DNA of 64,000 nt from Beroe forskalii (taxonomy: Eukaryota; Ctenophora; Nuda; Beroida; Beroidae), in NCBI GenBank assembly GCA_011033025.1, contig WFMF01000010.1, forward strand, positions 963,163 through 1,027,162, written 5' to 3'. The number at the start of each line of letters is the position of its first letter. Position 1 is the stretch's first letter. Positions 1-64,000 of the stretch are shown piece after piece. The notes under the pieces were generated by a model. The model was not told the DNA's origin. It did not search any database and saw only the letters and a program-made list of their open reading frames with translations. The position numbers were made by a program, and so were the translations under genes.

Positions 1-140
1 GTTACCAGCGACATCCTGGCCATCCTTAAACCACTGAGCTTGGGTGGGAGCAGGAAGGGTGTACGTGAACCCAAAGGAGCAGTACAGGACCTTAGAACTG
101 GGAGAGTAGTAGGTGTTCTGCCGAGGTGCACCGGTGAACC
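1..140 (-). other. Ig-like module 7, first part
   Basis: The exon enters after an AG at 141-143 in phase 1 and encodes SSKVLYCSFGF and AQWFKDGQDV, the B and C strands of another Ig module. The rest lies beyond the left edge. Confidence 0.7.
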
Positions 141-3100
141 CTGCCGAGATTTGGAACATTAGAATTGTGAAATGGTCGCAAGAAAAATGATATATCCAGC
201 ATCAAATCCCGCACTCCTTAATTTACGCATGTGTAAGTCACACATTCTTCATTGTGGGGACTTCGCGCAGTTATAACTTAAAAAGTGCCCCTCAACTTAT
301 TTGATCAATAAGTACCCCTTAGTAGTCAGTACAAGTTATGTGTCTTTTGTTATACGTACCTTTGTAAATTAGGTTTGTGGATGATGCCTGCTTGCTCCCT
401 GACGTTTCATAGGTGTGTCCGCAAGAAATAGCAGTGACATCGTTAGAGCTTGACCAGTTGTTAACAATGAGAGTGTTGGTTTGCACATAATTGTCAATGG
501 TTCCTGCAAAATTGGTGATGTAAGGTCTCCTTTTTCAAGTTATATGAAAATGAATACCAGATAACCAAATCCATATCAAAATTAAGCTATGCCCAATTCG
601 CAGAGGCCAGACTATAATGGTAAATGATGTTTTTGGATTGACTTGAGGACAAATATTACCTACTATGAGGCGATTCTCACAATTTCAAAACACCTATTCA
701 TCTGTATCTTGAGTATTCACACTCACTGGGCTGTATCTGGAAGTTGGCATCGTTGATGAGGATCTTGTTGCCATCCTTCATCCAGGTGACAGTGGCAGGT
801 TCGTTGGTTTGTGTGCTGCACGTGATAGTGTAGGTGTGGGAAGCAGTCAGGGTCTCTGTTGGCATGGCAACCGCTCGGTGAACGTACAGCAACCCTTCCC
901 TGAGATAATAAATAGGTCTGAATAAGGACTCATGCGGGACATGGGACTAGGAAAATAGAGGTTTCCGGTCCATGGGGTAGTAGACTCAGGAGAAGGTTTT
1001 TGGCTTATAGCGCGTCATGATATTGATGGGTAAGGCGAGAATTCACAAAAAATGTTAATAAAACGTACCTATAACAGGTGCCCCAAAGCCACAGTGGTAT
1101 CTGCACTCCACAGCACCAGCCAGTGAGGGTGACAGGTTGCTCATCGTCATCTGACTCCGCCAGTTACCAGCCTTGTTGAACTGGCTGTTTTCCAGGGCAA
1201 AGTTATCTAGACCCGTCGTTACGTCAACACTGTTAACCCACCAAGAGACTGAAAATATTTGATATCGGGTTAATTCAGTGAAGTTAAAAAGGATCAGGGC
1301 GAAAACGTTTTTTTTTTGTAATTTCATACCATTTTTCAATGTTCGAAATAAAATTTCTAGATCTAGAGATTTGAGGAATTCCCGACATAACAAATTTATG
1401 ATGAAAAAATTATTCTTATAATCTCAAAGTTCAGTAGGTAGTACTGTAGTCTGGTTTGCCTACTCAATAACACATAATATGAGGCTGACTGTACCTGATT
1501 CTACGCCGATGCCTGGATCTGCATCTCCAAGGTAAAAGCAGTAGAAGATTCTGGAGTCTGCCACGTCATCACTCACTTGATACTGAGTATTTGGGAAGAA
1601 GGGAGCGCCTGGAGAAGAGTGGTCTCGTGGTAACTGGCGAGAAATAGCAACAACCAACAATTCTATCTACTTGATAATTGCCCACGATAAGACGATAATC
1701 ACAATAACGTCATAAACAGCTCAAGATCTTCAGAACATCTTTTCTTCATCTATCAATTTATCTCGGCACAATAAAATCAAGAATGAATCTGAATTAACTC
1801 CCGCACCAAGAGGCTAGAGTTGAAAATCAGGATTCGGACTCCTGACCCTAACCTGACCCTTATTAGGTCACATTGACCCCCAAAATTTCCTTGCACCAGG
1901 CTTATGACTTAGTAAGTTATAATAAAGTCAATTCGACTTACTCCTGACGTATACGTTGACGGGGTCGGAGTCCATGGTCTTGGTCTGGGAGTCGATGTAG
2001 AACTCCGCTTTGCAGTAGTACTCGCCTCTGTCCCCTGTAGCAGCACTAACAAAGTAGAGCAGGTTGGTGTACAGAGTACCCTCGTCGTTCACATCGCCAG
2101 AGTACTGCGAGGGGAAGACGGTAGAGACATGGAGAGTGAAATCTTAAATCGTGAAATAAAGATCAGGGACAATAGTTCGACAATCGACACTCAAAAGTTC
2201 GACAGCCCTTAAGTTAGACTCTCTCACTGTTTTCAACCTTCCGGTCGCTATAAAGCTCGGCAGATTTACTCTTGTCGCAGTTTGTGATCTCAACAGACTG
2301 AATTTGAGACAGCCGGAAGTTCGTCCCCTTCATTAGCGTGCCTCCTGAAGAAAGGCTCTTTTCAACTTCACAGCTGTATATTTATGTACACACCATGCTA
2401 ACCCATGATAATGACGTCACTAATTCATTCCTCGACTCACCCTGCCCCCAGGTAAAGCACCTCCATCCTTGTACCAGGACACAGTCGGTACTATCCCCGG
2501 CTCAGTCCTCAGCGAACAGGTCATCTCGTAGGATTCACCCTTGTCAAATGCCCGGTCTTGTGGAGATGTAACGAACCCGATACCTAGGGGTGAAGTGGCA
2601 TGAACAGATACATCAAATCTCATTATTTGCAAAAATCATTTAATTTTAAATGATAATTGAATATTATATATCCGTTCAATACATGGCTATGGCAATGTGC
2701 ACGTTCTGAAAGGCTGGAGAATCATAAGATCCCTCCAGCGACCAGCAATCATCACATAAATTTTGAAAGCCTCTGATACATCAACCTCTCGTATCAATCA
2801 CACGTTTCTAACTCCCTAATTCCATATGCTAAACATGTAAACGGTTGTCGGTTATCTCCTGAACCCACTAACTGTAAACACTGAGAGTGGCAGGCTGTGA
2901 GTTGATCTCCCCACTCTCCCCCGGGTAAGTCATGCGGCACACCACGGCACTGCTCTGCTTCGTCACAGACTGCAGACTCAGCACTGACTTAGTGGCCCGG
3001 GTAGCGGGGGTGTAGACAGATGAGAAGAGGGAGGAGGCCTGGGGGCGGAGTCGAGGAGCCAGACCACAGTGGGCTCAGACTCTCCTACGGTTTCGCAGGT

Positions 3101-6100
3101 GAAGGCCGCATCGTCTCCAACGCCTGGATATATGGGTGAAATAGAGGGATTCAACTCTTCAGGTGAGGGGTCAGACAATCACATTGAAACATTTCATAGC
3201 ATGACCCAAACATTAGGTAAGTCCTCTTTCATTAAATATGAATGAGTGGGATGTCCCAATGTCATTAAACACTATCTTTTTGTTTCTCTCAATTGTAATT
3301 TCAAACAGACTCTTCACTCTTCATACCAAGGCTGAGAGATGTTGGTTGGATGGTGAAGCCCCTGACGACAACGTTTCTAGCAGCAGAAGTTACCACCTCC
3401 TTATTATTTGCGATGTTATTGTAAACCCCCTTACACGAGTACGTATTGCTGCAAGAGAGAGGGGGTGAGAGGCATGAAATTATTCGCGAATTTAAGGAAA
3501 TTTCTTATCAGAAATTTTCAAAACACCGCTGTTATCTGATGAGTTTCTCCGGAGAATTTATAAAGCTGTGTAATGGTCATTGCGTGATCAGCTGTCAATA
3601 ATCTAATCCTTATAAAATGCTACCCTGTGTCCCTGTATGATGTATACCTGACAGCTGGGTCCGATGAAGCTTGCAGGTTTGGTCTGGAAACAACAGTGTC
3701 ATCCACATCTGTGTTGTACATCGAAACAACCTGTACAGAGATTACCAGGGTTCAGATCAAACCTCAAAAATGGATAAATTACAAAATATTATTTGAATAT
3801 TATCGATTTTGAAATTTCTGCTTGATGTATAAAATGCTAAGCTTTTGTGCTAATTTTTATGCTTTTTGTGGGCTATTTTCAATGCCATTTGAAGTGCTTT
3901 TTTGAAATTGCAACTTCTGGAACCTAATTATTGCCAAATTGTACAGGTTTTATAGGCAATGAAGTGCTTCTGTCAATGCTTTAACTGCTTTCCTACGTTT
4001 TAAAAAGTGGAAGTGTAAAATGTACAAAAGTGGAAAATGTACGAAATTATTCAAATATGCACAAAGAACCAGGATTACAACATAAAATCTATGGCTGTTT
4101 CAGCTTGGCAAAGTTTGTTTTTCCTTCACTTTCACAGGTACTCAAATACGTACAAAAAACCACGACTACGGACATTAAATCTCAGAAATAAGACGTTTGA
4201 AGTTGGAAGAGGTACCTTGCATTTCCCAGTTTCAGAGGCAGGTTCGACCTCCCCAGCAGGGGTGCATGATCCGCTCTAGGTGAGAAGAAAACATGCAGTA
4301 TTAGATGAGGTGGAATACACGACCATCACAGAATACACGACCATCACAGAATACACCGTGTGTAATGAGGCTCGAAGCTGTGAAGCTTACAATCGACAAG
4401 ATACGATTGGGAACATAGAAACTTGAAACATGGAGACAAGAACAAAACCATGTGTTAAGTCTGCTTGAGCCTTTCAAAAATGCTAAGTTATAAAATGTGC
4501 TAAAACACGGATCATGCAGAACATTTGAAGGATGATACACTATAAATACCTCGCTCGGGTCCCTCAACCACGTTATGGTCAGCATGTAGGTTGCTAGGTT
4601 TCTGAAGGTACAGGCCAAGGGAAGCGTTTCTCCGATTTGCAGATACACTGTTTCTTCAGCCGGGGTCATTTCAGCCGCTGTTGATGATGCTCAGAGTGAT
4701 ATTTGTCATTTTGTGACTTGTGAAAAATGGCGGGAAAACCAATGAAGCGACCAGAGAAACTTGTGTCCAACCATTAAACGGTGAATATGGAAAATATCTA
4801 TCAGTTACACACCTAAAATGGTGAGAGAGACATCAATAAGGGCAGTTTCTGTAGTAAAGGGAGCTGCTGTTCCCAAGGTAGCTTCACAGTTATACCTGAA
4901 GAGAAGCTTACTTTCTGTTGGGAAAGATAACCCACGGCACCAGTTTATGAAAATTTTCTCTGGGTTGAACTGCTTATGATAATTAGAAATAGCCTTGATT
5001 TTCTGCTTTGCTGAAGAAATCACAACGGTTGCGTAACAAGGTGTTTTGAGGCTACATATTATTCCAATACCATAAGCCCCCTACGTGGAAATACAACAAG
5101 AATTGCGCCTGCCAGAGCATTTCTTGTGCTTGTTGATTGTTCCCGTATGCAGGCGCTTAATTTCCTGTTCCCTGGGGCTGGTATTACTATTAGAACACAC
5201 TGTCATTTGACCGTTGTCCGTCTTATTTACTGACATAGTGAGTTGACGATAAAGCATAAAAGTGACCTCACAAATCAATACAATCGCCGATCGCGGGCGT
5301 ACACCTACGGGAAATAAGAGCAAGAGTTGGTATTCAATAGATTTACGATTTATCTGAAATAATTTTCCGTGATAAAACGCTTCTTCTATCAAGTGTGACA
5401 TCGCAATACTAACATCATTGAATCAATTTTATAAATATTCCTCGTTATGCGGGCGCTATATACATTTCTCTCTCCTAAAATTTTGAATAAACGCGCGCAG
5501 ATCTAAATATCAGTATCACGTGGGCGATTTCGTTCCACGTGCCAAATGTTCGCGCGCGCGTTCCCGCCATTTCATAGAACTCTCTGAAGATTCGTTGCGC
5601 GCCGTTCAGAGTTTCATAACTATGATCACCATTTTCGTTACGCGTTGAATTTTCTTTTATGTTGCGTTGCAGATATCAAACCATTGCAATGTTCGCTAAT
5701 ATTGTACTCCGCCTTGATATACTAAAGATTGAGATACACAATATAATTATTAATTACTGACCAAGATTAAAGATTCAGATATATCATTGTTGTTATCAAT
5801 CATGAACCGAAACAAACTCTCATGTTTTACTTTCCTCAAGTAAATTCTTTAGATCATTCATAACTGATGGCACTATTACTGCCCATTGTAAGTTGGCCGA
5901 ATTGCCCGCTACTTAAAGTCAAAATGGCTGGTTGATTGAAATCCAATATGATTGATTCCGTGAAAATTGATTAAGTTTTGATTTTATGATTAAAGAATTG
6001 TTAAATTTTTGATGAAGAACATCAGCATGAACAGAGCATCGAACTCAAATACCTACAACGTAGCCCAGTTAGCTAGCTGCAGCCCATAAGGCGAAGGATG

Positions 6101-8847
6101 CCACTACACCAAGCTACTCTGACGCGAGTGATATTATAAAGGAGCAGTTGATCGAAAAAGTGACATACCACCACCACGGATCGCATACGACCAAATTCGG
6201 TCGCGCGCAGCACCACCACCTATTTCAGATTTAACAGTACGCGTAAAGGTAGTATACACACAACCCCCACAAAACACGATCTCTGCTAACCTTTTCTCAA
6301 TGCCTTTTTGTAAAACAAAAACGCGATTGGGAACAGGAAAAAATAGATGGTTCAACGTTCACTTACTGACACTCACTACGTTGAGGTATGACGAAATTTT
6401 AGCAGCCTATTCCTGAACTCACGGGGCACATAACAACGAGCTATACTCACGTTCCCGCGTCCGCTGCAGCAGCAGTGAAGGTCAGGATGCTCTGGAAGGG
6501 GGAGCTCTGTCCGGCTGCGAACTCTCCCTGTTCTCTGAAGTCAGCACCGTCCTTAATCCACCTCACACCCGACACCTGCAATGGGAGTTATGGAATTACA
6601 AGAGCACGGACTTGGAGGGGTCTTCCTACCATCCATTACACCGCCTGGGTTTGCAACACAGACCATCCAAATGTCCGACTGTTGCACGCTAAGGATGGGT
6701 CACGGACTTGCTCAAGAAAGTTAACTTTTGAATTGGCATATAACTCACTTTTTGTGAGAGAAACAATACATAGCCTCGATGCAACCTGCATGGCGTGCGC
6801 CACCACTCAAAAGCTCGAGGAGTCTACGACTGATAACTTGATAAATTGGTAAGAGGATTTGAATGGGTCTGCCAGTATAAGTCAAAAAGCAGCAACTTAC
6901 CGTGTCTAGGGCTGTTATCTTGCAAGTCATCACGATTTCTGATCCAAGAGCGTATTCTGTATTATACGTTATAACTTCTACTTCTGTATCAAGAAATGAA
7001 TTAGTGCGTTAGAAAGGATTTTAAATTAAAGTTGAATACATTAGCAGCATAGATAGATATCAACACCAAGCATGATAACATGTAGAAAGTGGTTTATACA
7101 CTAACTAACATCAATTTTGTTATATCAGTTGGTCAGTAATAAACCTGTATCAGTAGAGTCTGAATCAGTAAACACAGCTCCCCACACTGACAAAAAATAC
7201 ACGGCTGATAGAAACATGAGCCAGATTCTTGAGCTGATATTTTCTCCAGACCGGTATTCACTACTTCATACTTAGATACTTCTTAACGCTTTAAAATGTA
7301 CAATTTATAGTAAGAGTCACAAAATCTAGAGCTGGAGTCTCATTAGGGCTCGTCTTCAATCAGTCATGTGGTTATTATTGTTTATATGGTCTCTTTGTGG
7401 GTTTAAAACACAAAAGCTTCATGTTCTAGAAGGTCATATTATAATCGGCGCACATATTTCCATGTAACTATGTAATATTCTAATATTGACTTATTGCTTT
7501 ATTGAGGGAATATTGTGTACATGTGCACAGAGCAGACATTGCTCAAAGCTCACGGGAAAGTTGAAGCGACCAGTCTATGACAAGTGATTGGCAAATGGTA
7601 ATCTAAACTTCTAAAGGCTTAAAGGCTTACAACGGGTGCATTCAAAAACGCGTGCCGAGTGCAGAAAAGAAAATTTAAAGTACCTAAAAGGTCAATCGAT
7701 TGATCGCAAGTCGCAACAAAATAAATATAACAACAGTTGTTGTCAAGAGGGCAAAAGTGAATAGAATAATCAACTTTTGTATTTCAGTTGAATAAATAAT
7801 GTAATAGCAGTATGGAATATGGGAAGATAATGTTCTTCCTAGTAAAGCTTAATAATGTATGAGTGTGACAGAAGATCTAATTAACATTTGAAATGATAAC
7901 ATTACATCATTAACATCCACGATAGTGGCTCCTAATGGTTAAACCACGGTAACAGGTTTGATAAAGTGGTTTAATTACTTAATTAGGATAGCAGATGTTT
8001 ATTCCTAAATAAGATAATTTAGTGATTAGTGGCTTTCATTTCCAATAGTCACTTTCACTTCAATCGTGAATAAGCGACTATCAGGCTATTAAGACATAAA
8101 GGTAGCATATGGCAATGTGGGGGTTGGATATTGGACGACTGCAGCACACTCGAGTCAACAAGGCAAGGAAAGAAGGCCCCTTTGGTTGTGTGGGCCGTAA
8201 GATTCAGACTTTCAGAGGCCAGGAATTAGGAATTATGGCTCTGCCTATTGAGAAAGTGGGTCCTTGGTGAGCGAACTGGGCAAAAAGGGATTATCGACCG
8301 CCCACTGTATTCACTGCCCAGAGATTGTCCCAACAGCTAATTTTGCCTTTACCATGCCCCTTCATTACTGAAAGGTGAAATTTGAGGTGAAATATCAAAT
8401 ACTCACTTCTGCAGGAGGAGGGCATCTGACCAGTCACACAGGGAACCTCAGCCACCGAGCTGCTCCCTAACTGGAACCTGTGAGAAAAAGTCAATCAACA
8501 GGACCATACCTCTCAAATTAATGGGCAATCTATAATTATTAGGGTAATTTGCCTGAGCTTATCTGGTGTAGTCATTAGAAGTGGTTATTGATTGATAAAT
8601 ATTGGAATGCATCAAGGGCGAATTTCCATTAATCAAGACCCAAATATTCAATAAAAACTGTTATAGCCTACAGTTTTCTGAGCCCGATGCAATAGAAAAC
8701 ACGTACCCAGTATCACAGAAGACTCTGAATGTTGTCCCCGAGTCCACTTGCTCCCCCGCTGTGATGGTGGTGTCAAGTCTGCTGAACTCGGGGGCTGAGA
8801 TGGAGCATTTCTCTTGTGTCCTTACCAGCCCCACGACAGAGAAACAC
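1..8847 (-). CDS. CCP plus multi-Ig extracellular protein, partial (middle of gene)
   Basis: A multi-exon gene on the minus strand. Exons I can support, 5' to 3': 8707-8847, 8407-8477, 6901-6983, 6451-6575, 4813-4895, 4550-4677, 4216-4275, 3648-3730, 3318-3448, 2873-3123, 2441-2583, 1942-2104, 1495-1608, 1069-1248, 727-894, 360-503, and one from 140 past the window edge. All but one join in frame with GT..AG borders; the break is in the 2873-3123 exon. Module borders are phase 1, as in shuffled extracellular Ig genes. The first two exons form a CCP/sushi module and the rest form seven Ig-like modules. No signal peptide, transmembrane segment or C-terminus is visible, so both ends are missing. 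The likely place of action is the cell surface or outside the cell. Cell adhesion, immune recognition or allorecognition are all possible; I do not recognise an orthologue. Introns are 0.1-1.6 kb and one holds a 1.24-kb repeat. Confidence 0.8.
360..894 (-). other. Ig-like module 6 (two exons)
   Basis: Exons 727-894 and 360-503 total 312 nt, phase 1 to phase 1. Landmarks: HTYTITCSTQ, ATVTWMKDGN and VTAISCGHTYE. The acceptor at 894 was chosen over an upstream AG because only it gives phase 1. Confidence 0.8.
1069..1608 (-). other. Ig-like module 5 (two exons)
   Basis: Exons 1495-1608 and 1069-1248 total 294 nt, phase 1 to phase 1. Landmarks: SRIFYCFYLGDAD, VSWWVNSVDV and GAVECRYHCGFG. The F strand has a second cysteine three residues after the usual one. 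Confidence 0.8.
1942..2583 (-). other. Ig-like module 4 (two exons)
   Basis: Exons 2441-2583 and 1942-2104 total 306 nt, phase 1 to phase 1. Landmarks: ESYEMTCSLRTEPG, TVSWYKDGG and GDRGEYYCKAEFY, a textbook B-C-F strand arrangement with the D-x-G-x-Y-x-C motif. Confidence 0.85.
2873..3123 (-). other. Ig-like module 3 (single exon, one-base frame break)
   Basis: One exon encodes DDAAFTCETVG, then TVVWLLDSAP, then in another frame KSVLSLQSVTKQSSAVVCRM and TLSVY. The reading frame changes at a run of five G (3041-3045 on the plus strand). The exon is 251 nt, whereas a phase 1-1 module needs a multiple of three. One missing base in the run explains both facts: a real null allele or a homopolymer sequencing error. 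Confidence 0.65.
3318..4677 (-). other. Ig-like module 2 (four exons)
   Basis: Exons 4550-4677, 4216-4275, 3648-3730 and 3318-3448. Landmarks are TLPLACTFRN (B strand), TITWLRD (C strand) and NTYSCKGVYN (F strand). The two small middle exons encode a C'-E stretch with two extra cysteines (SGSCTPAG and TGKCK), a possible extra disulfide. The last exon appears to carry the A strand of the next module (GFTIQPTSLSLGMK). Its donor, A|GTGAAG, was chosen because it keeps phase 1. Confidence 0.7.
5097..6337 (-). mobile_element. R1 repeat, copy 1 (1.24 kb, tRNA-like Pol III promoter)
   Basis: It matches the copy at 43567-44873 in both ends and the interior. One end is a hairpin (CAAGAATTGCGCC and its complement); the other ends GATTGGGAACAGG. 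On the minus strand, 6117 down to 6036 resembles a tRNA: box-A-like TAGCTTGGTGTAGTGG and box-B-like GAGTTCGATGC. CpG-rich words GCGCGCGC lie near 5550. No protein is encoded. Borders are set from the two-copy comparison and from the empty site of the other copy. It sits in an intron of the Ig gene. Confidence 0.7.
6036..6117 (-). other. tRNA-like sequence inside R1
   Basis: Box A (TAGCTTGGTGTAGTGG) and box B (GAGTTCGATGC) are placed as in a tRNA, but no proper cloverleaf acceptor stem can be drawn. This is a tRNA-derived SINE head, not a functional tRNA gene. Confidence 0.55.
8407..8847 (-). other. CCP/sushi module (two exons) of the Ig gene
   Basis: Exons 8707-8847 and 8407-8477 join in phase 2 and give the four-cysteine spacing of a complement control protein module. 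Visible pieces are EKCSISAPEF, TFRVFCDTG, AEVPCVTGQM and SSCR. The second exon leaves in phase 1, which feeds the first Ig exon. The first exon may continue N-terminally into an unidentified region (CFSVVGLVRTQ); its acceptor is less certain than the others. Confidence 0.75.
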
Positions 8848-8939
8848 CTGGAGGGGGTTGATTTCTTGTGCGTTGAAAGAGATCAGGGCCAGATCATGAT
8901 CAATAATAATCATGATTACCCTCCCGTGGCTCAAATTCC

Positions 8940-9240
8940 AGTGTGATAATTATCGATGTATCACTCCTTTATAGGACTACTGAACAGTGGCGGAATAATA
9001 GCGCAAAATATCGTTAAATAAATTGTTGATTTTATGAAGGAGCACTCGAAAATCTATAAAAACGTTGAATTCAGACGAGGGTCGTCAGACCCGAGTGGTA
9101 GGGAGTACTGTTTTGTCGGGTAATAATACAATTAACAAACTCATGGATCGTGTGATATCGAAAATTGTCAAACTCGGCTAACGCCTCGTGTGATAATTTT
9201 CGATATAACACTCCCATTCGTTTGTTAATCGTACAATATT
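8940..9240. repeat. Fold-back MITE-like repeat
   Basis: An imperfect inverted repeat: 9125-9165 pairs with 9193-9240 (shared words such as ATTAACAAAC and TATCGAAAATT). A further copy of the GTGTGATAATT word lies near 8942. It also carries the TTTATGAAGGAGCA motif (9031-9044) shared with other repeats in the window. No target duplication was assigned. Confidence 0.6.
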
Positions 9241-9367
9241 ATGGAAATAACGATTCAAAAATTGCAGTTCTAAACACTCAACCGTCAGGCTGTCATTAAA
9301 CTGAAATATCATGATTTTCTTAAACTCACATTACGAGTCCGTTGACCCAATTCAAGGGAGTCATGGT

Positions 9368-9664
9368 TTAAAAGTGGTATTCTGCTGATCCAGTATCAAT
9401 ATTATCTGTAGATCTGTGATGTCCGGTGATCAACAGCCTGAATGAACGAATTCTCTGATATGGTAGATGCTGCCTTGGTGTTGACTGGGCTGTTTCGGAT
9501 GGTGTGATGGTCCGGAAACTCAGATGGTCAGGATAGTCCCTATAGCTGCTAGTGCTAAGGATCTGCTTCAGATAGTTCAGGGTGGTCCAGGTCAGGTGGA
9601 TGTTTGGCGAGTGTCCCTCTGTCACTGTCACATGAATCACCCTGACAAGAGTGCCAATTATCAT
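9368..9664 (-). other. Possible upstream exon of the Ig gene
   Basis: An open minus-strand stretch just upstream of the CCP module. It follows a plausible acceptor (pyrimidine-rich, then TAG) and contains GTLVRVIHVTVTEG. I see no recognisable domain and could not fix a donor that joins the CCP exon. It may be chance. Confidence 0.2.
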
Positions 9665-12600
9665 CTAGTACAGGTAGAAAAAACGGAAATTTATAGGGTT
9701 GAGTTGAAGATAAGTCACAAGAACGCACATTTCACTTACAAAAACACTTGCCGGGTGCCAACTTAATATTCGATTCCATTGTCGAGTATACCTAGAGGTA
9801 GAAAAACCTAGTTTACAAATAGGAGATTTTCGACAAAATCATCCAACAATACACAAAAACACAAATTTGAAATTGCAGACAATCCTTCAAAAAAACAACG
9901 AAATATTTTCCCACCAGAAGCCAAACTGTACAACCGAAGTAAGACAGTTATCGGTTTGTCATTCACCTGAACAAACAAGTATAAAGCCATGAAATACTTA
10001 GGGCTAAAATCATATTACAGCCGTTTGTACTCGGTTATCCGCAATGATCTGATGGAAAATCTTCAAGCTACGTCATGCCTTACTCCTACCACTATTATTA
10101 TTATCAGGCAAGGAAAAAAGGGATATGGTTAGAATAAACGCACATGATTGTTATTGGCTGGAAGTGTATCATCATCAGTTCTTCCACACAGAATATATAA
10201 AACCTTTATAAGCATTTGGAGGAGCTTAGTCAGCGTATATGAATCAACAAATTGTTTGCCTAATAACTACCTGAGTTATTAGATAACTCTAGAGATTCTT
10301 CATTCTTCATCGACTACTATGATTATAATCACGTGACCTGGGTACACACATGGAATTTTGGAGGATGACAGAATGCCAACTATCCCCACTGGATAGAACT
10401 TTGTGTCATTATCAGTACATAATTTTAATGAATTAATAATAAACTCGCTCTCAGCTTTACAGTAGGACACAATAATGCTTGAATAGGCTTATTTGTACAC
10501 GGAGTACTGAAAGTCACAGGAAAATGAATCCCGTATTCCTTTGATGTGATTCCTGAGGCCGATTCATTGTCAAGTGACACAACTAATGACTTAATATGCC
10601 ACCAGAGTACGGGTTTGAGGACTAAAACCACATATATTTTCTACTTTTCAACCCTATTATGGTAAGGTAGCTAGCGAGGTGGCACGGTTATTAGGAGCCT
10701 TTCATGAAACAATGATCAAGATCATTTTCAGTAGTTTTTTTCGAAAAAGCAGTAGGTTTTAGATGGTGACTAAGAAATAAAATGGTAGACCTACATCTTA
10801 TCGGAGCAAGCCCAAATTAACATAGAATCAAATTGTGAAATCGAGCAGGAATTCACTTTGATGATTGATGATTGATCATAAATCATAACTATGATCATAA
10901 ATGAAAATTCAATGACGGTGAAATTTTTTGACAGTGAAATTTTTTGACTGTGATATTTTATGATCAAAATCAGCGTGCACCAACTTTTGTTGTATCATGA
11001 TATCCTTAGACTTTTCCATAGGAACATTTCACATTTGAAATTTTCAAAGTTTAAATCGTCTTTCTCAAATCTGACGCGCCCGTCCAGTACCAATCGGTGG
11101 GACCACCTATGTCCATAAAATGGACTTGAATAGTTGAATGGGCTGATTGCTGCCAATGACTCCGATAAGTGCCTGGCCGACGCTGATCAGGGCTGGACAG
11201 GTGCCGATAGGCGAATTTAGCAGAGTGGTAATTTGCCCAGGTGTGGTACGAGATTGATCAAACATAACGTTTGTAAGTTAAGAAAAGAACAGAGAAGAGC
11301 TGAGAAGGACCATTTATCATGATTAATGAGGGGATTGGCATCATACTACTACAGTACGTCAGCCGGTAAAACCGTAATGATAGATTCTAAGTACGGAGAT
11401 GCCATCTTCATACAACACGCAACGTCGTGTCAATTATATAGGTAGCGCTTAAGTTGAAATGATAGGCAGAGGACAGTGATGGCATTATCATGGTTTAAAA
11501 TGGTGAGTTGATGACGAAGAAACTTTTTATTGAACGCAGAAATCATAGTTATAGCTCCCACTAGCGACTCATGCGATATATTATGCATTGCATTTACTAA
11601 AACAAAGCTAGGCAAGTCTGAAGCAAGCCGGGGTTTGGATCTGAAAACAGTAAAATATATGGATCAAACGTCATCATCTCGTCACATACAGGACAACTGG
11701 TAAATATACCCGATATATAGTGATTGAATAATGATCTTGTTATACTGAGGAGAGGTTGGAGCAGCACCCTATAAATAGTTCTCTGACGTTGTCAATCGAT
11801 TCCTATATAATGATAGTTCTATTTTCCTATATGTTTATTATTTTATCGTCTTACGTATGAAAAGTGAGAAATTAATTGGTAATTAATCCGATTTATACAA
11901 TTATCTGCACTGCATAGACAAGTAGATGGGTTCAACGTTAAACATGACTATATTCTTATATTTACTGCCTTCGAACAACAAAAGCTCAATACTTCATTTG
12001 GGAGCAAGATCCAAGAGAGCAACTAAGAAAGAACCAAACCGTTTACGTAAATTCATGGAACTGCAAATAGGCTAAAGACCAAAGGAGAGCTGATTATGAT
12101 CCAGAATATCAATTGGATGAGAATCCTTGAGTCTCATGACTGGTTGGTACTGTTCAAAAACTGTGGAAGTACCAAGGCATTTTGAAGCGTGACACCTTAT
12201 AAAACTTTCTCAATTCATGAATGATTAATTCATAACGTCTAAATAGCAAATACATACTCATTACTCACATAAACAATGATTTAAGTTTCATGCATATTGT
12301 ATAGTGTATACCTTCCTGAATTGAGGAGTATGTATACTGAGTAGTGTAAATGAGTATGGCTCAATACTGTTGTATGCAAGACCAGCTGTACTCCGGTCAG
12401 GACTACGGGGTCCCACTTTTGCAGCTATGAGAAGAGCCCTACGCGACAACTTAAAATTATTTCGACCGAGTAACATGAAGCGTTACGTCCAACGGAGTTA
12501 GTAAAAGCTACAAAGAGCTGGAAGGAATAACCAGGGATTTGTCTCGGATAAAGTCGAGTGGCAGGAAATAAAAGTCTCATGGGGCTCCTGCAGGAGCGAC

Positions 12601-12955
12601 CTGCTGGCTGGAATGTTTAAAAGTTAGAGAAGTAGAAAGTGAAATCCTTCCAACTTCGCATTCACAATTAAATTCTTTTTCCCTCAACCGTCCGCTTTCC
12701 AACTGGTTGAAATGAGCCGATTGGGGAGCAGCTAATTAGGTGGTTGTAAGTAACTAATTATCCTCTCAATAAGCTAGAGTTCATACTAGTTCAGGAATTC
12801 GTTGTCAAGCAAGGACACTAGAAAAGTAGAAACACGACATAGCAAGCATGACCGAAAGGATGGAAGTGCACACAAGCAAGACATAACATAAACCTCATTC
12901 CAAGATTCATAGGTCACTAGGAATTATGAGATAATGCTGAAGTGTGCTGTCTTTT
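9665..12955. other. No gene seen
   Basis: AT-rich sequence with frequent stops in all frames. There are a few short direct repeats, such as two copies of GTGAAATTTTTTGAC near 10919-10945. I find no splice-framed homologous exon. Confidence 0.5.
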
Positions 12956-13021
12956 TATTGCCAAAATAAGGATTAAAATATCAAAGTTTACTTTTATCTT
13001 TTAATCCTTATTTTGGCAATA
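12956..13021. repeat. Perfect 23-bp inverted repeat with 20-nt loop
   Basis: 12956-12978 is the exact reverse complement of 12999-13021; the arms begin TATTGCCAAAATAAGG. The stem length and loop would suit a small-RNA hairpin, or it may be a minimal fold-back element. No target duplication is evident. Confidence 0.75.
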
Positions 13022-15613
13022 GTTGCATCAGAATAAATTTACAAGAGGAGATTGTGTAATTTGAAATTGAAATCATCGAAGGGACAGCTTTGGGCCGTAT
13101 TAGGCGTTAAAAGGCACCAACGGATTGACGATTTCACTGCCGATCAGCATCAGACACTCATGCTTTTTGCAAAAACTGTAAGTCAAATTTAAACATTGAA
13201 ACTGAAATTCACCGGGAAAGGCACAGAAATACGCTTAGAGGGGTGAGGATCCACTGTAAATATAGCGTGTACACGTGTAAAACTCGTAAGCTTTAAGACG
13301 ACAAATCATATGATGCAGCATAAACGGTTACTTCGTTACTTGCCAACGTGCTGCCTCAACTCTTACACCTTTACTGTTACACAACTATAGCTACTACCTG
13401 TGAGAACATGTGTTTTTCTACACGTAGAAGGGATTGGGGTGTGCTCTACCAAACTTCAGCACAAAATCGGAACCAATTTTAGTGTCTTAACAAGAAAGGT
13501 ATTCCCAGATAGTTCAGTCAGAGTCAAAATGATACCAACCTACCAACTTCCTACTGACCTAGGTAGCATGATCTGTCGCTAGATCAGACAAAACACCAGT
13601 TCATGAAGAGTTATGAGGCCATGGCATAATCAGTCATCTAGGAACTACACAGGAAGGTACTCAGCAAGAATGCACTACAATGTACATTGTACAATATACA
13701 CTATACATTGTTCACACTGTACAATTATATTTTACAATGCACTGCACACATACTGGGCACATGCTCTAGCTCACTAGCTGCAGGTACAGTCAAACCATAC
13801 TGCTATACTTCAGTAATTTGTGAGTACATGCCAGCAGGGGCCAGCTGGTGGGGTACAATAATTGGTTCTTATGACAGTAGTGTAGCGGAGTTTTAAGCAG
13901 TTGAGTTTAGATTTGTAGAGTTCTGGGGGTGGTTACTACTTCTTGAGCGTTAGGTGGGGCTATTTTTTTGGTTGAAAACCCATGAATGGTACCGCAGAGG
14001 TAGGCTAAATAAAATATAATATACAGTAAAAAACTATATAAGCTAGAAAAATGTAACGGGAATAGGAAATAGAGCTGGGGTACTTAAACATCAAACTCCT
14101 TTGAGCCTATGCCGGAAGAGGATGAGAGAATGATATTCCACGTATTGCATCCTGGGAAGCCAAGTTAGTAGTTAGCTACTTAAGATATTGGCGGAAGACT
14201 TCCACCCAAGCTATTCATGAGAATGAATAGCACTGAATAAGGTGTTCAGTAGAAACGGTTTAAATATGTGAGAATGATGAATATGCGGCATGAGTAAAAC
14301 ATATTCCTACGCTTCACTAAACACAAAGACCGTGTATCTAACGAGCAGTAAATCACCGTGGGTCAAGGTATTTAGACGCCGGGAGAATGTGATGCACCAG
14401 AACATCGCATGACGCTGGAGGACCCATCTAATGCTGCATTGTAATGCCTCGTACAAGAGAGAGGGCACCTATATAACATGCTCAAGCTGATAAAGTAAGA
14501 AATAGAATGATAATTCGAGGCACAGCATCCTGGTGAGAGAGAGCTAGTCCCTCCTCTCATCTCCAGAGTACAGAGTTACTCTCCCATGGATCGTGTACTG
14601 GTCCAATAGATGGACATATATTAATATTAGTAGCAGAGGAGCCTGGGTTAGAGAGGAGGATACGTACAACATATTCGAATAGTTCCCCATAGACTAGATC
14701 TATCTTACTGAGGGATGAAACGGACAAAATCTAGCAACATAACACATGATATAATCATGTACAAAGTGAAAGATACTCATACAGGGCGCTATCTGCTAAA
14801 CAACTAGAGAAACCAATGGCTAATACTTGTTCGGCTTACAGCTCAGTAGCATTGCGGATATCTAAAACTCTTCTATTATTAAACGATGTACATGTTACGT
14901 CACATTGTCTTGTGTACTTCATACTCTATTGCGGAGGGAATATCGGGAATATTACAATATGAGAATTACTTTAGAGTACCTGAGAGTTTAGCCGTCACCA
15001 TGGCAACAGGTCTACAGCTACCGAAGAAAATTTCTCAAATGATATGGAAGCATAAGATCATATGATCTGGAATGATTGATCTGAATAATCCTTGAGTCTT
15101 CTTCCATTCGATCGACCGACGAACGTTACGGGCGCCTTCTGTATAATTAAAATTCATAAATTGTGCAGCTGCAAGGAAATTTAAACCTGCTGTTAATGAT
15201 GGTGGCGGAAAAACTGGAAAAAATTAATGATTTTATTGGTTCAGCCACCACGAGGACCGACAGGAAAGTGATTTCTAAACAGGAAAGTGGGAATCATGTT
15301 TCAACACTGGTACTCTGGTATAGTTAAGATGACCATGGATTACTAATGATGACTACATGATATTACATTTCCTATCAGCTTCCGCATGCCACTCTGGGTC
15401 GAAATTCACAGTACTATTTTCATCATCCACGCACCACTGTAATGCTGCAGCATGACATTTTCAATTTTCATATACAAAACTGTGGCATTTTACCTTTAGT
15501 AGCAGAGTGACTAAAATGTTTACTTGAATAGCAGGGACATTTTACACTGCTGCCCAATGGTCAGGGCCCAGTAGGGGGTAAACTGTGACCTGTTCATTAT
15601 ATGTAACTACTTA
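13022..15613. other. No gene seen
   Basis: Noncoding, AT-rich. A cluster of TGTACA/TATACA words at about 13680-13735 is palindromic in places. Open frames here are short and lack homology. Confidence 0.45.
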
Positions 15614-16001
15614 AGGGGCCATCCATAAAGGATGTCCACAAAATTTCTGACATTTTAGACCCCTTTCTCCCCCCTCGTCCGCAAACGTCCGCAAACGTCC
15701 GCAACCTGAAACACCCCCCCCCCCCTCCTGACGTCCGCATTTTAATTCAAACTGCTAAAATGTTTTGTGTCATCATTTTTATGACCGTTTTTCTGAAATT
15801 TGGTGACAAAATCAACCTAATTATTTGACTCAATTTCGAAATCTAAGTCTAAATAATCGCCTTTTTCTAATGAAAAACTGGCCAAAATTTTCATAAATGT
15901 GGCGTCCGCAGTTGGCCAACCCCCCCTGTGTCCGCAAACGTCCACAGTGGCCAGACTCCCCCTTCCCCCCTCTTTGCGGACGTCCTTCATAGATGGCCCC
16001 T
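15614..16001. mobile_element. MITE with 24-bp imperfect TIRs
   Basis: It begins AGGGGCCATCCATAAAGG and ends with the near reverse complement (AGGGGCCATCTATGAAGG read from the other strand). It is 388 bp with no coding capacity. The inside has tandem CGTCCGCAAA words and C-rich runs. The target duplication is unclear: flanks TTA and AAC. Confidence 0.75.
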
Positions 16002-17412
16002 AACTATTTTAGACGTGTCTAACTGTGCTTGAATAATATTGGTACTCCGAAATGTTTTGTTATGCATGTAGAATAGATGTCATTTAAGCCTTGGCATCAT
16101 TAATTTCATCTGTAACATGGATGATGTTTATGAGATAGTCATAGTGAGAAAATGCCACGAGAATATGTTACATAAAGAATTAATATCCTAGAGATCAGTT
16201 AGTAGGAGCTCATGTTGGTGTTTCTCTAGTTTAAAATAAAACTGCATTGTGTCTCCTTAAACTATATCTTAATGCACATCTTGATAAAACTGGAATTAAA
16301 GAAGACGAATGATGCAAATCAGGGTGGGGCAACAGGAGGAGGCACGTGTCTAAAAACACCGAATGAAAAAACATCACCAATCTCCAAGAAATTTAGAAAC
16401 TATTCCTGGAAAATATTCCTGTTTCATATAACTTTAGTGATACTTGATTGATGCAGAACTTAAGCTCTCAGATAATGCTTCTTCCAGCTCAGATTGTTAC
16501 GGAGTGGTCATTCAGCACCTGGCTGCAATGAGCTGAGTAATCTCGCACGTGTCGTCGCGTCGATAAAACTGAGTATTGTCTCATTGCTTCTTCCCACATA
16601 AACATAAAAAAACTTAATTCAAAAATTGAAAAACTTAATTCAAAAATTTATAATACAATGGATATTTAGATATTTCTAGCCATTTTTATTCTCTTTTTGA
16701 AAATCTTTTTTCTGTTCATTTTTTTCTTTCCTTTTATCTTTTCTGTTCTTTGCATTTTCTTCAGATTTAATTTTATGAATTTTCATCACCAAGCAGCAGC
16801 TCATCCACTGATCAACATGTCACCCCATTGTCACGGCAAAAGATCTAACAATATACCAGAAAAAGAAAAGGATGTTTAAGGAGGATATGTAAGAGGATAT
16901 GTAAGAGGATATGTAAGAAAGGGAGATGCAGGAGTTATAGAGTTCGTATCAGTATTCCTAATGCCGATCTGAAAATCATCTCTTGAAATAACCAACCACG
17001 CCCAATGCCCCTCAATATCTATAATCATTAGAAATAGAAAAATTTATATCTGGAAATTATGTTTCCTACAATTACACTACATTTCTCCTTTGTCTTTTGA
17101 ATTTAATTTACGCTGTAATCTGTTATAAGTGCACGCTTAGATGCGCGCAATCAAATCTAAAAACATCATTTTATCATTTGTCGGCCTCGCGACGCCTCGA
17201 TAGTTCAGGATAACTTTACATTTTTAGTTACAAATTGAGGAATTGACATTTGGCTCAAAAAAGACCTGCTTTGAATCCTAAGGCAGTAGGAGTTTTCATT
17301 TATTCCATCAATCCATTCGCAGGACATATCAAAATCAATCTCTCGCTATCTAAGATACGCCATTATAAGCAATTTGGTCATGCATCATTACCTAGCAGGC
17401 ATGTATTAGACG
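16002..17412. other. No gene seen
   Basis: AT-rich and noncoding. It contains three-plus copies of a 13-bp unit (AGGATATGTAAGA) at about 16880-16920 and a duplicated AAAAACTTAATTC word near 16606-16645. Confidence 0.45.
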
Positions 17413-18060
17413 AGCAGGCCCGTTTGGCCTGAAAATACACAGCTCACTCGGTACTGCTAAGCAGCACCTCGTTCGCAAATTTCAAACCCTACAATTCAAA
17501 TCAGCTAAATATTTCTTGAAAAGGCGCTACGAGGTGCATTGTTTTAGCAGCTTTGTTTGGATGAATTCAGTTCCACAACACTCAAACAAACGCCTTGTTA
17601 CTTTTTGTGACAAATATATCATTTCAAGATAAATATGTGTCAAGTGACATAGAGATAGAATAGGATAATTATCATGAACAATCAAGTTTTAAATGATCCC
17701 GACTCCACGGCCACCTGGCAGCTAGTCGGCTGAGAAACAATCCTATTTTCTCCCCTAACACTTCGCTGTAAAATTGGTACTCCGGTTTGACTTCATAGTT
17801 ATACTAGCAGGCCCGTTGGGCCTGCAAATACACTGCTCACTCGTCACTGCTACGCAGCACCTCGTTCGCAAATTTCAAACCACACAAATCAAATTGATTG
17901 AATATTTCTTACCGCATTCCAACCACATCAAAAGTTATGAATATAATCCGAAATTAAAACATCATTAAACAGAAATGATCGCGCGCGCAGTTAATCTGCA
18001 CGTGCAATTTCCCCCATTGCGCGCGCGTTGCCATAGTGTGTGACGTACGGAGAAACGTAC
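17413..18060 (-). repeat. R2 hairpin repeats, two minus-oriented copies
   Basis: Two copies, from about 17413 and from 17803. In this orientation each starts with the palindrome GCAGGCCCGTTGGGCCTGC (the first is degenerate), followed by the CAGCACCTCGTTCGCAAATT core. The second runs to a GCGCGCGC-rich part near 18020. They match the plus-oriented cluster at 32262-33963. Confidence 0.75.
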
Positions 18061-19199
18061 GGATGTCAGATCATTCATAAGCTCAATATTGAATACGGCA
18101 CTTGAAGAACGTTGCGGCGTGTCGAAGTATCGCTAATAATGACGGCCAGTTTATAAGTGTACGATTAAAGCCCAAAGTAGTACTTCAACTTGGCATCCCT
18201 ACTCAAGATTTGCGTTTGGTCACATGTTTTTTGCTTAGTTTCTCTGTTTGTTTGTTGCATTCGAAAGATTCGTATCTTCGGGTTAGATTAATATTTTGGG
18301 ATTCATTACGTCATTGCAGTTATAATTCTGCATATCTGCTTAATTCCTTTTTAATAGTTATTCATATCATGTCCCGTCTATTAGTATTAGACATTGATTA
18401 GGATGTAAAATGTCGTTTTAAATCAGGACATTATACTTATCAGCGCTTGTAATAAGTAATAATAATCAAAGAAACAATTCGAAAATCAGAAAATTCTAAA
18501 ACCACTAAATCAAGATTTCTTTTATTTCATTCACGGCTGTCAATGTCATTACCGCTCATAACTTCATTACCGCTCGTATTCATAACGCGGTCTGTCATTA
18601 TGTTGCCCTTTCCTAACCCTGAGATATGCAAGGTCCAAACTACAGCACTTCTGTACTGTAGTTTGTAGATTAAAATAAGCTAACAAATAACGGAGGTATA
18701 CCATCACCTTCAACACAAAGTGGTTTTTATCTCAGTGTCACGAGCGAGAAGCGAATTTTCACCTCACGACAATTGTTCCAGTAGGGTACCAAATGTTTTC
18801 GTCGTTTTCCAAAATCCACCTGGCAGCCCCCAGAAGCCAGGCGTTCTGAGTAGGTATAACTGCCGCCTCATAATGATTCTAATACCTACTCTAACTTCAG
18901 CCGAAATTTCAAGGTGTCTGGCACAAGAAATGTAAAACGAACTAAATTTCGAATGACAAGCAGGTGTATGTGGTAGCAGCCCACAAAAGAAACCTATGGT
19001 CTGATTAAATGAAATTGTTGATTACATTTTAGCCTGATTTCAGCATTTTTCAAGGGCAATGATTGTAAATTAAATCGCAAGCCTTGCAATCTTGATAAAG
19101 CCTTGCAATCTAAATAAGTTGATCATCTGACTCTGAAAGAAGTATCTGATAGAAGGTGTGAACACTGGATAAATTTCATAAGTTTATACAATCACATGA
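18061..19199. other. No gene seen
   Basis: Noncoding to the limit of what I can see. One palindrome-like pair of ACTACAG/CTGTAGT words lies at 18640-18665. Confidence 0.4.
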
Positions 19200-19497
19200 A
19201 TCTTATTGGGGGGGGGGGCCAACGCTCTTTTAGGCTCTTTTAGGCCCCACTTTCTAGGGCTCTTTTCAAATTTTTTCTATCCTCTGGAGCCTAAAAGAGC
19301 CCCAGACTAAGTTAATTGAATTTGGTCCATGCTGCGAAAACAGCAAGGTTATTTCGATATCTAGGGAATATTAAAGCTATAAAATGTTATTCCAAACATT
19401 ATATGACATAATATATTGTGATACACGAGGTTCTTCACATTCTGTCCTCAGATGGCACACTTTTCAAACGCCTCATTGTACTTACTGTCCTACAGGT

Positions 19498-21640
19498 GAC
19501 CTTAATGATGGCTCCTCCTAAAAAAGTTGGTGGAAAATAAACAGCAGGAAATCTTCAAGTAGCAAACGTTAACTCACTGAAAATGAAGAGAGAAAGCTCA
19601 ACAGGAAGATAGATGACTTGAATGTGAACAATCCTCCCTCTATGCTCATTCCTGGGCTTGAAAAAAGAAGTCAGTCTGATATCTTAGGCAATTAAGGACG
19701 AAATTCTTGCCCAACTAAACCAGCGGGAGTCCTATGCAGTCAGCACTATCAAGAACAACCCAAGTACTTTTTCAGCTACGCGAAAAGTATGCAAAATGCA
19801 AGTCGAGTGTTGCACCACTAAGGAAGACAATATGTGGATCCTCAGCACAGATCCAGTGGAAAAGCAGAGATCCTTCAATATCAATATACCAGTGTGTTCA
19901 GTGACCCAGCCAATGTGGATCCCCGAGCATGTGTAGCAGCACTAGGTGACCCGTCATCTGCAACTTTGTGTGACATTGAGTTCTCAGTCGAGGACATGCA
20001 TGCAGCTATAGGTGAGCTAGATCCTTACTCGGCAGCACCAGATGAAGATTGAAGACATCCCAGCTAAGATTCTATGCAGCTGTAAAGACACCCTCTCTCT
20101 CACTCTGGCTGTTATGAACCGCCCTGTTTCTATTACATCCCACTTAGTCAAGGTCTTTGAAAGGTTCATCCGCAACTTGCAAGTGGATCATCTTGAAACT
20201 AATGGGATTCTCCCGGACAGCCAACACGGTTTTAGAAAAACTATAGGAGCTGCTTGACTCAACTACTTGAACATGAGGACTACGTACTCAAGAGCCTTAA
20301 CGAGGGTAAAGAGGTTGATGTCATTTATCTGGATTACAGTTAAGCTTTTGACAAGGTAGACCATCGCTTACTTCTAGCCAAATTGGAGCATTACGGCATC
20401 AAAGGCAAGCTCTTAAAGTGGATAGAAGACTTCCTATCAAACAGACGCCAAGCTGTGGTGGTTGATGGTAATAAATCACAGTTCGCTAACGTGGAAAGTG
20501 GTTTAGAGAGCAAGTTAAAACGTTAAATGATACGATAAACTTTAAATAAGGAGCTTTCGAAAATCATGTGATTATCGTCGTCAGCTGTGGAAAGTGGTGT
20601 CCCTCAGGGCACTTTACTCGGGCCAATATTTTTCATTCTCTACGTGGTGGACATGATCATTAAACTGGCCTCTTCAAAACCGCTTGCTTTTGCCGATGAC
20701 AGCAAGCTTCTGCACCAGATTATTACCATGTTATGCAAGGTTTTGCTTCAAAATGATCTGGATCAAGTTGTCAGTTGGTCACTGAACAACAATATGGTGC
20801 TCCACCAGGATAAGTTCGAGGTCATGAACTTCTGCCTCAACAACTCATACCTCCTGAGAAACCTGCCCTTCACTGGAGAGCTGAGGTGGTACACAACGCC
20901 TGACGGTAGCATTCTCCAACCAACATCATTTGTAAGAGATCTTGGTGTCCCTAATATCAGATGATTGTGGCTGGACTCTGCAGATCAACAATGTCGTCAC
21001 AGACTCCTGTAAAATGGCATCGTGGGTCCTAAGGACTTTCCGGGATAGATCGGAACTAACAATGCTGACCCTTTATAAGTCCTTAGTGAGGAGCAGACTG
21101 GAGTATTGTTGCCCGTCTGGGATCCTCATCTGATCAAAGACATCCAAGCAGTAGAATCAATCCAGCAATATTTCACCAAACGCATTGCTGGGACAAAGGA
21201 TATGGACTACTGGGACCGTCTGAAAAAAGATGAAACTGATGTCTCTCCAGCGTAGAAGAGAACGGTACACCATAATCCATACATGGAAGATTCTGCAGGA
21301 AAAGGCCCCGAACAGCACATGTTTAGAGTTCTACAACAATGAACGTCTTGGTGTCCGAGCGAAAATTCTTCCATTCAACTACAAGGCACAGCGCTCAGTG
21401 TCTACTGCCTACGACAATTCATTTGGGGTTAAATCTGCTCGTCTTTGGAACTTGCTTCCCAAGCAAGTCAACTCAGTTTTAAAGGAGCTTGAGGCATTCA
21501 AAGTATCCCTTGGAGACTTCCTCGCACACCGGTTACGGGTTACACAACGCCAAACAGCAACTCCTTACTCGACTGGAGCTGCGAACGAGGAGATGGAGTA
21601 CGTGGACATCACTGATCCCAGCTGCGATCCCTGCTAAACC
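19498..21640 (+). pseudogene. Degenerate non-LTR retrotransposon ORF2 (reverse transcriptase)
   Basis: Broken pieces of a CR1/jockey-type reverse transcriptase lie on the plus strand in order: RPVSITSHLVKVFERF, PDSQHGFR, an AFDKVDH block preceded by a stop codon at about 20341, GVPQGTLLGPIFF, LAFADDSKLL with the catalytic DD pair, SRLEYCC, and the C-terminal SARLWNLLPKQV. Frame changes occur between 20050 and 21230. The residues that normally precede RPVS are missing, and an 84-bp insertion sits at 20503-20586. It is dead, and enclosed in the 4.2-kb TIR element. Confidence 0.85.
20491..20598. mobile_element. 84-bp insertion with 12-bp TSD in the dead RT
   Basis: GTGGAAAGTGGT occurs at 20491-20502 and again at 20587-20598. 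Removing one copy and the 84 bp between them restores alignment of the RT fragments before GVPQGT. The insert carries TTTAAATAAGGAGC, a variant of the shared TATAAAGGAGCA motif. It is probably a truncated SINE. Confidence 0.65.
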
Positions 21641-22189
21641 CTTCAAAATGTATCAAAAAAATGTATGTTTGCAGCTTGTTGCTGACCTCGCGCAATTTAC
21701 TGAAATGTGGGCTGCACAGGCAGATGCCTGCAACCTCCTTTTCATTTTAACCTTCACCTTCTAGTTTTAGTAGCTTTATATTCAGATATATCACACGATT
21801 TTAACACTCATTGATCTTTTACCTCTGGCTCTATTGAACTCTTTTCTTTTTTTCTTGCTTTCCTCTAAACTGTGTTGCTCAGGAATCCGGAGTCCTGGGT
21901 GGCCCAACCTTGCAGTTGTAAGCTGTGAGAGAGGTACATGGGCCGAAACCCTCCGTTTCTCTTAACAACTGTAGGTTAACCGCTGATGATCCACAGTTAA
22001 GTATCTCCCGCCTCTTATGTCAATCCTTGAATTAGAAAATTGATTACACTATTTTGTTATGTTTATAGTATACCCATAGCTGCCAACCCTTGAAAATTCT
22101 TTGGGAGGGCACTTTTTAGTTTTACCCCTTTTTGAGGGCAAATTATACCGTTGAATGGAGGGCAAATTTCGTAGGTATATTCTTGGAAT

Positions 22190-22620
22190 TTATGTGGCGA
22201 CCCTTTTTGGACGACTCTGAGATAATGCTTATTAGGTAAATTTTTTCACATTTGTAGGTAAATTTTCAGGACTTTAGGTACATTTTGACCTTTAAGTAGG
22301 TAAATTTTTAAAATTTATTCTAGATAGTGCTTGATAGATAAATTTTCAAAATTGATCCGAGATAGTGCTTAGTAGGTAGATTTTTCAAAAATTGGCGACC
22401 ATTTTTTGAGGGAACGACCCGAACGACTAAAAAATGTGATCCGAGATAGTGCTTATAATTTGGTAAATTTTCAGAATTTTGAGTAAATTTTCAGATTCGC
22501 TCTCAAAAAAAGGTGGGCAAGGTCCGAAGACCGAAAGGGAACTAGATAGTGCTTGATAGGTAAATTCTCAAAATTGATCCGAGATAGTGCTTAGTAGGTA
22601 GATTTTCAAGGCTGAATCAA
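22190..22620. repeat. AT-rich short tandem repeats
   Basis: Loose direct repeats built on GAGATAGTGCTTAGTAGGTA and AAATTTTCAAAATT, with spacing of roughly 50-60 bp, inside the 4.2-kb element. Confidence 0.6.
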
Positions 22621-23197
22621 TTGTAACGTCTATTGGCTCATACGCCCTTTTTGCAACCATATGGATTGGGTCAATTCTAGAATATAGGGTCGGTCAGACC
22701 CTATATTGCCTCTGCTAATGGATAATACCTAGCATCTTGTATAGCGACCATATATATATTATATGGTTATACTTAAAAGAACACATGAAATTAATTGCAC
22801 GAATAACATTGTACATTATACAATAGGCAACCGAAATTACTGGAGCATATACCCAAGACCTCAACAATGAACAGCACATAGTAAAATATCAGCAAATTGT
22901 GTGTGAAAATGAAATTCAAACAAAGATATTCAGCAAAATCATCGACCTTCTTAACTGTGAAATAAAAGTAAGAAAGTAGAGTTTTTTTCATTTTATGGAT
23001 AAGATGCCCGGCAAATAAGGGATTACCAGGAAATAATGGTAATGATACTACCAGATTACTGTTGGGCATGAAATTGGAAATTTGGAAAAGCAACAAAGCC
23101 ACAAAGGATGAAACAAAATCATTGTGGATCGTTGCTTGTCTAAACATTTTCATTGAAATTGGATTAATTTGATATCATCACCTTCAATTCTACAGTG

Positions 23198-23217
23198 TTT
23201 GTGTGTGTGTGTGTGTA
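23198..23217. repeat. (TG)n microsatellite
   Basis: A short run of alternating T and G (GTGTGTGTGTGTGT) inside the 4.2-kb element. Confidence 0.7.
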
Positions 23218-23425
23218 CTTACGGCAAGTACACAGTACACTAATGATCAGTTAAGATTTCACAACACTGTACCTGATCTGTGAAGAAACATTATTCTGGG
23301 AAAACTCTGATCATTTCACACGAATGGCTCTTTTAGGCTCTTTTAGGCCCCAATTTCTAGGGCTCTTTTGAGAATTTTTCTATCCTCGGAGCCTAAAAGA
23401 GCGTTGGCCCCCCCCCCATCTTATT

Positions 23426-24893
23426 ATGAGTTTGTACTTCAATGAATTGTGCTCGACATAAGAGGTGAATCAATTTTAAAAGTGAGCCAGACAATAATGT
23501 AACGACACTTATCTCGTTGCTTTATCATTATGTCGGTCAAGACAGAGAGATAGTGCTGTGAGATCAAATGCTGTAACGACCTTCACGAGGTATCGAAAGA
23601 AAGTGATATGGTATTTCATTGAAGGGAAGAAGCAAGGAGTTGTAAACTGGTCAATGATTTTCTGTGCTATATGGTGTATATTGAATGAGAAGAAATGAAT
23701 AAACAGTCAGTTATCAAATTCTCATTTCATACCCGTGGTCGGCATAAAATGAGAATTAGATAAATAGTAAAGGCTGAACATCACCTTGACAGCAAATTAT
23801 TGTACGAACCATGAGGATTATAACGACCTATATTGAGACAACTGTTGAAGTCTGAAGTGGACACTTAGAATCGCACTAACACCAACTTTAGACCTTGATT
23901 GACCCGCATAGTCAGCGAAGCTGTCAGCGTGATATGCGGATTTCACACAACCATGGGCAACTAATAGCACAATAAAGGAGGCAGGTACACAGGTCATTGG
24001 CTACACCCTCCCCATGCTATCCCGCTATTATTCGGGTATTATTAGCCTTGCAATAGGCTCACTACCCCACAGCCTGACAATAAGAAAGTACATGCAGGAT
24101 ACTTCATGGGGCGACATGAACGGCACCCCAGAATTGGGTCCACGTGACAGGGAGGCAGGATTAGCGAACGAAAACGAAGTATATTGTCCCTCCTCAGCGA
24201 CCGTACAAATTGCGCTATTACGGTCAATCCTTCGACATATGGTAAAAATCAGAAACAAAATGTTTTAAAGAGTTTATATTACGGTCTAGCTGGCGATAAC
24301 TGAGTTATTGAATGTTGAAACACTGGATAATTCTCGATCAAAGGCCCTCATTTCCAAGTTTTCAAACTGAAAACAGTCTAAACTCAGATAACACTTCTAC
24401 TCTGACACCAGTTTACATTGAATACTCGCATTAATCTAACCTCTACTACCTACTATGATTCCCGTCCGCATTGAATCCATTCTACTCAAGAACTCAAGCA
24501 CAAAATACAAATCTATGCTTATTTTGCACCAGTTTACTTTGACACCAGTCTGATTTGACACCAGTCTAGTCCCACGACAATCTATTTTGATAATTTGACA
24601 CAACAGTCTGCACTGAGAAATTGTGCAAAGTAAACGGATTTCAAACTGACAACAGTCTTCTCTGACGGACAAAGGTAACATTATTGGCAATGAATGAACC
24701 TAAGAGTCACCTGAGTTGAAGAAAATCCATCACGTTCTGGACTGCAGCTAACTTCTTTGTTATCGATATCAAGCGCAGAGATCCTCATTCCCATTTCGCT
24801 ACGAACTATTGGGTTTGTTATTGACTCATAACTTTATTATACTGAAAGTTAAAAGTGGTGCATCGATGACTTTCGACCCATTGGTTAACCGTA
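23426..24893. other. No gene seen
   Basis: Noncoding. Short overlapping open frames on both strands at 24014-24268 have no homology that I recognise. Repeated words of the type ACACCAGTCTA lie at 24400-24660. Confidence 0.4.
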
Positions 24894-25377
24894 AGGGATC
24901 GTTCACATATTACGTAATCACCAGGGGTTTCAAAATGATTACGGACAAAAATACAACTATTGTAAATGAATACCCCTTCCAAGCTTGTTTTAGCGACCGT
25001 GTAAGTTTGGTTATACGGTCTCCACTGATAATTACAGACCAAAATTATCTGTAATTTTACAGAGCAAAAAAGCTTGAAATGAAATCTGATTTTATAAAGG
25101 AGCACTATCTAGCGTTGAATCCAGACGAGGGTCGTCGAGTGGGAAAAATACTGTTGTTTGGTCAGAGAATAGTCGGTCCCAGCTGTTTCCGGTCGGTATA
25201 ATCCGGTTCCATGATCTGTGACCGTATACGTCCATTATTCAACACACAGTCTCGGCTGTCGCCTCGACCATGTAAGTTGCGGTATACGGTCACCACTTCG
25301 ACATGTAACCGCTTATTACGAGGGGGGGGGGGTTGAAATCGGCCAAAAATTGATTACGTAATATGTGAACGATCCCT
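24894..25377. mobile_element. MITE with TIR AGGGATCGTTCACATATTACG
   Basis: It starts AGGGATCGTTCACATATTAC and ends with the reverse complement; the match continues as GTAATCA. It is 484 bp and noncoding. It includes a G-run near 25321 and a fragment with TTTATAAAGGAGCA and a GACGAGGGTCGTC word at 25090-25135, also seen near 9035-9085. The TSD is not certain. Confidence 0.75.
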
Positions 25378-26082
25378 AACATGCATCAGGGATGAGGGAT
25401 CAATTTATAGTAATTTTATAAATCAAATAAATCCCTGACAGCCAAATTCAAGTTGGATTGAATAAGAAAATTTGCATTATTATAGCTCAAAATGAGCATT
25501 TATCTAAATTTAGGCGTCAGATCTCGAAATTGGTATGCGACGGGGATACCTGTGATCATTATACTTTCTTCTTTGCCGAGGAAAAAGTCTTTTCAAAAGA
25601 CATACTGATAGGTAGGTACAGGGTACTGGGCAGTATATCAACAGAATATGTGAGACAAGAAATTTCCAAAATGTTGATAGCGTGTTTTATTATTAATTTG
25701 ATGGTAACGGCTATGCGTGAAATCCACATATTATAAATTTATCCGAACGTGCATATACATTGCAATGACAGTGAAAATTCGTGCTATAAAAATGTCGATC
25801 GGAGTTCGCGCCATTTTGCAAATTTTACGAAATTTTGCCAACATGCAATTGTCGTAATAGGGCGTTGTTTTAAAAGCATCATATTTGATAGGAAAGAGTA
25901 AAATGCAAGCATTTCAACCAAAGTTGAGTCATAATTACAAAACAATTTCATCAATCTCTATAAAGATGTATCCCGAAGTGTCCCTTCCGATCATACAAAC
26001 TCTTGTGTAATCAAAGATTCCACGGTGCCCCAAGGGATGTTATCTGAACAGCCCTAAGGGTGTGGTATTTTAGACGGTGACG
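25378..26082. other. No gene seen; 3' flank of SGT1
   Basis: AT-rich sequence downstream of the SGT1 stop. The open frame at 25458-25736 has low-complexity composition and no recognised homology. Confidence 0.4.
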
Positions 26083-27537
26083 TCACTCACTCCATTTCTT
26101 ATACTCCATGCCGTCAGGGGGTTTAACCTCAGTTTCTTTGTTTCCTATCTCGTTCCAGTTAGTGCTCAGTACAGTGCCACCAGATTCCTAGTGGGGATGA
26201 GAATTATTCAAACTTTCATAGCGCTCAGAAGGAGACCTTTACTCGTTTAGTATTTAAAAAGTATTTAAAAAGGTAGATAAAAAAGAAGGAAAAGCAAACT
26301 CATATTCACGAAATCGAATGAATTCGAAAAAAGCGTTGTATTTGAACAAATTGAAATAAAAGACAGAGATACAAAACGACGAAAACATATGGTACCCTAC
26401 TGTTTACTGCAACTACTGTATTCCTGGAATGATTTGATCATGGCCCGTCTGGTGTCCTCATTTCCATCAGCGTATATCTTCTGGAACAAGTCGTTGAGGG
26501 CTGCGTCTCCTTCCTTCTTTTCCTCCTTATCTTCTTTAACTACCTAAAGTTAATTAAGAATTAGTTATAGAGCTATCAGACAAGAATGTGAAAAAGAGAC
26601 ATTGCGATGGATTCCACCTCCCCTCCAGTCATTAACAAACACCAGTGCATTAAAGCATTGAGAAAAAGTGAGCCTCTAACTTTCATTTGTAAACAAGACA
26701 GAAAACACAGTATTTGGCACCATTATACCCTATGTTTTAAGTGCCTACCTCCGCCTCGACTCTGTCCCAGTCCACCGGGTCACGGGATCTGTTAGAAGTA
26801 GGGTAGACTCTCTGACTACTCCCAACTTCTTCCTTGCTCTCCAGCGAGTCCCATCGGACTCCTGTACCCTTCATTAACCGTATCTCAACCTGGCAGGTGT
26901 CTTGCAACATTTGGGAGTTTGGGTAGCATGGCTAACATAACATTACAATGACGATTATATCTAAACGGATGTCAGGATGAGCAGCTCTTGTGTCAAATGT
27001 TGGTATATAGTAAGTGTGTTTCTCAACACAAGCACAGATTTTCTTGAGATTATCAAATAGCGCATCATAAAACAAAGTTTCATCTCATTCAAACCATTCG
27101 ATAAGCTGCTATCATGGTTACTACATGATGATAGAGTACAGTAAACATACCTGCGTACCTTAGTTTTGAATATCTGGTGAGTAGAAGCATCAGGTTTAAT
27201 GGGGTGCTGTAACACAAGGTCTATGGTGTATTCAGTAGACGTGTCTATCTTTACTGTCGCATTCAACTTCCTTTCTCCCAAACTAAGCTGACGTAGAAAA
27301 TCACAGTTACACTTTCAGTTACAAGTTAAGCTCTTTATCCCTTAATCATACTCATTAACTTACAGAAATATACAAACTGTAATTTAGAATCTGTAAAGCA
27401 AAGCAGTTGTTATTTATTAAGTTATTATTGGTTTCTTGAATAAAACTGAGCTCGAGTTTGTCCTCGGTGACCCCCTTCGCAAAGATAGTTACAATAACAT
27501 ACTGATCTGTTTGGTACCACTCGTGTCGCACCACCAT
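26083..27537 (-). CDS. SUGT1: SGT1 co-chaperone, CS and SGS domains only (five exons)
   Basis: Exons: 27364-27537, 27159-27287, 26749-26889, 26424-26543 and 26083-26187, about 222 residues. Residues 1-120 are a CS domain ([26 protein letters not shown]). Then come VRWDSLE and the SGS domain ([40 protein letters not shown]). SGT1 bridges HSP90/HSC70 to client assembly, including kinetochore and immune receptor complexes. The TPR domain of human, plant and yeast SGT1 is absent. The ATG at 27537 lies in GACCATGG and follows an intron acceptor, so the upstream exon is untranslated; Drosophila SGT1 also starts at this point. Exon 1 carries an N-rich insertion of about 26 residues ([12 protein letters not shown]). 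The last junction needs a non-GT donor (CAG|GAATAC). Confidence 0.85.
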
Positions 27538-27707
27538 GGTCCTACACAGATACAAACACCACTTATTATACATATTATAGACCATTAAACCAAGATTAAT
27601 AACTTTGATAATAATACTTTGATAAAAGATGTGGGTGGGGCGGAGAAAATATAATCAATATCATCAATGCTATAACATTTCAATATTTCATGCTCTTCAA
27701 ATTGTTG

Positions 27708-27796
27708 TTAATTATCAGTCGAACCCAATCCGTGTTGATTCAATGGTAACTCTGGGTCAACTGGTAAAACTATATCCTCAGTAACTCTGAACTCAT
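27708..27796 (-). CDS. IFT70: Tentative terminal exon of IFT70
   Basis: After exon 12 (ends CTG TAT G|GTAAGC) the next open acceptor in phase 1 is at 27796. It encodes DEFRVTEDIVLPVDPELP and ends at a TAA 29 codons in. The length fits, but the residues do not resemble the vertebrate C-terminus (YESRQLKALIYEI). Confidence 0.4.
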
Positions 27797-30700
27797 CTGG
27801 TACACAAATAAAACCATAAATTTGTTCATATATATCGAATACAAATAACATTTAGACATCTTTATACACTTCCAATAAAAACATATTATTGAGATTAAAT
27901 TTAATGCAGTTGTGACGATAAAGATAAACAATTTACACATATATTTACAGTTACTTAATTTACTTCTGGTATAGTTATTGTGTGAAAAGGATCGTGTTAA
28001 TCTGACGTTCTATATTACTGATACTCTGAGGATGATAAATTCATATTATGAGGCCTGCTCATTTATGATAGAGCTGTTGCAGTTTCTAAAAAAACTTGGT
28101 TATTGGTAGGAACTAACTGATTCCCTGACACGCGGCACGCTTCAAGAACTCAGAAGGGTAATGCATTCCACAGGTAGATCACATGTACCAATTTCATCTT
28201 GACACATCCTATCACGTGATCTCATCTTCGCGTACACATCACGTGCAATCACATGTCACACACGTGAATTAGCAGCCCCTTGATCAACCTTGCTTCATAC
28301 GTCACAGTGTTCTTACCCTGAGAGGGGGAGTCACATCATAAAATGTAAGTCATGTCATACTTGGCTAATGTAAACAAAAAGAAATAATTTCACGTCAAAT
28401 TATAATATAAGTCATACCATACATGTGCTTATGGTAAACGAGTGGGGATTATTTTTTGCAACCCACCCCTCACATTCCGTAGCAGCAAACTCACCCAAAA
28501 TTAATATCCGAGTGGGCTGTATTTAGCAACCCACCCTCAAATTTCACTTAAACTCACCCCGTGTTGAGTGGTAGTAGCGAGTGGGGGCTGTATCCTGCAC
28601 TCCACCTGCTTACCATACAGCTCGGCGTGTTCCAGAAACTGTATGCAGTCCTGTAGTACCACATCACGAACCTGGTGTAAATTAGGGAGTAATGTCAACT
28701 AGAAATAACATTGATAGGAGGTCTCACTGAACACAGTGATCTGAAATGTCAAACACCCAAAATCTATATTTTTGTAAATTGTCCCAGAATACCCCGCACC
28801 ATGATAATATTGATTACTGAGTACAACGAACCATGATCATGTGCTTGGCCAGGTTCTCAATGAGACCGAGGAAGCAGCGTTTGGCGTAGTGCCAGGTATC
28901 CATGCCAAGCTTCTTAGAGTAGGGCTCCATCGACTTTATAACACGTGTTATTCCGAACTCAAAGTTACCTGCGATTTGAAAGGGTGTTACCGGCTACTGC
29001 GCAGTGTGTTGAAATATGAGAAAGTGAGCCTTTCTGTGGTTTCTGAACGGCTAAGATGAGTGTCCCGATGGCCGATAATTTCCCACGGGATAGGTAGTGT
29101 CCCTATGATAATACTGACCCTATGATAATACTGACCCTTGGCACAGTAGAGTGTCCCTATGACCAAGTTGACAATACACAGATGATAGATCTTCCTGTCT
29201 GGATCTTCGTATCCCATTTGTTCCTCTTCTTTCTCAATCTTCCTCATCAATTCCTCTGCTTCTTCGTTCTGAAGAAAAACGATTTCAACACGACAACATG
29301 GAAAGTGAGCAAAATTTCCAATACCGGCACAATAAAGAATTGGAAATAATGTAAGTGTCAATATAACGACATGGAAAGTCCACAAGCCAAAACAATGAAA
29401 GCGGTTACCTAGCATTAAAATTACAGCATTAGAACTTCAATGCAAGCATTATATTACTAAGGTTCTCATCAAAATTTAAGAATAAAATAGTATATTCACA
29501 CAAAATCCCTCGAATAGCCAAGTTACCTGACTGGTCATGATGTAGCTAACGCAGAGGTTTGCCAGGACTATTGCACTGACGCTTAGGATATTGTCGTAGT
29601 GCTTTTTAACGATGGGCTCGTAGAATCCAATAGCTTCTTTGTACTTGTTCTCCTGAAACAGATGCAATGAATGCTGTCATTGTGTAAAATCGTGCCATTC
29701 GACAGGAAAAATGTGCCATTTTGGTATTGCAAATTACAAGTTTGATATATAATGCTTACCTACATGCCAAATGAAACATACATCAAACTTACGAAGTAAT
29801 CAAACTTAAACAATCTTATCTTACTATATATAATGCGTGTTGTTAATATATATATATTTATTTATTTATGGCGATTCGTTTTCAAGAAGGCAACAAAATT
29901 CTTTTTTCATCGTGTTGCAAAAACTTTATAATAAATCAGAAAAATAGTATGAGATTTTTTTCGGCCACCCTGAGGGGCGTGGTGGGCCACGCCCTTTTTT
30001 CCGCAAAAATTAAAGTTTCGAATTTTTCCAAAATTCTTTCGCCATCGAGTTGCTTATGATAAATAAAAATTTTGAGAATTTTGTCCGAATTATTGGGTCA
30101 CTCTGAGGAGCGTGGGAGGCCACGCCCTTTTTTTCGTAAAAATTAAACTTTCGAATTTTTTCAAAATTCCTTCGCCATAAAGTTGCCTATGATGAATAAA
30201 AGTTTTGAGAATTTTGTCCGAATTATTGGGCCACCCTAAGGGGCGTGGGAGGCCACGCCCTTTTTTCGAGAAAAAAAATAGATTTTCGAATTTTTTCAAA
30301 ATTCCTTCGCTATGGAGTTGTTGATGATGAGTAAAGGTTTTGAGAATATTGTCGGCAATATTGGGTTAACGTTGGGGGCGTGGGAAGCTTTTTTTCCGCA
30401 GAAATTAAAGTTTCGAATTTCCCCTCCAAACTCGCTCGGTCAAATCACTGTCAAAGGGACACGTGGCCGTTAGCTCATGCGGCTGCCATCATTCGCCGTC
30501 CGTAGGACGGGAACCGACTAGTAGAAATAATTCCCATACCATGTAACCATTAGCTTATCAAGTACTGACCTGCATGAACAGAACATGAGCCACGTTGAGT
30601 TTCCAAGAATCATGTTCGTTACAAAACTCCACACTTTTCCTGAATATCTTCTCCACCATGTTGTAGTTGTTCTTATCCCAGTATATCTTAGCCTGAGGAA

Positions 30701-33700
30701 TCATTCATATCTGGTAATGCGTGAAGGATTTTTGGGCGAAGCCCCAGAAAACCAGAAACCGGGGGTCTGAGATTCTGACAAAAATAATTCTCATTGACCA
30801 TTGTGATAGGATTTTCGCATAGAATTTTGAATTTTGAAAGTTGGGCAAGTTCCACAGATGCCTCAATAAATGGAATGAACTGCCTTTGAAATTGAAGCTG
30901 GAGATCTAAATACTTAACTGCAGTTCAACATGAAAATAATAATGTGAGCATTTGTTCTTGTTGCTGAAGACTATTTTCGTAAGAGTTTTTCAAACATACA
31001 CCTATACACTATTAGCCTATTGATTAGTTATCGTCTCAGTTACAACGTTAGTTTGATATTTATTCTACTCCGATAATTATACATAAGACCCTCAGAAATA
31101 TTGACAGTATCCAAGAAGCCCGACCATTATCACATTGACTGGTCCCTGGACTGGTGTAGATTTTTATACAATATTCATATTGAATGTCTTATTTTTACCC
31201 CAACCCTATCCTGACAACTTGATGAACTCAACTCTAACTCTAACCATTTTAGTTTATAAAATGATAGTCGGGTTTCTTGAATAGTGAAGAAGGATCATTT
31301 CTTTAATCTTTATTCTAGCATGATAGACAGTTTGCTGAGTAATAAAGATTAAACCATTCCTCCGAAATACCACCAACTAAACCTTGTAGTTTTGGTTCAT
31401 CAAAGCGTTTGGCTCATGGTTAAATAGTGTCTATCACCCGAATTTAATGCATTAATCGTGTCAATTGAAAATTCGGCCTGCGGCCTCATTGTTAATTGCA
31501 CTGATAAATTCAAACAATCCGAATGATAAACCCTTTACTCAATACTTCATTAGCAGGTCATTCGATATCAACACTAAATGACTCCGCTTCATCATTATAA
31601 CTCCAAGTCTCAGATCTAGTATGTTACTCCTTTACTATTTACATATTCGCCGAGTTTCCATATCAGCTAAATTAGTGGAGAGCAGCAAGAGGGTTCAAAC
31701 CCTTTCGATACACTTTTCTCCTGCTTTTCAGTTCGCACTGGAATTCAGTGAATCCAGCTTTTATCGAAACCGCTCCAAGTGTATATAATAATGTAACCAC
31801 AGAATATGATACCTCATATGATGAGAAAGCCAATGACGAATGATTGCAGTAATGTTTAGAATAGTTTAATATCACTTCGTTTGACGGTCATTATAGATCA
31901 GTTTGCACATCGCATCGTACCTATGCGAAAAGGGGCATTTGAAAAGTTGTGTTTTTAGTTATTGCTGTAACAGTTCAATGAAGTTCGGCATCATAATCAA
32001 TTGAGTGTTTCATTGACGCGTCTGTGCTACATTTTGAACACTGGGATTTTCTAAAACCAATGCATTGATTGTTGGTGAACCGACACGTTATTCACGGGAT
32101 ATTCTTAAAGAAATAGGTCAACTGAATGAAACATGCCGAGGCCTTGACATTCCTAGTGTGAGAGAAAAATATTATATTATGATTATCGAACTATTTATCA
32201 AAATCTGGTGAATCATAGAAAATTTCATCATTTCATCATAATGGCATCTCTTATCATCGTGTTTCTTTGTACGTCACGCCCCATGGCAACGCGCGCGCAA
32301 TGGGGAAATTGCGTGCAGATGGATAGCGCGCGTCTATTTTCGTTTAATGCTTTGATTTCGGTGCTTCATAACTTTTGATATGATTGGAATTTTTTGATGC
32401 GGTAAAAAATATTTAGCTGATTTGAATTTTGTGGTTTGAAATTTGCGAACGAGGTGCTGCGTAGCAGCGCCGAGTGAGCTGTGTATTTGCAGGCCCAACG
32501 GGCCTGCTAGTCTCTAATATAATTTCGCATTCTCTGTAATATTATTATTATTTTGATCGTCGTAACTCGTAACGTCTTTGGTCCTTTTGTAGACACATTT
32601 TGGGGTGCCCACGTGAAGTATGGATATAGGCGCGCGCGTTGCTATGGTTACATATTGCGCGCGCGTGTTCATTTCTGTTTAATGCTGTTTTGAATACGTT
32701 GATCCGTAACTTTTGATCTGATTTGAATTTTTTGATGCGGTAAATAGTATTTAGTGGATTTGAAATTTGCGAACGAGGTGCTGCGTAGCAGCGCCGAGTG
32801 AGCTGTATATTTGCAGGCCCAACGGGCCTGCCAGTCTTTAATATGAAATAAATTGAGTGTATGGGATTCGTGTCGGCGTGTGTGTGGGACTCTGTGTCTG
32901 TATCATAGATTAGAATGGTAAAACCGTGTGTATGGGCACTCTGTCGATGTGTGTATGGGTTTGTGTCGGCATGCACGTGAAGAGTGCGGAAAGTGCTAGC
33001 TATGGTTACATGCGAAGAGTTTTCATTTCATTTCTTGCTCTGTTGATTTTGTTATGCTACCCCCCTGAAAAGTATGACTTTCGTTCTGCTTTGCATTGCA
33101 TTGGTCGAAACTTGCGAACGAATTGCTGCGGAGCAGCGCCGAGTGAGCTGTATATTAGCAGGTCCAACGGGCCTGCTAGTCTCTTCATAAATCTGTGCAG
33201 ACGTCGGTCGATTTAAATTTATGGTAACGGAAAAATGTGAATTTAGACCAATTCAAGATTAAACACTTAAACAAAAGCAAAATAAAATTGAATCGAATTT
33301 GTGCATAGCACATAGCGTTTTTGGAATACTGCTCTTGGCGTGAATCAATGCTTTAATGCAACGTTCAGTGCGAGTACGTTACTCGGTTTTAGGTTTCAGA
33401 TTTAACTTCATCATATAAGAGCAAATTATAAGTATCAAAACTTTTACGGTCCAGCATTACTAAAAGTAACCATCGAATGATAGTAAATTTTGCTCCTTCA
33501 TAAAATTTTTGAAAGCTTATTATTTGGTCCTATACTATCTAGCAGGCCCAACGGTCGGCTAGCCGGCCGGCCAGCCGGTCGTGTCGGAATAGTTCAAGAC
33601 TGCCGCTTTTGTGTCGGCGTGTGAGTGGGTTATTATTTCGGCATCATAGAATAGAATGGGAAAACCGTGTGTATGGACACTGTTTTGTTGTTTGTATGGG

Positions 33701-36700
33701 ATTCGTCTCGGAATGCACGTGCAGGTTGGGAAAAGTATTTCTGTTGCTATGGTAACATGTGAAGTGAGTGAATTTCATTTCTTTCTTTGTTGGTTTTGGT
33801 GCGCGACTCACTTGAGCCTGCAACATTGGTTCTGTTTCGAATTTTTCGATGCAGTAAAAGTATTACTATGAATTGCAATTGTTGAAATATTCGAACGAGG
33901 TGCTACGAAGCAGAGCCAAGTGAGCTGTGTAATAAGCAGGCCCAACAGGCGCAGGCCCGCTAGTCTACTTTTTTTGGCACACCCGGTAGAAGTCCCACTT
34001 TTTATACCCCAGTTCCAATCTTGAAATCGCACTTCTCCTACTACCCCAGTGCAGTCCCAATCTTGAAGCTTTACTTTTCCTACCCCAATCCCAATCTTGA
34101 AGCCCCACTTTCCCTTCCCTTGTCACAATCTTAAAGCTTTAAAGCCCCACAAACCCTACGCTGCCCCAGTTCAAACATAACTGTCGTATATCTGTCAATT
34201 AATAAACTACCAAAATGGAATTCCCCACCTTTTTGTTTTTTTGTTTTTGCACCTGCTTTGCGTGCTATGCGCGCAAAGAGAGTCAATTACTGAAAATTCC
34301 CCATCAGCACTGCTGACGAGACTGACCACTATTGGAAGGTAAGCTCTTTGGAGACCTTCATGGGACCCATTAGAACACATTCCAACACTAAAACCTTTGT
34401 AAATAATTTTTGCACAGTCTATCTCTATTTTTCTCTTATAAAAGGTAAATTTCAAGGAAATTTTCGTTAAATTGGGCTTAATTTACACTTCTTTTTGATA
34501 TCAAAATTTTTGAGAAAATCCAAGGTTTGGTCTTCCCCCCCCCCAACTCTCCGCACCCCTCAGAATGTCCAGCGCTTTCCGCAGAGACTGTACTCGAGAC
34601 GACGCTATCATCCTAGCAACCAGCACGCTTATCATGCTAGGTGACTCCATAGAGATCTACCTGCCGGGTGTGATAAACCAACATGTAGCCTCGCAGCTGG
34701 GGATAACCTCCCTGGAGGAGGCAATCCTAGACATCTCCTTCTACGTGTGCATGTTCTTTGCTGTGCTGATGGGCATGATGCTCTCAGCACGGTTCAGCAG
34801 CAAGGCGGTACTTTACACCTCCATCCTCAGCTCCAGCACGGTGGTACTGGTGTGTGTCGGACTCCCCAACTACTACACCTTCCTTACGTCACGGGTATTC
34901 TCCGGGCTGTGTGTCGGACTTAACATCAACGTGGCCAGGGTGCTTCTATCCCAGAACGCATCCTCTAAATCTGTAGTGGAGTTCGGAACGTTCGTTACTT
35001 CCATTGTGTTTGCTTTAGGGGGGATATGGGTGGCGCTGGATGCCTGGCTCTTCCTGGACTACGTAGGATGGAGGAACTTCATAGCCATGACATCATTACC
35101 AGTCTTCCTTCCTAGCTTGGTTTTGCTTTACTTCTGTAAGGAAAGCAAGGATGGTGTAAAACAGAGCGAAGAAATGGTAAAAGAAAGTAAAAGTCTAACC
35201 AAGGATGAGGCGGAGCCGACAGAGGATACACCGTTAATGTACATCACCAAAGTACTAAATGTTGCGTTTCTGGACTTCCTCAATAAGTTTGTGGGATACG
35301 GTAGCATCATCCTCTTACCTTCCATCATTGAGACCTTCAACAAAAAGGTCGAAAAAGGGTCAAATAATGATAATAAAGTGGCAGAAAGAAACCAGTTTCT
35401 GATCTTCGCCCTGGGTATAGGAGGAGCTAACCTAGCTGGTAGAGTGATATCATTCTGTTTGAAGGATAGAACGAACTTTAGAATACGACAGGTCATCCTC
35501 ATGTTGGGTATATCCGCGTTTTACGGCATTGTTCTCTTTACCCCACACCAGATAATTATACCTCTCCTGTGCATTGGCCTGGGAAAACTAGCGTACTCCA
35601 TACAGCGGTTTGATCTCTCGCTAAAGAAGTACGGGCTGGATTACTTTGATCCTCAGGCTATGCGCGTAGCCTCCGCCATATCCTCAGCTAGTTCCTACTT
35701 GGGTGCTGCCATAGGGGTCACACTGGCCGCCTTTGTGGAGCCAAAGTGGTCCGTGGTAAGCAGCATAGGCCTGGCTTTGGCAGGCTGTGTGGCAGTGCTG
35801 ACCGGCTTCAAAAACGACGAAAAGTAGTGCAACAACATCATAGTTCTTAATTGGGATTTTAGCTAAAACTATATTATCAGACATCAATGGGCGTATCACG
35901 TATGGTGTCAGACATCAGTGGGCAGTAGACCAATTAACTAGAAATAGGCTATCATGTCAAATCTTTTTAATATTCTCTATCAGATAGTTCAATGATTTAC
36001 CCATAAATCATCCGTGACTCATTTTGTTTTCATAATTTATTAATTTTATTACAGTGATTTATTACAGCGATTTTCAACCTTCATTACACATTCAACTTTA
36101 TCTGTAGCTATAGATAATAATCATTCTGACTTATAATGGATATTAAATTTTGGATATTTCATAGTGAATGTAAATAAAATATAGAGAAATTAATCTTGAT
36201 ATTCTGAGGAACTCTGGTTTAAAATTAACCACAACATACATTTTGTACACTCCTTCCACCCCCAGCCCGGGGGATTACCTGCGCCATTAGGACGGGAATG
36301 TACTTCTCCAGGTGGGGGAGGGGGGGTTACCTGTGCCATTAGGACGGGAATGTACTTCTCCAGCGGGGGGGGGGGGTTACCTGCGCCATTAGGGGGGGGG
36401 GTTACCTGCGCCATTAGGACGGGAATGTACTTCTCCAGCGGGGGGGTTACCTGCGCCATTAGGACGGGGATGTACTTCTCCAGGCTGCATTAGGGGAATG
36501 TACTTCTCCAAAGCGGGGGGGGGTTGCCTGCGCCATTAGGACGGAATCTACTTCTGCAGCAGGGGGGTTACCTGGAGGGTGCCATTAGGACGTGGGACAG
36601 GGAATGTACTTCTCCAGCGGGGGGTGCGCCACCACTTCTCCAGTGGGGGCCATTAGGGGAATGGTCTCAGGGGGTTACCTGCGCCATTAGGACGGGAATG

Positions 36701-39700
36701 TACTTCTCCAGCGGGGGGGGGGGGTTACCTGCGCCATTAGGACGGGAATGTACTTCTCCAGCGGGGGGGGTTACCTGCGCCATTAGGACGGGAATGTACT
36801 TCTCCAGGGGGTATTTACCAGCGCCATTAGGACAGGAATGTACTTCTCCAGCGGGGGGTTACCTGCTGCGCCATTAGGACGGAATGTACTTCTCCAGCGG
36901 GGGGGGGTTACCTGCGCCATTAATGTACTTCTCCAGCAGGGGGGGGGTGTTACCTGCGCCATTACTTCTCAGCGGGGGGGGGGTTACCTGCGCCATTAGG
37001 ACGGGAATGTACTTCTCCGGGGGGGGGTGTTACCTGCGCCATTAGGACGGGAATGTACTTCTCCAGCGGGGGGGGGTTACCTGCGCCATTAGGACGGGAA
37101 TGTACTTCTCCAGCGGGGGGGGGTTACCTGCGCCATTAGGATGTACTTCTCCAGCTTGCGCCTCCTCCAGGGGGGGGGTTACCTGCGCCATTAGGACGGG
37201 GATGTACTTCTCCAGCGGGGGGGGTTACCTGCGCCATTAGGACGGGCCATAGGAATGTACTTCTCCAGCGGGGGGTTACCTGCGCCATTAGGACGGAATG
37301 TACTTCTCCAGCGGGGGGGGTGTTACCTGCGCCATTAGGACGGGAATGTACTTCTCCAGCGGGGGGGGGGGTTACCTGCGCCATTAGGACGGGAATGTAC
37401 TTCTCCAGCCCGGGGGGTTACCTGCGCCATTAGGACTGGAATGTACTTCTCCAGCGGGAGGGGGGGTTACCTGCGCCATTAGGACGGGAATGTACTTCTC
37501 CAGCGGGGGGGGGTTACCTGCGCCATTAGGACGGGAATGTACTTCTCCAGCGGGGGGTGTTACCTGCGCCATTAGGACGGGAATGTACTTCTCCAGCGGG
37601 GGGGGGTGTTACCTGCGCCATTAGGACGGGAATGTACTTCTCCAGCGGGGGGGGGGTGTTACCTGCGCCATTAGGACGGGAATGTACTTCTCCAGCGGGG
37701 GGGTTACCTGCGCCATTAGGACGGGAATACTTCTCAGGAATGTACCTACTTCTCCACTTCTCCCAGCGGGGGGTTACCTGCGCCATTAGGACGGGAATGT
37801 ACTTCTCCAGCGGGGGGGGTTACCTGCGCCATTAGGACGGGAATGTACTTCTCCAGTAGGGGGGGTGTTACCTGCGCCATTAGGACGGGAATGTACTTCT
37901 CCAGCGGGGGGGGTTACCTGCGCCATTAGGACGGGGAATGTACTTCTCCAGCGGGGGGGGGGTTACCTGCGCCATTAGGACGGGAATGTACTTCTCCAGC
38001 GGGGGGGTGTTACCTGCGCCATTAGGACGGGAATGTACTTCTCCAGTGGGGGGGGTTACCTGCGCCATTAGGACGGGAATGTACTTCTCCAGCGGGGGGG
38101 GTTACCTGCGCCATTAGGACGGAATGTACTTCTCCAGCGGGGGGGGGTGTTACCTGCGCCATTAGGACGGGAATGTACTTCTCCAGCGGGGGGGGTTACC
38201 TGCGCCATTAGGACGGGAATGTACTTCTCCAGCGGGGGGGGGTTACCTGCGCCATTAGGACGGGAATGTACTTCTCCAGCGGGGGGGGGCTTACCTGCGC
38301 CATTAGGACGGGAATGTACTTCTCCAGCGGGGGGTTACCTGCGCCATTAGGACGGGAATGTACTTCTCAGCGGGGGGTTACCTGCGCCATTAGGACGGAA
38401 TGTACTTCTTACCTGCGCCATTAGGACGGGAGCGGGGGGGTTATACTTCTCCAGCGGGGGGGGTTACCTGCGCCATTAGGACGGGAATGTACTTCTCCAG
38501 CGGGGGGGTTACCTGCGCCATTAGGACGGGAATGTACTTCTCCAGCGGGGGGTTACCTGCGCCATTAGGACGGGAATGTACTTCTCCTAGTGGGGGGGGG
38601 GGTTACCTGCGCCATTAGGACGGGGAATGTACTTCTCCAGCGGGGGGGAGTTACCTGCGCCATTAGGACGGGAATGTACTTCTCCAGCGGGGGGGGGTTA
38701 CCTGCGCCATTAGGACGGGAATGTACTTCTCCAGCGGGGGGGAGTTACCTGCGCCATTAGGACGGGAATGTACTTCTCCAGCGGGGGGGGGGAGTTACCT
38801 GCGCCATTAGGACGGGAATGTACTTCTCCAGCGGGGGGGGGGAGTTACCTGCGCCATTAGGACGGGAATGTACTTCTCCAGCGGGGGGGGGGGTGTTACC
38901 TGCGCCATTAGGACGGGAATGTACTTCTTCTCCGCCCAGCGCTTCTCAGCGGGGGGGGTTACCTGCGCCATTAGGACGGAATGTACTTCTCCAGTGCGGG
39001 GGGGGGGAGTTACCTGCGCCATTAGGACGGGAATGTACTTCTCCAGCGGGGGGGGGGTTACCTGCGCCATTAGGACGGGAATGTACTTCTCCAGCGGGGG
39101 GGTTACCTGCGCCATTAGGACGGGAATGTACTTCTCCAGCGGGGGTTACCTGCGCCATTAGGACGGGAATGTACTTCTCCAGCGGGGGGGGGGGGTACCT
39201 GCGCCATTAGGACGGGAATGTACTTCTCCAGCGGGGGGGTTACCTGCGCCATTAGGACGGGAATGTACTTCTCCAGCGGGGGGGGGTTACCTGCGCCATT
39301 AGGACGGGAATGTACTTCTCCAGCGGGGGGGGTTACCTGCGCCATTAGGACGGAATGTACTTCTCCAGCGGGGGGGGGGGTTACCTGCGCCATTAGGACG
39401 GGAATGTACTTCTCCAGCGGGGGTACCTGGGGGGGGAATTACCTGCGCCATTAGGACTTCTCAGCAGGGGGGTTAATGCGCCATTAGGACTTCTCCAGCG
39501 GGGGGGGGGTTACCTGCGCCATTAGGACGGGAATGTACTTCTCCAGCGGGGGGGGGTTACCTGCGCCATTAGGACGGGAATGTACTTCTCCAGCGGGGGG
39601 GTTACCTGCGCCAGGGGGGGGGTTACCTGCGCCATTAGGACGGGAATGTACTTCTCCAGCGGGGGGGGTTACCTGCGCCATTAGGACGGAATGTACTTCT

Positions 39701-42700
39701 CCAGCGGGGGGGGTTACCTGCGCCATTAGGACGGGGATGTACTTCTCCAGCGGGGGGGGGTACCTGCGCCATTAGGACGGGAATGTGCTTCTTCTCCAGC
39801 GGGGGGGGGTACCTGCGCCATTAGGACAGGACGGGAATGTACTTCTCCAGCGGGGGGGGGGTACCTGCGCCATTAGGACGGGAATGTACTTCTCCAGGGG
39901 GGGAAGTTACCTGCGCCATTAGGACGGGAATGTACTTCTCCAGCGCCTCGTCGTACTCATTAACGGCCTTCTTAACCGCCTCCTCGTCGTTGTTCTGCCG
40001 GCACTCCTGCACCAGCTTCGTTATCTTGCGGAGGTTATCCGTGTGCCGGTTGGCGATGTCGTCAAACCGTCGGAAGGCCTCTTCCGGAGAGGACTGCTGC
40101 ACGATCACCGCATCCAGGTACTCGTACAGATACGGGTCCATCCTGAGAACATAAATCATACAATGAGCGAAATTAAGTGGGAAATGGCACTCTAAGTGAG
40201 AATAATGGTACTCTAATGAGACTAATGGTACTCTAAGTCAGGGTAATGGTTATCTAAGTGAAGGTTATGGTACTCTAAGTACTGGTACTCTAATTAATGG
40301 GGCTCCGCGTTGTACCCACTTGAAGGTGAGGTGGGTGTTCTCCGCCATGACGTCTGCTGCCTGATCGTAGTACTGGTGTTTAACGTACAGCAGGAGCAGG
40401 TTCCCAAACGTCTCAGGAGGACACTCGCTCTGCTGGAGCAGGAACTGGAGCTTCTCAAAGCCTGCTGTAGGGGCCGAGTCCATGTTCATCAGCGCCTGAG
40501 AGGGCGTGATCAGGACTCCATGTAAGGGTTATATTATGTAAGCGTTAGTCCGTAGTCGGATCAAAGAAAATCCGAATCAATATAAGGAAAATTGTTGGGA
40601 AATTATAAGCCATACCCGAAATATAGCATCTTAGATCATAACAAAGATCATAACAAAGATGTACAGATCTCACAAGCCGCCAATACTCCGTACCGAGCGG
40701 TTTAACAACCTGGTTATGGAGCGTGACACAATCCAGTTCCTCCTCAGCTCTAGGCGGCATGTCAGTGAGCGCCTCCTGCGCCCCCTCGAAGTTCTTCAGC
40801 TGGTACTCTATCGCTGCTTTGAGGTTGAAAGCCTCCACTAGAGCTGTCTCGTGGAGTAGTGCAGAGTTACCAACACTCCTCACATCAATGCCTTCTGTCT
40901 GCATTCCTACAGACAACTCGGGGTGCTCTCTGGGGTTAGGGAGAGGGAGGTTAGTGGGGGTGCTCTCGATCTCTGGGGTTAGGAAGAGGGAGGTTAGTGG
41001 GGGTGTGTTAAATAAAACAAGAGTTCATTTCAAGCCGTTTCAACAAGTTAATGAGTAAATGCGTGCCGCCTGTTCAAGATGATAAGATGTGATTGTATTG
41101 AATTTGAATTACTGACCATGTAAGAGTAAAGGAATCCTTTTAAATCAGGAACATTGTAATTTCGTAATATCTAAGAGGATGTCAGATACTAAAAACTACC
41201 ATATTTTTCACAACGTAAAATTTAAAATAGAGAAGTCGATAATGCAATGGCAATTCCAAGAATTCGTCTTCATAGGTATCACAAGAAACTAAGAAGTAAT
41301 GAAATTTCCCAGAATTTGTTGCTAGATGATTAGAAATAAAATGATACTTTGACTTTACCTAATTCCCCTCTCAATGATATCGGCGATGTTTTTAAGAGCC
41401 AGAGCATACTGCTTCATGTAGTAGTGGCAGAGAGCAATGTTATAGGAGAGATGAGCCTGGTACCCCTTTACATTCATTGCTGCTGTGAACTTCTTACATG
41501 CTTCCATGTATCTCTTCTCTTTCACCAGCAGGCAACCTGTGCAGTAGAAAGTTAGAATACATATTAATGATAATATTCATAATTATAATGTGAGCTATAA
41601 CAGCTGACTGACTGGCCGTAGATTACAAGTACTTGTCCTATTTGAGATTCGAGTCAAGTTACTTTCACACAGGGTGATCGACAACAATAGACTGTTATCG
41701 AGAATACTTTTTTGTCATGAGACAGTGACGTCCAAGTGTCCACTCAGTTTGGATCCAAGATGGCTGAGTGGAGCGGAGGGGGTGTTTCCGACGTGCGCTG
41801 GTAGTGATCCAGCCACCTGCTACATATAATGTGTGGGAAGCGGGTGCCCCTCTGATGCTCGCCTGGCTGCGTGCCGTTGGGCTTGTCCCTCATGCGTGAG
41901 GCATGCGCAGGTCAGGGGATATCATCTCTCCTTCTTCTCTCTCTTCTTCTTCTTCTTCCTCTTCCTACAGTCCCCCCTGAACCCTTCATCATTTCCTCAT
42001 AGAACTCCTCTGCATTATTCACAGCTTCATCGGCTTCTTCTGGTGCTCCAATGCTGCCTCTGCATTGTGTCTTATCCCGTCATATTGTCCGAGTCAGGGA
42101 CTCTTAGAATCTGCACCCTTCAACAGCTTCATTAGCTTCATCTAGCACTCCAACGCTGCCCCTGCATTGTGTTCTGTGTCCTCACTCTGTCCGAGTCAGG
42201 GATTCCTTGCTTTTGCACCCTTCACCCATCAACCCTTCCCCCCACTTTTTTCAGTATTTTGCTCCTCCGTTTTTGCTCCTCCTTGAGGCCGTACTGTTGG
42301 AAATCACACTAGTCCTGTCACTTGCTTCATCCCACTCCTGTATTTATCATCTTATCACACGCTCATCATTATCACCACTTCACCCCCATTAACATACTGA
42401 GCCAGTGTGTGATATTTGTATAACAATGCCTTTGTTATAAATTATATTTGAAAATTCCTTGAAATTCCTTGAGAGTATCTAAGATTTGATAACCTCGATC
42501 ATGTGATGGGGATCACATGATCGCTTCATGATACTGTAGAAACTTGTAAACCAGTCAATTAAATACTTTCAAAGGTAGATATCGAAGGGGGAAATTAATT
42601 CAACAGAATAGCAACCTAGGTTGTTTTCTGTGTCTGGATCATCGCTGGCACACTGCTCCACCATACTCTTAGCACCTTGGAGGTCATCCTCGTCGTACTT

Positions 42701-43443
42701 AATCGCTGCCTATTACAAAACAAGGCGAGAGTTAGCTACTAGAGAGGTTAGTTGAGTACCTGATTCATGTTTGGAGGAAAATTAACTGAGAAGTGTAGTT
42801 CAAGAAATTATTCGACCTATAATTATAATTACATCAAGTTTCACTCCGTTTAATTTAAAAACTTTACTCAACAGACACACAAAGCACCTGAAGCTTGACC
42901 ACTTTATCTTTTTCGGAGGGGTTATCAACAGTATAAGTAGCCTTCATAGCTGCTTCGTACTGACAACTCTTTTGCAACGCTTGTGCATAGTATATCTTGT
43001 ATTGCTCATGTTCAGGGTAAGCCTGGTTGGAGTATGGGACAATCAATAACTTACTTATCAAGGAATTGCAATTAGTATGTTTACCAATAGGAATTCCGAA
43101 TTAGCAACTTTCAATTCATATTAGTGACTCAAATCGTCGCCGTACCCATTTTTTAATAGATGAAAGTTAAAATGCGAACTCTTTAATTCAATGAATTTAT
43201 CTTTGAAACAAGGATGGGGGTATTCTGTACCTGAATGAGTTGACCATAACAGTCTGCAGCACTGATGAAATCTCCGATTTGAAAGTAACAGTAACCTAAC
43301 AATGAGAGAGCAGCCCTGGAGGTGTTGTTGTTCTCATACTCTGGCAGAAGACAATCTATAGCCTCCACATACTGCCCTTGCTTGATGTAGTTGTAAATTG
43401 TCTGAGTGTACTGACCCTCCTCCATGCGACCAACCACAACCAT
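27708..43443 (-). CDS. IFT70: IFT70/TTC30, complete 13-exon gene (left arm copy)
   Basis: Exons: 43231-43443, 42888-43022, 42616-42709, 41359-41536, 40710-40929, 40320-40495, 39911-40142, 30570-30692, 29527-29652, 29136-29268, 28832-28968, 28614-28671 and a tentative last exon 27708-27796. They join in frame throughout to about 637 residues (human 665). It is a TPR protein of the IFT-B complex that moves cargo along ciliary microtubules. Conserved blocks: ALSLLGYCYFQIGDF, VEAFNLKAAIEYQL, PPRAEEELDCVTLHNQ, EKYIPVLMAQ, KIYWDKNNYNMVEKIFRKSV, EAIGFYEPIVKKHYDNI, IYHLCIVNLVIGTLYCAKG. The start follows the family length. Intron 7 is 9.2 kb and contains an MFS gene on the other strand and a minisatellite copied from the exon 7 end. 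A second copy of exons 1-7 is at 61168-63907. Confidence 0.93.
28180..28266. promoter_or_regulatory. E-box cluster, possible SGT1 promoter
   Basis: Three CACGTG (28213, 28240, 28261) and two CACATG (28180, 28250) sit within 87 bp, about 650 bp upstream of the SGT1 start and inside the last intron of IFT70. CACGTG is the site of bHLH-ZIP factors of the USF/MYC/MITF type. The promoter role is inferred from position only. Confidence 0.4.
28439..28612. repeat. Three imperfect 60-bp tandem units
   Basis: Each unit has GAGTGGG, then a T-rich part, GCAACCCACCC and AAACTCACCC. The array lies directly downstream of IFT70 exon 12. Confidence 0.55.
29870..30425. repeat. 131-bp tandem array in IFT70 intron 8
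   Basis: About four copies of a unit near 131 bp. Each has GGGCGTGGGAGGCCACGCCC (a near-palindrome), a T-rich run, TTTCGAATTTTTTCAAAATT and TTGCCTATGATGAATAAAAG. Later copies diverge. Confidence 0.75.
30693..32261. other. Start of the array-distal part of IFT70 intron 7, no gene
   Basis: AT-rich intron sequence. No open frame has recognisable homology. Confidence 0.45.
32262..33963 (+). repeat. R2 hairpin repeat cluster, about five copies
   Basis: Copies end at about 32510, 32834, 33179, 33561 (fragment) and 33963. The fullest (about 32870-33179 and 33605-33963) start with GTGTCGGCGTGTG and ACCGTGTGTATGG blocks. All end in GCGAACGAGGTGCTGCG, the palindrome GCTGCGTAGCAGC, GCCGAGTGAGCTGT, and the hairpin GCAGGCCCAACGGGCCTGC followed by TAGTCT. 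A terminal hairpin followed by CTAG and T recalls a non-autonomous Helitron 3' end, but no 5' TC end was fixed. Two opposite-oriented copies are at 17413-18060. Confidence 0.75.
33985..34170. repeat. Short tandem repeat upstream of the MFS gene
   Basis: Three to four imperfect units of about 46 bp built on CCCAATCTTGAAGCCCCACTT. No coding sense. Confidence 0.6.
34565..35827 (+). CDS. Major facilitator superfamily transporter, intronless, nested in IFT70 intron 7
   Basis: 420 residues with twelve predicted membrane segments. Examples are TM2 SFYVCMFFAVLMGMML, TM4 SRVFSGLCVGLNINVARVLL, TM5 GTFVTSIVFALGGIWVALDA, TM6 WRNFIAMTSLPVFLPSLVLL, and six more after a charged cytoplasmic loop (residues 195-220, rich in K and E). 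The order resembles the SV2/SVOP and SLC22 branch of the MFS. The usual GxLaDrxGRK loop after TM2 is reduced to SARFSSKAVLY. The substrate is unknown. The gene runs against IFT70, and a C-run and CAG lie just before the ATG, so an upstream untranslated exon is possible. It has one exon, unlike IFT70, SGT1 and the Ig gene here, so a retrocopy origin is plausible. Confidence 0.85.
   Translation: MSSAFRRDCTRDDAIILATSTLIMLGDSIEIYLPGVINQHVASQLGITSLEEAILDISFYVCMFFAVLMGMMLSARFSSKAVLYTSILSSSTVVLVCVGLPNYYTFLTSRVFSGLCVGLNINVARVLLSQNASSKSVVEFGTFVTSIVFALGGIWVALDAWLFLDYVGWRNFIAMTSLPVFLPSLVLLYFCKESKDGVKQSEEMVKESKSLTKDEAEPTEDTPLMYITKVLNVAFLDFLNKFVGYGSIILLPSIIETFNKKVEKGSNNDNKVAERNQFLIFALGIGGANLAGRVISFCLKDRTNFRIRQVILMLGISAFYGIVLFTPHQIIIPLLCIGLGKLAYSIQRFDLSLKKYGLDYFDPQAMRVASAISSASSYLGAAIGVTLAAFVEPKWSVVSSIGLALAGCVAVLTGFKNDEK
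35828..36262. other. 3' flank of the MFS gene
   Basis: AT-rich. Possible polyadenylation words (AATAAA at about 36173) follow the stop. A duplicated CAGACATCA-TGGGC word lies at 35879-35925. Confidence 0.4.
36268..39943 (-). repeat. Minisatellite of an exon end plus splice donor (about 75 units)
   Basis: The array continues directly from IFT70 exon 7. Read on the minus strand, each 45-50 bp unit is CTGGAGAAGTACATTCCC, then GTCCTAATGGCGCAG, then GTAAC and a run of 5-11 C. The first part codes LEKYIPVLMAQ, the conserved end of exon 7. CAG|GTAAC is the 5' splice site. So each unit carries a copy of the last 11 codons and the donor. Units vary mainly in C-run length; several are truncated or fused. 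The plus strand shows G-runs every 45-50 bp. The right arm repeats the same array from 63875. Confidence 0.95.
41716..42430. mobile_element. Insertion in IFT70 intron 3, left arm only
   Basis: Intron 3 is 1079 bp here but 325 bp in the right arm; the extra part is roughly these coordinates. It is GC-richer and starts near CCAAGATGGCTGAGTGGAGC, a context typical of retroelement 5' regions. It then has CTTCTTCTTCTTCTTCC and two related TCCGAGTCAGGGA blocks about 120 bp apart. Ends are approximate and no TSD is called. The type is unknown. Confidence 0.55.
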
Positions 43444-43566
43444 CTTTAACAACTTTGCTCAGAGTGTAAAAAACAATTAATATTGAATTGGATACCTATA
43501 TATTTTTAATCTTTTAATGACTTCAAAATTCAATGATAAAATGAAATACATGAGCTCACATTAAAA

Positions 43567-44873
43567 CAAGAATTGCGCCTGCAGGCGCATTTCTTGTGCC
43601 CGTTCTTCCCTTATGCAGGCGCTTAATTTCCTGTTCCCCGGGGCTGGCATTAAAATACGCCGTCATTTGAACTTCGACCACTGTCCGTCTCATGATGAGG
43701 TGACGATAATGCGGCATGCGTTTCTGTATCAAGTGTAACATCATCATCATGAGTCATCGAATCAATTATCAATTTTATAAATATTCCATTCGTGAGTATA
43801 AACTGAACAAAATAATTGCGCTCGTTTTCTATAACCTCGGCGAGCGCTTAGATTTCATGAAACGTACGTGATCACTAGTCGCACGTGCATTTTATTGCGC
43901 GCGCAACACCTGCCATGTTCTGTTTGCGCGCAACACCTGCCATGTTCTGTTTGCGCGCGTACCCATTCATTCTTGGTTGTTTCGTTTTGAGTTTTGTGCG
44001 ACGTCTCGTTCTCACATCAAGCGTTTCCATTGATGACAATAATTATATCACACGAAATGACTTTATTTTCTGTCCTTACAGGTTTCTGTAGTTTGAGTTT
44101 ATGTTGCTCAGATATCACAGTCAGAGCTCACTTTAAAATAAAAAAAAACTTGATCGAGGATTGCTCATGGTGACTATTGATATTCAACCAAGTTTAATGT
44201 TCTTCTTGGGCGTCGAAATTTGTGATTTTATGATCATCTGTGCCAACTTGAACATAACGAGAAAGATTATAAAAAATCTTTCTAGCCAAGGCCCAAGATT
44301 CAGATACCGTAAATTCATGACGTACCGGGACAAATTTTCATTTCTTACTTTCCTCAACACAATTGCTAAAGTCAATCATGATGGATCGTACACAAATTGC
44401 TTCTTGTCAATTGTGTTCTGATTAAAGAAAAAATGTTAATTTAATCAATCAAAATTTGATCAATCAAAATTTGATGGGGAATTTCAAGAAATTCATACAA
44501 CTCTTATCATTGAAAAGTTTGATGAAATTAAAGAATAATGAAGTTTTTGAAAAAGAATCAATGCTTCAACATTAGGATGAACAGAGCATTGAACCAGAAT
44601 ACCTGTATACTAGCAGCTGTAGTGCAGATTGCACAGGATGCCACTACACCAAGCTATATTGGCGCGAGTGATATTATAAAGGAGCAGTTGAATGCTTGAA
44701 AATGGAGCATACGTACATACATACGACCAAAATCGGTCGCGCGCAGCACCACTACCTATTTCAGATTTAACAGTACGCGTAAAGGTAGTATACACACAAC
44801 CCCCACAAAACACGATCTCTGCTAACCTTATCTCAATGCCTTTTTGTAAAACAAAAACGCGATTGGGAACAGG
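43567..44873 (-). mobile_element. R1 repeat, copy 2 (left arm only)
   Basis: Same ends as the copy at 5097-6337. The right arm is empty at the matching place (about 61045-61070), where an A/T run lies between CTCAGAAAA and GATCATGTATTTC. The insertion therefore postdates the split of the two arms. It has an internal 31-bp tandem (GCGCAACACCTGCCATG twice near 43900-43950) and a tRNA-like box A/box B on the minus strand at 44586-44656. Confidence 0.8.
44586..44656 (-). other. tRNA-like sequence inside R1 copy 2
   Basis: AGCTTGGTGTAGTGG (box A) and GGTTCAATGC (box B), equivalent to 6036-6117 of copy 1. A pseudo-promoter of a SINE-like part. Confidence 0.5.
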
Positions 44874-45452
44874 AAAAAATTTCTGAGACAAGAAGAAATT
44901 TATTAATGAGTTAAATCAGAAAACTACATTCTCTTTGTTCTGTCAGTGAATTGATTTTTTAAACTGCTTCAAAACACTGGGACTTCCATGATCATGGTTC
45001 ACATTTAAAATGGTATTCCAATATTCCATGGTGTACCCAATCAGTAAGTGACACTATTTTATAACTAACACCATTATAAAATAATATAGGGCATAGGTAA
45101 CAATACAATCATAAGATCCATATTAATACAATCAGTTCAAAATTAAAGGGCAATCAAGAAAATATTAAAATTATCAAATCTTGTCAATGTGATTCGTCAA
45201 CATGCAGTATACTTCAATGAACATAAATAATTATTGTGGAATTTCAAAAGTCAAAATCACAGCTAAAACATCACTTGACAAATCCAGCACTACATTTAGT
45301 GTAACTACTATCTAAGTATCTACTTTCACAAAATTGTTTTATAAAAGCATGAATTATTCTACTATTGTATGAATAAAAAATCCCCAACTGTGTCAATGAG
45401 CCGAATGTATTCAAAACACCATTTTATTAATTAAATCAATTTCATATTTATG
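44874..45452. other. ALG3-IFT70 intergenic, left arm
   Basis: AT-rich sequence that pairs with 60485-61040 of the right arm. It must hold the ALG3 3' end and the IFT70 promoter, but no specific element can be named. Confidence 0.5.
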
Positions 45453-46634
45453 TCAAACAGTTTTACATTTCTCATCATTATCAGCTACAAGCAGTGAGAT
45501 GACTCCTACAACATGGCAAACTTGCAGTATAGCACTGCTCAATACAGTAGATGGATAAGTATTCCAACAGAGCTCAATACAGCCAAGGATCAACATGATA
45601 ACAGGAGGAGGAAGTTTAGTAGAAAATAATAGAGCAGGCAAAGTATGATAATACCAAACATAAAACTGGTAATGCAAAGATCTTGCACAAGCAATGCCTA
45701 TAAAATTGCTGCTAAATAGAATTAATAGGATTGACTTAGAACTTAGAGGTTTCTTTTCTTTGGACCACTTAGTGAAATACAATGTGAGAATTAAGCCAAT
45801 TTGGATCACTAGGAGGGAAGCATGAAAATATCTAGACAGAAAAATGTTTTCTGGCAAAAATCTATAGTTAACAGTCCATTTGAAGAAAAATTGCCTCCCA
45901 ATATCAAAGGACATTTTCATGTATGCATATGGATTTGTCAGCAAAAATGGGGCACCTAAGACTAACTGTATACCAGCACATAATGATAAACAAATAAATG
46001 TTTTTAAAAGCCCAGTTTCAACAAGCAGAATAAATAATAAACCTGGAGAATAAAGCAATACATTCATCTTTATTGAAACAGCAAAGCTGAAAACTGCACA
46101 TCCCCCTAGCCATTTCTTTTCCAAAAATAGGTAGACTGATAAGTACAGGAACAAAATTGCAACAGGATCATTGAAGAGTCGTAAAGCAAATATTGAATGA
46201 ATACGGTATGATGCAAAAGTAAAAAACAGAAGAACAAATGGAGGTGATGCTTCAGTTTTTCTGTAAATGAGAACAATGAGTAAATAAAAGACTGTGTACA
46301 ATATGGCAAAAAGATATTGGGCCAATTTTATGTTGGATCCTTGATCTGTTATGAAGTGTAGAGCTGAAAACAGGTAGACAAACCCAGCTGGATACACAAG
46401 GGGTCCAGTGTCACCTTTAAGTTGACTGTAGTCAAATGTACCATTCAAAAATCCCCCAACTTCATCCATATAAGCTTTCCAGTCAATTTCTGTGTACCTA
46501 ACCTTTTCAATGATCAGCCCATTAATGAACATTTCAGCAATTAAACATAACAGTCCAACTTTCATCATATGATTTGGATCCAATAACAGCCGCTTTGTGA
46601 AAGAGATTATCCAAGCCATGTTTTCAACAATCAT
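45453..46634 (-). CDS. ALG3: ALG3 mannosyltransferase, left arm copy, intronless
   Basis: 393 residues (human about 438; the N-terminus is shorter). ALG3 transfers the first alpha-1,3-mannose from dolichyl-phosphate-mannose to Man5GlcNAc2-PP-dolichol in the ER lumen. Conserved blocks: VRYTEIDWKAYMDEV (luminal catalytic loop), GDTGPLVYPAGFVYLF, SYRIHSIFALRLFNDPVA, SIKMNVLLYSPGLLF, FDIGRQFFFKWTVNYRFLPE, SNFIGIACARSLHYQFYVWY and WNTYPSTVLSS. Many hydrophobic helices lie between them. The start follows a short leader before the first membrane helix. Vertebrate ALG3 has introns; this one has none. It differs from the right copy at nine residues, all mild except D/G near the C-terminus. Confidence 0.96.
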   Translation of the reverse strand: MIVENMAWIISFTKRLLLDPNHMMKVGLLCLIAEMFINGLIIEKVRYTEIDWKAYMDEVGGFLNGTFDYSQLKGDTGPLVYPAGFVYLFSALHFITDQGSNIKLAQYLFAILYTVFYLLIVLIYRKTEASPPFVLLFFTFASYRIHSIFALRLFNDPVAILFLYLSVYLFLEKKWLGGCAVFSFAVSIKMNVLLYSPGLLFILLVETGLLKTFICLSLCAGIQLVLGAPFLLTNPYAYMKMSFDIGRQFFFKWTVNYRFLPENIFLSRYFHASLLVIQIGLILTLYFTKWSKEKKPLSSKSILLILFSSNFIGIACARSLHYQFYVWYYHTLPALLFSTKLPPPVIMLILGCIELCWNTYPSTVLSSAILQVCHVVGVISLLVADNDEKCKTV

Positions 46635-47207
46635 ATCGAAAAATATCTCTGGATTGATTAACAGTTAATTTACAATAAAATAACTTTTAATGATAGATAT
46701 TTAGAATCCAGCATGAATAACTTGATTACTCAGCAAAGAAATCATGAAAAACACCCCTAAAGCTGGAAGAGGTATCAGACTGATGATGTCTGCACCCCAC
46801 TCATTGTAGTGTGATGAATTTGGACCTTGCTGCTCACCACATGGAATTAAAGATAAAGATAAAGATAAAAATTTTTGCCTTTCGGCAACACAGCTCAAAT
46901 TCCAACTCCTCAACACACTATATCAGTCAGTTATGCACCCCTACAAGGTACTCATAGTAAGACTTAAAAACACTGACATTCAAATTCAATAAAAATAATT
47001 TAAAGTTAATTAGAATAAATTAAAGTAAATAATGAAAATGCAAAATAAGGTCCATATATACACATAAGGATTGAATTAAAACATAGCCAGTAAAGTTCTA
47101 CATTAAAATTATGATGCTATGAAGATTAAAAATGGCAAAAAGGTTCCCTCACCTTGAATGATTTAAAAATGAAAGAAAAGGGATTTAACAACAATAAAAT
47201 AAACCAC

Positions 47208-49142
47208 TCAATGCGAGAAAATGTTTATCCCCTTCCTTTTAGCTACGAAAGGATTCTCCAGCAAATAACTATTAAACTTTTCCATTCGACTCATGAAATT
47301 TGGGTTTCCTTCAATCTTATCTATGATTGACTGTGAAACATTCCAAAAGTTATCAATCGAGTTATCAGTAAAACAGTCACTTTTATACTTATTTAGATTA
47401 ATCTTGAAACTTTTAACATCATTAGAAGATTTAACATATGTTGGCAATTTATTCCAATAGTTTCTAATCCTTTCTGGAAGGAATGACTGTCTCAATTTAA
47501 AGATTTCATTGTCTACATTTGGTTTAGTTCTACTTAAGATATTATTTCCAGATCGTCCCATTTTAAAAACATCTCTTGCATAATCAACTTTACCCGTAAC
47601 AATTTTAAATGTTTCTATCAGGTCACCTCTAATTCGTTTCTCCCCAAGGGTAGTTAATTCCATCATCTCTAGTCTCTTACTATAAGGCAAAAGACCAATA
47701 TCATTTGCTAATCTAGTAAATCTTCTCTGTATGGATTCTAGCTCTAAAATAGTGCCCCAATTTCCATGACTAGCAGCAGGTGACCATAACTGGACACAGT
47801 ATTCTAACTTTGGGCGTATAATAGTCTTATAGATACGTGATAAAATCTTATGATCCCTATTTATTATGTTCCTAGATATCCATCCAATGGTTCTGTTGGC
47901 TTCTTTTATGCAAGACTTAATATTCGAATCCCAGCATAAATCCTTACTCATTAGAACACCTAAATCTTTCTCTGTGTTAACTTCATTCATTAATATACCA
48001 TCCAGAAAATATTGATTACATGGATTATTGTTTTGGGTTAAGTGCATTACATGGCATTTTTCAGGATTGAATTTAAGTAGCCATAAAGATTCCCATCTTT
48101 GTAGCAGATTCAAATCATGGACAACTTCATATTTATCACTAGCATTAACAATCAATTTTAAGTCGTCAGCAAATAACTTTGTAAAGTTCTTTACCCCATC
48201 TGGCAGGTCATTGATGAACAACACAAAGAGCAAGGGACCTAAAACAGATCCCTGAGGGACTCCAGAAAGGACATCCCTAAAGCTAGAATAGCAACCACGA
48301 ACACTTGTTCTCAATGTTCTGCCAGAAAGAAAGTCAGCTATAATATCTAAGAGATGACCATTGACTCCATAATTTTCTAGCTTGGTTAACAGACGGTAGT
48401 GGGGAACAGAGTCAAAGGCTTTCCAAAAGTTGAAGTAAAAGATATCAACGGGATAGCCATGTTCAAGCATGTTTAGAATGGAGTCAACGGTTTCTAACAA
48501 ATTAGAGAAGCAAGATTTCCCTTCGACAAAACCATGTTGATTTTCATTTATTTTCCCCTCTACTTTCTTAAGGATATGCTTCCTCAGAAACTTTTCATAT
48601 ATCTTGCATAAAATACAAGTTAAAGACACTGGCCTATAATTTAGTGGATCCAATTTAGAGTCTTTCTCGTGAAGAGCTACTACATTTGCAGTTTTCCATA
48701 TGCTAGGAATCTTTTTCTGCTCAATACACATATTAAAAAGAAATGTAATGCTTTTAATGAAACTGGTATTATCTGCCAAAGAATTTAACAGCTTTGGGTG
48801 AATGTTATCTGGACCAAAACTCTTGTAGGTATCAAGGCCTTTCAGTTCAGTATAAACTTCCTTTTCATCAATCATAATTACATCATCAGTATCTAAATTA
48901 TTTTCACTTGAGTTATAACAACACTCTGGAAGTGGGCCAAAAGGTTCTCGCACAAAAACAGAAGAAAAAGCATCAGCAAAGCACTCTGCTGTCTCAAAAT
49001 CATTCATAGTCATGGAGCCCAATTGTCTATCCTTCCTCAGTGTGGTTACAATTGACTTAACTTTGCGTCTACTACGAAGATATGAGTAAAATGCCTTAGA
49101 GTTATGTTTCAAATCGTTTTCAAATCGTGATAACCTTCTCAT
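47208..49142 (-). pseudogene. LINE ORF2, reverse transcriptase part
   Basis: 644 residues open from the first ATG of this frame. RT motifs in order: NYRPVSLTCILCKIYEKF, NQHGFVEGKSC, AFDSVPHYRLL, GVPQGSVLGPLLFVLFINDL, LFADDLKLI (catalytic DD) and KDLGVLMSKD, then the C-terminal LPERIRNYWNKLPTYV. Compared with the endonuclease part, one TGA stop and one frame change (near 49140-49150, RRLSRF) separate the two halves. ORF2 is therefore interrupted, though otherwise little decayed, which suggests a young insertion. Confidence 0.9.
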
Positions 49143-49254
49143 ACTTCAACTTAGCCTTGGTTTCTAAATTAGAAAATTCCTGGCTCTTATATAGTGCAAA
49201 ATTCAAGTTATTTTTGCAAGGTACATTATCAAAGGTACTCCAAGCTTTACTTTT

Positions 49255-50325
49255 TCATTTTAGAGCCCTTTTCAAAGAATTGTTAATCCATGGCATACTA
49301 TAACTGTCAGAATTACATAACTTATCTGTTTCTACTTGAGGGATTTTTTCAGTTATTTTTGACAACTTTTCATAAACTTCTCCCCATAATTCTTCAATAG
49401 ATGAAGCATTTGGATCAGTATTAAACTCCCAATCCACTTCATATGACATTTTAAGAATGTCTTCAGTGTCCATACTTGACCATTTTCTTTTTACATCATC
49501 TATTTCAAAACAGTGATTTCTATCTGGTTGAAAAATACTTAAATTAACTACAATAGATGCATGATCACTATTTCCAAGAGGATGAGATACTTCAAATTCA
49601 TTGATTAAAGAGTCATCTGTACAAAACACTTGATCAATAGTTGATTCTTGGATGGCTTGTCCAACTTTTCTTCTGCGTGTTATTTCATCAGTAATTAACC
49701 AAGATAATCCATTGTCATGGATTATTTCCAATAGATCCTGCTGCAACACAATGTTTTTGTTTATAGAATGCCCAGAGCCAGCAACATTTCCTGATAGCCA
49801 TGATATATTTGGGCAGTTAAAATCACCCAGAATAAGCTTCTCAATATCTTCCCCTCTAAAAGGAGAAATTTTAGAAGCAAAATATTCCAAAAATCTCTGA
49901 TTCTGCCTCTCATTCAATGATGCTGACCTATACATACAACCAATCAGTAATTTTCCAATGTCAGTTTTGATAACTACAGATACAGAATCCAAACCATTGT
50001 CATAGCTTCCTTCAACAACATGGATACCATTTTTGATGTATATTACAGATCCGCCACCTTCACTGATTAACTTGCTTTTATTTTTGCTCCTATCAAGCTT
50101 AAAGTTTCTATTCCCAACAAATGCACTAAAGCCAGGGATTTCAATTTCAGCTTTCACAAGCTCATCACTGAAAAATGTTTCTGTAATACAGATGATGTCA
50201 AAGTTCTTTGAATCAATCAACATCTTTAGTTCTGATAGTTTCCCATACAAACTGTTGGCATTTGTGTAGTATAGCTTCAGACTATCTTTCTTCTTAAATT
50301 CAGGTCCATTACCATTATTAGCCAC
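49255..50325 (-). pseudogene. LINE ORF2, apurinic endonuclease part
   Basis: 356 residues of an EEP-family endonuclease: YYTNANSLYGKLSEL, DIICITETFFSDE (metal-binding E), LILGDFNCPNISW (GDFN) and the catalytic SDHASIVV (SDH). The frame ends at a TGA after NNSLKRALK. Homologous sequence continues past it toward the RT. Confidence 0.9.
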
Positions 50326-50330
50326 TTTTT

Positions 50331-50600
50331 CTATTGGCTTGTTTCCATTATCCTTTCCCGCAACTTCATCCGCTTCCTTCTCTCCTGTCTCAGAAAAAAT
50401 TTGGCCTCTCTGTCAGCACGGCACAAATCCTCATTTATCCAATGATCTCCACACCTGAATCCCTTTCCTCCATTATGCCAGTATACTGCGTTGGTCACAT
50501 CTTTCAGGACAACTACTAGGGGTCTAGGTAGTATTTGACCCTCAGCATCTTTTTTGACCTTGCCTGCCCGAAAGCAACTTGAGATATCTTTCTGGTCCAT
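50331..50600 (-). pseudogene. LINE ORF1, 3' fragment
   Basis: 89 residues with SCFRAGKVKKDAEG, RPLVVVLKD and DLCRADREAKFFLRQERRKR, the basic C-terminal region typical of CR1-type ORF1 proteins. The upstream part is missing because of 5' truncation. It ends just before the ORF2 start. Confidence 0.65.
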
Positions 50601-50712
50601 GCCTACTTTTTCAGAGCATAAAAAGGGACCATGTTGGAATTCAAGCTAAGAGAAGGAGAATTACCAGTGTCCTCTTTTGCACACAGCACCTGCCATTGTT
50701 TCACTCCTCAAA

Positions 50713-51648
50713 GATTCGTATTCCACTGGGCTTCACTCTGAGAAATATTCACCAACTGACCAGTAGTGTGCTATAAATATATATTATATATCAAACAGTA
50801 CACTTATTACCTTATCTACATAGCAGGTTTACCTACCACTCTTCAGATTATTTTCCAATGGCCAACATAGGTTACCCACCACAGAAGACAGCATTTCAAA
50901 CCACTTTTTGTGCTTTCTGATCCCATTCTTTCCAGTTGGGTTCTCGCCCTTTTGCAACTTTTGTGATAGGCATTATTCCTAGTTGAATAAATCAGTTATA
51001 TCAAAATGACTAATTTTAGAGCACCTAGATATTATTTACAAATTTCAATTCAATTATAAAATTTTACAGCACAGTAACTCAAATATATTCCCTTGATATA
51101 TAAAGAAGCTGCTGAATGCTGGGTTGTACCTTAAGTGATCATATTATGGCTGTTATTATTTATATTGCTTAACATGTTAGTAAACTAGTGTTTAAAACAG
51201 ATAACATGGACATTCAATCATAATAACATTAGGCATATAATTAGGCATATGTCAATTAGTACCAGACAGCATAAGTCTATAGGTAAACAATAACACAATA
51301 AAGAAAACCTGATATAAGACCCTGGTATATTGGTATAAAAATCCCAACCTAAATCCACAAAATAAAGAATGATTGTTTTTCAAGACATCAATAGTAGCAA
51401 GGCAATGCTAATAAATAAATAAAACATATTAGAACCAACAATAATGAATAAAAGCCTATTATATGATGAGAATTTATCTAATCAGATGGAATGACCGTAC
51501 ATAGCATGCAAAAGAGTACTCTGGTTAGACTTTTAGGGTAATGTGAATCTGATCATTAAATGCAATAATTCCTCTATGAGGCGGAGAAAAGTCTTGATGG
51601 CAGATTGATGTCTTGAAGAAATTGCTCTTTATTTTATGATCCTATTAA
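50713..51648. other. Spacer, left part
   Basis: AT-rich sequence just beyond the left-arm breakpoint. ATCCACAAAATAAAGAAT at 51351 recurs at 57771, in the same rather than inverted orientation. No gene. Confidence 0.45.
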
Positions 51649-51649
51649 G

Positions 51650-52800
51650 TGTCGAAATTACTAAACACACTGTCCCATAGGGAATCGCCCAGCGCGTACA
51701 CACACCTATGCTATGCAAGCTTAGGAAATTCCTATGCCCGCATAGGTGTGTGTACGCGCGCGGCGCTTCCCTGTTCTGGGGAAGCGCGCCGCGCAATGCA
51801 GACAGGGATATACGTGTTTAGCAACTTAGAAAATATAAATCTTTGCCCTAATGCCCCAACCAGGACCCTGGTTTCGCACACGGATCGCATTGCATTGCAA
51901 TTGTGCAGCACACGGTTCCTAAGCCCGCATAGGTGTGTGTACGCGAGCGGCGCGCAACGCAGACAGGGATATACGTGTTTAGCAAAGCGCACGGCAACTT
52001 TGAGGGGATGAAACGATAGCGCGCATGGCGCGGGCGCACGGAAAAGAAGGCTCTGGTTTCAGTCTAATATAAGTATTAGAGTAACACGTTCGCGCAACGC
52101 TTCTGGTGAAGCGTAATTCCTAAGCCCGCATAGGTCAAAGGTGTGCCTATGTCATGTTCCTATAAGCCCGCTTAGGAGTATGTACTTACCACATGTTACG
52201 TGTCCCTGTTTGTTCGCGCTTACGGCTTACGCGCGCTTTTCGTAGAAAAGCCTTTTCTCTGAAGAGCCTCTTCTCTGAAGAGGCGCGCTTGCGCGCGCAA
52301 AATAAGGCTCCGTAACATGGAGTAAAGTGAGTACGCACCGCACGCTTTCCGCTAAGGAAGAGCGCCGCGCGACGAAAACAGTGGTATAAGTGTTTAGCAA
52401 GTGCATATCCGTTGCGCATATCCGTTCCCGGTTGATCTGAGGAAGCGCACCGCGCGTCAGCGTACCGCAAACTTAAACATTGCTCAACACGTATACCCCT
52501 GTTATCGCTTATCGTCGCGCGCGGCGCGTGCGCTTCCTAAAGCCTAAGCCCGCATAGGTGTTTGTACGCGCCGCGCGCGAGCCACACAGGGATATACGTG
52601 TTTAGCAACGCGCGCAAGTACACACACCTACGGGGGCTTAGAAAACTTAAATAGGGAAATACATGTTTAGCGAAATGAAGTGCGCCGCGCCGCGCAATAC
52701 GAACGTAACAGGGGTTACCACATGTTACGTGTCCCTGTTTGTACAGGGCCACGCAACAATGGTAAGATTCGCTCCTCAGCTCGGGGCGCATATTTTACGC
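51650..52800. repeat. GC-rich cluster of short interspersed repeats
   Basis: Two words recur, some inverted. One is CCCGCATAGGTGTGTGTACG (near 51735, 51922, 52120, 52548). The other is GGGATATACGTGTTTAGCAA (near 51808, 51967, 52590, with variants near 52385 and 52655 and an inverted form near 52485). They are joined by CGCGCGC-rich links, and CCACATGTTACGTGTCCCTG appears twice (52188, 52718). No coding sense. It contrasts sharply with the AT-rich flanks. Confidence 0.7.
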
Positions 52801-53189
52801 CCCTATTAAGTGATTCAACCATATTTGGGCATTAATTGTTTGAGTGCGCGCGTCGTACGCCGCGCTCTAGGTTGAGAGTCACTCTAGCAGAGATGACCAT
52901 ATTTTGAGATCCTCCAAATCGCGTTGGATAAAGTGATGACGTAGGTCAGGTTTAACAGGCGTTCCTTGAAATAATTGTCAGGTGATACCCATATATGGAA
53001 TAAACTATCTGCTGAGCACTAGAGTGAGGAATGTGTCCGGCTTTCCATAAACAGTTGATGTTTTTACGCAGTTCGTTGCTACTCATTACTTCATTAAATT
53101 ATTTGTTTTGTGTGGCCATCGGCTCTTTCTACTTTTCTAACCGTTTTGATATTTGCTAATTTTGATATTTGCTTGTGAGATGTGACTCT

Positions 53190-56100
53190 GTGGGCCCGGC
53201 TATATCTACCCCATTTGATTATGCTTGCTGCAGGAGACTCTGTTGGCCCGGCTCTATCTACCCCATTTGATTATGCTTGCTGCAGGAGACTCTGTGAGCC
53301 CGGCTCTATTTACTCCATTTGATTATACTTGCTGCAGGAGACTCTGTGTGCCCGGCTCTATCTGCTCCATTTGATTATGCTTGCTGTAGTTGACTCTGTG
53401 TGCCCGGCTCTATCTACTCCATTTGATTATGCTTGCTGTAGTTGACTCTGTGTGCCCGGCTCTATCTACTCCATTTGATTATGCTTGCTGCAGTTGACTC
53501 TGTGGGCCCGGCTCTATCTACCCCATTTGATTATGCTTGCTGCAGGAGACTCTGTGGGCCCGGCTCTATCTACTCCATTTAATTATGCTTGCTGCAGGAG
53601 ACTCTGTGGGCCCGGCTCTGTCTACTCCATTTAATTATGCTTGCTGCAGGAGACTCTGTGTGCCCGGCTCTATCTACTCCATTTAATTATGCTTGCTGCA
53701 GGAGACTCTGTGGGCCCGGCTCTATCTACTCCATTTGATTATGCTTGCTGCAGGAGACTCTGTGGGCCCGGCTCTATCTACTCCATTTGATTATGCTTGC
53801 TGCAAGTGACTCTGTGTGCCCGGCTCTATCTACTCCATTTGATTATGCTTGCTGCAGGAGACTCTGTGGGCCCGGCTCTATCTGCTCCATTTGATTATGC
53901 TTGCTGCAGGAGACTCTGTGGGCCCGGCTCTATCTACTCCATTTGATTATGCTTGCTGCAGGAGACTCTGTGGGCCCGGCTCTATCTACTCCATTTGATT
54001 ATGCTTGCTGCAGGAGACTCTGTGGGCCCGGCTCTATTTACTCCATTTGATTATGCTTGCTGCAGGAGACTCTGTGGGCCCGGCTCTATCTACTCCATTT
54101 GATTATGCTTGCTGCAGGAGACTCTGTGGGCCCGGCTCTATCTACTCCATTTGATTATGCTTGCTGCAGGAGACTCTGTGGGCCCGGCTCTATCTACTCC
54201 ATTTGATTATGCTTGCTGCAGGAGACTCTGTGGGCCCGGCTCTGTCTACTCCATTTGATTATGCTTGCTGCAGGAGACTCTGTGTGCCCGGCTCTATCTA
54301 CTCCATTTGATTATGCTTGCTGCAGGAAACTCTGTGGGCCCGGCTCTATCTACTCCATTTGATTATGCTTGCTGCAGGAGACTCTGTGGGCCCGGCTCTA
54401 TCTACTCCATTTGATTATGCTTGCTGCAGGAGACTCTGTGGGCCCGGCTCTATCTACTCCATTTGATTATGCTTGTTGCAGGAGACTCTGTATGCCCGGC
54501 TCTGTTTCCCGGCTCTATTACTCCATTTGATTATGCTTGCTGCAGGAGAATCTGTGTGGACCCGGCTCTATTACTACCCCATTTGATTATGCTTGCTGCA
54601 GGAGACTCTGTGTGCCCCGCTCTATCTACCCCATTTGATTATGCTTGCTGCAGGAGACTCTGTGGGCCCGGCTCTATCTACTCCATTTGATTATGCTTGC
54701 TGCAGGAGACTCTGTGGGCCCGGCTCTATTTACTGAAAATTTCATTAATGCTTGCAGGAAAGACTCTGTGGGCCCGGCTCTATTTACCCCCATTTGATTA
54801 TGCTTGCTGCAAAATTGACTCTGTGGGCCCGGCTATGATCTAAAACATTTGATTATGCTTGCTGCAGGATCTGTGGGCCCGGCTCTATCTTCCCCATTTG
54901 ATTATGCTTGCTGCAGGTTCTCTATGCTGCTACCCATTTGATTATGCTTGCTGCAGGAGACTCTGTGGGCCCGGCTCTATCTACTCCATTTGATTATGCA
55001 TTTGATTATGCTTTTGCTGCAGGAGACTCTGTGGGCCCGGCTCTATCTACCCATTTGATTTGATTATGCTTGATGCCCGAGAGGTCTTTGATTATGCTTG
55101 CCCAGGAGCTCTGTGGGCCCGGGAATCTACATTTGATTATGCTTGCTGCAGGAGACTCTGTGGGCCCGGCTCTATTATGCTTGCTGCACTCTGTGGGCCC
55201 GGCTCTATCTACTCCATTTTGGGTTCCGCTGCAGGAGACTCTGTGGGCCCGGCTCTATCTACCCCATTTGATTATGCTTGCTGCAGGAGACTCTGGGGGA
55301 CCAAGTGATTTCTGGCTCTTTCTAGTGGATTTGGGGGCCTCAGGGCAGGAGACTCTGTGTGCCCGGCTCTATCTGTTTGATTATGCTTGCTGCAGGATGA
55401 CTCTGTGGGCCCGGCTCTATCTACCCCATTTGATTATGCTTGCTGCAGGTGACTCTGTGGAGACTCTATCTACCCATTTGATTATGCTTGCTATCTGTGT
55501 GCCCGGCTCTATCTACCATTTGATTATGCTTGCTGCAGGAGAATCTGAAACTGTGGGCCCTTGCTCTATCTTTGTCCATTTGATTATGCTTGCTGCAGGA
55601 AACTCTGTGGGCCCGGCTCTATCTACCCCATTTGATTATGCTTGCTTTCAGGAAATGGCCCGGCTCTATCTACTCCCATTTGATTATGCTTGGCAGGGAC
55701 TCTGTGGGCCCGGCTCTATCTACCCCATTTGATTATGCTGCTTGCTGCAGGAGATTCTGTGTGCAGGAGCCTGGCTCTATCTAATCCATTTGATTATGCT
55801 TGCTGCAGGTGACTCTGTGGGCCCGGCTCTATCTACCCCATTTGATTATGCTTGCTGCAGGTGACTCTGTGTGCCCGACTCTATCTACCCCATTTGATTA
55901 TGCTTAATGCTGCAGGAGAATCTGTGTGCCCGGCTCTGTCTAGTCCATTTAATTATATGCTTGCTGCAGGAGAATCTGTGGGCCCGGCTCTATTTACTCC
56001 ATTTGATTATGCTTGCTGCAGGACTCTCTGTGTGCCCGGCTCTATCTACTCCATTTGATTTTGCTTGGTGCAGCAGGTGGCTCTGTGATTATGCCCGGCT

Positions 56101-57400
56101 CTATCTTGTATCCCGGCATTTGATTATGCTTGCTGCAGGACTCTGTGTGCCCGGCTCTATCTACTCCATTTGATTATGCTTGCTGCAGGAGACTCTGTGT
56201 GCCCGGCTCTATCTAATCCATTTGATTATGCTTGCTGCAGGTGACTCTGGCCTGTGGGCCCGGCTCTGTCTACTCCATTTGATTATACTTGTTGCAGGAG
56301 ACTCTGTGTGCCCGGCTCTGTCTAGTCCATTTAATTATGCTTGCTGCCAGGAGACTCTGTGGACCCGGCTCTATTTACTCCATTTGATTATGCTTGCTGC
56401 AGGAGACTCTGTGTGCCCGGCTCTATCTACTCCATTTGATTTTGCTTGCTGCAGGAGACTCCGTGTGCCCGGCTTTATCTACTCCATTTGATTATGCTTG
56501 CTGCAGGAGACTCTGTGTGCCCGGCTCTATCTACTCCATTTGATTATGCTTGCTGCAGGAGACTCTGTGGGCCCGGCTCTGTCTACTCCATTTGATTATA
56601 CTTGTTGCAGGAGACTCTGTGTGCCCGGCTCTATCAACTCCATGTGATTATGCTTGCTGCAGGAGACTCTGTGTGCCCGGCTCCATCTAATCCATTTGAT
56701 TATGCTTGCTGCAGGTGACTCTGTGGGCCCGGCTCTATCTACCCCATTTGATTATGCTTGCTGCATGAGGTGACTCTGTGTGCCCGACTCTATGAACCCC
56801 ATTTGATTATGCTTAATGCTGCAGGAGAATCTGTGTGCCCGGCTCTGTCTAGGCTCTGTCTACCCAGCTCATTTAGTCCATTTAATTATGCTTGCTGCAG
56901 GACTCTGTGTGCCTCGGACCTGTCTACTCCATTCTACTCCATTTGATTATGCTTGCTGCAGGACTCTGTGTGCCCGGCTCTGTCTACTCCATTTGATTTT
57001 GCTTGCTGCAGGAGACTCCGTGTGCCCGGCTTTATCTACTCCATTTGATTATGCTTGCTGCAGGAGACTCTGTGTGCCCGGCTCTATCTAATCCATTTGA
57101 TTATGCTTGCTGCAGGTGACTCTGGCCTGTGGGCCCGGCTCTGTCTACTCCATTTGATTATACTTGTTGCAGGAGACTCTGTGTGCCCGGCTCTATCTAC
57201 TCCATTTGATAGTGCTTGCTGCAGGTGACTCTGGCCTGTGGGCCCGGCTCCATCTGCCCCATTTAATTATGCTTGCTGCTTGTGACTCTTTGGGCCTGGC
57301 TCTATCTACTCCATTTGATTTAGCTAATTGCTTGTGAATCTGTGAGCACCGGCTCCTTGTACCCCGTTTGATTATGCTTGCTGCTCGTGAGCACCGGCTC
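53190..57400 (+). repeat. 52-bp satellite array, about 80 copies
   Basis: Unit: GACTCTGTGGGCCCGGCTCT, ATCTACTCCATTTGATTATG, CTTGCTGCAGGA. The part up to about 54700 is regular (two-base variants GGG/TGC and GGAGA/GTTGA). From there to 57400 the units are shortened, fused and indel-rich. Common sites inside the unit are GGGCCC and CTGCAG. The unit is not a multiple of three, so the long open frames here rotate through the repeat and are not genes. Confidence 0.95.
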
Positions 57401-57858
57401 TTTTTACTGCATAATGACATATCGCAGCCGCGATGCAATTCATGTTATGTAAACCATCCACGCTGAATCCAATGCGCGGGATATTTTCAGCGCGCGCGAT
57501 AATTAGTTACGACGCGCATCGACTATTACCATTATGGTGGAGCCTTATTTTGCCTCTTCTGGAGGGTAGGGTAAAATCCTACTACCTGAGAGCTTCAGCA
57601 TGATTTCCTGCTTCGGCTTTTTGATAATTCGTGATTGTAATGTATCATGTGTTATTTTTTGTTGAATTTTCTGTACTATAAAAAAATAAGATATCATCTG
57701 ATAAAAGAAGAAAGAAGAAGATCTGATAAAAGCAACCACATATTACAAAATGTTGCAATTATTGCATTTTCCATCCACAAAATAAAGAATTATTTCTTCC
57801 AGACATAAATCTTCAAGACTGTTCTAAACTTAACCAGGTGCTAACACTGATTGGCTAA

Positions 57859-57886
57859 GTTTCACTCCTCTTTTGAGGAGTGAAAC
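57859..57886. repeat. Perfect 12-bp hairpin at the inverted-duplication breakpoint
   Basis: GTTTCACTCCTC, TTTT, GAGGAGTGAAAC. The right half is the outermost sequence shared with the left arm (50700-50712). The left half is an extra inverted copy present only on this side. Confidence 0.85.
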
Positions 57887-58037
57887 AACAGCAGGCGCCG
57901 TGTGCAAAAGAGGGCACAAATAATGAATTAGAGTAATTCTCCTTCGCTTAACTTGAATTCCAACATGGTCCCTTAAATGAGTAATTCAATGTGGTGAGCA
58001 GCAAGGTCCAAATTCATCACACGACAATGAGTGGGGT

Positions 58038-59152
58038 GCAGACATCCCAGTGTCATAAAGTAGGGAATGAGGGAATGGCAAGCCCGGCCAAATTTTGGGA
58101 AAGAATCTGCGAAATCGGACTCAAAAAGCCAAATTCACGGAAAATCAGATTAAATATTTTTTATTAAAGTTTCTGTTCGATTTTACGCCGCTCACTGCCT
58201 CACTGTGACTCATCGACTTCGAAAAAAATGATTTTATAAAGGAGCAGCCTTTTGCGCCAATTTCCAATTAGCGGAACGCCGCGCTTCCCGAACCAGCCAT
58301 TAAATTCCCAGCCCAGCCGGCTGGTTGAGGAATGTAGTGGCTGGTTTGGGGAATCGAGAGATTCCTAAAATCCCGACATATGATAAACTTCCCGGCTGTT
58401 TTAACGATTTGGAAGGTGTGGGCAGACTATTTTGCGATCTTTTGTGACTTTTTTATATGCCAGTCTGAAATTTGGGCAGTTCAAGGAAATGGAAAGGTTT
58501 TTTTGCCATGGATCGAAGTCCCTGCTTACTAAGTACTTCAAATTAAAGCTTTCATGGATTTATCAAATCTTTAGCATGGTTTAAACTACGGAAGACAGAT
58601 TTAGATTGGCAGATATTGTGCAATACATTGTGTAATATGTTTCTTCATACTAGATAGATATTAAACACCCTGTACATGTCATGATTCATGGCTTTTGCTG
58701 CCAGGCTGCTTGAAACACACTCTCACACGCTAGAAACACACTCTCACACGCTAGAAAGTGTCTGAAATGGTTTCTTGAGTCACTTTTAGCAACTCACCAA
58801 TAACGGCCGTGTTATAAATATATCGCGTAAAATTGTAAATCATACTATGAGGATTTAGCCGAGTGGTATAACGCTGGGAAATGCGCGCAGAGTATGGTAG
58901 TTCAAATCCAGGACAACGCACTTTTGAAGATTGTCGATAAATCATATTTTATGCTTTTATGGCGTGTTTCGCACTAAATGAAGCACATTCGAGGTAATTT
59001 TAGTTGATATCTTTCGAAAAATGGGACTCAATGTTCCATAGCAAAAAATCTGCTTCTGGTATCGCAGTGAAACTAGTAAGTCAAAAAAGCCAATTTTTGA
59101 TCAAGTTCCCATTCCCAGCCACTTTTAAAAATTATTCCACTGGGGCAGACAT
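58038..59152. mobile_element. hAT-like non-autonomous element with 8-bp TSD, right arm only
   Basis: The element is 58046-59144 (1099 bp). It starts CCCAGTGTCATAA and ends with the reverse complement of CCCAGTGGAATAA. GCAGACAT flanks both sides (58038-58045 and 59145-59152), and the left arm has a single GCAGACAT with no insert. An 8-bp duplication and a CAGTG-type terminus fit hAT. No transposase is encoded. A tRNA-like stretch lies inside. Confidence 0.88.
58851..58917 (+). other. tRNA-like sequence inside the hAT-like element
   Basis: TTAGCCGAGTGGTATAACGC matches a box A and D-arm, and GTTCAAATCC a box B, at tRNA-like spacing. The acceptor stem does not pair, so this is a tRNA pseudogene or SINE head rather than a tRNA gene. 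Confidence 0.55.
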
Positions 59153-59302
59153 CATCAGTCTGATACCTCCCTCAGCTTTAGGGTGTTTTTCATGATTTCT
59201 TTGCTGAGTAATCAAGTTATTCTTGCTGGATTCTAAAAATCTATCATTAAAAGTTATTCTATTGTAAATTAACTGTTAATTAATCCACAGATATTTTTAG
59301 AT

Positions 59303-60484
59303 ATGATTGTTGAAAACATGGCTTGGATAGTCTCTTTCACAAAGCGGCTGTTATTGGATCCAAATCATATTATGAAAGTTGGACTGTTATGTTTAATTGC
59401 TGAAATGTTCATTAATGGACTGATCATTGAAAAGGTTAGGTACACAGAAATTGACTGGAAAGCTTACATGGATGAAGTTGGGGGATTTTTGAATGGCACA
59501 TTTGACTACAGTCAACTTAAAGGTGATACTGGACCCCTTGTGTATCCAGCTGGGTTTGTCTACCTGTTTTCAGCTCTACACTTCATAACAGATCAAGGAT
59601 CCAACATAAAATTGGCCCAATATCTTTTTGCTCTATTGTACACAGTCTTTTATTTACTCATTGTTCTCATTTACAGAAAAACTGAAGCATCACCTCCATT
59701 TGTTCTTCTGTTTTTCACTTTTGCATCATACCGTATTCACTCAATATTTGCTTTACGACTCTTCAATGATCCTGTTGCAATTTTGTTCCTGTACTTATCA
59801 GTCTACCTATTTTTGGAAAAGAGATGGCTAAGGGGATGTGCAGTTTTCAGCTTTGCTGTTTCAATAAAGATGAATGTATTGCTTTATTCTCCAGGTTTAT
59901 TATTCATTCTGCTTGTTGAAACTGGGCTGTTAAAAACATTCATGTGCTTATCATTATGTGCTGGTATACAGTTAGTCTTAGGTGCCCCATTTTTACTGAC
60001 AAATCCATATGCATACATGAAAATGTCCTTTGATATTGGGAGGCAATTTTTCTTCAAATGGACTGTTAACTATAGATTTTTGCCAGAAAACATATTCCTG
60101 TCTAGATATTTTCATGCTTCCCTCCTAGTGATCCAAATTGGCTTAATTCTCACATTGTATTTCACTAAGTGGTCCAAAGAAAAGAAACCTCTAAGTTCTA
60201 AGTCAATCCTATTAATTCTATTTAGCAGCAATTTTATAGGCATTGCTTGTGCAAGATCTTTGCATTACCAGTTTTATGTTTGGTATTATCATACTTTGCC
60301 TGCTCTATTATTTTCTACTAAACTTCCTCCTCCTGTTATCATGTTGATCCTTGGCTGTATTGAGCTCTGTTGGAATACTTATCCATCTACTGTATTGAGC
60401 AGTGCTATACTGCAAGTTTGCCATGTTGTAGGAGTCATCTCACTGCTTGTAGCTGATAATGGTGATAAATGTAAATCTGTTTGA
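59303..60484 (+). CDS. ALG3: ALG3 mannosyltransferase, right arm copy, intronless
   Basis: 393 residues, same length and same conserved blocks as the left copy (EIDWKAYMDEV, GDTGPLVYPAGF, LRLFNDPVA, SNFIGIACARSLHYQFYVWY). Differences from the left copy include I10V, M23I, a KKWLGG to KRWLRG change in mid-protein and a C-terminal NDEKCKTV to NGDKCKSV. No stop or frameshift is present in either copy, so both could be active. The 3' flank of about 550 bp is shared between arms. IFT70 begins 684 bp downstream in the same direction. Confidence 0.96.
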   Translation: MIVENMAWIVSFTKRLLLDPNHIMKVGLLCLIAEMFINGLIIEKVRYTEIDWKAYMDEVGGFLNGTFDYSQLKGDTGPLVYPAGFVYLFSALHFITDQGSNIKLAQYLFALLYTVFYLLIVLIYRKTEASPPFVLLFFTFASYRIHSIFALRLFNDPVAILFLYLSVYLFLEKRWLRGCAVFSFAVSIKMNVLLYSPGLLFILLVETGLLKTFMCLSLCAGIQLVLGAPFLLTNPYAYMKMSFDIGRQFFFKWTVNYRFLPENIFLSRYFHASLLVIQIGLILTLYFTKWSKEKKPLSSKSILLILFSSNFIGIACARSLHYQFYVWYYHTLPALLFSTKLPPPVIMLILGCIELCWNTYPSTVLSSAILQVCHVVGVISLLVADNGDKCKSV

Positions 60485-61167
60485 CATAAATATGTACTTG
60501 ATTTAATTAATATAATGGTGTTTTGAATATATTTGGCTCATTGACACAGTTGGGGATGTATAATTGCATAATAGTAGAATAATTCTTGCTTTTATAATAC
60601 AATTTTGTGAAAGTTTAAGTAGATAGTAGTTACACTAAATGTAGTGCTGGATTTGTCAAGTGATGTTTTAGCTGTGATTTTGACTTTTGAAATTCCACAA
60701 TAATTATTTATGTTCATTGAAGTATACTGCATGTTGACAAATCACATTGACAAAATTGATAATTTTAATATTTTCTTGATTGCCCTTTGATTTTGAACTG
60801 ATTGTAATATTGATCTTATGATTGTATTGTTACCTATGCCCTATATTATTTTATAATGGTGTTAGTTATAAAATAGTGTCACTTATTGACTGGGTACACC
60901 ATGGAATATTGGAATACCATTTTAAATGTGAACCATGATTTATGGAAGTCCCAGTGTTTTGAAGCAGTTTAAAAAATAAATTCACTGACAGAACAAAGAG
61001 AATGTAGTTTTCTGATTTAACTCATTAATAAATTTCTTCTTGTCTCAGAAAATTTTTTAATTTAGATCATGTATTTCATTTTATCATTTGAAGTCATTAA
61101 AAGATTAAAATATAGGTATCCAATTCAATATTAATTGTTTTGCACACCCTGAGCAAAGTTGTTAAAG
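60485..61167. other. ALG3-IFT70 intergenic, right arm
   Basis: AT-rich. AATAAA words at about 60976 could serve ALG3 polyadenylation. It carries the empty site for R1 (about 61045-61070). Confidence 0.5.
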
Positions 61168-63907
61168 ATGGTTGTGGTTGGTCGCATGGAGGAGGGTCAG
61201 TACACTCAGACAATTTACAACTACATCAAGCAAGGGCAGTATGTGGAGGCTATAGATTGTCTTCTGCCAGAGTATGAGAACAACAATACCTCAAGGGCTG
61301 CTCTCTCATTGTTAGGTTACTGTTACTTTCAAATCGGAGATTTCATCAGTGCTGCAGACTGTTATGGTCAACTCATTCAGGTACAGACTACAGAATACCC
61401 CCACCCCTGTTTAAAAGATAAATTCATTGAATTAAAGAGTTCGCATTTTAACTTTCGTTTATTAAAATGTGTACCGCGACGATTTGAGTCACTAATATGA
61501 ATTGAAAGTTGCTAATTCGGAATTCCTATTGGTAAACATACTCATTGCAATTCCTTGATAAGTAAGTTATTGATTGTCCCATACTCCCACCAGGCTTACC
61601 CTGAACATGAGCAATACAAGATATACTATGCCCAAGCGTTGCAAAAGAGTTGTCAGTACGAAGCAGCTATGAAGGCTACTTATACTGTTGACAACCCCTC
61701 CGAAAAAGATAAAGTGGTCAAGCTTCAGGTGCTTTGTGTGTCTGTTGAGTAAAGATTTTAAATTAAACGGAGTAAAACTTGATGTCATTTTAGATCGAAT
61801 AATTTCTTGAACTACACTTCTCAATTAACTTTCCTCTAAACATGAATCAGGTACTCAAATAACCTGTCTAATAGCTAACTCTCGCCTTTGCAATAGGCAG
61901 CGATTAAGTATGACGAGGATGATCTCCAAGGTGCTAAGAGTATGGTGGAGCAGTGTGCCAGCGATGACCCCGACACAGAAAACAACCTAGGTTCCTATTC
62001 TGTTGAATTAATTTACCTTCTCAATATTTACCTATGAAAGTATTAAATTGACTGGTTTACAAGTTTCTACGGTATCATGAACCGATCATATTGTGATCCT
62101 CATCGCATGATTTTGAATTATTCTTTACTCTCAAGACAAATGAAATATTTTCGATAACAGCCTATTGTTTTCGATCACCCTGTGTGAAAGTAACTTGACT
62201 CGAATCTCAAATAGGATAAGTACTTGTAATCTACGGCCAGTCAGTCAGCTGTCATAGCTCACATCATAATTATGAATATTATTATTAATAAGTATTCTAA
62301 TTTTCTACTGCACAGGTTGCCTGCTGGTGAAAGAGAAGAGATACATGGAAGCATGTAAGAAGTTCACAGCAGCAATGAATGTGAAGGGATACCAGGCTCA
62401 CCTCTCCTATAACATTGCTCTCTGTCACTATTACATGAAACAGTATGCTCTGGCTCTTAAAAACATCGCCGATATCATTGAGAGGGGAATTAGGTAAAGT
62501 CAAAGTATCATTTTATTTCTAATCATCTAGCAACAAATTCTGGGAAATTTCATTACTTCTTAGTTTCTTGTGATACCTATGAAGACGAATTCTGGGAATT
62601 GCCATTGCATTATCGACTTCTCTATTTTAAATTTTACGTTGTGAAAAATATGGAAGTTTTTAGTATCTGACATCCTCTTAGATATTACAAAATTACAATG
62701 TTCCTGATTTAAAAGGATTCCTTTACTCTTACATGGTCAGTAATTCAAATTCAATACAATCACATCTTATCATCTTGAACAGGCGGCACGCATTTACTCA
62801 TTAACTTGTTGAAACGGCTTGAAATGAACTCTTGTTTTATTTAACACACCCCACTAACCTCCCTCTTCCTAACCCCCACTAACCTCCCTCTCCATAACCC
62901 CAGAGAGCACCCCGAGTTGTCTGTAGGAATGCAGACAGAAGGCATTGATGTGAGGAGTGTCGGGAACTCCGCACTGCTCCACGAGACAGCTCTAGTGGAG
63001 GCTTTCAACCTCAAAGCAGCGATAGAGTACCAGCTGAAGAACTTCGAGGGGGCGCAGGAGGCGCTCACCGACATGCCGCCTAGAGCTGAGGAGGAGCTGG
63101 ATTGTGTCACGCTCCATAACCAGGTTGTTAAACCGCTCGGTACGGAGTATTGGCGGCTTGAGAGATCTTTGGTATCCAATCTTTGTTATGATCTAAGATG
63201 CTATATTTCGGCTATACCTTATAATATCCCAACAATTATCCTTATATTTATTTGGATTTTCCTTGATCCGACTAACCATTACATATAACCCTTACATGGA
63301 CTCCTGATCACGTCCTCCCAGGCGCTGATGAACATGGACTCGGCCCCTACAGCAGGCTTTGAGAAGCTCCAGTTCCTGCTCCAGCAGAGCGAGTGTCCTC
63401 CTGAGACGTTTGGGAACCTGCTCCTGCTGTACGTTAAACACCAGTACTACGACCAGGCAGCAGACGTCATGGCGGAGAACACCCACCTCACCTTCAAGTG
63501 GGTACAACGTGGAGCCCCATTACTTAGAGTACCAGTACTTAGAGTACCATTACCTTCACTTAGATAACCATTATCCTGGCTTAGAGTACCATTACCTTCA
63601 CTTAGAGTACCATTTATCTCACTCAGAGTACCATTACCCACTAAATTTCGCTCATTGTATGATATATGTTCTCAGGATGGACCCGTATCTGTACGAGTAC
63701 CTGGATGCGGTGATCGTGCAGCAGTCCTCTCCGGAAGAGGCCTTCCGACGGTTCGACGACATCGCCAACCGGCACACGGACAACCTCCGCAAGATAACGA
63801 AGCTGGTGCAGGAGTGCCGGCAGAACAACGACGAGGAGGCGGTAAAGAAGGCCGTCAACGAATACGACGAGGCGCTGGAGAAGTACATTCCCGTCCTAAT
63901 GGCGCAG
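61168..63907 (+). CDS. IFT70: IFT70/TTC30, exons 1-7 (right arm copy, cut by the window)
   Basis: Exons: 61168-61380, 61594-61728, 61897-61990, 62316-62493, 62904-63123, 63322-63497, 63676-63907. Each has exactly the length of its left-arm partner and the same splice phase; together they encode the first 416 residues. TPR blocks include ALSLLGYCYFQIGDF, VEAFNLKAAIEYQL, FGNLLLLYVKHQYYDQAADV and EKYIPVLMAQ. No disabling change is seen. After the exon 7 donor the same minisatellite begins. Exons 8-13 would lie beyond the right edge, if present. The product is a core IFT-B subunit of cilia. Confidence 0.93.
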
Positions 63908-64000
63908 GTAACCCCCCCCACTGGAGAAGTACATTCCCGTCCTAATGGCGCAGGTAACCCCCCCCCCCGCTGGAGAAGTACATTCCCGTCCTAATGGCGC
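63875..64000 (+). repeat. Start of the splice-donor minisatellite, right arm
   Basis: The exonic first unit (63875-63907, ending GCGCAG|GTAAC) is followed at once by two further copies of CTGGAGAAGTACATTCCC ... GCGCAG separated by C-runs. The third reaches the window edge. Same phase and unit as 36268-39943. Confidence 0.93.

Follow-up and report, generated by a model that had tools for sequence, protein, structure and literature searches.

The IFT70 gene carries at the end of its exon 7 a tandem array that we read, with a probability of roughly 80%, as a very large minisatellite of the mirage type and of mutational origin, whose unit straddles the exon–intron boundary and which is tolerated, the extra copies being intronic. 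Mirages are tandem repeats across exon–intron boundaries, described from amphioxus and reported there not to disturb splicing (PMC3087553, PMC3902484). In the window (the whole 64,000-nucleotide stretch analysed) the array occupies 36269–39946 on the minus strand, within a few nucleotides of the 36268–39943 given by the initial annotation, and consists of about 75 units of about 46 nt (sense strand GCTGGAGAAGTACATTCCCGTCCTAATGGCGCAG|GTAAC(C)n).

The host gene was identified by its joined 649-aa protein, which matches PDB 8bd7_C (IFT70) with an E-value of 7.7e-246. Exons 1–7 (39911–43443, minus strand; copy 1) are separated from exons 8 onward (28249–30692, minus strand; the sole copy found by search) by an intron 7 of ∼ 9.2 kb, running from the exon 7 end at 39911 to the start of exon 8 (AKIYWDKNN) at 30692. 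An MFS transporter gene is nested antisense in this intron (34565–35828, plus strand; Pfam MFS_1, E 1.5e-17 on 34577–35828), its start codon being set by comparison with a second copy of the region.

In regular units the repeat is the last 34 nt of exon 7 followed by the donor and a C-run. Unit one is the exon end itself (39911–39944, minus strand, reading ..LEKYIPVLMAQ|gtaac) with the genuine donor (GT at 39910–39909), which bears out the earlier claim that the array begins within the exon and that its first donor is the genuine one. Between 40000 and 36000 the sense strand has 75 CAGGTA sites, genuine donor included, and 66 of them read CAGGTAAC. The 74 donor-to-donor units measure 42–52 nt in 61 cases and fall outside this range in 13. 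In 55 of 71 measured units GTA(A) is followed by an uninterrupted run of 5–12 Cs; in the remaining 16 the run is 1, broken by another base. These unit counts and C-run lengths are assembly values, and the 13 irregular units may in part be consensus errors. Tandem Repeats Finder scores reach 1774 inside the array, far above chance. At its distal junction (36262–36278, minus strand; GTAATCCCCCGGGCTGG) the last donor is followed by an intronic GCTGG, which matches the exonic GCTGG at 39940–39944.

The first reading of this DNA overlooked an inverted partial duplicate of IFT70 with a donor array of its own. The left arm (31572–46797) pairs with 59142–74567 in extended coordinates, broken by insertions; the right arm (59142–64000 in the window) extends past the window end. 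Copy 2 has exons 1–7 at 61168–63907 on the plus strand and encodes a protein identical to that of copy 1; its array starts at 63873, runs through the window end at 64000 (plus strand) and continues to 65634 (extended coordinates). This second array has 37 donor-to-donor units, compared with 74 in copy 1, and the two copies could be paralogues or alleles. It contains 36 CAGGTA sites, including the genuine donor, and two of the 37 units carry CGG for CAG. A whole-genome search with the unit core (up to 2 mismatches) gave at least 37 forward and at least 54 reverse matches, and among the matches listed all lie at the two IFT70 loci. We looked for exons 8 onward beside copy 2 and did not find them; the search returned one set only.

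The pre-mRNA does offer dozens of near-identical donors, as had been claimed. Predicted U1 pairing at 76 sites, genuine donor included, is −8.0 kcal/mol at 66, stronger at 4 and weaker at 6; since 70 of the 76 equal or exceed the genuine donor in pairing, donor strength fails to explain a silent use of donor 1. We consider it most likely that the array is removed silently along with intron 7. It would be transcribed as the initial 3.6 kb of the 9.2-kb intron and then spliced out with it, donor 1 being favoured, we suggest, by exon 7's own context and by the order of synthesis. Any later donor, as assembled, would break the frame or run into a stop, and such messages would presumably be lost to nonsense-mediated decay. 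The array would need no function.

The initial annotation had proposed that downstream donors are used, adding in-frame LEKYIPVLMAQ repeats and so generating length isoforms or a splicing buffer. The mostly equal U1 pairing of the donors agrees with this, as do the 20 of 74 copy 1 units whose length is divisible by 3, and alternative transcripts are reported to be frequent with human boundary repeats (PMC2812944). The assembled sequence does not support it: only the first donor is productive (in-frame and stop-free) among the 75–76 sites tested in copy 1 (AGGT[A/G]), and likewise only the first of 38 in copy 2. Moreover, the protein and PDB 8bd7_C stay collinear over the exon 7/8 join, where the alignment is gap-free, with no insert and no array sequence, and the amphioxus mirages are reported to yield no aberrant mRNAs (PMC3087553, PMC3902484). 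Copy 1 units were also resampled to allow for C-run errors, and inclusion was productive in 27% of draws for one unit, 16% for two, 10% for three and 0.1% for ten. Short in-frame isoforms may thus occur if the assembled C-runs are wrong, but use of the downstream donors as a source of isoforms or as a buffer appears very improbable. A stepwise removal of intron 7 through recursive (ratchet) splice points, with CAG|GTA serving as acceptor and donor, is equally hard to credit. CAG and GTA do adjoin in most units with a CTAAT upstream, and splicing onto a unit would recreate the same kind of donor and leave the message unaltered. By inspection, however, only ∼ 8 nt separate the CTAAT from the AG, and a long pyrimidine tract is missing directly upstream of the AG; a 46-nt step would also be very short. 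Literature joining recursive splicing with minisatellite tandem splice sites was not found, which says little.

It is also unlikely, if slightly less so, that a few real units were inflated to 75 by the assembler. C-runs are error-prone in long reads, and irregular units are confined to one array (13 of 74 in copy 1 versus 0 of 37 in copy 2). Against inflation stand the second array, which has substitution subfamilies of its own (GGCGAAG, CTTATGG), the absence of Ns from the window and from the stretches L004 and L005, the numerous other arrays on the contig and the intact IFT70 exons 1–7 in both copies.

On the mirage reading, the ends of the array carry a trace of how it may have arisen. A 5-bp microhomology, GCTGG, lies at the two ends, in the exon and in the intron, and the first-duplication junction that it predicts, CCGGGCTGGAG, is kept by a single one of the 74 units, at 37421. 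From the sequence, this suggests that the array was born as a 46-nt tandem duplication: the segment from the GCTGG of exon 7 to the GCTGG 12 nt into the intron would have been duplicated at the microhomology, its intronic GTAATCCCCCGG part later becoming GTAAC plus a C-run, and slippage or unequal exchange would account for subsequent growth. The original exon flank would then remain in the exon-proximal unit and the original intron flank in the last unit. Because flanks are preserved at both array ends, the gene reads normally, provided that the first donor is used. We propose that arrays starting in an exon persist only if the unit carries the splice site, since without it the extra copies would not fall in the intron. 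Exact block duplications of strings of two or more units were absent from both arrays (0 in each; shuffle means 0.97 for copy 1 and 0.016 for copy 2). Hairpin-driven expansion was considered and rejected, since a 201-nt piece of the G-rich strand showed no folding advantage over its shuffles (z 0.75), a test that does not cover G-quadruplexes. Among the 61 regular copy 1 units there was no signal of selection on the donors; substitutions are rare along the whole unit except at its first base, not at the donor alone.

Comparison of the two copies gives a view of array turnover. Both share the distal junction (the preceding CAG reads CGG in copy 2), of 86 distinct unit sequences only 4 occur in both arrays (5 of 62 after C-run collapse), and the flanks diverge by 1.4–4.9% over five aligned segments. 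This points to an array that predates the duplication and whose units turn over fast. Exons 1–7 are intact in both copies, between which there are 27 synonymous differences and 0 nonsynonymous ones, a record in copy 2 that the mirage account leaves unexplained. One improbable solution is that the inverted 5′ halves (5′ flank, exons 1–7 and array) are interchangeable: recombination between the inverted arms, in intron 7 or its array, would flip the segment onto the single set of 3′ exons, one half being connected at a time, and selection would keep both. If so, mirage arrays would be a recombination hot spot.

The initial annotation knew of no described case of a coding-exon/donor minisatellite of this size. 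The kind is known, as the amphioxus mirages; a size such as this is not stated in the available parts of those papers (PMC3087553, PMC3902484). These describe mirages in Adh3, the globins BflGb6 and BflGb9, TnC and PGBD5, with AG/GT signals in the units, both 5′ and 3′ boundaries hit, copy numbers that vary among haplotypes or assemblies, and turnover within clusters; the globin paper adds that such repeats could act as cryptic sites. The IFT70 array shares the boundary-spanning unit and the AG/GT kept in many units, a likeness of anatomy only. It differs from the reported amphioxus cases in unit number (∼ 75 versus 2–7 in BflGb6 and PGBD5), in the long C-run of its unit and in its presence on an inverted gene duplicate as well. 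The Rogers model, in which an intron is gained by tandem duplication of a segment containing AG/GT (cited in PMC3087553), likewise starts from coding sequence in which an AG|GT lies internally. Unlike in that model as cited, intron 7 is not built of repeats and no new exon is proposed between them; intron gain by tandem genomic duplication was rejected here, as the array sits in a single intron of ∼ 9.2 kb, in which unique sequence runs on for kilobases beyond it. In human segmental duplications, minisatellites altering exon/intron structure are reported as internal tandem repeats averaging four 30-bp units, some at exon–intron boundaries, and 66% of the boundary-repeat intron modifications also have a transcript retaining the repeat in an exon (PMC2812944), which, like the cryptic-site remark of the globin paper, weighs against silent removal in IFT70. 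The IFT70 array, by comparison, has ∼ 75 units and no predicted change of exon structure.

To the few lancelet genes from which mirages are reported (PMC3087553, PMC3902484), IFT70 adds a very long case whose ends may preserve a scar of its origin, along with a second copy in which turnover can be followed. Should the host lie outside the lancelets, mirages would be more widespread than described there. The locus is a natural test of how, with ∼ 75 mostly equal donors on offer, the first comes to be chosen by the spliceosome; it equally tests whether coding-exon minisatellites survive only when they carry a splice site.

Minisatellites abound on the contig (104 array clusters making up 34.5 kb of 222 kb), which offers further boundary arrays. 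An enrichment of arrays at exon boundaries was dropped as a claim, because at this density some overlap is expected and because the 314 boundary-spanning ORFs were read by eye in part (two of five joined strings; from number 191 on, those of at least 34 aa). Other arrays with donor-like words (90573–91807, 101913–102369, 96546–97039 and others) had no convincing edge exon by eye and are left uncounted. A probable donor array lies at 132020–132775, in a gene with no Pfam or PDB match. An acceptor array of three units was found at 161689–161861 in an ESRP orthologue, so that, taken with the IFT70 donor arrays, this one genome has arrays at donor as well as at acceptor boundaries.

IFT70 copy 1 lies on the − strand, with exons 1–7 running from the start codon at 43443 to the exon 7 end at 39911 and exon 8 onward starting at 30692 and reaching about 28249. 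The joined 649-aa protein matches PDB 8bd7_C (IFT70, which we take to be the Chlamydomonas protein) over residues 7–645 (E 7.7e-246), and exons 7 and 8 join without a gap in this alignment. The array extends on the − strand from 39946 to 36269. Between 40000 and 36000 of the sense strand there are 75 CAGGTA sites including the genuine donor (the donor of exon 7 itself, which is unit one), and 66 of the 75 read CAGGTAAC. These delimit 74 donor-to-donor units, 61 of them 42–52 nt long and 13 outside that range; unit length is divisible by 3 in 20 of the 74. These counts and coordinates thus bear out the initial annotation, which had described a minisatellite repeating the exon end, its donor and a C-run, with only its coordinates slightly off.

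What that description missed is a second, inverted copy at the window end, which falls within it. Copy 2 comprises exons 1–7 (61168–63907, + strand), followed on the same strand by its own array from 63873 to 65634 (numbering is continued past the window end) with 37 donor-to-donor units, each of 42–50 nt. Both belong to a partial inverted duplication whose arms, 31572–46797 versus 59142–74567, are interrupted by insertions and hold IFT70 exons 1–7, the array and a nested gene. The latter encodes an MFS transporter antisense in IFT70 intron 7 (34565–35828, + strand; Pfam MFS_1, E 1.5e-17), and its reading frame is open on both arms with some amino-acid differences between them. Across the 222 kb covered, the two sides show no other inverted homology >400 bp. 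A candidate degraded retrotransposon, recognised by eye, borders the MFS gene of copy 2 on its outer side (segment L004, about 8100–9900, + strand; L004 position 3634 corresponds to 65634); it includes a YADD-coding stretch near 8820. The spacer between the arms contains a 52 bp minisatellite of about 80 copies (53184–57384), at whose upstream edge no exon was seen by eye.

The stranger part of the locus is this inverted partner under purifying selection. Over the 1248 coding nt of exons 1–7 the two copies differ at 27 positions, of which 27 are synonymous and 0 nonsynonymous, although synonymous sites number 261 and nonsynonymous sites 987; by our arithmetic, evenly spread mutations would give 27/27 with a chance of about 4e-19. 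The lineages separating both copies have therefore been under strong selection. A search of the genome (216 Mb, 1134 contigs), in which only the best candidates were scored, found one copy of exons 8 onward. Copy 2 may represent a second allele that the assembly has put in the wrong place, or the arms may be inversion alleles that exchange 5′ halves; alternatively, copy 2 may be kept alike by gene conversion or may yield a useful truncated product. Divergence between the arms is patchy, from 0 to 11% per 200 aligned columns.

It had been proposed that later donors would add in-frame repeats. We scored frame and stops in messages that carry k units between exon 7 and exon 8; as assembled, a stop-free message in frame results from k = 0 alone, both in copy 1 (76 AGGT[A/G] sites; 75 donors in a second count) and in copy 2 (38 donors), which itself lacks an exon 8. 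Of the 76 copy 1 sites, 52 shift the frame and lead to a stop, 22 keep the frame but lead to a stop, 1 shifts the frame and 1 is open. When copy 1 units were drawn at random to allow for C-run errors, inclusion of 1, 2, 3 or 10 units was productive in 27%, 16%, 10% and 0.1% of draws. Predicted U1 pairing is mostly equal along the array: 66 of the 76 sites, genuine donor included, lie at −8.0 kcal/mol, 2 at −8.1, 2 at −11.0, 5 at −7.1 and 1 at −5.5 (exons 1–6 donors, −4.0 to −7.2; three later donors, −7.8 to −9.4). Donor strength therefore does not appear to decide which site is chosen; position and exon context presumably do.

The array is a real, very large minisatellite of the mirage type (a tandem repeat spanning an exon–intron boundary, so named in amphioxus), and hence of a kind already described: the initial annotation knew of no such case, yet two amphioxus papers report boundary-spanning repeats (PMC3087553, PMC3902484). 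In the first, donor and acceptor boundaries are both hit, unit number varies between haplotypes and many units could serve as cryptic sites, with RT-PCR suggesting no interference with splicing; the second adds PGBD5, cites Adh and TnC, and again records aberrant mRNAs as absent. Our literature search, mostly below full-text level, found no case of this size. Most likely the array is neutral and removed together with the intron. Counter-evidence to such silence comes from a human study, in which 66% of repeat-made intron modifications also have a repeat-retaining transcript (PMC2812944).

Turnover has probably been extensive. Distinct units number 56 among 75 pieces in copy 1 and 34 among 38 in copy 2, and only 4 are common to both (5 of 62 once C-runs are collapsed); the substitution subfamilies GGCGAAG and CTTATGG occur in copy 2 and are absent from the regular units of copy 1. 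Flank divergence between the arms is 1.4–4.9% in five aligned segments; single introns, aligned separately, diverge by about 1–18%, most of all intron 3, which in copy 1 carries a large insertion. The arrays thus probably predate the separation of the arms and have been rewritten since. Because differences in copy 1 are mostly indels and 13 of its units are irregular, its array likely contains some consensus error.

Both arrays share the distal junction GTAATCCCCCGGGCTGGGGG. GCTGG stands at the exonic unit start (39944–39940) and has a second occurrence in the intron, at a depth of 12 nt (36266–36262); tandem duplication between these sites would have produced a first unit of 46 nt, the commonest length in each copy (14/74 and 8/37). 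One unit alone, at 37421, reads CCGGGCTGGAG, the junction expected from the first duplication. We infer that the array was born in this way, with that single unit as relic.

Over 222 kb of the same contig, array clusters number 104 and take up 34.5 kb, and two further boundary-spanning arrays were found there. Since other boundaries were read partially and by eye, we claim neither a rate nor an enrichment. The probable donor-type array at 132020–132775 (L018:20–775, + strand; about 21 copies of a 35-bp unit), unrelated to that of IFT70, multiplies the last part of an exon-like ORF (..ILEIAMKLLNQ) and the donor AAG/GTAAGC, and is broken, as judged by eye, by an insertion with one further unit beyond; Pfam and PDB gave no match to the ORF, so the array is graded as no more than probable. 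The acceptor-type array at 161689–161861 (L020:9689–9861, + strand; 3 copies of a 57-bp unit) multiplies an acceptor together with the first part of an RRM exon of an ESRP orthologue (PDB 7wrn_A, ESRP1, E 5.2e-19). After the repeated part the assembled frame jumps by 1 nt, and the query peptide was put together from both frames, so this exon is to be taken with caution. Within IFT70, a 17-bp double copy at 29101–29138 (− strand) holds the donor after ..TLYCAKG (GG/GTCAGT twice) and is possibly a two-unit mirage too.
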